Source of the DNA: a virus
IMG/VR virus record: IMGVR_UViG_3300027706_000275
Location: 1-33,597 of that record
DNA length: 33,597 nt
Strand: one strand, 5' to 3'
Within the stretch, counting starts at the first letter, position 1, and each line of letters opens with the position of its first letter. Position numbers and translations under genes: made by a program. The notes beneath the pieces were generated by a model. The model was not told the origin of the DNA. It was given only the letters and a program-made list of their open reading frames with translations, and searched no databases. Of the stretch, positions 1 to 33,597 are shown piece by piece.

Positions 1-885
1 TCACCGCCCACCATCGATTACGGTGAAGGGACCGCGACGACGGCCGCGAGGCTCGGGGATCGCGCCGTCTAGCGCCGCATCGAGCAACTCATGCAGCGTC
101 CAAATGTGATCCGTGATGCCAAGCTGCATCGCGGGCGTGACGCGGAGCGCTTCATGGACGCGGCAGAAGTTGTAGTGCGCCACGTACAGCGCGACCGCCG
201 CCATATGGTTCTCGAGTTTTTTCGAGAAGGCATTTGTCAGCCGAGTGAAGCGCCGGCACTGCATCCGTAGCGTGAGGTTCTGTCGTTCGACATAGCTGGT
301 CGAAATATATTCGGGCTCGCCGAGTACCACTTCACGCTTTACCGCTACTACCTTGCCAGGAGAGTAGCGCCGTGCGGCTTCGGGCACCGCGTCTACAGCG
401 AAGGTCTTGTCGATGGTGCCGAAGCTGCACTCGGCGCCGAAGGCTTGCTCGACCGCGATTGGATAGGCGCGGAACGCATCGGCGCTGATCTCAGGTGCGC
501 CGTCCACACGCTCGCGCAAGTCTTGCAGGAACAGCCGCGTGTTATGTGCGTCACGCTTGCCGGTGCGATAGGCGATGATCGCCTTGGAAGCGCCGCCGAG
601 CGCGATGAAGGTGTATTGATCGCCGATGGTGATCGGGTCGCTCTCTGTGACCTGGTTCCGCTTCTTGCCGACGTACTGCCAGATTTCATCGAGCTCGATC
701 CGATTGACGCGCACATCGCGGACAAGCGCGTTGTGCATCTTGGCGCAGCCGACGCCCACGTTGAAGCCGAGCCGCATGATCGTGTCGCGGTGGACGCCAG
801 TCAGACGCTCGACGGCGCGGATAGAGCAGCCCTCGGTGAGGGCCGCGATGATCTCAACTTGCTTGTCGCGAGAAAGGACGTACAT
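1..885 (-). CDS. IS1-type DDE transposase
   Basis: A 294-residue protein expected to cut and join transposon ends. An N-terminal helix-turn-helix (residues about 18-37, with SIRAVERLTGVHRDTI) is followed by a DDE core: D66 in ELDEIW, D136 in SADAFRAY and E200 in SYVERQN. The VERQN block and the following LTNAFSKKLENH segment are typical of the single-ORF IS1-like family common in environmental bacteria. The window begins exactly at its stop codon, so the other end of the element cannot be seen, and I found no terminal inverted repeat on the visible side. The start ATG (885) lies next to a 16-bp palindrome. Base composition is lower in GC than the phage genes downstream. Recognition as a transposase is firm; whether the element is still mobile is unknown. 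Confidence 0.85.
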   Translation of the reverse strand: MYVLSRDKQVEIIAALTEGCSIRAVERLTGVHRDTIMRLGFNVGVGCAKMHNALVRDVRVNRIELDEIWQYVGKKRNQVTESDPITIGDQYTFIALGGASKAIIAYRTGKRDAHNTRLFLQDLRERVDGAPEISADAFRAYPIAVEQAFGAECSFGTIDKTFAVDAVPEAARRYSPGKVVAVKREVVLGEPEYISTSYVERQNLTLRMQCRRFTRLTNAFSKKLENHMAAVALYVAHYNFCRVHEALRVTPAMQLGITDHIWTLHELLDAALDGAIPEPRGRRRGPFTVIDGGR

Positions 886-889
886 GGGG

Positions 890-905
890 CCAATCCATGG
901 ATTGG
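890..905. promoter_or_regulatory. 16-bp perfect palindrome upstream of the transposase start
   Basis: CCAATCCATGGATTGG is self-complementary over all 16 bases and begins five bases upstream of the transposase ATG. In the transcript it would form a hairpin next to the ribosome-binding region, or it could bind a dimeric regulator. Function is inferred only from position. Confidence 0.4.
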
Positions 906-1030
906 GACGGCCCGTGGCATGATCTCGCCGAAATCGCTATATTGCGGTGAGTGGTCATAGCTCAGGGGCCAAATCCTGGGTTTGTGATCCGGGACCGGCG
1001 CTGTTGACGCAGCGCTGGTCCCACTCGGGT

Positions 1031-1097
1031 GGAGGTAGTCGGACTCGAACCGACCGGGCGTGCTTGGTAAGGGCTGTCCCGGCTTCCTGCTACCCCC
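1031..1097 (-). other. tRNA-like fragment (T-arm and acceptor stem)
   Basis: Read on the minus strand, GGGGGTA (1097-1091) can pair with TACCTCC (1037-1031) with one G-U, and GTCGG-TTCGAGT-CCGAC forms a perfect five-pair T-arm with a canonical loop. The discriminator is A, but the following bases are CCC rather than CCA. The 36 bases between acceptor and T-arm are too few for normal D and anticodon arms, and no good anticodon stem is visible. It may be a decayed tRNA, an attachment-site remnant or chance. It shares the 346-base gap 886-1231 with a palindrome, a terminator and the toxin-operon promoter; I see no protein gene there. Confidence 0.25.
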
Positions 1098-1113
1098 GCT
1101 TACGCTTTGATTA

Positions 1114-1148
1114 GGCCCGCTTTTCTGCTTCGAAGGCGGGCCTTTTCT
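1114..1148 (+). terminator. Intrinsic terminator
   Basis: GGCCCGC (1114-1120) and GCGGGCC (1136-1142) form a seven-pair GC stem followed by TTTTCTCT. It faces the plus strand upstream of the toxin operon and would stop transcription entering from the left. Confidence 0.6.
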
Positions 1149-1157
1149 CTGCGTCAG

Positions 1158-1220
1158 TGTCCTAATTATCGCAAATTTGCTATTAAATGGCAAGATGAAT
1201 TCGTGCTCCGATATAGCAAA
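1158..1220 (+). promoter_or_regulatory. Probable toxin-operon promoter and operator
   Basis: An AT-rich stretch just before the toxin gene holds the palindrome GCAAATTTGC (1171-1180) and the inverted pair TTTGCTAT (1176-1183) / ATAGCAAA (1213-1220), which share a GCAAA half-site. A weak -35-like TGTCCT lies 17 bases from TATTAA (1181-1186). Operators of this layout are usual for operons repressed by their own XRE antitoxin; the assignment here is inference. Confidence 0.4.
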
Positions 1221-1231
1221 AAAGCGATGAC

Positions 1232-1636
1232 ATGGTCGCTTTAAGGTGCTACGTTGCCGACCCCGGTGGGGACGTAGTCCGAGTCTGGATGGCTGGTCAG
1301 TCCGGCGCCGTTCGAGGCGCAGCAAATGCCGTCTTGGAAGGTTTGCAGGCCATCCCGCGCAATCGATGGCGCAGAAAGAGTTTCGCGCAGTTAGGGAAGC
1401 GCAAACAGAAGGAATGCGTGGGTCTAGGTGAAATTCGGATCAAGGCTGATGACATTCATTATCGGATTCTCGGCTACTTCTCGGCGGAAGGCGAAGAAAC
1501 CTTCACGATGTTGGTCGCGTTCAGAAAGGACTGTGATCCCGCCTATCACCAAGCATGTCCTCTAGCGCAGACGCGAAAGGCGGAGATCGAAAGTGATTCC
1601 TCCAAATCAGCTGACTGCCGATTCCCCGCGCATTAG
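1232..1636 (+). CDS. RelE/HigB-like toxin (Gp49/DUF891-type)
   Basis: A 134-residue protein resembling the phage-derived Gp49/HigB branch of the RelE/ParE superfamily, whose members mostly cleave mRNA on the ribosome. Recognisable segments are a strand ending in VRVWMAGQSG, a basic helix region (NRWRRKSFAQLGKRKQ), then EIRIKADDIHYRILGYF and FTMLVAFRKDCD, matching the family order of helix pair, basic patch, strand and final hydrophobic strand. It is longer than the usual 95-115 residues because its C-terminus runs on over the next gene; the overlap with the antitoxin frame is 44 bases. Toxin-first order with a downstream XRE gene is the HigBA arrangement. Activity is inferred from family and context. 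Confidence 0.7.
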   Translation: MVALRCYVADPGGDVVRVWMAGQSGAVRGAANAVLEGLQAIPRNRWRRKSFAQLGKRKQKECVGLGEIRIKADDIHYRILGYFSAEGEETFTMLVAFRKDCDPAYHQACPLAQTRKAEIESDSSKSADCRFPAH

Positions 1637-2174
1637 CAGGCTTGGGCGCGAGATCGGCGACGTTCCATTCAGGGCGAGCTACTTCACTTCACAACTCAAG
1701 GCGTTTCTCGCGGATCAAATCCGCGCGCTGCGCGGCGATCAATCTCAAGCCGAATTCGGCCGAATCATCGGAAAGCCTCAGAGCGTCGTGTCACGCTTGG
1801 AGAACGAGGCTTATGGGCAATTGAGTTTGCAAACGCTGATCGATATTGCGAACAAACTTGATATTGCCCTCTTGGTGCGCTTCGTGGATTGGCCGACATT
1901 CCTCCGTTTCACGGAAGATTATTCGTCGGAAGCCTTCGCCCCCGCTCCTTTTAGTCAGCAGCAGATTGACGCTTTGGTGCGCGAGGAGGAGGCACGAGCA
2001 AAGGCCAATAAGCTAATGGATATGTTTAGGCCGATGGAGCAGCGTCAGGAATCATCGGCGCAAGATTCTCCATCTCCGCCGTCAAGCGCCGAGTTGGTAT
2101 GGATTGATTCCCAAAGAAAGCCGCAACCTCCGCAACTGGAAAATGGCAATGGGCGTCTGAGGGCCATGCGATGA
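1593..2174 (+). CDS. XRE-family antitoxin / HTH regulator (HigA-like)
   Basis: A 193-residue protein with a Cro/C1-type helix-turn-helix (segments QAEFGRIIGKPQSVVSRLEN and LSLQTLIDIANKLDIALLVR), expected to neutralise the upstream toxin and repress the operon. The GTG start at 1593 is preceded by GGAG about eight bases upstream and lies inside the toxin gene, suggesting coupled translation. About 40 residues precede the HTH. The C-terminal third is polar and proline-rich (SPSPPSSAELVW) and looks disordered, which is usual for toxin-binding tails, although this tail is longer than in simple HigA proteins. It overlaps the next gene by four bases (ATGA). Confidence 0.7.
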   Translation: MIPPNQLTADSPRISRLGREIGDVPFRASYFTSQLKAFLADQIRALRGDQSQAEFGRIIGKPQSVVSRLENEAYGQLSLQTLIDIANKLDIALLVRFVDWPTFLRFTEDYSSEAFAPAPFSQQQIDALVREEEARAKANKLMDMFRPMEQRQESSAQDSPSPPSSAELVWIDSQRKPQPPQLENGNGRLRAMR

Positions 2175-2833
2175 AGCTAATCTCTACCGAATTTGGTCAA
2201 GCTCTCCAGCTAATGGTCATGGAAGAGATCAGGCCGGTTACGCCCGTTTATGCGCCGGATTTCTATGGCGCGATGATGGAGCGCTATCGCTTCGTCACGA
2301 ACCCATTAAACAACATTCCTGAAGCGATGAAGACCGGCGCGAAGTTTGGTATTGGGCAAGCAAATGTCGAGGGCAGGGCAATTACAATCACTGAATTGGG
2401 AATTTATAATGATGGCATCGTCGTCAGCACCACAGATCGCACCGATAGCGCCGATTTGGTGATGACGGATTTTATTGAGTGGGCAACGGAAAGATTCGGG
2501 TTCCGCAGGCCTCAAACGAAAATACCTAGACGGTTTTCGAGTAGCGTCATCGTTGAATTTGAAACGGGCATTGAGGGCGCCATTAATGGGTTTGGTCGGC
2601 TCTCGAAGCTCGGGATTGAGGCGGTAAAGGCCTATGGCCAAAACGTCGAGCTATACGTCAAGCGAATCGGCTTTGGCACCGATCCCCTTACGACACATGG
2701 CTTTGCTGCGGAGTTTTTCATTGAGCCACGTGCGGGGCGCCCCTTTTCGGAACATCGTTACTTCTGCGGCGCGCCCCTCACCACAGATGGCCATATCGAA
2801 TGGCTGGAGGCGTTCGAAAGAACGCTCCGATAG
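2171..2833 (+). CDS. Unknown protein, third gene of the toxin-antitoxin operon
   Basis: A 220-residue protein that I do not recognise. It starts at ATGA overlapping the antitoxin stop, so it is almost certainly co-translated with it. It is soluble, with no signal peptide or membrane segment, and alternates strand-like and helical segments: ITITELGIYNDGIVVST, SSSVIVEFETGIEGAING and VELYVKRIGFG. No catalytic signature stands out. The tight coupling suggests that it modulates or senses for the toxin-antitoxin pair, for instance as a chaperone, third component or phage sensor. It could also be an unrelated passenger gene. Base composition matches the two upstream genes and is lower in GC than the terminase genes that follow. 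Confidence 0.6.
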   Translation: MKLISTEFGQALQLMVMEEIRPVTPVYAPDFYGAMMERYRFVTNPLNNIPEAMKTGAKFGIGQANVEGRAITITELGIYNDGIVVSTTDRTDSADLVMTDFIEWATERFGFRRPQTKIPRRFSSSVIVEFETGIEGAINGFGRLSKLGIEAVKAYGQNVELYVKRIGFGTDPLTTHGFAAEFFIEPRAGRPFSEHRYFCGAPLTTDGHIEWLEAFERTLR

Positions 2834-2834
2834 A

Positions 2835-2895
2835 TTAGGACACTTGCTCTGACATCTAGGACACTGCATAACCCTTTGGGATCGATTTAGGACAG
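2835..2895. repeat. Three spaced TAGGACA repeats, IS-end-like
   Basis: TTAGGACAC (2835-2843), CTAGGACAC (2856-2864) and TTAGGACAG (2887-2895) are direct repeats spaced 21 and 31 bases apart, close to two and three helical turns. Phased multiple end-repeats are typical of IS21-type transposon ends. No transposase accompanies them, so this may be a leftover end between the accessory operon and the packaging genes. Confidence 0.4.
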
Positions 2896-2991
2896 GGCCA
2901 TCCGGATTGATCTGATATAAGATCGGCACACTCGATAAACGGGCTCGACGGGAAACCGCCGGGCCCTTTCGCTTTTCGGGAGCTTCGGAGC

Positions 2992-3528
2992 ATGAAGAAG
3001 CTTAGGGAGCTCACCGATCGCGAGCGGCAGTTCGTCAACGAGTACCTCGTCGATTTCAACGCGAACAGGGCCGCGCGGCGCGCGGGGTTTACCCCGCACA
3101 AATGCAATTACAAGATCAAGCATCGCAAGGCGGTTGCCGCGGCGATCGAGAAGGCGATCGCGGAGCGGTCCCGCCGCACGCGGATCACGGCGGATCGCGT
3201 GCTTCGCGAATACGCGCGGATCGCCTTCGCGGACATCCGAAGCTTCACGATCGAAGGCCGACAGGGAACGACGGATCTCAAGGCCCTCTCGGCGCTCTCG
3301 GACGACGAGGCGGCCGCCGTCGCGGAACTCAGCGGCACGCCCGATGGCAAGGGCTTGAAGGTCAAGCTCCATGACAAGAAACACGCGCTCGATGCCATCG
3401 CCCGGCACCTCGGCCTCTTCACCAAGGGCCGAGAGCCCGTCGAGAGCCCCAGCGCCGCCGCCGAGCGCATCCGCGAGCTCATCCGGGCTCGGCATGCTCG
3501 GCTCACTGAGCCGGACGGAACTGGATGA
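2992..3528 (+). CDS. terS: Terminase small subunit
   Basis: A 178-residue protein of the Terminase_2 type, which recognises the phage packaging site and loads the large subunit. The N-terminus (LTDRERQFVNEYLVDFNANRAARRAG) is the characteristic helical DNA-binding start of this family, although the usual small residues after FT are replaced by HKCNYK. The central region is helical, and the C-terminus is charged, as expected for the oligomerisation and large-subunit contact regions. The ATG at 2992 follows a GC hairpin (gccgggccc region) and AGCTTCGGAG. The large subunit gene starts inside its last 35 bases. This is the first gene of the plus-strand late operon. Confidence 0.85.
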   Translation: MKKLRELTDRERQFVNEYLVDFNANRAARRAGFTPHKCNYKIKHRKAVAAAIEKAIAERSRRTRITADRVLREYARIAFADIRSFTIEGRQGTTDLKALSALSDDEAAAVAELSGTPDGKGLKVKLHDKKHALDAIARHLGLFTKGREPVESPSAAAERIRELIRARHARLTEPDGTG

Positions 3529-4813
3529 GAGGCTGGCCAGGCTGACCACGCCGGAAGATCTGGCGACCCTGCTCTACGACTGGCGTGCCTGGGGCCGGCC
3601 GACGCAGATCTCGCCGGCGGGCGACTGGCGGGTCTGGCTGCTGCTCGCGGGCCGCGGCTTCGGCAAGACCCGTACCGGCGCCGAGTGGGTGCGCATCCAG
3701 GCCGAGGACGGGCGTGCCGGGCGCATCGCGCTGGTGGGGTCGACGGCGGCGGCGGTGCGCGACGTCATGATTGAGGGCGAGAGCGGCCTGCTCGCGAACG
3801 CCCATCCGAGTTTTCGACCGATCTACAAGAGCTCGCGGCTGCACCTGGAATGGCCCAATGGCGCGCTGGCCTTCGGCTATTCGGCCGAGGAGCCGAACGC
3901 GCTCCGCGGGCCGCAGCACGACGCCGCCTGGTGCGACGAGCTCGCGGCGTGGCGCTATCCGGAGGCCTGGGACAATCTGCTGATGGGCCTCAGGCTCGGC
4001 GACGACCCGCGCGTGGTCGTGACCACCACGCCGAAGCCGACGCGGCTCATCCGCGAGCTCGTTCGCGATCCGCTTTGCGTCGTGACGCGCGGCTCGACGC
4101 GGGAGAACCGGCACAACCTGGCGCCGGGATTCCTGTCGAGCATCGTCAAGCGCTACGAGGGGACGCGGCTCGGGCGGCAGGAGCTCGAGGCGGAGCTGCT
4201 GGAGGACGTGCCGGGCGCGCTCTGGACGCGCGAGCTGCTGGAGGCCGCGCGGGTGCGCGAGACGCCGCCGCTCCGCCGCGTCGTGGTGGCGATCGATCCC
4301 GCGGTGACCTCCAAGCCCGGCTCGGACGAGACCGGCCTCGTGGTCGCGGGCCTCGGCGACGACGGGCTCGGCTACGTGCTGAAGGACGCCTCGGGCCGCT
4401 ATCGCGCCGAGGACTGGGCGCGGCGCGCGATCGCGCTCTACCGGACGTTCCGGGCGGATCGCGTGATCGGCGAGACGAACAACGGCGGCGATCTCGTGGA
4501 GAGCACGCTCCGCGCGATCGACCGCGGCGTCAGCTACAAGGCGGTGCGCGCGAGCCGCGGCAAGGCCGTGCGCGCCGAGCCGGTGGCGGCGCTTTACGAG
4601 CAGGGCCGGGTCAGGCACCGCGGCGGCTTTCCCGAGCTCGAGGACCAGATGTGCGCCTTCACCGCCGACCTCGACCGCGGCGCGCTCGGCCATTCGCCCG
4701 ACCGCGTCGACGCACTGGTCTGGGCCCTGACCGAGCTCATGCTGGAGCCCGCGCGCACGGGACTGCTCGACTACTACGCGGGCCTCGTGCGCGCCGCGCG
4801 CAAGGGCGGATGA
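3494..4813 (+). CDS. terL: Terminase large subunit (packaging ATPase and nuclease)
   Basis: The motor that pumps and cuts phage DNA. From the ATG at 3494 (439 residues) the ATPase domain shows Walker A GRGFGKTR (residues 53-60), Walker B ending in CDE (147-149) and a coupling TTTP (177-180). The RNase H-like nuclease follows, with D268 in VVVAIDPAV, E327 in VIGETNNGG and D403 in SPDRVDALVW. All key residues are present. The frame is open from 3371, but the extra leader is low-complexity Ser/Pro/Ala and antiparallel to nothing known, so the internal ATG overlapping terS by 35 bases is preferred. The sequence is close to the DNA-packaging terminases found in alphaproteobacterial phages and gene transfer agents. 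Confidence 0.92.
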   Translation: MLGSLSRTELDERLARLTTPEDLATLLYDWRAWGRPTQISPAGDWRVWLLLAGRGFGKTRTGAEWVRIQAEDGRAGRIALVGSTAAAVRDVMIEGESGLLANAHPSFRPIYKSSRLHLEWPNGALAFGYSAEEPNALRGPQHDAAWCDELAAWRYPEAWDNLLMGLRLGDDPRVVVTTTPKPTRLIRELVRDPLCVVTRGSTRENRHNLAPGFLSSIVKRYEGTRLGRQELEAELLEDVPGALWTRELLEAARVRETPPLRRVVVAIDPAVTSKPGSDETGLVVAGLGDDGLGYVLKDASGRYRAEDWARRAIALYRTFRADRVIGETNNGGDLVESTLRAIDRGVSYKAVRASRGKAVRAEPVAALYEQGRVRHRGGFPELEDQMCAFTADLDRGALGHSPDRVDALVWALTELMLEPARTGLLDYYAGLVRAARKGG

Positions 4814-4916
4814 CGCGTGCGCGGGCGCGGGTTCGGTGCCGACCCACATTTGTCACGACGGCAGGGCGGGCGCGGCGCGGCATAGATAGACCTCGATCGG
4901 GAATCGGGGTTCCGGG

Positions 4917-5639
4917 ATGTCGATGGTCGCCAAGGTGGTGCGAAGCGCGGGCGCGCTCGGCACGGTGCTGCGGAACACGCGCTGGCTCAATCCGGCCATG
5001 GAGATCGTCTATCGCGAGCTGTTCCTGCGGGATCTCCGCCGGCTCGGGATCGAGGACGGGTTCTATCCGATCGGCTCGGCCGCCAATCACGGCCTGCTCT
5101 ACGCGATCACTCGGGCCTTCGCGCAGTTTCCGATCCGGAGCGTTCTGGAGCTCGGCTGCGGCCAGTCGACCCTGCTGCTCGCCGCGCTGAACCGCAGGCT
5201 GAACGAGCCGGCCTCGATCCGCAGCGTCGAGCAGGACCCCCGATGGGCCGAGCGCCTGCGCGCCGCGGTCGGCCACGAGGTCGTGACGTCGGAGCTCGTG
5301 CCCAAGACGGTGCGCGGCCGGGCGATCCGCCACTACGGCGAGGGCTACTTCGATCGCGGCAAGACCTACGATCTCGTCATCGTGGACGGGCCGAGCGTCG
5401 CCGGTCCCGAGACCGCGATGAGCCGGCTCGGCTGCCTCGAGGTGGTGGAGGCCGCGCTCGCGGCCGACTACATCGTGATCGTCGACGACGCCGAGCGGAA
5501 GGGCGAGGGCGCGCTCGTCGATCTCCTGCGGGCGCATTTCAAGGCGCGAGGCGCCGCCTTCGGCGAGACCTCGATCGTCGCGGCGAAGCGGCAGCACATC
5601 TTCTGCGGCGGCGAGTTCCAGGGCGCGATGTTCTTTTAG
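4917..5639 (+). CDS. SAM-dependent class I methyltransferase
   Basis: A 240-residue Rossmann-fold methyltransferase. The glycine-rich SAM loop is VLELGCGQST (about residues 78-87), the acidic end of strand 2 is SVEQDP, and a motif-IV-like YDLVIVDGPS follows. A further acidic stretch, YIVIVDDAERKGEG, resembles enzymes acting on sugars or small molecules rather than on DNA, and I see no DPPY/NPPY DNA-methylase motif. It sits between terL and portal, which are normally adjacent, with about 100 bases of non-coding sequence before it and a repeat plus terminator after it, so it looks like an inserted cargo gene. The substrate is unknown; surface glycan or lipid modification would fit the later glycosylation cassette. 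Confidence 0.7.
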   Translation: MSMVAKVVRSAGALGTVLRNTRWLNPAMEIVYRELFLRDLRRLGIEDGFYPIGSAANHGLLYAITRAFAQFPIRSVLELGCGQSTLLLAALNRRLNEPASIRSVEQDPRWAERLRAAVGHEVVTSELVPKTVRGRAIRHYGEGYFDRGKTYDLVIVDGPSVAGPETAMSRLGCLEVVEAALAADYIVIVDDAERKGEGALVDLLRAHFKARGAAFGETSIVAAKRQHIFCGGEFQGAMFF

Positions 5640-5663
5640 CCGGCGGTCCTCATCCGCGGGCCA

Positions 5664-5779
5664 AGACTCTCAAGAGCCGTCATGCCCCGGCTGGTCCGGG
5701 GCATCCACGTGTTCTTGGGCGGCAAAAGAAAACGCGGACCCCCGGGACAAGCCCGGGGGTGACGACACAGGGGAGAGTG
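5664..5779 (-). repeat. 116-bp double-hairpin repeat, copy 1
   Basis: This contains two REP-like hairpins, ATGCCCCGG/CCGGGGCAT and ACCCCCGGG/CCCGGGGGT, joined by a spacer with ttcttgggcggcaaaagaaa. The reverse complement matches 17708-17823 over the same 116-base length with only a few substitutions. It is a chromosomal-type intergenic repeat rather than a phage gene. Confidence 0.85.
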
Positions 5780-5810
5780 CCCGCGGGCGAAGATTCTCCG
5801 GCGCCGCGAG

Positions 5811-5846
5811 ACCTCGGCGTCCTCTTGGTCGAGGTTTTTTTCTTTT
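5811..5846 (+). terminator. Possible intrinsic terminator before portal
   Basis: ACCTCG (5811-5816) and CGAGGT (5830-5835) form a short stem followed immediately by a run of T residues (TTTTTTT, then CTTTT). It ends about ten bases before the portal ATG, which would leave portal without an obvious promoter, so it may attenuate rather than terminate. Confidence 0.45.
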
Positions 5847-5856
5847 CCACGACGGG

Positions 5857-7224
5857 ATGAACGCGATGACCGAGCCGCGACGGACAGCGATCGAGGCGGG
5901 GCTGGCGGCGCGGGTCGCGGCGGGCGTGCGCTACATCGTCTCGGGGGTCGCGCCCGCGGATTGGTTCGGGCCGATGCAGCCGCTGCCGCCGATGGCGCCG
6001 CCCGCGATCGCGGGCCGCAGCTTCGACTTCCCGGCCGGCGCCAACCTGCGCCTCCAGCCGCGGCAGGACGAGAGCATCGGCTTCGCCGACCTGCGCGCGC
6101 TGGCGGACGCGCTCGACCTCATCCGGCTGGTCATCGAGACCCGGAAGGATCAGATCGCGAAAATCGACTGGACCATCCGATTGCGCGACAGCAGGCGCGG
6201 CGGCGCCGCCGACCCCCGCCTCAAGGCGGTCGGCGATTTCCTGACATATCCCGACCGCGAGCACGATTTCGAGACCTGGCTGCGCCTCTTGCTGGAGGAC
6301 CTGCTGGTGATCGACGCGCCGACGCTCTATCTGCGGCGCGACCATGCCGGCGCGCTCCATGCGCTCGAGGTGGTGGACGGCGCCACCATCAAGCGCGTGA
6401 TCGACGAGCGCGGCCGCACGCCCATGCCGCCCGACGTCGCCTATCAGCAGGTCCTGAAGGGCATGCCGGCGATCGACTACACCGCGGACGAGCTGATCTA
6501 CCGCCCGCGCAATCCGCGGCCGCACAAGATCTACGGCTACTCGCCGGTCGAGCAGGTCGTGATGACCGTCAACGTGGCGCTCCGCCGCCAGGTGGCGCAG
6601 CTCCAGTACTACACCGAGGGCAACGTGCCCGAGGCGATGATCGGCGTGCCCGAGACCTGGAGCCCCGACCAGATCCGGCAGTTCCAGGAATATTGGGACA
6701 GCCTTCTCGAGGGCAACACCGCCGCGCGGCGTCACGCGAAGTTCGTGCCGGCGGGCATGAAGCCCACCTTCACCCGCGAGCCGATGCTGAAGGACGAGAT
6801 GGACGAGTGGCTGGCGCGCGTGATCTGCTTCGCCTTCTCGGTGGCGCCCACGCCCTTCGTGCGCGACAACAACCGCGCCACCGCCCAGACGACGCGCGCC
6901 GCCGCCATCACCGAGGGCCTGACGCCGCTCTTGCGCTGGGTGAAGCGGCTCATGGACGAGGTGATCGCGCGCCACCTCGGCTGCGCCGACCTCGAGTTCG
7001 CCTGGAACGACGAGAAGGACGACGACCCCGCCGAGCAGGCCCGCATCAACGACACCTACGTCCGCGCCGGCATCAAGTCCGTGGACGAGGTGCGCACCGA
7101 GCTGGGCCTGGCGCCCGTCGGCTTCGGCAACGCGATCTACACGGGTCAGGGCGCCGTGCCGCTCAGGGACGTGGGGAAGGGCGCTGCGGCGCCGGAGCCG
7201 AGCGCAATCCGCGGGGACACGTGA
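5857..7224 (+). CDS. Phage portal protein (HK97/SPP1-like)
   Basis: A 455-residue protein forming the dodecameric ring at the head vertex, through which DNA passes and to which the tail attaches. Family signatures include the N-terminal region with LRLQPRQDESIGFADLR, the wing segment (LIRLVIETRKDQIAKIDW), the stretch YGYSPVEQVVMTVNVALRR, and the crown-side helix FAFSVAPTPFVRDNNRATAQ, all typical of this portal family. Length is normal. The ATG at 5857 has GACGGG just upstream; a second ATG lies at 5866. The order terL, portal, protease, capsid is canonical apart from the methyltransferase insertion. Confidence 0.9.
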   Translation: MNAMTEPRRTAIEAGLAARVAAGVRYIVSGVAPADWFGPMQPLPPMAPPAIAGRSFDFPAGANLRLQPRQDESIGFADLRALADALDLIRLVIETRKDQIAKIDWTIRLRDSRRGGAADPRLKAVGDFLTYPDREHDFETWLRLLLEDLLVIDAPTLYLRRDHAGALHALEVVDGATIKRVIDERGRTPMPPDVAYQQVLKGMPAIDYTADELIYRPRNPRPHKIYGYSPVEQVVMTVNVALRRQVAQLQYYTEGNVPEAMIGVPETWSPDQIRQFQEYWDSLLEGNTAARRHAKFVPAGMKPTFTREPMLKDEMDEWLARVICFAFSVAPTPFVRDNNRATAQTTRAAAITEGLTPLLRWVKRLMDEVIARHLGCADLEFAWNDEKDDDPAEQARINDTYVRAGIKSVDEVRTELGLAPVGFGNAIYTGQGAVPLRDVGKGAAAPEPSAIRGDT

Positions 7225-7255
7225 CGTCAAAGCCACCAACAGAGGACATCCCGAC

Positions 7256-8116
7256 ATGCACGAGATGAAGGTCTATCTCCCGCTCGCCAAGGTCGATCGG
7301 GAGCAGCGGATGGTCTACGGCTATGCGTCCACCGAGGCGCTCGACAGCCAGGGCGAGGTGGTGCGCCGGCAAGCGCTCGCGGCGGCGCTCCCCGACTACA
7401 TGCGCTTCGCCAACATCCGCGAGATGCACCAGCCCTCCGCGGTCGGCGTCGCCAAGGAGGCGGCGATCGACGAGAAGGGGCTCTGGCTCGGCGCCAAGGT
7501 GATCGACGACGAGGCCTGGAAGAAGGTGGTCGAGGGCGTCTACAAGGGCTTCTCGATCGGCGGCTTCGTCACCTCCCGCGATCCCCGCGACCCCACGGTG
7601 ATCACCGGCATCGACCTCGCCGAGATCAGCCTGGTGGACCGGCCCGCCAATCCCGAGGCGACCGTCGAGCTTTTCAAGTCCGCGGCGGCTGCGAGCCTTG
7701 GCAAGGCGGGCGCGCGGCATTCCAAGGCGGATTTCGCGCGGGTCCAGGGCATTCACGACATGGCGGCGGCGCTCGGCGCCCATTGCCCCGGCGCCTCCGC
7801 CGACGATGGTGACGACGGCGACGATGAGCCCGGCGCCGACGAGGGCGAGGCCAAGGAGGCGATCGCCGGCGGGCGCGGAGTGCTGGCGAAGCTCGCTGCC
7901 GCGCGCCGGAAGCTCGCCGAGCTCGAGACCGCGAACTCCGCGCTGGCGCGGCGCATCGCCGAGCTCGAGAAGCGGCCGGAGCCCGGAAAGGTCGTGCTGC
8001 GCACCGTCGACAAGGCCGCGGACTACGCGAGCCGCACGGCGCCCGAGACCTCCGACACGCTCTCGCTCATCCGCCGCGCCTACGAGAACGCGCGGCTCAT
8101 CCGCTTCACCGGCTGA
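7256..8116 (+). CDS. Prohead protease (HK97 U35 / XkdF-like)
   Basis: A 286-residue maturation protease that trims scaffold or capsid protein during head assembly. The N-terminal half has the herpesvirus-assemblin-like fold: GYASTEALDSQGEVV near the start, catalytic His58 in REMHQP, and catalytic Ser100 in YKGFSIGGF, followed by the DLAEISLVDRPANPEA signature. The C-terminal half is acidic and then a coiled coil (LAAARRKLAELETANSALAR), likely the built-in scaffolding part, since no separate scaffold gene is present. It lies 31 bases after portal and is followed by a strong terminator. Confidence 0.88.
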   Translation: MHEMKVYLPLAKVDREQRMVYGYASTEALDSQGEVVRRQALAAALPDYMRFANIREMHQPSAVGVAKEAAIDEKGLWLGAKVIDDEAWKKVVEGVYKGFSIGGFVTSRDPRDPTVITGIDLAEISLVDRPANPEATVELFKSAAAASLGKAGARHSKADFARVQGIHDMAAALGAHCPGASADDGDDGDDEPGADEGEAKEAIAGGRGVLAKLAAARRKLAELETANSALARRIAELEKRPEPGKVVLRTVDKAADYASRTAPETSDTLSLIRRAYENARLIRFTG

Positions 8117-8142
8117 CGAGCCGCCCATCCCGCCACCGACCG

Positions 8143-8168
8143 CCCCGCCCTCGCGCGGGGTTTTTTTA
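8143..8168 (+). terminator. Intrinsic terminator after the protease gene
   Basis: CCCCGC (8143-8148) and GCGGGG (8155-8160) make a perfect stem with a six-base loop, followed by seven T residues. It lies between protease and capsid. As in other phages, it could reduce early-gene read-through or process the message while the capsid gene starts afresh. Confidence 0.7.
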
Positions 8169-8190
8169 TCGACCCCGCCAAGGAGACACC

Positions 8191-9696
8191 ATGACCACCA
8201 CCGCCGAGACTCTCGAGCTCATCAAGCAGGCGCAGCGGAACCCGATCGCCGGCAAGGAGCTGCTCGCCAAGACCTTCAACACCGCCGCGGGCCTGGTCTT
8301 CATCGACCTCGAGCCCAGCGCCAAGACGCTCTATCCCGTGATCACGCCGCTCAGGAACCAGATCCCGCGCGTGCCCGGCCGCGGCGGCACCGCCACCAAC
8401 TGGCGCGCCATCACCGGCATCAACATCAACGGGCTCTCGCTCGGCGTCTCGGAAGGCCGGCGCGGCGGCACCGTCGCCACGGCGACCCAGAGCTACACCG
8501 CGGCCTACAAGGGCTTCGGCCTCGAGGACAGCGTCACCTTCGAGGCGGACTACGCGGCCCAGGGCTTCGACGACCTGCGGCTCCGCGCGACCGAGGGCCT
8601 GCTGCGCTCGGTGATGATCGGCGAGGAGAAGCTGATCGTCGGTGGCAACCAGAGCCTGGCGCTCGGCACCACGCCGACGCCGACCGTGAGCGACGTCTCC
8701 ACGGGCGGCGCGCTCGGGCCCAACCTCGCGCAGAGCGTGATCGCAGTCGCGCTCTCCTTCGAGGGCTACCTCAATGCGTCGGTCGCGGCGGGCATTCCCA
8801 CCTCGATCTCGCGCGCCAACGCCGACGGCACCACCGACACCTATGGCGGCGGCTCCGCTCGCAAGTCGACCAACGCCACGATCACCACGGCGAACGACGG
8901 CAACAGCACGCACTCGCTCCGCGCGAGCGTCGCCGCGGTCAACGGCGCCGTCGCCTACGCCTGGTTCTGGGGCGTCGCGGGCTCCGAGGTGCTGGGCGCC
9001 ATCACCACCATCAACTCCGTGCTGATCACGGCGGCGGCGACGGGCACGCAGACCGCGGCCTCGCTCCCCGCCGTCGACAACAGCCAGAACAACCTGGTGT
9101 TCGACGGGCTCCTGACCCAGATCCAGCTGCCGGGCTCCAACGCCTACGTCGCGACCCTGCCGACGGGAACGCCCGGCACGGGGACGCCGCTCACCGCCGA
9201 CGGCGCGGGCGGCGTCGTGGAGATCGACGCCGCGCTCAAGTCCTTCTGGGACAATTTCCGGGTCTCGCCCGACCTGATGCTGGTGAGCTCCCAGGAGCTC
9301 CTCAACATCACGCGCAAGGTGATCACCGGCGGCGGCACGCCGCTCTTCCGCTTCAACCTCGACGGCGAGCAGGGCACGGTCGGCGCGGTGACGGCGACCG
9401 CGGGCGCGATCGTCGGCAGCTACCTCAACAAGTACACGATGAGCGGCGGCCAGCTCGTGCAGATCCTGCTGCACCCGAACGTGCCGCCCGGCACCATCGT
9501 CTTCTACAGCCGGACGATTCCCTATCCGCTCTCCAACGTCGCCAACATCCTGCAGATGAAGATGCGGCAGGACTACTACCAGCTCGAATGGCCGATGCAG
9601 ACGCGCCAGTACCAGTACGGCGTCTACGCCGACGGCGTGCTGCAGAACTACTTCCCGCCGGCCTTCGGCATCATCCGCAACATCGCGAACGGCTGA
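8191..9696 (+). CDS. Major capsid protein with inserted Ig/FN3-like domain
   Basis: A 501-residue shell protein. The N-terminal part (LIKQAQRNPIAGKELLAKTF, then FIDLEPSAKTLYPVITPLRN) and the C-terminal part (FYSRTIPYPLSNVANILQM and YQLEWPMQTRQYQYGVYADG) match a family of HK97-like capsids from proteobacterial siphoviruses. Between residues about 150 and 310 lies a Ser/Thr/Ala-rich insertion with repeated strand patterns (HSLRASVAAVNGAVAYAWFW) that resembles an Ig- or FN3-like surface domain. The ATG at 8191 is preceded by AAGGAGACACC, a strong ribosome site. No separate decoration gene follows, so the insertion may serve that role. Confidence 0.87.
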   Translation: MTTTAETLELIKQAQRNPIAGKELLAKTFNTAAGLVFIDLEPSAKTLYPVITPLRNQIPRVPGRGGTATNWRAITGININGLSLGVSEGRRGGTVATATQSYTAAYKGFGLEDSVTFEADYAAQGFDDLRLRATEGLLRSVMIGEEKLIVGGNQSLALGTTPTPTVSDVSTGGALGPNLAQSVIAVALSFEGYLNASVAAGIPTSISRANADGTTDTYGGGSARKSTNATITTANDGNSTHSLRASVAAVNGAVAYAWFWGVAGSEVLGAITTINSVLITAAATGTQTAASLPAVDNSQNNLVFDGLLTQIQLPGSNAYVATLPTGTPGTGTPLTADGAGGVVEIDAALKSFWDNFRVSPDLMLVSSQELLNITRKVITGGGTPLFRFNLDGEQGTVGAVTATAGAIVGSYLNKYTMSGGQLVQILLHPNVPPGTIVFYSRTIPYPLSNVANILQMKMRQDYYQLEWPMQTRQYQYGVYADGVLQNYFPPAFGIIRNIANG

Positions 9697-9750
9697 GCCT
9701 CGAGGCACCCGAGCGCGGCGGCGGACAGGGCCCGCGCGCGAGGGACGCCG

Positions 9751-9783
9751 GAGCGGGCGGCCCGTCCCCCCGGCCGCCCGCTC
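9751..9783 (+). terminator. Strong hairpin after the capsid gene
   Basis: GAGCGGGCGGCC (9751-9762) and GGCCGCCCGCTC (9772-9783) pair perfectly over 12 bases with a nine-base loop. The following TGTCCTTCTGTT is only moderately T-rich, so it is terminator-like or an mRNA-stabilising hairpin. It lies in the 348-base gap 9697-10044, which also holds a possible minus-strand HTH remnant and otherwise nothing I recognise. Confidence 0.45.
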
Positions 9784-9813
9784 TGTCCTTCTGTTCGGTC
9801 GACGGAACTCTCG

Positions 9814-9993
9814 TCAGCCCGTGCCGGCCGAGAGTTGTCGGGCGCAGGTCTGCGCCCTCTCGACGAGCGAGGCCGATAGCTTCGCGAGAACCGGGTGCCT
9901 GAGCCCATTCTCATAGCCTGATAAATACCGAGTGTCAGCGATCGTATGCATATCCGGTTGTAAGCTTTGGCATACATACTGATATGTAATCAT
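9814..9993 (-). pseudogene. Possible remnant of an XRE-type HTH regulator
   Basis: A 59-residue minus-strand frame from ATG 9993, ending with RYLSGYENGLRHPVLAKLSA, which matches the recognition-helix pattern of Cro/C1 proteins (xxSxxExGxRxPxxxxL). The residues expected before it (DALRECKR) continue in frame upstream of the ATG without a start codon, as if the 5' end were lost. The base composition is lower in GC than the flanking capsid and connector genes. The resemblance is short, so this is tentative. Confidence 0.3.
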
Positions 9994-10044
9994 GCGCTTA
10001 CATTCCCGCAGCGCATCCCATTCGAAACCTAGCGAGCATTGCCC

Positions 10045-10230
10045 ATGAAGATGCAGGCGCCGGCGGGATGCCGGCAGGTCTCCTATGAGGGCCAGGTCTA
10101 TCGCGTGAGCGAGGACGGCACGGTCGAGGTGCCGGAGGCGGCGCGGACCGAGCTCGAGGAGCACGGCTTCACGCGCGTCCGCGAGCCGCGCAAGCGCCTG
10201 GCCGCGCGCTCGCGCAAGGCCAGGGAGTAA
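10045..10230 (+). CDS. Small hypothetical protein after capsid
   Basis: A 61-residue protein with the pattern VSYEGQVYRVSEDGTVEVPEAA, then a helix and a basic tail (PRKRLAARSRKARE). Short proteins of this kind often sit between capsid and head-tail connector genes in alphaproteobacterial phages, but I cannot assign a role. The frame is open from TTG 10039; the ATG at 10045 is preferred. It ends seven bases before the connector gene, so it belongs to the same operon. Confidence 0.6.
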   Translation: MKMQAPAGCRQVSYEGQVYRVSEDGTVEVPEAARTELEEHGFTRVREPRKRLAARSRKARE

Positions 10231-10236
10231 GCCCGC

Positions 10237-10797
10237 GTGGCCCAGGGCGATCTCACGACGCTCGCCAACGTCAAGGCGTGGTTCGCGCCGCCCTTGACCG
10301 CGACGGCGGACGACGCGCTGCTGACGCGGCTCATCACCGCCGCGAGCCAGTTCGTTCTCGCCTGGCTCGACCGCACCCTCGCGCAGCAGAGCTATGCGGA
10401 GACGCGCGACGGCACCGGCGGCTTGAGCCTCGCCTTCGGCAACACGCCCGTCTCCGCGGTGAGCGCGGTCTCGGTCGACGGCGTCGCGATCCCGCCGGCG
10501 CCGGACGCGGTGTCGCCGGGCTACGCCTTCAGCGCGACGCGGCTCTATCTCCGCGGCTACGCCTTCACGCGCGGCGTGCAGAACGTCGCGCTCGCCTACA
10601 CGGCGGGCTATGCCGCGACGCCGCCCGAGGTGGAGCAGGCCTGCATCGAGCTGGTGGCGCTCCGCTACAGGGAGCGCGACCGAATCGGCCATGTCTCGAA
10701 GTCGCTCGCCGGCGAGACCGTGTCCTTCAGCCAGAAGGACATGAGCGACGACATCAAGACGTTGCTGTCGCTCTACCGCCGGATCGCCTCGCCATGA
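10237..10797 (+). CDS. Head-tail connector protein (gp6-like)
   Basis: A 186-residue protein of the HK97 gp6/adaptor type that forms the ring below portal. It begins with the helix LTTLANVKAWF and LITAASQFVLAWLDR. A central strand region, VSVDGVAIPPAP, precedes the helix PEVEQACIELVALRYRERDR, which is the family hallmark. The GTG start (10237) follows AGGGAG. The stop overlaps the next start by four bases (ATGA). Confidence 0.75.
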   Translation: MAQGDLTTLANVKAWFAPPLTATADDALLTRLITAASQFVLAWLDRTLAQQSYAETRDGTGGLSLAFGNTPVSAVSAVSVDGVAIPPAPDAVSPGYAFSATRLYLRGYAFTRGVQNVALAYTAGYAATPPEVEQACIELVALRYRERDRIGHVSKSLAGETVSFSQKDMSDDIKTLLSLYRRIASP

Positions 10798-11279
10798 GCG
10801 GCGCCGAGATCGCGGGGCTCGACGCGGCGGTCGAGCGGTTTCGCGCGCTGCCGGGCGCGATCGCCGAGGGGCTCGCCCGCGCGCTTGGCCGCGCCTCCAT
10901 CGACCTGCGGGCGGCGACGCAAGGGAAGCTTTCGGGCGCCGTGCTGCAAAGCCGCGCGGGCGCGCTCCGCGCCAGCATCGTCGCGACGGTGACGCCGAGC
11001 GCCGGCGGCCTCTCCGCCGCGGTCGGGAGCGCGCTCCCCTATGCGGGGTTCCAGGAATACGGCTTCCAGGGGACCGAGAGCGTGAGCGCGCATCTCCGCA
11101 CCATCAGGCAGGCCTTCGGGCGGCCGCTGCGCGCCGGCAGGGAGCGCATCGCGGTCGGCGGCTACGAGCGCAAGGTCGATTATCCCGCGCACTCCTTCCT
11201 GCGCTCGGCGCTCGCCGACATGGCGAACGAGATCGCGAGCGGGCTCGAGACCGCGGTCTCGGAGGCGGTCGCGTCATGA
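10794..11279 (+). CDS. Head-tail joining / minor tail protein (HK97 gp10-like)
   Basis: A 161-residue protein of the HK97 gp10 type, involved in head closure or neck assembly. Supporting segments are an N-terminal helix (GLDAAVERFRALPGAIAEGLARAL), GSALPYAGFQEYGF (the conserved YAxxxExG-like core) and the final YPAHSFLRSALADM. The preceding and following genes overlap it by four bases each, so it is translationally coupled to both. Confidence 0.75.
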   Translation: MSGAEIAGLDAAVERFRALPGAIAEGLARALGRASIDLRAATQGKLSGAVLQSRAGALRASIVATVTPSAGGLSAAVGSALPYAGFQEYGFQGTESVSAHLRTIRQAFGRPLRAGRERIAVGGYERKVDYPAHSFLRSALADMANEIASGLETAVSEAVAS

Positions 11280-11698
11280 ACCGCGAGGCGATCTACGGTG
11301 CGCTCTTCGCGAGGCTCGCGGCCGCCGGTGGCTTCGCCACCGCGAGCCGGCGGCTCAGGCACTGGAGCGACGTCGGGCCCGCGGAGCAGCCGGCGCTCTT
11401 CCAGGTGCAGAAGAGCGAGACCGCCCGCCGCGATGCCGGCCTGCCGCCCCGATGGACGCTCGCGGTCGATCTCTTCGTCTACGCCCGGGCGCCCGACGAT
11501 GTGACCGCCGCGACCGCCGTGATCAATCCGCTCCTCGATGCGATCGAGGCGGCGCTGGCGCCCGACCCCGTCACCAACGCGCAGAGCCTCGGCGGTCTCG
11601 TGGCGCACTGCTGGATCGCCGGCAAGGTGGAGACCGACGAAGGCGTGCTCGGCGGCCAGGCGGTCGCCATCGTGCCGATCGAGATTCTCGTCCCCTAA
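11276..11698 (+). CDS. Tail terminator / completion protein (DUF3168-like)
   Basis: A 140-residue protein with the size, position and pattern of tail-completion proteins that cap the tail tube and bind the neck. It starts MNREAIYGALFARLAAAGGF, a helix typical of the group, contains PRWTLAVDLFVYAR and INPLLDAIEAALAPD, and ends in the strand AVAIVPIEILVP. It lies between the gp10-like protein and the tail tube gene, exactly where this function is encoded in siphoviruses. Confidence 0.7.
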   Translation: MNREAIYGALFARLAAAGGFATASRRLRHWSDVGPAEQPALFQVQKSETARRDAGLPPRWTLAVDLFVYARAPDDVTAATAVINPLLDAIEAALAPDPVTNAQSLGGLVAHCWIAGKVETDEGVLGGQAVAIVPIEILVP

Positions 11699-11711
11699 GG
11701 AGATATAAGCC

Positions 11712-12452
11712 ATGGCCCAGTACAGCTTCGGCTCGGGCGTGCTGTTCGGCACGCGCACCGACATCGCGACCGCGACGCCCGTCCGCTTCGGCGCGCTGCA
11801 GGACGTCTCGATCGACTTCACCTTCTCGCTGAAGGAGCTCTACGGGCAGTATCAGTTCCCGCTCGCGGTGGGCCGCGGCGCCGGCAAGATCCAGGGCAAG
11901 GCCAAGTTCGCGCAGATCAACGGCCTCGCGCTCAACTCGCTGTTCTTCGGTCAGGCGCAGTCGACGGGACAGACGCTGACCTCGCTGACGGAGGCGCAGA
12001 GCGTGCCGGCGTCGTCACCCTACACGGTGACGGTCGCCAACGCCGCCACCTTCGCGGTCGATCTCGGCGTGGTCTATGCCGCGACCGGCCTGCCGCTGGC
12101 CAAGGTCGCGAGCGCACCCGCCCAGGGCCAGTACGCCGTCAGCGCCGGCGGCGTCTACACCTTCGCCTCGGCCGACGCCGGTGCCGCGATCCTGGTCTCC
12201 TACACCTATACGCAGACGACCAGCGGCAGCAGCGCGACGATCACCAACCAGCTCCTCGGCGCCGCGCCCGCCTTCCAGGCGAATTTCTTCGAGACCTTCC
12301 AGGGCAAGCAGGTGAACCTGCAGCTCAACCAGTGCGTCGCCGACAAGCTGACGCTCGCCACCAGGCTCGAGGACTTCACCATCCCCGAGTTCGACTTCAT
12401 GGCCTTCGCCGACGCCGCCGGGACTCTCGGCAAGATCAGCCTGGCGGAGTAG
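11712..12452 (+). CDS. Major tail tube protein
   Basis: A 246-residue protein that polymerises into the tail tube. The beta-rich pattern and segments such as RFGALQDVSIDFTFSLKELYG, FPLAVGRGAGKIQGKAKF and LNQCVADKLTLATRLEDFTIPEF fit the tail-tube family. A Thr/Ser/Ala-rich central part (about residues 85-165) could be an exposed loop domain. The ATG is preceded by TAAGGAGATATAAGCC, one of the strongest ribosome sites in the window, consistent with the high copy number of tube protein. Confidence 0.82.
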   Translation: MAQYSFGSGVLFGTRTDIATATPVRFGALQDVSIDFTFSLKELYGQYQFPLAVGRGAGKIQGKAKFAQINGLALNSLFFGQAQSTGQTLTSLTEAQSVPASSPYTVTVANAATFAVDLGVVYAATGLPLAKVASAPAQGQYAVSAGGVYTFASADAGAAILVSYTYTQTTSGSSATITNQLLGAAPAFQANFFETFQGKQVNLQLNQCVADKLTLATRLEDFTIPEFDFMAFADAAGTLGKISLAE

Positions 12453-12458
12453 GGCATA

Positions 12459-12761
12459 ATGGAGCCAGTCACCATTCGCCTCGGCGGCGCCGACTTCGCC
12501 ATCCGGCCACTGACCTTGCGGCAGCTCCGCAGCGTACTGCCGGCCTTCGCGCGGGCGGGCGCCACCGGCGCGGAGGACGGCGTCGACGCCGCGGTCGAGA
12601 TCATCGCGGCGGCGCTCTCCCGCGACCATCCGGAGATGACGCGCGAGGCGCTGCTGGACACGCAGGCGAGCGTGCGGGAGCTTGCCGAGGCCGTCACCGC
12701 GGTTGCGCGCTTGAGCGGGCTCGTTGCCGTGGGGGAAGCGCAGGCGGGGAGCGTCCCCTAG
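12459..12761 (+). CDS. Tail assembly chaperone, N-terminal frame (gpG-like)
   Basis: A 100-residue protein beginning MEPVTIRLGGADFAIRPLTL, the usual start of tail-assembly chaperones that hold the tape measure before tube polymerisation. It starts six bases after the tube gene. Near its end are G-GGG-GAA (12731-12737) and C-CCC before the TAG stop (12755-12761), either of which could allow a -1 slip into the frame that continues to 13030. Together they would make a gpG / gpG-T pair as in lambda. Confidence 0.75.
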   Translation: MEPVTIRLGGADFAIRPLTLRQLRSVLPAFARAGATGAEDGVDAAVEIIAAALSRDHPEMTREALLDTQASVRELAEAVTAVARLSGLVAVGEAQAGSVP

Positions 12762-13030
12762 AGGAGGTCTGGGACGAGATCTACGGGAGCCTTGCGACCG
12801 TTTGCGGGTATCTGCCGGACGAGATCGACGGACTGACGCTTCCCGATTATCAGCGGCTTTGCCGCTACTGGACGAGCCATCCGCCCACGCATGTCCTGCT
12901 GCGGGCGTTCCTGGGATATCGCCACTCCCGCGCCCGCGCGCCAGCGGAGAAATCGAACCTCGGCGAGCTCATCGCGATGATGGGGCCGGGCGGCGTGCTC
13001 TCGGCGCGCGGACCCGGCGCCAAGGGATAA
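12758..13030 (+). CDS. Tail chaperone C-terminal extension (gpT-like), by -1 frameshift
   Basis: A 90-residue open frame (LEEVWDEIYGSLATVCGYLP ... GGVLSARGPGAKG) in the -1 frame relative to the upstream gene, with no ATG, GTG or TTG near its beginning despite a GAGGAGG at its front. The segment WDEIYGSLATVCGYLPDEID and the helix LPDYQRLCRYW look like real protein. It sits directly before the tape measure. The lack of a start favours programmed frameshifting from the upstream chaperone frame; the exact slip codon is not certain. Confidence 0.65.
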   Translation, partial: LEEVWDEIYGSLATVCGYLPDEIDGLTLPDYQRLCRYWTSHPPTHVLLRAFLGYRHSRARAPAEKSNLGELIAMMGPGGVLSARGPGAKG

Positions 13031-13039
13031 GGGGTCTTC

Positions 13040-14089
13040 ATGGCGGACAACCAGATCTCGGTCACGGTCAGCGCCGACGTGGCGCCGCTGCAATCGGCGC
13101 TGCAGCAGGCGAGTTCGGCGTTCCAGAGCGCCGCCGGCGTGATCGCCTCGACCGCCAGCGAGATCGCCAACAACGCGAAGCAAGCCTTCGACGGCATGGC
13201 CGCCGCCGCCCGGCAGACGAGCCAGGCGCTGCTCCAGGCGAGCCAGCAGACGGCGCAGCAGGAGATCCAGGCGGCGCAGCAGGCGAGTCAGCAGCTCGGC
13301 CAGAGCCTCGACCGGCAGCTCGCGGAGCACCGGAACTACGCGGAGAACGTCCGCAACCTGCACCGCGCCGCGGCGGGCGACGTCGCGAAGATCTGGGACC
13401 AGGCGGGGAGCCAGATCGAGCATACGCTGATGGCGTCCTTCAACCGGATGATCGTGAGCGGCGGCAACTTCCGGCAGCAGATGCAGCGGATCGCGGCGCA
13501 GGTCCAGACGGCGCTGCTGACGGCGATCGAGAAGACCGTGCTGAGCTGGATCACCGGCGAGAATGCCAAGACCGCCGCGACCGTCGCGGGCACCGCGGCG
13601 CGCAGCGCGGCCGAGGAGGCCGCGGGGAGCGCGGGCCTCGCCTCGATGGCGCTCAAGGCGATCAAGGCGATCGTGAACGACGCGTCGCAGACCTTCGCGG
13701 GCATCTTCGCCTTCCTCGCGCCGGAGATGGGGCCGGCGGCGGCGGGCCCTGCGGCGGCCGGCGAGGCCATGGTCATGGCGGCGGCGGGCGAGATCGTCTC
13801 GGCCGCGGGCGGCGCCTGGAGCCTGCCGGGCGACATGCTGGTCTTCGCGCACCAGGGCGAATCGATCCTGCCCGCGCATATCGCGGACCCCATGCGCGAC
13901 TTCTTCACGAGCGCGGCGGCCGGCGGCCGTGCCGACGGCGCAGCAGGCGGCGACGTGAACTTCCACGTCTACGCCATGGATTCCCGAGACGTCATGAACT
14001 TCTTCAAGCGCAACGGCGCCACGCTCGCCCGGGTGCTTAAGGGCGAGCAGCGGAACTTCAATGCCTCCCTCGCTTCGGCACTCCGGTAG
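13040..14089 (+). CDS. Short tail tape measure protein
   Basis: A 349-residue protein. The first half is helical and rich in Gln, Ala and Ser (QASQQTAQQEIQAAQQASQQ), and the second half has an Ala/Gly-rich hydrophobic stretch (about 215-255) and LVFAHQGESILPAHIADPM, an ending shared with phage tape-measure-like proteins. Position after the chaperone pair and before DUF2460 supports the role. It is far shorter than typical siphovirus tape measures (lambda gpH has 853 residues), implying a short tail comparable to gene transfer agent particles. Confidence 0.75.
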   Translation: MADNQISVTVSADVAPLQSALQQASSAFQSAAGVIASTASEIANNAKQAFDGMAAAARQTSQALLQASQQTAQQEIQAAQQASQQLGQSLDRQLAEHRNYAENVRNLHRAAAGDVAKIWDQAGSQIEHTLMASFNRMIVSGGNFRQQMQRIAAQVQTALLTAIEKTVLSWITGENAKTAATVAGTAARSAAEEAAGSAGLASMALKAIKAIVNDASQTFAGIFAFLAPEMGPAAAGPAAAGEAMVMAAAGEIVSAAGGAWSLPGDMLVFAHQGESILPAHIADPMRDFFTSAAAGGRADGAAGGDVNFHVYAMDSRDVMNFFKRNGATLARVLKGEQRNFNASLASALR

Positions 14090-14123
14090 TTGTCACCTGC
14101 GCTCTGGCCGTGCGAGACGGTGC

Positions 14124-14235
14124 GTCCTTCGACTCACGTCCCGTTGGGACGTGGCTCAGGATGAGGACTGTTCTTCGTGCCCTTCTGGATGCGCCTCATC
14201 CTGAGCCGCGTGCGATTGCACGCGAGTCGAAGGAC
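14124..14235. repeat. 112-bp nested palindromic repeat element
   Basis: Four stems are nested: GTCCTTCGACTC (14124-14135) pairs with GAGTCGAAGGAC (14224-14235), and CTCAGGATGAGG (14155-14166) pairs with CCTCATCCTGAG (14194-14205). Between them lie small hairpins ACGTCCC/GGGACGT (14136-14152) and CGCGTGC/GCACGCG (14207-14224). It fills the 198-base gap between tape measure and DUF2460. Similar CTTCGA/CTCAGGATGAGG elements are common in Rhizobiales-like chromosomes. Confidence 0.85.
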
Positions 14236-14287
14236 GCGGTGAATTTGCTCAGTTGCGCACCGGCGAGCCCGATAGGCGAGGATAGAA

Positions 14288-14890
14288 ATGTCCAACGCGG
14301 TTTTCCCCTCGCTTCCCGGCCTCGGCTGGAGCGTCAAGCGCACCGAGATCTGGAAGACCCGCATTCAGGAGGCGATATCGGGCAAGGAGGTGCGGATCGC
14401 CGACTGGTCCTTCCCGCGCCACAAATGGGAGCTCACTTTCGATTTCCTGCGGAGCGCGCCGAGCTACGCCGAGTGGCAGGCGCTGCTGAGCTTTTTCGAC
14501 CTGCGCCAGGGGCTGTTCGACAGCTGGCTCTATGCCGATGCCGACGACAATGCGGTGACCGACCAGCCGCTGGGCACCGGCGACGGAAGCACCGCCGCGT
14601 TCCAGCTGGTGCGCACGCTCGGCACCTACGTCGAGCCGATCATCGCGCCCAACGCGGTCGCCAGCGTCAAAGTCGCCGGCGTCGTGCAGAGCGGCGGCAC
14701 CTACAGCGTTGATGCGTCGACCGGCAGGATCACCTTCGCTGCGGCGCCCGCGAGCGGCGCCGCGATCTCCGCGACGTTCTCCTACTATTTCCGCTGCCGG
14801 TTCTTCGAGGACAGCATGGACTTCGAGAAGTTCATGAGCCAGCTGTGGTTGGCGAAATCGGTCAAATTCATCTCGCTCAAGAGCAACTGA
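14288..14890 (+). CDS. DUF2460 distal tail protein (GTA gp12-like)
   Basis: A 200-residue protein matching the DUF2460 family, which forms the distal tail ring linking tube to baseplate hub in Rhodobacter gene transfer agent and related phages. Characteristic segments are FPSLPGLGWSVKRTEIWKTR, WELTFDFLRSAPSYAEWQAL and the closing strands YSVDASTGRITFAAAPASGA. The C-terminal helix ends FMSQLWLAKSVKFISLKSN. Its neighbours DUF2163 and NlpC/P60 follow in the conserved order, though separated by repeats. Confidence 0.9.
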   Translation: MSNAVFPSLPGLGWSVKRTEIWKTRIQEAISGKEVRIADWSFPRHKWELTFDFLRSAPSYAEWQALLSFFDLRQGLFDSWLYADADDNAVTDQPLGTGDGSTAAFQLVRTLGTYVEPIIAPNAVASVKVAGVVQSGGTYSVDASTGRITFAAAPASGAAISATFSYYFRCRFFEDSMDFEKFMSQLWLAKSVKFISLKSN

Positions 14891-14913
14891 CTCACACCTT
14901 GAGCCGCTAGCTT

Positions 14914-15000
14914 CCCCCTCACCCAGCTGCGGCTAAGCTCGCTTCGCTCGCTAAGCCTCCGCAACCCTCTCCCCAACGGGGAGAGGGAAGGGTGAGGGGG
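14914..15000. repeat. Intergenic inverted repeat with inner hairpins
   Basis: CCCCCTCACCC (14914-14924) pairs with GGGTGAGGGGG (14990-15000). Inside lies CCCTCTCCCC-AAC-GGGGAGAGGG (14965-14987) and an imperfect stem around GGCTAAGC / GCTAAGCC. It occupies the gap between DUF2460 and DUF2163 and is a chromosomal-style intergenic element distinct from the other repeats in the window. Confidence 0.8.
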
Positions 15001-15022
15001 CCTCGCATCCGAGAGACCCTGG

Positions 15023-15925
15023 ATGAAGACTGCCTCCGCGGCCCTTCAGGCTTTGTTGGCAACCAGCCAGTTCGCCGCCGCCGACCTCTACACCTTCACC
15101 CTCGCGGGCGGACAGGCGTTGCGCTGGACCGGCTTCGACACCGACGTGATCGCGAACGGCAACAGCTTCGCGAGCGGCGCGCAGGGCGGGCCGTTCTTCG
15201 ACCGCCAGGACAACAAGGCGAAGTGCCACTGGAAGATCGGCGTCGAGGTGGACACGCTGGTCTTCGACGTGATGCCCGGCAGCGCCAGCGTGAACGGGCT
15301 GCCGTTCCTCGAGGCGTGCCGGCTCGGCGTCTTCGACGGCGCGGAGCTGCAGCTCGAGCGCGCCTTCCTTGCGCCGCCGGCGGGCGGCCTCTATCCGCCG
15401 GTCGCGGCCTCCGCGGGCACGGTCGTCCTGTTCGTGGGGCGGGTCGCCGAGGTCGATCTCGGCCGCTCGCTCGCGACCTTCAACGTCAACAGCCACCTCG
15501 AGCTCCTGAACCTCAATTTGCCGCGCAACCTGTTCCAGTCCGGCTGCGTCAACTCGCTCTACGACGCCGCCTGCGGCGTCAGCCGGGCGAGCTACGCCGT
15601 CGCCGGCACCGCCGCCGGGGGCTCGAGCCCGAGCCTCGTCAACGCGACCCTCGTGCAGGCGAGCGGCTGGTTCGACCAGGGCTCGATCGGCTTCACGACC
15701 GGCCCGAACGCGGGCTTCGCGCGCACGGTCAAGAGCTATATCGCCGGCAGCCCCGGCACGCTCGCGCTGATCGCGCCGTTCCCCTTCGCGCCCGCCCCCG
15801 GCGACAGCTTCACGGCCTATCCCGGCTGCGACAAAACGAACGGCGCCGGCGGCTGCGCCAAATTCGCGAACACCGCGCGGTTCAAGGGGTTCCCGTTCGT
15901 GCCGATTCCCGAGACGGCGGTGTGA
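15023..15925 (+). CDS. DUF2163 baseplate hub protein (GTA gp13-like)
   Basis: A 300-residue protein of the DUF2163/BR0599 family that forms the tail hub between distal tail ring and tip. Segments typical of the family are ALRWTGFDTDVIANGNSFAS, KAKCHWKIGVEVDTLVFDV and NLPRNLFQSGCVNSLYDAAC. Four cysteines, 175, 184, 269 and 278, are arranged as two C-x8-C pairs, recalling hub proteins such as lambda gpL that bind an iron-sulfur cluster. The first ATG is at 15023, shortly after the repeat. Confidence 0.88.
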   Translation: MKTASAALQALLATSQFAAADLYTFTLAGGQALRWTGFDTDVIANGNSFASGAQGGPFFDRQDNKAKCHWKIGVEVDTLVFDVMPGSASVNGLPFLEACRLGVFDGAELQLERAFLAPPAGGLYPPVAASAGTVVLFVGRVAEVDLGRSLATFNVNSHLELLNLNLPRNLFQSGCVNSLYDAACGVSRASYAVAGTAAGGSSPSLVNATLVQASGWFDQGSIGFTTGPNAGFARTVKSYIAGSPGTLALIAPFPFAPAPGDSFTAYPGCDKTNGAGGCAKFANTARFKGFPFVPIPETAV

Positions 15926-16110
15926 GGGCTGACGATGACGAGCCGGCCCTCGCCGGAAGCGGAACCGGGTCTGTTTCGATGGCTCCGCCAATCGCGGGCG
16001 GTCCTCCGCCATTGCCGCGCCGCACCGGCATGGTTATCGTTTGCTAAGGCGTCAACCGGCGCAACCCAACAAGCCGGGCGCCGAAGGGAGCAATCGCGGG
16101 GGGCATTGCA

Positions 16111-16929
16111 ATGCGAGCGCTGAAGGGAGCCGTGCTCTTGGCCGGCATTCTTGCGGCCTGCCCGTGCCAGGATCCGGCAGCGGCGCAGTCCGCCGGCGCC
16201 ATCTACACGGGGCAGCTCGACATCTACAGCCTCGCGATCCCGAGCGGATGGACCGAGGTCGACGGCGGCGGGAACGTCGATGCCGCATTTGCGCCCCCTG
16301 GGGGCACCGCCTACGGCAGCATCTTTGTCGGCGTGATGTACGCGAAGAGGTCGCTCGAGGAAGAAGCCGATAACATGGCGGGGAATGAGGCAACCCAGGG
16401 CCGGCGGCACCTGTCCGTCGGCGGCATGCCGTGCATCTACTTCGCAGCCACGGGCAGCCGAGGCGAGCGGAATAACAACCTCGCGTGTCAATTCATGGCG
16501 CCGCTGGGCGGTGGCGCGGAACTGGTGACTTTCTTCATGGGAAGCGCTTCGCGGCCGCAAGACTTCGCATGGCAATCCGATGTCTTCTGGCAGGTGGTCG
16601 ATTCCATCTCGTGGGCGAATGGCACCGTCGCCGGCAGCGATCCGCAGGACACCGGCGACAACGTCGACGACGGGGAGGTCGAAGATATCCAGGATGCACC
16701 CGGGACCTGGGTCCTTTATGTTTCGCCGCCCGGCACCGCCGACGCGGATCCGCGCCCGCGGTACGACGAGTGGGTGGCGTTTCGGCAGTATCAGGGTCTT
16801 GCCAATTGCCTGGCTGCCCGGCTGCCCGCCCATTTGGAGTATTGGGACTCGGACCGCGATCTGTCCGTGCGGGCGCTGAACGGCATCTGCTTCAATCCCG
16901 ACACGCGAGAGATTCGGGGCGAGCATTGA
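16111..16929 (+). CDS. Secreted protein of unknown function (cargo gene)
   Basis: A 272-residue protein with an N-terminal signal sequence (basic MRALKG, hydrophobic core AVLLAGILAAC, then AAAQSAGA). A cysteine at 17 could be lipidated, but AQS|AG also fits ordinary cleavage. The mature region starts IYSLAIPSGWTEVDGGG, a pattern seen in PsbP/DcrB-like folds, and has six further cysteines. It is not a recognised tail protein and interrupts the conserved DUF2163 to NlpC/P60 order, so it is probably a lysogen-expressed passenger gene. GGGGGG lies upstream of the ATG. The 185 bases before it show no convincing gene or clear promoter. Confidence 0.6.
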   Translation: MRALKGAVLLAGILAACPCQDPAAAQSAGAIYTGQLDIYSLAIPSGWTEVDGGGNVDAAFAPPGGTAYGSIFVGVMYAKRSLEEEADNMAGNEATQGRRHLSVGGMPCIYFAATGSRGERNNNLACQFMAPLGGGAELVTFFMGSASRPQDFAWQSDVFWQVVDSISWANGTVAGSDPQDTGDNVDDGEVEDIQDAPGTWVLYVSPPGTADADPRPRYDEWVAFRQYQGLANCLAARLPAHLEYWDSDRDLSVRALNGICFNPDTREIRGEH

Positions 16930-17063
16930 CGGGTGTCCGGCTTGCCGTCGATCGAGACGGCATGACGGCGCCCGAGGCGCCATAGGCGACGAGCCGCGGT
17001 TCCTGCGCCGTAGGGTCCCGCCCCGTGCGGGGCTTTCCCGAGAAATCGACCGGCAGGTTTGAA

Positions 17064-17585
17064 ATGAGCCCGCTCGAGCTGCAGCAGCGCGCCGCCGTGG
17101 TGGCGGAGGCCGAGACGTGGCTCGGCACGCCCTATCACCACGAGGCGCGCATCAAGGGCCACGGCGTCGATTGCGCGCAGATCCTGGTGGGCGTGTTCGC
17201 GAATGTCGGGCTGATCGAGCCGGTGGCGCTGCCGCATTACCCGGCGGACTGGAACCTGCACCGCGACGAGGAGCGCTACCTCGACATTCTCGCGCGCTAC
17301 ACGCGCGAGATCGAGGCTCCGGTTCTTTGTCCGCTCGGCGTTGCCGCCAGCCAACCCGGCGCCTCGCGTAGCGTACTGCCCGGCGACATCGTGGTCTGGA
17401 AGTTCGGGCGCTGCTTCAGCCACGGCGCGATCGTGGTGGCCTGGCCCTTCGTCATCCACGCCTACGTCGGCAGCGTTTGCGTGCTGGAGGATGCGGAGCG
17501 GGCGTCCTGGCTCGCGCAGATCGGCGACGCCGAGGGCGCGGCGAGGAAGCCGCGGCCGCGGAAGTTCTTCAGCTATTGGAGTTAG
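17064..17585 (+). CDS. NlpC/P60 tail peptidase (GTA gp14-like)
   Basis: A 173-residue cysteine peptidase expected to cut peptidoglycan cross-bridges at the tail tip during DNA entry. Catalytic candidates are Cys37 (GVDCAQ), His120 (FSHGAI) and His132 (VIHAY). The N-terminus has the usual AVVAEAETWLGTPYHHEAR. Residues 94-104 (AASQPGASRSV), just before the conserved PGDIVVWKF, are encoded by a copy of a 31-bp repeat found elsewhere in the window, so this loop looks like an in-frame insertion. ATG 17064 is preferred over the upstream GTG at 17025. Confidence 0.88.
   Translation: MSPLELQQRAAVVAEAETWLGTPYHHEARIKGHGVDCAQILVGVFANVGLIEPVALPHYPADWNLHRDEERYLDILARYTREIEAPVLCPLGVAASQPGASRSVLPGDIVVWKFGRCFSHGAIVVAWPFVIHAYVGSVCVLEDAERASWLAQIGDAEGAARKPRPRKFFSYWS
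17343..17373 (+). repeat. 31-bp repeat, coding copy inside the NlpC/P60 gene
   Basis: It aligns without gaps to 32351-32381, 32404-32434 and 33141-33171; shared core words are CAACCCG and CGCGTAGCG. Here it is translated as AASQPGASRSV within the tail peptidase. Confidence 0.7.
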
Positions 17586-17603
17586 CTGCCAGCCATCTCA
17601 GTC

Positions 17604-17908
17604 GACATCAACCCTGACATCAACCCTGATTCGTCATCGCCGGGCTTGTCCCACGGCTGTCCGGTTCGCATTTCGACACAGCGCGGAAGAGTCTCCGCTT
17701 GGTCGCACACTCTCCCCTTTGTCGTCACCCCCGGGCTTGTCCCGGGGGTCCACGTTTTCTTTTGCCGCCAAAGAACACGTGGATGCCCCGGACAAGCCGG
17801 GGCATGACGACTCTTTAGAGTCTTCCTCGAATGGAAGCACAACCCATTTCGCCGAACCGGACAGCCGACACGTGGATGCCCGGCACATGGCCGGGCATGA
17901 CGAGAGTG
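17604..17908. repeat. Repeat-filled gap: 116-bp element copy 2 and partial copies
   Basis: The 361-base gap 17586-17946 holds no gene. It contains a 12-bp tandem duplication GACATCAACCCT (17604-17627), a degenerate half-hairpin (17632-17662), the full 116-bp element (17708-17823) in the opposite orientation to 5664-5779, and a shorter single-hairpin relative (17868-17908, ATGCCCGGC/GCCGGGCAT-like). The clustering suggests that this gap tolerates or attracts repeat insertion. Confidence 0.8.
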
Positions 17909-17946
17909 GGGGAATCGGCGCGAGAAGCGTTCAGGAGTGCAGCTGA

Positions 17947-20900
17947 ATGGGATTCAATGGCGGAAAATCCGGCGCGCCGCAGGCGAAGCAGCACCCGGCG
18001 GTGTCGGGGCTGCAGATCCAGACCTCGGCGCTCGGCAAGGCGATCCCGATCGTCTACGGCGCGACGCGCATTGCCGGCAATCTCGTCTGGTACGGCGATT
18101 TCAAGGCGACGGCGCATCAGTCCGCGCCGCCGGGCGGCGGTAAGGGCGGCGTCGTGGGCGGCGGCGGCAAGGGCGGCAGCGCCGGCAGCGCCACCTACAC
18201 CTACCAGACCGGCGTGGCGATCGGGCTCGCCGAGGGGCCGATCGCGGGCGTCAACACCGTCTATGCCAACAAGCAGGTGATGACGCCGGCCTCGCTCAGC
18301 TTCTCGATCTTCACCGGCACTTATCCGCAGACGCCCTGGGGCGTGCTCGCGACGAAGTTTCCGGCGGAGGCGCTGGGCTACACGGGTCTCGCCTATCTCG
18401 CCGCCGATCCCTACAACCTCCACGACGTCCCGACGCTGCCCAACCACAATTTCGAGGTCTTCGGCCGGCTCTACGCGAGCGCGCCCAACGGCAGCGACGC
18501 CGATCCCTCGCAGGTGATCGCGGATCTGCTGACCAATCCCGATTACGGCGCGGGGTTTCCCGCGGCGCGCCTCGGCAGCCTCGCCACGTACCAGGCCTAT
18601 GCGCTGGCGCTCGGGCTCTGGATCTCGCCCGCCTACACCGAGCAGCGCCCGGCCGCGGAGATGCTCGACGAGATCGCGAAGCACACCAACAGCGCCTTCG
18701 TGTGGTCCGGCGGAGAGCTGACGCTGGTGCCCTACGGCGACCAGCCTGCCTCGGGGAACGGCTTCTCCTATACGCCGCCGGGCGCGCCGCTCTACGACCT
18801 GACCGACGACGATTTCCTGCCGAACACGAACGCCGGCGGCAGCAGCGGCACCAGCGGCACCAGCGGCGATCCGGTGCTGGTGACGCGCAAGCGGCCGGCG
18901 GACGCCCTCAACGACATCAAGCTCGAGTTCCTGAACCGGGCCAACCAGTACAATCCCGAGGTGGTCGAGGCGTTCGATCAGGCGATGATCGACCTCACGG
19001 GACGGCGCAGCGACGGCTCGCGCCAGGCGCATCTCTTCGCCGACGCGGCCGCTGCGCGGCTCTCGGCCCAGCTCCAGCTGCAGCGCGAGAGCATCCGAAA
19101 CGTCTATCAGTTCACCCTGGGGCAGCGCTACATCCTGCTCGACCCCATGGACATCGTGACGCTGACGGACCCGGCGCTCGGGCTCGACAAGCAATGGGTG
19201 CGGATCACCGAGATCACCGAGGACGACAACGGCAACCTGCTGGTGACGGCGGAGGAGTACCTCGCGGGCACCGGCTCGGCGGCGCTCTACAATTTCGGCA
19301 CCAGCTCGGGCTACGCAGCCGACTACAACGTGGCGCCGCCCGCGACCAATCCGCCGATCGTGTTCGCGGCGCCGGTGGCGCTGGCGCAGCTCGGCCTCGA
19401 GATCTGGATCGTGGTGTCGGGCGGCGCGAACTGGGGCGGCTGCGACATCTGGGTGTCGTCCGACGGCAACACCTACAAGCAGGCGGCGCGCAGCATCGGC
19501 GGCAGCCGGCAGGGCGTGCTGACCGCCACGCTGCCGGCGGCGGGCGATCCCGACACGACCCACGCGCTCTCGGTCGATCTCTCGATGTCCGAGGGCGCGC
19601 TGCTCTCGGGCACGCAGGCCGACGCGGACGCCTACCACACGCTCTGCTACGTCGACGGCGAGCTGGCAAGCTACGAGACGGCGACGCTGGTCTCGGGCAG
19701 CCGGTACGACCTCACCTATCTCCGCCGGGGCGCCTACGGCACGGCGGTCGGGCAGCACCTCGCGGGCGGCAATTTCGCGCGGCTCGACAACTCCGTCGTC
19801 GCGATCCCCTATACGGCCGACCAGATCGGCAAGACGCTCTACCTGAAGTTCCCGGCCTTCAACATCTACGGCGGCGGCGCTGAGACGCTGGCGCAGGTGC
19901 CGGCGACGCAGATCGCGCTGCCGGCGCCGCCACCGCCGCCCAACGTCGCGAACTTCTCCGCCGTGCAGAACGGCGAGGTCGTGACCTTCACCTGGGCGTC
20001 GGTCAGCGACAACGCGGTGGTCGGCTACGACATCCGCTACGGACCCTTCGGGGTCTCGGCGTGGGAGGCCATGCTGCCGCTGACCGAGGCGGCGAAGAGC
20101 ACCGAGATGACGAACGCGTCCGTGCCCGCGGGCATCTGGACCTTCGCGGTGCGGGCGCGCGACGTGGCGAACCAGCTCTCGCCGCTCACGACCACGACCT
20201 CGCTCCAGGTGGTCAACACCTATGGGCCGGTCTCCTCGCTGCCGCAGGCGCCGGCGTGGAGCGCGGGAACGCTATCGGGTTTCGTCACGCATTACACGGG
20301 CGTGCTGGTGCCCGACAGCGCGAGCCTTGCGGGCGCCGACACCGGCTTTGCCGTGCTCGACAATTTCGTCTGGAACCCGGTGGCGCAGTGCGTCTACACG
20401 GCGCCGGCGGCGCCCTTCGCGAAGCTCGCGCTGTTGAGAGCCTGGGCCTCGATCGTGGCGGCGCTCGGGCCGGGCGCCGCCGGCAAGGCCAACCCGCTTC
20501 TTTATGTCCGCTGGTCGCAGAACCTCGGCGGCGATCCGCCGATGTGGGCCGCGGATCCCGGCACCCAGATGTGGTCGAGCGATCCCACCACGCTCATGTG
20601 GACGGGCCTCACGGGTTGGACGCTCTGGACCAAGGGCACGATCCTCACGACCTATGTGCAGCAGCAGCTGGTGGTGAACACCGCGGACGGGCTGCCGATC
20701 ATCCGGCAGTTCACGCCGGTGGTGGACCAGCCGCCGCTCTCCGACGGCGCCAACGGCGTCGCGGTGGCGGCCGGTGGCCAGCGCATCAATTTCGCCAACC
20801 CGAACTTCCTGGCGCCGCCGGCGGTGACCGTCGCCGTGGCGTCGGTGGCGGGCGGCGGCGGCGGCGCCGCGAGCTCCGTCGCGGTCGACGCCAACGGCTT

Positions 20901-20970
20901 CACGGCGCATGTCTTCAACGCTGCCGGCACCGACGTCGGCGGCAGTATCAATTGGTCCGCGCACGACTAG
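17947..20970 (+). CDS. Tail tip / host-specificity hub protein (Phage-tail_3-like)
   Basis: A 1007-residue central tail-tip protein, functional counterpart of lambda gpJ or the GTA gp15. The N-terminus (AIPIVYGATRIAGNLVWYGDF, then TGVAIGLAEGPIAGVNTVYA) and the stretch TNPDYGAGFPAARLGSLATY are the signature of this family. A glycine linker lies at about 65-85 and a Gly/Ser-Thr linker at about 298-308. A fibronectin-III-like domain (about 660-755, with VVGYDIRYGPFG and WTFAVRARDVANQLSP) precedes the C-terminal host-facing part. It has a normal ribosome site (CAGGAG). Its stop codon lies inside a long hairpin. Confidence 0.88.
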   Translation: MGFNGGKSGAPQAKQHPAVSGLQIQTSALGKAIPIVYGATRIAGNLVWYGDFKATAHQSAPPGGGKGGVVGGGGKGGSAGSATYTYQTGVAIGLAEGPIAGVNTVYANKQVMTPASLSFSIFTGTYPQTPWGVLATKFPAEALGYTGLAYLAADPYNLHDVPTLPNHNFEVFGRLYASAPNGSDADPSQVIADLLTNPDYGAGFPAARLGSLATYQAYALALGLWISPAYTEQRPAAEMLDEIAKHTNSAFVWSGGELTLVPYGDQPASGNGFSYTPPGAPLYDLTDDDFLPNTNAGGSSGTSGTSGDPVLVTRKRPADALNDIKLEFLNRANQYNPEVVEAFDQAMIDLTGRRSDGSRQAHLFADAAAARLSAQLQLQRESIRNVYQFTLGQRYILLDPMDIVTLTDPALGLDKQWVRITEITEDDNGNLLVTAEEYLAGTGSAALYNFGTSSGYAADYNVAPPATNPPIVFAAPVALAQLGLEIWIVVSGGANWGGCDIWVSSDGNTYKQAARSIGGSRQGVLTATLPAAGDPDTTHALSVDLSMSEGALLSGTQADADAYHTLCYVDGELASYETATLVSGSRYDLTYLRRGAYGTAVGQHLAGGNFARLDNSVVAIPYTADQIGKTLYLKFPAFNIYGGGAETLAQVPATQIALPAPPPPPNVANFSAVQNGEVVTFTWASVSDNAVVGYDIRYGPFGVSAWEAMLPLTEAAKSTEMTNASVPAGIWTFAVRARDVANQLSPLTTTTSLQVVNTYGPVSSLPQAPAWSAGTLSGFVTHYTGVLVPDSASLAGADTGFAVLDNFVWNPVAQCVYTAPAAPFAKLALLRAWASIVAALGPGAAGKANPLLYVRWSQNLGGDPPMWAADPGTQMWSSDPTTLMWTGLTGWTLWTKGTILTTYVQQQLVVNTADGLPIIRQFTPVVDQPPLSDGANGVAVAAGGQRINFANPNFLAPPAVTVAVASVAGGGGGAASSVAVDANGFTAHVFNAAGTDVGGSINWSAHD

Positions 20971-21087
20971 TGTGATGATTCCGAAGTTCGTCCTACGAAC
21001 TTCGGAATCTGAATCACACTAGATTCAAAGATTTAGTGGCCCGCTTATCCCTGAAATTCGCCTGCGAATTTCAGGGGCGGGACACTA
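20967..21087. repeat. Two long hairpins in tandem after the tail-hub gene
   Basis: Hairpin 1 (20967-21022): CTAGTGTGAT and GATTCCGAAGTTCGT pair with ACGAACTTCGGAATC and ATCACACTAG, interrupted only by TGA on one side; the hub stop codon TAG is part of the stem. Hairpin 2 (21034-21087): CCCTGAAATTCGC/GCGAATTTCAGGG (13 pairs, two-base loop) with outer TAGTG/CACTA. Neither has a T run, so they are probably repeats rather than classic terminators, although they would stall or protect mRNA. Confidence 0.85.
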
Positions 21088-21099
21088 GAAGGAAAACCG

Positions 21100-22224
21100 A
21101 TGACGCTCAAACGCATGCTCGCGGCGCTCGCCGCAGCCCTCATCACGCTCGCCGCGGCGCTGCTCCTGCTGGTGGCAGGCGAGCGGCAGCCGGCGCTGGC
21201 CCAGGTGACCTGCCCCACGTCGCTGCCGCCCGCCGGCAATTTCACCTCGGCGGGCACGACCCAGGGCCAGTTCAAGACCAATCTCACGAGCCTGGTCGCC
21301 TACCTCACCTGTCTCCTCGGCACGGACGGCACCACGGCGACGGCCAAGAGCGCGCTCGGCCTCGCCACGGTCGCGACCAGCGGCAGCTACACCGACCTCT
21401 CGGGGAAGCCCGGCTCGCTGCCGCCCTCGGGCGCCGCAGGCGGCGACCTCGCGGGCACATATCCGAACCCGACGCTGGCGCCGGGCGGCGGCAGCCTCGC
21501 CTCGCTGCTCCAGGGCCATATCGGCGGCCTCGCGCTCTCGAACGACGGCACCAGCCCGCAGACCGTGATCGACACCTCCGCGGGTGTGGCGACCTCCGAC
21601 GACGCCGGCGCCCTGATGAGGCTCCCGAGTTTCACCAAGAGCACGGCCGCCTGGGCGGCGGGCAGCGGCAACGGCTGCCTCGACGCGGGCACGGTCGCCA
21701 ACTCGACCTGGTACCATCTCTTCGTGATCGAGCGCACCGACACGGGCGTCGTCGACGAGCTCTGCTCCACCTCCGCCACGGCCCCCACGCTCCCCACCCC
21801 CTACACGAAAAAACGCCGCATCGGAAGCTTCAAGACGGACGCGAGCGGGCATATACTCGGGTTTACGCAGTATGGGACGGGCTCTATTCGGCAGTACTTG
21901 TGGGTGAGCGCTCCGCGGGATCAAAGTAGTGCCTCGGTTCCGACGGGAACTCCAACTTTATATTCGCTCGCAGGCCTCCCGATTGGGGTCAAGGTGCGCG
22001 CAATCCTGAACATCACTGTCCCTGGCACACTCGGCGTTATCACCTTTATGGAACCAGATTCGCTGAGCCCATCCGAGGGCAATGCAAGTGTGGTTACATC
22101 TGGACGTGAATGGAATGGCCGCATCGAGTTGCGCACAAATGCGGCCCAGCAAATCGCCACAATTGCTTCTGCAAGCAACATGACATTCAGTGCCTCGACA
22201 ATCGGTTGGTACGACGATATCTAA
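21100..22224 (+). CDS. Tail fibre protein with signal-like N-terminus and exchanged tip
   Basis: A 374-residue protein. The motif GGDLAGTYPNPTLAPGG (about residues 114-130) is common in phage fibre shafts, and Ser/Thr/Gly-rich shaft sequence surrounds it. The N-terminus (MTLKRMLAALAAALITLAAA ... PALAQ) reads like an export signal with an ALAQ cleavage site, which is unusual for a virion protein. From about base 21840 (residue 247 on) GC content and codon use fall sharply, so the C-terminal tip appears to come from another source. Its TAA shares bases with the TAG of the convergent GT4 gene (CTAA, 22221-22224). Confidence 0.7.
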   Translation: MTLKRMLAALAAALITLAAALLLLVAGERQPALAQVTCPTSLPPAGNFTSAGTTQGQFKTNLTSLVAYLTCLLGTDGTTATAKSALGLATVATSGSYTDLSGKPGSLPPSGAAGGDLAGTYPNPTLAPGGGSLASLLQGHIGGLALSNDGTSPQTVIDTSAGVATSDDAGALMRLPSFTKSTAAWAAGSGNGCLDAGTVANSTWYHLFVIERTDTGVVDELCSTSATAPTLPTPYTKKRRIGSFKTDASGHILGFTQYGTGSIRQYLWVSAPRDQSSASVPTGTPTLYSLAGLPIGVKVRAILNITVPGTLGVITFMEPDSLSPSEGNASVVTSGREWNGRIELRTNAAQQIATIASASNMTFSASTIGWYDDI

Positions 22225-23507
22225 CTGTTGAGCGATATTGCTCGTGCATCGCCCATGTCTCCTCGAAGTATTGTCAATAACCTGTCGGCGTATTCGCGCC
22301 AAGTGGACATCGGCCGACGAATCGCATCGGCAGCTAGAGATTCGCGAAGCGCACGGTCAAAGATCATCCGCTCGAGGGCGTTCTTTAGCGCACTAGTGGA
22401 TCGCGTATCTATAGTAAGGCAACCCCCGTCGGTAGCCACCTCAGCCATAGCTCCAAAGTTCGCACAAATGCAGGGCCGAGCAAGCCAAAGACTTTCGACA
22501 ATTGGCAGACCGAATCCCTCTGCAACGGATGGAAATACTGTGAAGTGAGTTCGATGATAACGGTCAATCATATCTGAATCGGAAACATTTCCGGCGAGAT
22601 CGACTCTAGGATTAGCTCGGGCAATAGCTGTCACCTCGTTGTGCAATTGCAAATCGGTGACCCCAACTAATGATAGACGAACATCAACTTTGGGATGCTC
22701 TTCGCAGAAGGCGTTGAAGGCTTCGAGCAGCTTAACCTGATTCTTGCGTGGCTCGATATGACTCACACACATAATGGTAGTGGGGCCTTGCGCAGGTGCG
22801 TCGTATACAGTCTTACGACTACAGCCAAGGAATTCCTGCGCAAGTGGCTGAGGAATTATGCGCGGAAGCACTTTGGCTTCCAGTCCAAGGGTCTCCGAAA
22901 AGTACCGCGCCAAATCCAAACCAGCATCACGTGAAATCGGCAGAATCAGATCCGCTTTCGCTAGTTGTCTGACATAGCGTTCGTGCAATGCCCGGAGTTG
23001 CGGATAACCAGGAACTCTCAGTGGGATCAGATCATAAAATAAGAACGCGATCTTCAGATGCTGCGCTCGTGCGTAATCGGAAAGCATCAGAACTGGATCT
23101 GATTCCCAAGCCTCCTGATGACCACCCCTGATTCGCCAATAGGTTAGTTCGGGAACCAACAGCCATCCCGCTTTCTCTGGCGCGTTAGTCCTCATCCGCG
23201 CCGGCGGAGTCTTTTGAAAAACCGAACAACGTGGGCCGTTCCACCGAGAAAAGTTTCGAAGTTGCCGTCTGGTACACGGCCTCGGACCATGGTCGGCGTC
23301 CGACCATGAGAGATAGGTGACATGTTCGCCTAGTTCCTCGAACCCATGAGCGAGTGAACGGGTTACCCGTTGCACACCAGGATTACGATCGAACTCGCAT
23401 GTGAAATCGATCCAATAGCGGATATCATCGCCAGCGGCCCGCGCTATCCGTCGCCGCAACAGACAGCCTAATTTCCTGGCGATTGTTAGCAAAGGAAGGC
23501 CACGCAC
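22221..23507 (-). CDS. GT4-family glycosyltransferase
   Basis: A 428-residue GT-B retaining glycosyltransferase expected to add a sugar from a nucleotide-sugar donor to a surface glycan in the cytoplasm. The C-terminal donor domain has VSHIEPRKNQVKLLEAF and the E-x7-E pair in SVAEGFGLPIVESLWLARP (E330, E338), plus the basic R254/K255 that contact phosphates. The N-terminal acceptor domain includes FYDLIPLRVPGYP and ILPISRDAGLDL. The start is GTG 23507, and no strong ribosome site is seen. It is last in a minus-strand group, 63 bases after the GT9 gene. Low GC relative to the phage indicates transfer. Confidence 0.85.
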   Translation of the reverse strand: MRGLPLLTIARKLGCLLRRRIARAAGDDIRYWIDFTCEFDRNPGVQRVTRSLAHGFEELGEHVTYLSWSDADHGPRPCTRRQLRNFSRWNGPRCSVFQKTPPARMRTNAPEKAGWLLVPELTYWRIRGGHQEAWESDPVLMLSDYARAQHLKIAFLFYDLIPLRVPGYPQLRALHERYVRQLAKADLILPISRDAGLDLARYFSETLGLEAKVLPRIIPQPLAQEFLGCSRKTVYDAPAQGPTTIMCVSHIEPRKNQVKLLEAFNAFCEEHPKVDVRLSLVGVTDLQLHNEVTAIARANPRVDLAGNVSDSDMIDRYHRTHFTVFPSVAEGFGLPIVESLWLARPCICANFGAMAEVATDGGCLTIDTRSTSALKNALERMIFDRALRESLAADAIRRPMSTWREYADRLLTILRGDMGDARAISLNS

Positions 23508-23570
23508 AAAAAGCGAGGCGCAGACGAGTCTAGGTGGTGATCGGTCAGTTCCACGCTAGGCCGACCGTAG

Positions 23571-25091
23571 CTAGTCAGTGGGCGCAACATAAGGCGCGCC
23601 GAGGATCTGTGTAGCTCTCGTTAACACGGTATCGACCGAGATAGCCGTCATACAACGATGCTGATGCGGGCACTCATTGATTTTGCTATAGCCACATGGT
23701 GAGCATGGAACGTCAGCGGTTAGCGTCAGAACTCGCTCTTCAGCGCGGGGTGCCCACTCCTCGGGTGAATGGGTACCGGCGAATATCAAAAGAACTCGCG
23801 CGCCACATGCAGCGGCATAATGAGCGATTCCCGAATCACCGCAGATTACCAAAGCCGATCTTTTGAATAATCCGGGCAGCGCAGTCCAGGACGTTTTACC
23901 ACCAAGATTGACTAGGCGACCATCACAAGCTGCCGCACCGGCAATCTTACTTAGCGCCTCGCGCTGATTCTGGGTTCCGAGGAGCACGACGTGTCGCTCT
24001 GTTCGCTCCAGGAGCAACTTTATCAGTCTGGTATAGTTGCTGGGTGGCCAATCCTTGATGGGCGAATTGCTCAGGGGTGATATATAAATACCACCCGATC
24101 TTCGAAGGAGACCACGTTCCTCCTCGGAAAGAGGGTCTACAAAAGAATCGGTTGCCATGAGCCCAATGTGACCGGTGGGGGGGTGAAGCCGTTCGGCAAG
24201 AAGCGAGACCATCAGCGAGGTTAGCTCGGCACGGTGTAAACTGTGCAATCTATGCTTCACCGCGGCACCGCTAGATGCAGAGGGGTTCTCAATGGTCACG
24301 CCAAAGAAACGGAAGGTGCCCGCAAGAGGGCGCCCACGCGCGTAGATACGGAACTCTATAGCCCCGTTCTCATCGTTATTTGAGAATTCCAGAGTGGCGC
24401 AACCAGATCGGAGGTGTCGGCGGCGAAGGCGTAAAGTAGCGATCGGCACCGTACGCTGACCGACGTCAACCACGATGCTGCAAAGTAAACCCAGACCCCA
24501 AAATCCAGGGGCATGGAAATGGAATGTAACACGGTAGATGCCGATCGGAAGCCTAGTATATGGACCAAAAATCGCGCAGTGATCTGTTTTTGAAAAATCA
24601 AGGTCCCAATAAAGAGGAGTGGGTGACAGCACATTTGAAACAAAGTCAGTTGCGGGAAACCCACGCCAAGCGTCTTTATCTACAAGAGGTAAATGATTTA
24701 ATATCTTGAGTGGTAAGGCGAGATTAAGATAGGGAAAATCACAATTCAAACCAATTCCGCACTTCAAATGTGCATCTATATATGAAAGCAAGAATCGAGT
24801 ATCAGAGTCTATACGAAGATCTATAGCGGCATCATATGATCCGTTAGTAACTAGCCGAAACGTGCTTATAGGTTGATATGGAACACCATCCCGGTCGGCA
24901 ACGGTAGGAGGGAAAAAATCGTAAACAAGAACTCTATCGAAGAAGCCGCAGCTTTCTGCAATGCTCCTGTTCCATGATCCACAGACAAGGGAGATCTCGT
25001 CGGTAGGAAAATGGTCGCGTAGCTTTCGCAGCGCGGGGATCGCCATTATGAAGTCACCGAGATGATCGAGCTTAAGAACGATGATCTTCAT
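23571..25091 (-). CDS. GT9-family (heptosyltransferase-like) glycosyltransferase with inserted beta-rich domain
   Basis: About 506 residues from ATG 25091 (TTG 25100 is an alternative). The N-terminal GT9 half starts MKIIVLKLDHLGDFIMAIPA, with the family's GDxxxxxP motif. The donor-binding half has SPLSNSPIKDWP, NLGGKTSWTALPGLFKRSAL and ICGDSGIAHYAAACG, then a cysteine cluster (CSPCGYSKINECPHQHRCM). GT9 enzymes add heptose or related sugars to LPS core. Between the halves, residues about 163-275, lies an extra strand-rich segment (GPYTRLPIGIYRVTF to IEFRIYARGRPLAG) absent from ordinary 330-380-residue heptosyltransferases. Low GC, like GT4. Confidence 0.82.
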   Translation of the reverse strand: MKIIVLKLDHLGDFIMAIPALRKLRDHFPTDEISLVCGSWNRSIAESCGFFDRVLVYDFFPPTVADRDGVPYQPISTFRLVTNGSYDAAIDLRIDSDTRFLLSYIDAHLKCGIGLNCDFPYLNLALPLKILNHLPLVDKDAWRGFPATDFVSNVLSPTPLYWDLDFSKTDHCAIFGPYTRLPIGIYRVTFHFHAPGFWGLGLLCSIVVDVGQRTVPIATLRLRRRHLRSGCATLEFSNNDENGAIEFRIYARGRPLAGTFRFFGVTIENPSASSGAAVKHRLHSLHRAELTSLMVSLLAERLHPPTGHIGLMATDSFVDPLSEEERGLLRRSGGIYISPLSNSPIKDWPPSNYTRLIKLLLERTERHVVLLGTQNQREALSKIAGAAACDGRLVNLGGKTSWTALPGLFKRSALVICGDSGIAHYAAACGARVLLIFAGTHSPEEWAPRAEERVLTLTADVPCSPCGYSKINECPHQHRCMTAISVDTVLTRATQILGAPYVAPTD

Positions 25092-25226
25092 TCGCCGCAA
25101 CCCGAAAAGACGACCGAACTCCCGACGGCGCTAATGGCAGAGAGTCCCCGCAAGATTGACTGTCGGGAGCATCAGAGCATGCTGCCGGTTGGCGCTTCTG
25201 GCTGCCCGCGGTCGAACGTGGCTGAG

Positions 25227-25247
25227 ATTTATAGTGTCACTTGACAC
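25227..25247 (-). promoter_or_regulatory. Possible promoter with palindromic operator for the GT9-GT4 genes
   Basis: On the minus strand, GTGTCA-AG-TGACAC (25247-25234) is a perfect inverted repeat followed directly by a -10-like TATAAAT (25233-25227), about 136 bases before the GT9 start. It also overlaps the stop codon of the upstream membrane-protein gene. No good -35 box is seen, which would suit regulator-dependent expression. Confidence 0.35.
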
Positions 25248-27297
25248 AACCTTCACTCCCGACCGCGTTCGTGCGCGCAATGCCTGCGTCGGTAATTCCG
25301 AGCACTCCCGTACCTGCAAGCATGGCCCGCACCTCGATCCCCTGGACCGGCTCCTCAAGCGTCAGGTCCACTCGTGCGGATTGTGGGGTGGCCGCGTTCG
25401 CCGCGAGTTCCCCCTCATAAAGAACCTCGCGGCCCCAGCCTCGGGTGACCTGCCAGCGGTTGTGGCCGGGGGTGTCGGTGGTGAGGGCGTAGCGGAGGGT
25501 GAGGGTCCAGCGGCCGCGGGGCAGGTCGAAGGCCGAGCTCCAGACCTGCGGCCGGGAGGCGTCCGGCGCGTCCACGCGCACCTCGAGCGGGCCGGCGAGT
25601 GGCGCCAGGCTCTCGTTCTCCACCCGGTGCCCGGCGCTCAGGAACCGGTCGGCGGGGATGCAGATCGCGTCGATGCCCTCGCCCGCCTCGAGGAAGGTGG
25701 CGTAGAGCGAGGGCGAGGTGCGCACCAGCTCGCGCCGAAGCGCCGCGGCGTCGTCGTAGATCCAGATCGCGCTGCCGCCGCACACGAGCGTCCGGTCGGG
25801 CGCGCCGTAGTGGCTCCTGATCGCGGTCTCGTCGAGTCCGGCCATCACGAAGTAGTTGTAAACGGGTATGCGGGCGCCGTCATGGACGTCGTGCGTATAC
25901 CAGAACCGGTCGTTGCTCCACCACACGCCGGCGCCGTCCGGCTCGACCTGGTCGATCTGGAGCCGCCAGTCGCTCGACGCCTCGATGTAGCGCGCATGCC
26001 AGTAGTCGCCGAGCCCGGCCTTGAGGCCCGCGCTCTGCTGCGCCTCGAGGAGACACGCCTCCGCGGGATGATGGAGCGCCAACAGCGCGGGCGCGTGCAG
26101 GCCCCGCGAGGTGTAGGCGGCGCCCAGCATCAGCGCCAGCCCCGCAAGCGCGGTGGAGAGCACGGCGCGGCGCGCCGCTCCCAGCAGCCGCACGAGCCAC
26201 ACCGACGCCCACACGACCGGCCACCAGAGCAGCGGCATCATGTAGCGGAAGTGCCACGTCCCCTCGTAGACCAGCGGCACGGCCGCCAGCGTTGCGAGCA
26301 CGCTGCTTGCCGAGAGCACCCACCAGAACTCCACCGCCTCCCGCGCGCGGTCCTGCCTTGCGCCGCCGATAAGGAGCAGGGGAGAAGCGAGGAGCGCCGC
26401 CAGCGGCAGGGCATAGGCCAGGACCGCCGTCAAAGGTGCCGCCGTCGCGACCGCGACGATGCCGGCCGCGAAGGCGCGCGCGTGGACCGGCACCGCGGTC
26501 CAGTCGATGCCGATGCCGCCGTCGCGCACCAGCAGCAGGTCGAGGCCGCGCGAGGCGGCGGTCCCCAGCAGCACGCAGGCGATGATAGGCATAGCGGCGC
26601 GCAGCGCCAGCTTCCGCCGCAGGACGGCAAAGGCGATTGCCGCGGTGATCGGCCCGACGCAGGAGATGACGAACAGCAGGTCCGACAGCACGCCCCCCGT
26701 CACCAGCAGGAACAGTGCGACGAGCTTCGCCCGCGCCGGCCGCAGGAGCCAGCTCCGGGCGACGCCCAGCGCGGCGAGCGCCAGGATGAACGGCCCGCCG
26801 TGATTGTTGGGCAGGAAGATGTGCATGTGCTCCGACGTCGCCGTGATCGGCAGCTCCAGCAGCAGCGCCAGCAGCGTCAGCAGCAGAAACGCCTGTGCCG
26901 CGGCGAGCCAGCCGCAGCGCGCGATCTCCCGGACGATGACTCCGGCCGCCGCCGACAGGCCGAGCAGCGAGAGCGCGCCGTAGGCGAGCGAGGCCATGCG
27001 CCAGCTCCCCGTGGCGAGCTGAACCGCCGCGTAGACGGCGATGTCCGGAAAAATGCTCGGCACGCGCGACATGGAGAAGCCCTCGCGCGCGTAGTCGTGC
27101 GCCGAGTAGTCCCAGACCGTGAGCGCGAGATGGAGCGTGTCGGCGTTGATGGCAAAACCGAGGAACGACGAGCTCTCGAATATCACGAGGCAGCCGATGA
27201 GCGCGGCCGCCAGCAAAGCCCCGGCGCCGACGAGCCAGCCGAGCGCCTTCGTCGCTCGACGCGAGCCCGAGCCGTGCGATGCCGCGGCAGTCGTCAC
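25237..27297 (-). CDS. Polytopic membrane protein 1, GT-C-like, with C-terminal beta domain
   Basis: A 686-residue protein from GTG 27297, chosen because GAGGG precedes it and the start MTTAAASHG mirrors MTIAAISQP of the paralogue. About ten hydrophobic segments fill residues 20-430. The first extracytoplasmic loop carries an acidic motif (INADTLHLALTVWDYSAHDY), as in GT-C lipid-linked glycosyltransferases. A soluble part follows (DYWHARYIEASSDWRLQIDQ), then a C-terminal strand-rich domain (FDLPRGRWTLTLRYAL to QGIEVRAMLAGTG). It probably transfers or translocates a sugar at the inner membrane; substrate unknown. High GC, unlike GT4 and GT9. Confidence 0.6.
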   Translation of the reverse strand: MTTAAASHGSGSRRATKALGWLVGAGALLAAALIGCLVIFESSSFLGFAINADTLHLALTVWDYSAHDYAREGFSMSRVPSIFPDIAVYAAVQLATGSWRMASLAYGALSLLGLSAAAGVIVREIARCGWLAAAQAFLLLTLLALLLELPITATSEHMHIFLPNNHGGPFILALAALGVARSWLLRPARAKLVALFLLVTGGVLSDLLFVISCVGPITAAIAFAVLRRKLALRAAMPIIACVLLGTAASRGLDLLLVRDGGIGIDWTAVPVHARAFAAGIVAVATAAPLTAVLAYALPLAALLASPLLLIGGARQDRAREAVEFWWVLSASSVLATLAAVPLVYEGTWHFRYMMPLLWWPVVWASVWLVRLLGAARRAVLSTALAGLALMLGAAYTSRGLHAPALLALHHPAEACLLEAQQSAGLKAGLGDYWHARYIEASSDWRLQIDQVEPDGAGVWWSNDRFWYTHDVHDGARIPVYNYFVMAGLDETAIRSHYGAPDRTLVCGGSAIWIYDDAAALRRELVRTSPSLYATFLEAGEGIDAICIPADRFLSAGHRVENESLAPLAGPLEVRVDAPDASRPQVWSSAFDLPRGRWTLTLRYALTTDTPGHNRWQVTRGWGREVLYEGELAANAATPQSARVDLTLEEPVQGIEVRAMLAGTGVLGITDAGIARTNAVGSEGCVK

Positions 27298-27307
27298 GAC
27301 GGCGCCC

Positions 27308-29440
27308 TCAGTTGGCCGCGGAGTCGCTCGAGGCCGCGCCATCCCCAGGACACGGCGCGGGATCAATGCCGGCGCCGACGCGGGTGATGCTGGCGCCGGA
27401 GACGGCGATCCCGCCGCGCCCCGCGAGATAGCTGCGGATCTCGAGGCGCTCCGCGGGCGCGGCCAGGTCGACCTCGGCCTCGACGGTGCGAAGCTCTCCG
27501 CCGGTGGGCGGCAGGCTCCCTTCATAATAAGTGTCGGGCCAGCCGGCGGTGATCTGCCAGCTGTCGCGTCCCGGCGCATCGGTGGCGAGGCTGTAGTCGA
27601 GCGCGATGCGCCACCGTCCCGCCGGCAGGGTGAAGTAGGGGCCCCAGATGCGCGGCACCCAGCCGTTCGGCGTCTCCGCGCGCGCCTCGATCGGGCCCGT
27701 CCAGGGCGCGCGGCGGTCCGCCTCGCTCGACCGGGCGGCGCTGAAGAAGCGATCGGCGGCGATGCAGATCCGGTCGATCCCCTCGCCCGATTCCAGGAAG
27801 GTCGCGTAAAGCGGCGGCGAGCTCTGGACGAGCGCGCTGCGAAACGCCGCGGTGTCGTCGTAGATCCAGACGGCCGTGCCGCCGCAGTCGAGCGTCCGGT
27901 CGGGCGCGCCGAAATGCCGCCGGATGGCGCCCTCGTCGATGTCGGCCATCACGATGTAGTTGTAGACCGGCGGCCGAGGCGAAGCCTGCGGCTCGCCCGG
28001 CGGCCGAGGCGAAGCCGCGTCGGCGGTCATGTCGTGCGTGCTCCAGAAGCGGTCGCCGTCGAAATAGCTGCCGGCGCCGTCGCTCTCGATCTGCTCGATC
28101 TGCAGGCGCCAGTCGCTCGACGCCTTGAGATAGCGCGCGTGCCAGTAGTCGGCGAGGCCCGCCTTCAGCCCGGCGGTGCGCTGGCCCTCGAGGAGACAGG
28201 CCTCCAGCGGGTGGTGCAGCCGCAGGATCGCGGGCGCGTGCGGGCCCGGCCACAGGTAGAAGACGGCGAGCCCCGACGAGAGCCCGCCGAGACCCGCGGA
28301 GATCGCCCACCGCGCCTTGCCGGCGAGCCGCTGCACCAGGAGCGCGGACGCGAACACGACCGGCCACCACTGCAGCGGCATGGTGTAGCGGTACTGCGAG
28401 GTGTCCTCGTAATAGACCGCGGTCTGCACGGCGACCAGGGCCAGGCTCGTGGCGGCCAGCGTCCACCAGAGCCCCGACGGGTCGGCGGTCTCCGCTGGCT
28501 GGGCGCGATCCCGGCGGAGCCGCGGATATAAGAGGAAGAGCGCGAGCGGGAGACCGAACCCCAGCAGTACCGTGACCGGCGCCGCGGCGGCGAGGACGCC
28601 GGGGCTCAGGATGAAGTCCCGGACGTGCGCGGGCACGCCGAGCCATTCGATCGGGGGGACGCCCTCGCGGTTCAGGAACAGGTCCAGCACCCGGCCCACG
28701 GCGACGCCGGCGAGGACGGCCGCGATGACGGCTGTCGCGCTCGCGCGGAGGAGCGTGCCGCGGCGCCAGCGATAGGCCGCGACGCCCAGCACCGGCGCCG
28801 TGAAGGAAAGCAGGAAGAGCGGATCCGAGATGGTTCCCGCGGCGGTGAGGGCCGCGAGCACGAGCGACCGCCGGAGCGTCCCGCGCTCCATCTGCGCGCA
28901 GGCGACGCAGAGCGCGGCGAAGGCGAGCGCGAGCGGTCCGCCGTGGCCGTTGGGCACGAACACCTCGAGACGCCGCGAGGCGATGGTCACGGGCAGCTCG
29001 AGGAACAGCAGGGGCAGCGCGACCACCAGGAAGGCGCGCGTGCCCAGGCGCCAGCCGCAGCGCGTCAGCCTGTCGAGGATCCACCCGGCCGCGATCGCAA
29101 GCCCGAGCAGCGTCGAGATCCCGAACGCGAGAAACGCAAAGCGCCAGCTTCCCGTCAGCAGCTGCGCGCCGCCGAAGATCGCGAGGTCGGGGAAGAGGCT
29201 GGGCACGCGCGAGAACTGCATGCCCTGCCACGCGTAGTCGTGGGTCGAGAGGTCCCAGGTCTCCAGCGCCAGCTGCAGGCTGTCGGCGTGCACATAGCCC
29301 AGGAAGGACGGGCTGTCGAAGATCACCAGCGAGGCGATGAGGACGGCGCCCCAGCTCAGCGGATCCACCCACGACGGCGCGCCGGACCAGCTTTGGGTGC
29401 GCGGCGGCCGCTCGGGCTGCGAGATGGCGGCGATCGTCAT
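27308..29440 (-). CDS. Polytopic membrane protein 2, paralogue of protein 1
   Basis: A 710-residue protein from ATG 29440 (the frame is open from 29569). It shares with its neighbour VHADSLQLALETWDLSTHDY, QFSRVPSLFPDLAIFGGAQL, VFVPNGHGGPLALAFAAL, YTMPLQWWPVVFASALLVQR, DYWHARYLKASSDWRLQIEQ and the C-terminal beta domain (FTLPAGRWRIALDYSLATD to ERLEIRSYLAGRG). A 14-residue proline-rich insert (SPRPPGEPQASPRPP region) is encoded by a 20-bp direct repeat and is absent from protein 1. Its stop is ten bases from the paralogue's start, so they form one operon. It is the first gene of the minus-strand block; no clear promoter is visible in 29441-29618. Confidence 0.6.
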   Translation of the reverse strand: MTIAAISQPERPPRTQSWSGAPSWVDPLSWGAVLIASLVIFDSPSFLGYVHADSLQLALETWDLSTHDYAWQGMQFSRVPSLFPDLAIFGGAQLLTGSWRFAFLAFGISTLLGLAIAAGWILDRLTRCGWRLGTRAFLVVALPLLFLELPVTIASRRLEVFVPNGHGGPLALAFAALCVACAQMERGTLRRSLVLAALTAAGTISDPLFLLSFTAPVLGVAAYRWRRGTLLRASATAVIAAVLAGVAVGRVLDLFLNREGVPPIEWLGVPAHVRDFILSPGVLAAAAPVTVLLGFGLPLALFLLYPRLRRDRAQPAETADPSGLWWTLAATSLALVAVQTAVYYEDTSQYRYTMPLQWWPVVFASALLVQRLAGKARWAISAGLGGLSSGLAVFYLWPGPHAPAILRLHHPLEACLLEGQRTAGLKAGLADYWHARYLKASSDWRLQIEQIESDGAGSYFDGDRFWSTHDMTADAASPRPPGEPQASPRPPVYNYIVMADIDEGAIRRHFGAPDRTLDCGGTAVWIYDDTAAFRSALVQSSPPLYATFLESGEGIDRICIAADRFFSAARSSEADRRAPWTGPIEARAETPNGWVPRIWGPYFTLPAGRWRIALDYSLATDAPGRDSWQITAGWPDTYYEGSLPPTGGELRTVEAEVDLAAPAERLEIRSYLAGRGGIAVSGASITRVGAGIDPAPCPGDGAASSDSAAN
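27967..28016. repeat. 20-bp direct repeat inside membrane protein 2
   Basis: CCGGCGGCCGAGGCGAAGCC occurs at 27967-27986 and 27997-28016, exactly 30 bases apart, so both copies are read in the same frame and give the repeated SPRPP segment. The paralogue lacks the insert. Confidence 0.85.
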
Positions 29441-29618
29441 GGCGGCGCGAGATGCCCCAACGGAAGGTGCGAGCGCGTTTGCGAGTCCCCGAACGCGGCC
29501 GGAAAGCCGCGCAAATCGCGCGCATTCCGCCTCTGCCGCCACGCAGGTGTCAAGCAATCCGAGCCGCATTTGCAGCCGTGCTCGATGACATTCAAGTCAT
29601 TTTCGAGAGGAGTTTCCG

Positions 29619-30710
29619 ATGCCGTTCCAGGCCACCAACATGACGACGCAGACGGGCTCGGTCTACAAATCGGCGATCGATGCCGACACCGCGGCGCTGC
29701 AGGGCTCTTGGGGCAAGCGCCGCAACATCAACGGCGACGGGCAGGTGAACCAGCTCGTCTCCGCCGTCTCGCTCTCGGGCTCCTGGCAGCACATCCTCGA
29801 TCTCTGGGAAGCGCAGTCCTACACGGCCGCCAATTCCTCGGGGAGCTTCGGCCAGATCGCCGACACGAATTTCCCGGCGCAGGTCGCGATCGGCACCGCC
29901 AATCTCGGCACCACCGGCGCGGTCACCGTGGCGCTCCGCACCAAAATGGAAAGCCGCAACGTCCGCGACCTGCTCGCCGCGCCGTTCCAGTACGGCACGC
30001 CCGCGCATCCCTTCGCCGCACTGGGCCTGCTCGCCTTCCAGGACACCGGCGCCGCGATCAGCGTCACGCCGATCCTCCGCTCGGCGGACGCGGCCGATAA
30101 TTTCAGCACCATGTCGAACGCGCTGACGGGTGCCGCGCAGAGCCTGCCCTCGGGCGCGGTGACGCAGCTCTGGTGGGACGGCGCCGGCAACGCCTTCCAG
30201 CTCGACACGCTCGCCAATGCGCAAAAGGGGCTCTGCCTGGAGCTGCAATTCGCCCTGCCGTCGGGCCTCTCCGCGAGGAACCTGCGGATCGGCGACGTGC
30301 AGCTCGAGGGCGGCCAGGTCGCGAGCTTCTACGGCCGCTCTCCCTTCGGCGACGAACTCGAGCGCGCGCAGCGCTACTACGCGAAGACGTTTCCGCTGAC
30401 GACCGCGCCCGCGCAGAACGCGGGAACATCGGGCGCGCTGGTGGCGACGCAGGGTGTCGGCGCCGCGACCGCGCAGAAGGGCGTCTTCTGGAGTTTCCCG
30501 ACCCGCATGATCAAGGCGCCGGGCCTGACGCTCTTCAATCCGAGCGCCGCCAACGCGCAGGTCCGCAACCTCGACACCAACAGCGACTGCTCCGCGAGCG
30601 TTGCCGACCTCGTGAGCGAGTGGGGCGCCTCCTTCAACATGACCACGCCCGCCGGCAGCGCGGCCGGCCAGCGCCTCGCCGTGCAGCTGGTGGCGGACGC
30701 AAGGCTCTGA
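29619..30710 (+). CDS. Second tail fibre / tip protein
   Basis: A 363-residue protein beginning MPFQATNMTTQTGSVYKSAI, with a Ser/Ala/Gly-rich body. The segment LRIGDVQLEGGQVASFYGRS, followed by FGDELERAQRYYAKTF, is the C-terminal block (QLE-G-xA-xF-RxxxxELxxxxRYY) found in many fibre and virion surface proteins, so this is likely a receptor- or glycan-binding fibre. It has a strong GAGAGGAG ribosome site and high GC. It restarts the plus-strand order after the minus-strand glycosylation block. Confidence 0.78.
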   Translation: MPFQATNMTTQTGSVYKSAIDADTAALQGSWGKRRNINGDGQVNQLVSAVSLSGSWQHILDLWEAQSYTAANSSGSFGQIADTNFPAQVAIGTANLGTTGAVTVALRTKMESRNVRDLLAAPFQYGTPAHPFAALGLLAFQDTGAAISVTPILRSADAADNFSTMSNALTGAAQSLPSGAVTQLWWDGAGNAFQLDTLANAQKGLCLELQFALPSGLSARNLRIGDVQLEGGQVASFYGRSPFGDELERAQRYYAKTFPLTTAPAQNAGTSGALVATQGVGAATAQKGVFWSFPTRMIKAPGLTLFNPSAANAQVRNLDTNSDCSASVADLVSEWGASFNMTTPAGSAAGQRLAVQLVADARL

Positions 30711-30791
30711 GCTTCTCCGAATTCTGAAGTACTCCCAGCTCTACTCGCGCGACCGGGGTTGGGCAGGCGGTCGGTCGCGCGAGGACAACAA

Positions 30792-31358
30792 ATGCACGTC
30801 ATCGTCTACGATCTGCCCGGCGATCCCGGGCTCGAGTACCACGTGCCCGATCCGTGGCTGCTGCAGCTGACGCTGGGGCAGCGCCTGGAGCCTGCGGAGG
30901 CGCTGGCACGGATCGCGCGGGAGGCGCTGCCCGCCGCGGCCGGCAATCTCGTCTTCACCACGGCAGCCGAGCTGCCGACGCTCGAGCAGTGCCGGCATCG
31001 CAAGGCCGCGGCCCTGCGCGCGGCGTGCCAGCAGGAGATTCGCCGCGGCTTCGCGTCGGCGGCGCTCGGCCCGGGCTTCACCTATCCCGCGGGCGACGCC
31101 GACCAGCGCAACCTGATGGCGGCGGCGACGGCGTCGCTGCTGCCGGGCTTGCCGGCGGAGTGGACGACGCCGGTCTGGTGCGCGGCCTCCGATGGCACCT
31201 GGGCCTTGCGCGACCATACGCCCGCGCAGATCCAGCGCGCGGCCGCCGACGGGAGGAGCGCCGTCGCAGCCGCGCAACGGAAGCTCGCCCGGCTCCTCGA
31301 GCAGGTCTCCGCCGCGGGAAGCCGCGCGGAGCTCGACGCGATCGGGTGGCCGCCGTGA
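30792..31358 (+). CDS. Fibre-associated DUF4376-like protein
   Basis: A 188-residue protein from ATG 30792 (GAGG upstream). After an N-terminal region (VIVYDLPGDPGLEYHVPDPW), residues about 70-188 fit the pattern of DUF4376 and related fibre-assembly proteins: LEQCRHRKAAALRAACQQEI, FTYPAGDADQRNLMAAATAS, then a DGTWALRDHTPAQIQRAAAD helix and a final LEQVSAAGSRAELDAIGWP. It lies directly after the fibre and is likely a fibre assembly or attachment factor. The stop overlaps the next start (GTGA). Confidence 0.65.
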   Translation: MHVIVYDLPGDPGLEYHVPDPWLLQLTLGQRLEPAEALARIAREALPAAAGNLVFTTAAELPTLEQCRHRKAAALRAACQQEIRRGFASAALGPGFTYPAGDADQRNLMAAATASLLPGLPAEWTTPVWCAASDGTWALRDHTPAQIQRAAADGRSAVAAAQRKLARLLEQVSAAGSRAELDAIGWPP

Positions 31359-31588
31359 GCGCCTCGCTCTCCGACGGGGGCGACGATGCCGCGACGGCGG
31401 AGACGCGGATCACCGTGCACGAGGCCGTCTGCGCCGAGCGTTACGCGAACATCCTGGCGATGCTGCGGGAGACCGCGCACCGCGTGACCCGGCTCGAGGT
31501 CATGGTGCTCGCGGCCGCCGGCAGCACGATCCTCGGCATGGCGAGCCTCGTCGCGACCCTGGCGCTGCGGATCGGGAGGGCCTCGTGA
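31355..31588 (+). CDS. Small single-pass membrane protein, possible lysis regulator
   Basis: A 77-residue protein from GTG 31355, overlapping the preceding stop. An acidic N-terminus and an amphipathic helix (CAERYANILAMLRETAHRVT) lead into one membrane segment (LEVMVLAAAGSTILGMASLV) near the C-terminus. Placement immediately before the endolysin, with four-base overlaps on both sides, suggests a lysis role such as a holin-like or XhlA-type protein; XhlA proteins share the helix-then-TM layout. Confidence 0.6.
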   Translation: MSASLSDGGDDAATAETRITVHEAVCAERYANILAMLRETAHRVTRLEVMVLAAAGSTILGMASLVATLALRIGRAS

Positions 31589-32085
31589 GCGACGACCCGG
31601 CGTTCGACCGCGCGGTCGCGGCCGTGCTGGCGCATGAGGGCGGCCTGGTCGACGACCCCGCCGATCCCGGCGGGATCACCAACCACGGCATCTCGCTGCG
31701 CTCCTATCCGGAGCTCGGCGCCGCCGGCATCCGCGCGCTGACACCGGAGCAGGCGGCGGAGATCTATCGCCGCGACTGGTGGCAGCGCAACGGCTGGGCG
31801 GAGCTTCCCGCCGCGGTCGGCGCCAAGATCCTCGATATCGGCGTCAACATCGGCGTGGAGTCCGTGCATCGCGCGCTGCAGCGGGCGCTCCGCGCGACCG
31901 GCGCCGCCGTCGCGGAGGACGGCTCGCTCGGCCCGCAGACCCGCGCCGCGGTCGCGCGTGCCGACGTGAGCGCGTTGCTCGCGGCCTTCCGCAGCGAGGT
32001 CGCCGGCCACTATCGCCTGATCGCGGCGCTGCATCCGGCCGCCGAGCGTTTTCTCGAGGGCTGGCTCGCCCGCGCCTACGGCTGA
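31585..32085 (+). CDS. Endolysin, GH108 lysozyme with peptidoglycan-binding domain
   Basis: A 166-residue muramidase-type endolysin that degrades the cell wall at the end of infection. The N-terminal GH108 domain shows VLAHEGGLVDDPADPGGITN, with the catalytic Glu in HEGG and the conserved DPGGxTNxG motif. DYWWQRNGWAEL-like sequence and DIGVNIGVESVHRALQRALR follow, then the PG_binding_3-type C-terminus (VAEDGSLGPQTRAAV and FRSEVAGHYR). There is no export signal, so holin release is expected. GTG start with GGGAGGG upstream. Confidence 0.9.
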   Translation: MSDDPAFDRAVAAVLAHEGGLVDDPADPGGITNHGISLRSYPELGAAGIRALTPEQAAEIYRRDWWQRNGWAELPAAVGAKILDIGVNIGVESVHRALQRALRATGAAVAEDGSLGPQTRAAVARADVSALLAAFRSEVAGHYRLIAALHPAAERFLEGWLARAYG

Positions 32086-32161
32086 ATCCCTCGGGCGATG
32101 TCGTTCGCGCGCGCCGGCCCCCGCCGACGCGTTTTTCTTGTCGCAACCGAAGAGGAGCACC

Positions 32162-32335
32162 ATGAGCATTGTGAAGTACCTGATCACGCGCCTCGGCGAG
32201 GCGAGCACCTGGGCGGCGCTCGCGGGCCTGCTCGCCGGCGTGCACGTCAGCATCGACCCCGGCCTCTGGCAGCACATCGCCGATGCCGGCATCGCCGTGA
32301 GCGCGCTTGCGGGCTTCCTGATCCCCGAGAGCTGA
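32162..32335 (+). CDS. Small holin-like membrane protein
   Basis: A 57-residue protein from ATG 32162, with GAGGAG upstream. Two hydrophobic segments (TWAALAGLLAGVHV and HIADAGIAVSALAGFLIP) flank a short loop (SIDPGLWQ). Size, composition and position just after the endolysin fit the small two-TM holin-like proteins of alphaproteobacterial prophages, which let the endolysin reach the wall. Confidence 0.7.
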   Translation: MSIVKYLITRLGEASTWAALAGLLAGVHVSIDPGLWQHIADAGIAVSALAGFLIPES

Positions 32336-32350
32336 TTTTTCCGCGCTGCC

Positions 32351-32434
32351 GCCGCCCGGCAACCCGACTACGCGCGTAGCGCGTCTCTTGTCCGTGTGCA
32401 GTCGCCGCCCACCAACCCGACTGCGCGCGTAGCG
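32351..32434 (+). repeat. 31-bp repeat, two non-coding copies
   Basis: Copies at 32351-32381 and 32404-32434 lie in the gap between the holin and the first lipoprotein, differing at only a few positions. They share CAACCCGACT and GCGCGTAGCG words with the coding copies at 17343 and 33141. The gap otherwise holds only a GGAGT ribosome site. Confidence 0.75.
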
Positions 32435-32466
32435 TTAACCCCACCCCCACAACAAGGAGTTCTCCG

Positions 32467-32952
32467 ATGACGCAGACCATCCGCGCGGGCGTGCTTGCGC
32501 TCGCGGCCAGCCTCGGCGCCTGCGCGCCCGGCAATGTGCAAGCCGATTTCGATGCCTTCAATGCCAAGGTCGAGCGGCTCGTCGACGACTTCAACGGCGA
32601 CGTCGCCGGCATCTCCCAGGGTCTGACCGATCTCGCGACGGTGGCCGAGAGCGGCGCCGTCGTGACGGTGCAGATGGCGCAGAAGGGCTGCGGCGCCGCC
32701 TCGATCCTGAACGGCTTCTACCAGGTGGCCGCGGCGATCTCGCCCAAGGTGGCCGCGACCTCGGGCGACGAGGCCAAGGCCATGAAGGCGACCGACGCGC
32801 TCTGCGCCATGCCCGCGACCGACCCCGCCGCGACGCTCAAGGTGGCGCTCGGCACGGTGAGCGCCGTCAAGGCGGCGGTGCACCAGGATCCCGCCATCGC
32901 CGTGGCGCTTCAGGCCGCGAGCGCGCCGCCCGCCACGGCGCTCAAGCCGTGA
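32467..32952 (+). CDS. Lipoprotein of unknown function, lysis region
   Basis: A 161-residue protein with a signal sequence and lipobox (LAASLGAC, Cys19). The mature part is mostly helical (DFDAFNAKVERLVDDFNGDV, LNGFYQVAAAISPKVAA) with two further cysteines and a Pro/Ala-rich tail. It may be an outer-membrane-attached lysis factor or a superinfection-exclusion lipoprotein; nothing in the sequence decides between these. AAGGAG precedes the ATG. Confidence 0.6.
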   Translation: MTQTIRAGVLALAASLGACAPGNVQADFDAFNAKVERLVDDFNGDVAGISQGLTDLATVAESGAVVTVQMAQKGCGAASILNGFYQVAAAISPKVAATSGDEAKAMKATDALCAMPATDPAATLKVALGTVSAVKAAVHQDPAIAVALQAASAPPATALKP

Positions 32953-33191
32953 GGGCGGGCCGCTATGCGGCGGCGGCGCTGGTCCTCTTGGCCAGCGCCG
33001 GCACCGCCGGCTGCACCGCCGCGGCGAGCGCCGCCCTCGGCGTCGCGCTCAACATCGCCGTCAAGGCGACCGAGCTCGACACCGCCCTCGTCGAGAACCT
33101 GAGCGCGCGGCGGGATAGCTCTCATGATCCGCGCGCCACCGCCGCCGGCCAACCCGGCGGCGCGCGTAGCGCTGGAGACGAGGCAAAGTGA
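32949..33191 (+). CDS. Second small lipoprotein
   Basis: An 80-residue protein from GTG 32949, overlapping the preceding stop by four bases. The signal is AAAALVLLASAGTAGC (lipobox TAGC, Cys22), followed by a hydrophobic stretch ASAALGVALNIAVKA and a charged tail. Residues 65-75 (AAGQPGGARSA) are encoded by a copy of the 31-bp repeat in the same frame as in NlpC/P60. It overlaps the next ATG by one base (TGATG). Confidence 0.6.
   Translation: MRAGRYAAAALVLLASAGTAGCTAAASAALGVALNIAVKATELDTALVENLSARRDSSHDPRATAAGQPGGARSAGDEAK
33141..33171 (+). repeat. 31-bp repeat, coding copy inside the second lipoprotein
   Basis: It aligns gaplessly to 17343-17373 and to 32351-32381 and 32404-32434. It is translated as AAGQPGGARSA, the same frame as the tail-peptidase copy (AASQPGASRSV). 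Confidence 0.75.
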
Positions 33192-33361
33192 TGGGCACCT
33201 GGCTCAAGCGCCTCGCGCTGCGCTTCCTCGCGTGGCTCGTGGCCGACGACCTCGCGAAGACCGCCGAGGTCCGAACCCTCGCCGCCGAGCGCGACGCCGC
33301 GGCGCAGGCGCCGGCATCGACCGAAGAGACCGCCAAACGCCTCCGGCAGGGAAAATTCTGA
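33191..33361 (+). CDS. Short i-spanin-like or membrane-associated protein
   Basis: A 56-residue protein beginning MGTWLKRLALRFLAWLVADD, a hydrophobic/basic N-terminal helix, then a charged helical part (KTAEVRTLAAERDAAAQAPA). The layout recalls a very short inner-membrane spanin, and the gene overlaps a downstream Rz1-like lipoprotein gene by one base (TGATG), but the periplasmic coil is too short for a normal Rz. Role tentative. Confidence 0.5.
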   Translation: MGTWLKRLALRFLAWLVADDLAKTAEVRTLAAERDAAAQAPASTEETAKRLRQGKF

Positions 33362-33597
33362 TGCGCACCCCCTGGGAGATTCCCGCACTCGCGCTCGCCG
33401 CGGTCGTGGCGGCCTGCTCGGGCGCTGCGCCCGCGAGCCTCTGTCCCGAGCCCAAGGCCTACACCGCCGACGAGGATTCCCGCGCCGCCAGCGAGCTCCT
33501 CACCTTGCCCAAGGGGTCCGTGCTCGCAGAGATGATCCTCGACTACGGCCGCGAGCGCGCGGAATTACGAGCGTGCCGGCGCGTGCTGCGCGGATAG
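33361..33597 (+). CDS. Rz1-like lipoprotein (o-spanin candidate)
   Basis: A 78-residue protein with a signal and lipobox (LAAVVAAC, Cys20) and a conserved ending LTLPKGSVLAEMILDYGRER followed by AELRACR, typical of small phage lysis lipoproteins annotated as Rz1-like. It is the last gene of the window, which ends exactly at its stop codon. Expected to act with an inner-membrane partner to disrupt the outer membrane at lysis. Confidence 0.6.
   Translation: MRTPWEIPALALAAVVAACSGAAPASLCPEPKAYTADEDSRAASELLTLPKGSVLAEMILDYGRERAELRACRRVLRG

Follow-up and report, generated by a model that had tools for sequence, protein, structure and literature searches.

A predicted programmed −1 frameshift on a G_GGG_GAA heptamer in the tail chaperone gene pair of an uncultured virus

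The window, i.e. the whole 33.6-kb record of an uncultured virus that was analyzed here, contains a pair of overlapping genes, G and T, sandwiched between a tail-tube-type gene (phrog_8234) on the 5' side and a tape measure gene (phrog_2854) on the 3' side. Judging from the sequence, a −1 slip on a G_GGG_GAA heptamer close to the end of G would, very probably, yield two products, the G protein (100 residues) and a GT fusion (~190 residues), forming a tail chaperone pair. The pair very probably belongs to the gpG/gpGT-type tail chaperones, as an ordinary and well-supported case of a known kind. This proposal is based on the gene order, the −1 relation of the two frames, the lack of a T start codon, a slip heptamer that is conserved or replaced in place among relatives, purifying selection on T, and a G model that resembles known chaperones.

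The features of the locus are listed in Table 1. The 3' end of G reads, in frame 0, GCC GTG GGG GAA GCG CAG GCG GGG AGC GTC CCC TAG, with the stop codon at positions 12759-12761. T is read in the −1 frame with respect to G, its frame being open far upstream and ending at position 13030. Most ribosomes translating the G mRNA would terminate at the G stop and release the G protein, while a minority would slip one base back on the heptamer, the tRNA-Gly re-pairing exactly on GGG and the tRNA-Glu shifting to GGA. The latter re-pairing relies on a G:U pair, which counts against the site. The slipped ribosomes would then read the −1 frame to its end and produce the GT fusion, predicted to comprise 93 + 97 = 190 residues, in which a SAGGERP linker is followed by the helical T core. 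If the pair works as gpG/gpGT does in lambda, the tape measure protein would be coated with G and the tail-tube subunit brought in by the T part, the slip rate fixing the G:GT ratio. We infer the slippage itself, its rate, and the division of labor between G and T.

Table 1. Features of the chaperone locus in the window.
Feature	Position	Strand	Basis or remark
Tail-tube-type protein	11712..12452	+	phrog_8234; named from gene order; bait for finding relatives
G, predicted tail assembly chaperone	12459..12761	+	100 residues, frame 0; phrog_7947 (E=1e-7); gene order; model likeness to HK97 chaperone and N15 GT
G_GGG_GAA, −1 slip heptamer, best-supported frameshift site	12731..12737	+	Conservation among relatives
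T extension, −1 frame	12737..13030	+	97 codons past the slip and a stop; phrog_8018 (E=0.001); dN/dS ~0.37 against L001
Possible short hairpin GGGGA-GCG-UCCCC	12746..12758	+	Minimum-energy fold; 8 nt past the heptamer
C_CCC_TAG, second slip candidate, not conserved	12755..12761	+	Comparison with relatives
GAGGAGG	12761..12767	+	T-frame codons GAG GAG GTC
Tape measure protein, short (349 residues)	13040..14089	+	phrog_2854 (E=5.8e-5)

Three further observations concern the surrounding tail genes. The small size of the tape measure protein would predict a short tail. A 272-residue ORF with a signal-like N-terminus (positions 16111-16929) lies between a baseplate-hub-type gene (15023-15925) and a gene at 17025-17585, and is possibly cargo. 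Lastly, part of the translation of some 360 bases between two tail genes (17585-17946; ORF 17341..17946) shows a PGLSRG...DKPGHDD pattern, which we take to be that of interspersed repeats in alphaproteobacterial chromosomes; this stretch could mark a prophage with an acquired host repeat.

Relatives were collected via the tube protein, an upstream protein (phrog_13692), cultured phages, and bacterial genomes; the tube and phrog_13692 protein queries succeeded, while the T protein alone retrieved none from either viral or genome contigs. The relatives with a named host are proteobacterial. An initial set of 67 pairs was selected by the presence of an open −1 frame of 55-120 residues past the G stop, and alone cannot prove that the −1 relation is universal. 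After removal of near-duplicates and of L076, in which the wrong ORF had been taken as G, 60 non-redundant loci remained. These yielded HMM profiles for G and for T, which were run against each of the 155 sequences in its three forward frames. This search retained 81 non-redundant loci encoding both proteins, L076 included, and set apart 22 duplicates, 6 sequences with G only, and 46 with neither (among those sorted, some end early and some match the query only in part). The recount lessens the selection bias of the open frame, though the profiles themselves derive from 60 loci for which an open −1 frame had been a selection criterion. In the start and linker analysis of the 60 loci, one slip site per locus was retained by a fixed preference order, on which the linker lengths of loci with several sites depend. 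The alignments cover 44 and 47 of these 60 loci, and that of G was built to stop at the slip, so the conservation at its end is no evidence. At five loci (L007, L008, L014, L085, and L124), the G/T pair is found 157 to 3796 bases past the tube gene rather than directly behind it, and something seems to have been inserted between the tube and chaperone genes.

In all 81 loci, T follows G in the −1 frame, never fused and never in the +1 frame, which strongly supports the probable programmed frameshift in the tail chaperone genes proposed by the first-pass annotation. Within the overlap, 72 of the 81 loci exhibit G_GGG_GAA (57 loci) or G_GGG_GAG (15 loci), and nine exhibit neither. Eight of these exceptions display GGGAAAC (2), CCCAAAA (2), GGGGGGA, GGGGGGG, GGGGGCG, or AAAAAAG, and L138 contains weaker candidates only. 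GGGAAAC, CCCAAAA, AAAAAAG, GGGGGGA, and GGGGGGG fit the X_XXY_YYZ rule, and L046 (GGGGGCG) and L138 (CCCTTTG, GGGGGAC, and others) are devoid of a strong slip candidate. The window heptamer itself, GGGGGAA, fails the strict rule, as its Y bases are G, G, and A, and represents the 'fivetwo' variant; some loci of the family obey the strict rule. Slip heptamers swapped for one another at the same place form the pattern expected of selection for slippage, and not for amino acids. A natural heptamer swap is found in the Burkholderiaceae relative L152, in which A_AAA_AAG, 51 nt upstream of the G stop, replaces the usual G_GGG_GAA.

The abundance of the motif at the end of G was compared with a synonymous recoding of this segment using the codon usage of each locus: G_GGG_GAR is observed in 52 of the 60 loci, for 5.3 expected. 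In the tube genes of the same 60 loci, it occurs in frame a single time in 14757 codons. With a tube protein 84% identical to that of the window, the nearest relative, L001, retains GGG GAA. Loci outside the motif definition behave alike. Among nine bacterial-genome loci fetched (one duplicate, two without a match), the six non-redundant ones with both genes are all −1, five with GGGGGAA and one with AAAAAAG, and of five cultured-phage loci, the four that possess both genes are all −1 with GGGGGAA or GGGGGAG.

The first-pass annotation also stated that the downstream frame lacks a start codon, and this holds: in the window, the stretch of the T frame that runs from 90 nt before the G-run as far as the conserved T core is free of ATG, GTG, and TTG codons. 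Between the slip and the T core, 58 of the 60 loci are likewise devoid of a start codon, and none of the 60 exhibits a candidate T start preceded by a Shine-Dalgarno-like 4-mer. The T core begins 2 to 19 residues past the heptamer (median 10), after a Gly/Ser-rich linker, and the aligned T parts share the motifs W..[IL]Y, CG[YFW], TLPR, and YW...PP.H. AlphaFold2 predicts the T core as a confident helical fold, the first helix being located directly behind the linker; the T model did not return any fold match in the viral model library. Comparison of T with its L001 counterpart yields dN ~0.37 and dS ~1.0, whereas dN exceeds dS when this DNA is read in either of the other two frames, indicating that T is under purifying selection.

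The best PDB fold matches of the G model (pLDDT 92) are 3fgx from Bacillus stearothermophilus (Z 7.0), 2ob9, the tail assembly chaperone of HK97 (Z 5.1), and YqbN 3klu (Z 4.7), all moderate with Z below 8. The HK97 chaperone superimposes with an rmsd of 4.1 over 81 residues but shares 10% identity with G, and its Z is too low to establish homology on its own. Among the viral models of BFVD, several named tail assembly chaperones are returned, including the N15 protein GT (TMq 0.74; E 0.03), together with the 'Pre-tape measure frameshift protein G' of phage Sano (E 0.07), none of the BFVD matches having an E below 0.001. The predicted G fold therefore supports the tail-chaperone name without proving it, and the assignment is borne by the gene order and the frameshift. 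Neither G nor T of the window has a Pfam match, and a sequence search against solved structures gave nothing meaningful. Phage_TAC_19 (E 0.004) and Phage_TAC_12 (E 0.04) are each matched by a single G protein among those of 44 relatives. Phage_TAC_6 (PF09550), presumably linked to gene-transfer-agent chaperones, was rejected as a candidate, having no match in the window.

The first-pass annotation had named two slip candidates, G_GGG_GAA and C_CCC_TAG, both of which are present at the positions it gave (Table 1), and had suggested that the second would couple slippage to the stop codon. There, the tRNA-Pro would move from CCC to CCC with the stop codon in the A site, slippage competing with termination. 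In favor of this site, the P-site re-pairing would be exact while the A site holds a stop codon, its fusion would likewise comprise 190 residues, and C_CCC_stop is found in two other loci, L018 and L046. However, it amounts to 3 of the 60 loci, for 0.87 expected by synonymous recoding, and the nearest relative reads GTC TAG at its place, so that the coupling to the stop codon was not borne out. Besides, L018 (GGGAAAC) and L046 (GGGGGCG) have alternative sites of their own upstream, and the C-run of the window has another possible explanation, as the 3' arm of a hairpin. It can pair with GGGGA into a five-pair hairpin that is present in the minimum-energy fold, at the spacing usual between a slip site and its stimulator. 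In the window, the RNA that follows the slip folds with no greater stability than its shuffled versions (z +0.68 and +0.44), and over the 60 loci the downstream folding displays a weak signal, with a mean z of −1.11 against −0.38 in a control region. As the window is close to its shuffles and the excess over the 60 loci is slight, we do not claim a stimulatory structure. At the sequence level, only G_GGG_GAA is clearly above chance, and C_CCC_stop is not. Since G_GGG_GAR far exceeds its recoding expectation while C_CCC_TAG is not conserved, we place the frameshift at G_GGG_GAA, and a slip at C_CCC_TAG is very unlikely. We give the same low credence to an arrangement of two slip sites in series, in which the stop-coupled C_CCC_TAG would catch the terminating ribosomes, the C-run serving alternately as hairpin arm and slip site, and the G:GT ratio responding to the supply of release factor.

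The frameshift on G_GGG_GAA must also be weighed against two explanations that dispense with slippage. T might be translated separately, by re-initiation past the G stop at a non-standard codon behind GAGGAGG, such as ATC at 12779-12781. This strong Shine-Dalgarno-like stretch was said to lie at the beginning of the downstream frame, and it does, but it reads as T-frame coding sequence, it is not retained in L001 (GAGGCGG), and no standard T-frame start comes before the core. The ATC codon, 11 nt past GGAGG, falls inside the first predicted helix of T, which it would cut. Re-initiation would furthermore account neither for the conservation of the heptamer nor for that of the −1 frame, and we regard it as extremely unlikely. 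Alternatively, G and T might be a single gene broken by the loss or gain of a base, through an assembly error or gene decay, an idea favored by the origin of the window from an uncultured virus record. The −1 relation is yet found in every one of the non-redundant loci, including those of cultured phages and bacterial genomes, and a single fused frame in none, leaving this explanation a practically negligible probability.

Xu, Hendrix and Duda are said to have described, in 2004, a conserved tail-chaperone frameshift of dsDNA phages. In lambda, gpG and gpGT both associate with the tape measure protein, and T provides the contact to the tube subunit (PMC5009743). The window resembles lambda in the order tube, G, T, and tape measure, in the −1 shift close to the end of G, and in a T devoid of its own start, but it differs in the heptamer, GGGAAAG in lambda and G_GGG_GAA here, in the absence of a Pfam match for its G and T, and in the absence of a viral-library fold match for its T. 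GGGGGAA is the 'fivetwo' motif of PRFect and the uniform sequence of about a thousand SEA-PHAGES motifs, the second tRNA re-pairing by G:U; these frameshifts share the backward shift and the identical heptamer with the window (PMC10885494). For corynephage phi16, the same heptamer and backward shift have been proposed for comparable tail genes, with an internal SD and a pseudoknot (PMC5506516), neither of which is established for the window, whose named-host relatives are proteobacterial. Stenotrophomonas phage Suso (MZ326866), with weak similarity in G, has a tape-measure chaperone pair annotated as a two-piece frameshift, 'slippery sequence identified'; however, T_TTT_TTC is the only homopolymer site that a simple scan finds in its overlap, and its T is unmatched by the T profile. 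The use of GGGGGAA for phage tail-chaperone frameshifts is already on record, and the principle is well known. A literature search found no paper on a frameshift in the window phage's own family, which is not proof of absence.

In three cultured relatives, Brevundimonas phages Strzyga and Polewnik and Acinetobacter phage vB_AbaSI_5, the pair is annotated as separate hypothetical proteins, and GGGGGAG or GGGGGAA is found at the right place. The families phrog_7947 (G) and phrog_8018 (T) are both listed as of unknown function, and the present analysis provides them with a likely function and a fused reading. The 81 loci, with their interchangeable GGGGGAA, GGGGGAG, GGGAAAC, CCCAAAA, and AAAAAAG, constitute a natural series for the effect of the heptamer on the chaperone ratio.

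Follow-up and report, generated by a model that had tools for sequence, protein, structure and literature searches.

Results

The window, a stretch of viral DNA of 33,597 nucleotides, carries a cassette of four genes lying between two tail fibre genes of the opposite strand (Table 1), and these four genes encode a GT9 and a GT4 glycosyltransferase (GT) and two membrane proteins, MP1 and MP2. The G+C content of the two GT genes is about 52%, compared with about 70% in the MP genes and the phage, and PADLOC recognised no defence family in the cassette. Two virus records with the cassette were found; scans of viral contigs with single proteins of the window returned nothing, and the phage records held no relative of P0001 (the GT9) or P0003 (MP2). 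Between the two cassette-bearing phages the backbone proteins are 76–89% identical and the cassette proteins 51–66%, as would be expected of a diversifying surface-glycan cassette. Both phages have retained the cassette, and in both its frames are open and the catalytic residues conserved.

Table 1: Features of the cassette and its flanks in the window.
Feature	Position	Strand	Basis or remark
Tail fibre gene flanking the cassette	21100..22224	plus	phrog_19294, E 1.8e-4
GT4 glycosyltransferase, without module	22221..23507	minus	PF00534, E 9.7e-20; PF20706 (GT4-conflict), 27.2 bits
GT9 (heptosyltransferase-like), P0001, 506 aa	23571..25091	minus	PF01075 and WaaC alignment
Whole GT9 insertion relative to module-less GT9s	24246..24707	minus	residues about 129–282
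Modelled GT9 region	24267–24644	minus	P0001 residues 150–275
Module core in GT9	24285..24575	minus	P0001 residues 173–269; profile match to MP modules, AF2 model
MP1, paralogue of MP2	25237..27342	minus	start ATG 27342 or GTG near 27297
MP1 C-terminal module, diverged, GPY lost	25264..25602	minus	longest-ORF residues 660–772; MP1–MP2 identity
MP2 (P0003)	27308..29440	minus	likely start 29440; longest ORF to 29569
MP2 C-terminal module	27371..27709	minus	P0003 ORF residues 621–733; profile match, AF2 model
Tail fibre gene on the other flank	29619..30710	plus	phrog_4492, E 2.1e-18

The C-terminal half of P0001 matches PF01075, the C-terminal ADP-heptose-type donor domain, with an E-value of 5.7e-19 and 68.8 bits against a cut-off of 22. 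As the NCBIfam equivalog cut-offs were missed for both TIGR02195 (66.8 bits, cut-off 134.6) and TIGR02193 (47.9 bits, cut-off 185.3), we assign the protein to GT9 and do not file it as WaaC or WaaF. Its residues D13, K346 and D419 align with the catalytic D13, K192 and D261 of E. coli WaaC, the roles of which have been described (PMC5713226), so that all three are kept, and H286 aligns with WaaC H139. Mapping on eight insert-bearing and ten insert-free GT9s together with E. coli WaaC and WaaF places the insertion between the PYLNLALP strand and the LHxxE helix. This site corresponds to the N-domain loop between WaaC R120 and H139, two residues that have been proposed for Kdo2-lipid A binding (PMC5713226), and lies beside the proposed acceptor site. 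At ten related loci two overlapping genes encode the parts of this GT9, which is divided directly after the module.

MP1 and MP2 are 48% identical over 666 aa, the module included, and the longest ORF of MP1 begins at 27579, overlapping MP2. Neither protein matched a family in Pfam, PHROG or NCBIfam, a PDB sequence search gave no match of the MPs to a solved GT-C structure, and no relative emerged from a scan of genome contigs with the MP alignment. As marks of a GT-C enzyme we took 7–13 TM helices and an acidic residue conserved in the loop that follows TM1. Hydropathy suggests about 9–11 TM helices in the MPs, and the stretch after TM1 contains invariant D residues (54, 64 and 86 in the numbering of L005); MP1 and MP2 are probable GT-C type enzymes. 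Their C-terminal module is probably periplasmic according to the hydropathy-derived topology, for which the charge rule is clear for MP1 only. In R. jaguaris, a GtrB-like GT2 and an acyltransferase are encoded close to the MP homologue.

The first-pass annotation had described a module common to three of the four cassette proteins, inserted once in the GT9 and terminal in both membrane proteins. All three segments were recovered at the places it had given, with a length of about 105 residues, and the GT4 showed no match to the module profile. Across about 72 modules the signature reads G-P-Y, L..G.Y, D-V/I, F and E-x-R, the R of the last motif being kept in 69 of the 72; the divergence of the full module alignment was too great for a pattern scan.

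Single-pair BLAST proved insufficient to establish homology of the modules, as BLASTP of the GT9 against MP2 gave a marginal E-value of 0.017 over 27 residues and nothing relevant against MP1. The profile-profile comparison that had been proposed as a check showed significant similarity: an E-value of 6.5e-6 was obtained with two GT9 rows against four MP rows, and hhalign gave 1.8e-10 at a probability of 97% with 16 GT9-type rows against the four MP rows and 1.6e-12 against six non-GT9-type rows. An HMM built from GT9-type rows only scored the MP of Rhizobium with an E-value of 2.4e-6 and MP2 with 0.009, above all 2000 shuffled C-termini, while MP1 taken alone did not rise above this background. 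The MP1 module has diverged and lost the GPY motif, and it is linked to the others by way of MP2 and the L005 phage. Since MP1 and MP2 are paralogues, their common module counts as one event and not as two independent ones.

In order to compare the folds, two AlphaFold models were built from non-overlapping module sets, one (A12) comprising GT9-insert modules only and the other (A13) none of this type, its row from L023 being the C-terminal module of a GT4–GT9 fusion. Both alignments were shallow, with 16 rows for the GT9 type and six for the non-GT9 type. Each module is predicted as a beta-sandwich, with a pLDDT of 77 and pTM of 0.74 for the GT9 type and a pLDDT of 88 and pTM of 0.80 for the non-GT9 (MP) type. 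Compared through their common solved matches and strand order, the two predicted folds turned out to be similar, in agreement with the original proposal. The best solved matches of both models are mostly carbohydrate-binding modules (CBMs), with top Z-scores of 9–11. The porphyran CBM 8xmz aligned with the GT9-type model at Z 10.4 (rmsd 2.5, 107 aligned) and with the MP-type model at Z 11.0 (rmsd 2.1, 99 aligned), and the C-terminal domain of the arabinanase 8hhv at Z 10.0 (rmsd 2.6, 114 aligned) and Z 11.2 (rmsd 2.0, 105 aligned), respectively. CBM4, 6, 15, 16, 35, 61 and 86 were among the other matches, and the lists also contain GOLD (including GOLD/Sec14-like), MAM, Cry-toxin and tail-fibre domains, with GOLD forming a minority. 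The module is thus predicted to have the beta-sandwich (jelly-roll) fold of a CBM.

No family covering the module was found in Pfam, NCBIfam or PHROGs, nor a named family for the domain in the open-access literature, in line with the first-pass annotation, which had known no name for it. Weak Pfam matches (DUF5987, Big_2; E 0.02 or worse) were discarded as being below the cut-off and not common to the members. The PDB sequence search with the module gave no family match, its hits having E-values of 0.0094 or worse and being chance-like or partial, and a resemblance to the C-terminal domains of GH98 (E 0.4) is merely suggestive. The database search for further fusions showed that the module is joined to many other enzymes including other glycosyltransferases: it was found with GT9, GT4, GT32-like, pyruvyl transferase, FkbM and other methyltransferase enzymes. 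Like a CBM it forms a discrete domain appended to or inserted in carbohydrate-active enzymes, and it is absent from related GT9s. It occurs in 63 of 249 Acetobacteraceae genomes, in 6 of 198 genomes of the order containing the Sphingomonas genome G003 and in 4 of 299 genomes across the phylum. A single match was present in 36 of the 63 positive Acetobacteraceae genomes, a count to be read with the fact that many of these genomes are incomplete MAGs and that a limited number of candidates was scored per genome. G003 has five copies between 184 and 251 kb on one contig, and in G406 copies stand in tandem.

Discussion

On profile evidence the GT9 and MP modules are homologous. That unrelated segments resemble each other through coincidental short beta-strand patterns could be read from the pairwise BLAST results, but separate alignments gave profile E-values of 1e-10 to 1e-12, the predicted folds are alike with identical best solved matches, dozens of other enzymes share the signature, and matches in the 299 phylum-wide genomes are few. 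We therefore reject chance resemblance, which is extremely improbable.

The module is probably an unnamed CBM-like domain by which enzymes of surface-polysaccharide assembly bind their acceptor or the nascent glycan, and the cassette likely alters a host glycan. The GT9 has the module within the acceptor loop of its N-terminal domain, where it would keep the growing oligosaccharide close to the cytoplasmic active site; MP1 and MP2 would act as GT-C-like enzymes using lipid-linked sugar donors and their C-terminal, probably periplasmic module would hold the polysaccharide under decoration. A phage-carried cassette of these four genes would most likely change the host surface glycan, by lysogenic conversion or receptor masking. 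Against the CBM-like assignment it counts that the most conserved residues of the module (GPY, G.Y, ExR) look structural and that proteins and lipids, too, are bound by domains of the beta-sandwich fold.

The original suggestion was a carbohydrate-binding or docking domain. Its first half is the better supported one through the fold, the acceptor-loop site in the GT9, the occurrence on the cytoplasmic and probably on the periplasmic side, the genomes with a single match and the precedent of CBMs on GT-C enzymes; docking has gained no direct support. A protein-docking domain, in which the pathway is assembled by modules that bind one another or a shared scaffold, would agree with the presence of the module on several enzymes of one cassette, with its neighbouring copies in G003 and G406 and with the protein contacts that beta-sandwich domains also mediate. 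We nevertheless consider it unlikely, as a single match in more than half of the positive Acetobacteraceae genomes, with the reservation given above for this count, leaves the module without a homotypic partner, cytoplasmic enzymes bear it and so does a tail that probably lies in the periplasm, the cassette's own GT4 does without it and the top fold matches are sugar-binding. Even less likely, the module recognises no sugar and has a structural role, or contacts membrane or lipid, so as to hold the enzymes at the membrane interface. This reading would fit the GOLD/Sec14-like and MAM domains among the fold matches, and such a role is possible since GT9 acceptors are lipid-linked, but GOLD makes up a minority of these matches and the module is also borne by proteins whose methyltransferase or pyruvyl-transferase domains are soluble.

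The module could also be a CBM while the cassette glycosylates a structural product of the phage or has no role at all, being a host fragment in passing. The location between opposite-strand tail fibre genes, the restriction to just two virus records found and the deviating G+C content of the GT genes speak for this, but in two phages the cassette persists, its reading frames open and its catalytic residues conserved, and the substrates of GT-C enzymes are lipid-linked or polymerised glycans located outside the cytoplasm (PMC11127046). We regard it as unlikely and favour the change of a host surface glycan. More tentatively, one glycan-recognition domain might serve as the common address label of an entire assembly line: many different enzymes of Acetobacteraceae, Sphingomonas-like bacteria and their phages would carry it and so be brought together, on either side of the membrane, at one shared glycan, nascent or lipid-linked. 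This would amount to scaffolding by the substrate, and the label could be built into a GT-B enzyme at its acceptor loop or stand where such an enzyme is divided into two translationally coupled genes.

CBMs are familiar from polysaccharide-degrading enzymes and from a few that export or decorate polysaccharides. The occurrence of one unnamed CBM-like family on GT9, GT4, GT32-like, pyruvyl-transferase, methyltransferase and probable GT-C enzymes points to a general means by which biosynthetic enzymes stay on their acceptor chain, and a family signature would annotate many hypothetical proteins of Acetobacteraceae. As the module of about 105 residues can be expressed alone, its ligand, the identity of the host glycan and the change made by the phage are directly testable.

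Beta-sandwich CBM families are mostly found on secreted hydrolases. The predicted module shares its fold with CBM families 4, 6, 15, 16, 35, 61 and 86 and with 8xmz (Z about 9–11, rmsd 2–3.5 Å), but it has no detectable sequence relation to them and is located on biosynthetic enzymes. The cassette GT9 resembles E. coli WaaC and WaaF in family, in the three catalytic residues and in the kept H139, and differs from them by an insertion of about 150 residues in the acceptor loop. As in the three-component Gtr cassettes for serotype conversion, glycosylation genes including a polytopic, probably GT-C enzyme are carried by a phage; in contrast to GtrA, GtrB and a Gtr-type GT-C, the present cassette has an additional GT9 and GT4 and two GT-C-like paralogues, and GtrA and GtrB were not recognised by family matches among its four proteins, in a record that may be a fragment. 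Cytoplasmic-side assembly of surface polysaccharides is shared with the Wzt CBM of O-antigen ABC transporters and the predicted CBM of the K. pneumoniae O7 terminator ORF6 (PMC11231755), but the module matches no Pfam family and the enzymes bearing it are different. A similar arrangement is that of ORF12 (GT136) from Citrobacter youngae O1, EmbC and AftD, in which a beta-sandwich CBM ends a polytopic GT-C enzyme (PMC11127046), the MPs being only probable members of this class. The C-terminal CBM of ORF12 binds the unmodified O-polysaccharide, which is its acceptor, and as the enzyme stayed active after deletion of the CBM such a tail can be dispensable (PMC11127046). The fold described there is Ig-like (PMC11127046), and the present module differs further in its occurrence on GT9, GT4 and methyltransferase enzymes of the cytoplasm and in a phage.

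Results and Discussion

A first-pass annotation had proposed that one module of roughly 100 residues is shared by three proteins, inserted in the GT9 enzyme and C-terminal in the membrane proteins MP1 and MP2. By eye the likeness of these segments consists of two short motifs, and single-pair BLAST gave a weak match between GT9 and MP2 (E 0.017) and none between GT9 and MP1. Once relatives are added, sequence comparison argues strongly for homology. An MP homologue from Rhizobium jaguaris (24% identity) has the tail FGPYIHLDKGHY...IEFRGYYGGTG, and hhalign gave E 6.5e-6 for two GT9 rows against four MP rows, 1.8e-10 for 16 GT9-type rows against the same four and 1.6e-12 for these 16 against six non-GT9-type rows, so that the profile–profile comparison suggested in the annotation was significant throughout. 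With the GT9-type HMM the Rhizobium MP and MP2 score above 2000 shuffled tails, but the MP1 tail alone does not exceed them; MP1 is linked to the module through its paralogue MP2. The signature drawn from about 72 modules is G-P-Y, L..G.Y, D-V/I, F and E-x-R. The annotation knew no named family for the module, and no member gave a credible match in Pfam, NCBIfam or PHROGs; no PDB chain matched it by sequence.

The model of GT9 residues 150-275, built from a shallow alignment of GT9-type rows only, has eight strands (pLDDT 77, pTM 0.74), and that of the MP2 tail, from a shallow alignment of six rows with zero of GT9-insert type, has nine (pLDDT 88, pTM 0.80). For both, the top solved structures in VIA-align are mostly carbohydrate-binding modules (CBMs), among them the porphyran CBM 8xmz (GT9: Z 10.4, rmsd 2.5, 107 aligned; MP2: Z 11.0, 2.1, 99) and the C-terminal domain of arabinanase 8hhv (GT9: Z 10.0, rmsd 2.6, 114 aligned; MP2: Z 11.2, 2.0, 105), followed by CBM4, 6, 15, 16, 35, 61 and 86 interspersed with GOLD, MAM and Cry-toxin domains. 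As both models, likened via the solved matches in common, resemble CBMs and the profiles are similar, neither differing folds nor absent profile similarity was found, the outcomes named in the annotation as speaking against a shared module. A common CBM-like fold, as predicted here, falls short of proving sugar binding.

A clean alignment of GT9s with and without the insert places the insertion after the strand PYL(N/D)IALP and before the helix LHxxE, which in the alignment with E. coli WaaC and WaaF is between WaaC R120 and H139. WaaC H139 corresponds to H286 of the window GT9, and D13, K192 and D261 to D13, K346 and D419; the GT9 catalytic residues are conserved in this alignment. In GT-B enzymes the acceptor is bound by the N-terminal domain, and R120, H139 and R143 of WaaC have been proposed at the Kdo2-lipid A site (PMC5713226). 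Given these proposed roles and the position of the insertion, the module would adjoin the acceptor site.

When genome contigs were scanned with the GT9 alignment, 80 loci were recovered, the majority without insertion and about 15 with the module. In profile searches, for which many genomes were incomplete MAGs and limited candidates per genome were scored, the module was found in 63 of 249 Acetobacteraceae genomes (the family presumed from other loci for the Rhodospirillales MAG G004), in 6 of 198 genomes from the order to which the Sphingomonas genome G003 belongs and in 4 of 299 phylum-wide, including G003. A single match among the candidates scored was obtained in 36 of the 63 positive Acetobacteraceae genomes; G003 and G406 have several module proteins clustered in one region. 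The module is C-terminal in 39 of 64 proteins, internal in 10, in tandem in 9 and N-terminal in 4, beside Pfam domains of class I and FkbM methyltransferases, GT4, GT9, Gly_transf_sug (GT32-like) and polysaccharide pyruvyl transferase. Thus the suggested search for other glycosyltransferases carrying it led to GT4 and GT32-like proteins.

GT32-like proteins (DXD sugar-binding region) of L146 and L117 carry three tandem modules, the adjoining protein two, and a Sphingomonas methyltransferase has one on either side. A further, recurrent type of module-bearing protein, about 600 residues long, occurs in L104, L110, L113, L116 and L121; in the one examined (L104) the N-terminal 490 residues gave no Pfam match.

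In ten loci from Sphingomonas and others (L009-L013, L015, L016, L018-L020) GT9 is encoded by two genes. The first has a methyltransferase-like start together with the GT9 N-domain and the module, and stops immediately past the LHQSE-type acceptor helix; the second encodes the donor domain (PF01075 in all three examined). At each of the ten loci a start codon of the second gene lies 1 base before the stop codon of the first, giving an ATGA or GTGA overlap. Sequencing error is therefore a much less likely explanation than gene fission with translational coupling. Alg13/Alg14 is a known case of a split GT-B enzyme; we know of no split GT9.

In the 33.6-kb IMG/VR virus record the four-gene cassette is flanked by plus-strand tail fibre genes.

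Coordinates of cassette genes and compared loci
Feature	Record	Positions	Strand
GT4 gene	window	22221-23507	minus
GT9 gene	window	23571-25091	minus
MP1 gene	window	25237 to about 27342	minus
MP2 gene	window	27308 to about 29440	minus
Both MP copies	window	25237-29440	
GT4 + GT9 composition region	window	22000-25100	
Single MP gene	second phage, L005	5070-7163	
Split GT9, first and second gene	L013	5386-6897 and 6894-7448	
GT32-like, three modules	L146 (G406)	8796-10823	
Methyltransferase between modules	L092	1411-2805	
Methyltransferase between modules	L147	13367-14761	
Glycan cluster with MP homologue	L002 (R. jaguaris)	1306-12434	

The GT4 and GT9 genes show about 52% G+C and 49% GC3, versus about 70% and 90% in the MPs and the phage, and the cassette was therefore probably assembled from two sources; the same composite make-up is present in L005. 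This second phage shares backbone and cassette but has only one MP, with flanking and tail proteins 76-89% and cassette proteins 51-66% identical to those of the window. The two MPs of the window are paralogous, with 48% identity. As the L005 protein is nearer to MP1 (66%) than to MP2 (55%), either the MP duplication would predate the divergence of these phages or MP2 would have been acquired separately. The GT4 protein also scores above the Pfam cut-off (27.2 vs 26 bits) of GT4-conflict PF20706, a family first recognised in conflict systems. No defence family was detected in the cassette by PADLOC.

Hydropathy gives the MPs 9-11 TM helices; the stretch following TM1 contains invariant Asp residues, and a soluble C-terminal part of about 300 residues ends in the module. 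These features appear compatible with GT-C enzymes; no solved GT-C structure matched the MPs by sequence, and charge-based topology was clear for MP1 only. Among Acetobacteraceae genomes with MP homologues the full module occurs in one (G511), the tail being diverged or absent in the others. In R. jaguaris the gene for the homologue belongs to a glycan cluster on a 2.6-Mb plasmid, which also encodes a GtrB-like GT2, an acyltransferase and GT4 fusions.

Conclusion

In summary we infer that the module binds sugar and would keep the acceptor glycan, or the nascent one, close to the catalytic domain, working from inside the acceptor loop in GT9 and as a tail in the GT-C-like MP1 and MP2. On the cytoplasmic side, sugar addition would fall to the GT4 and GT9 of the phage, and MP1/MP2, in their presumed topology, may decorate the glycan outside, so that the cassette would alter the host surface. 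Among known systems, the GT-C enzyme ORF12 has a C-terminal CBM that binds unmodified O-polysaccharide, and ORF12 stayed active when this CBM was deleted (PMC11127046); the CBM of Wzt acts in O-antigen export and another CBM is predicted in a terminator enzyme (PMC11231755).
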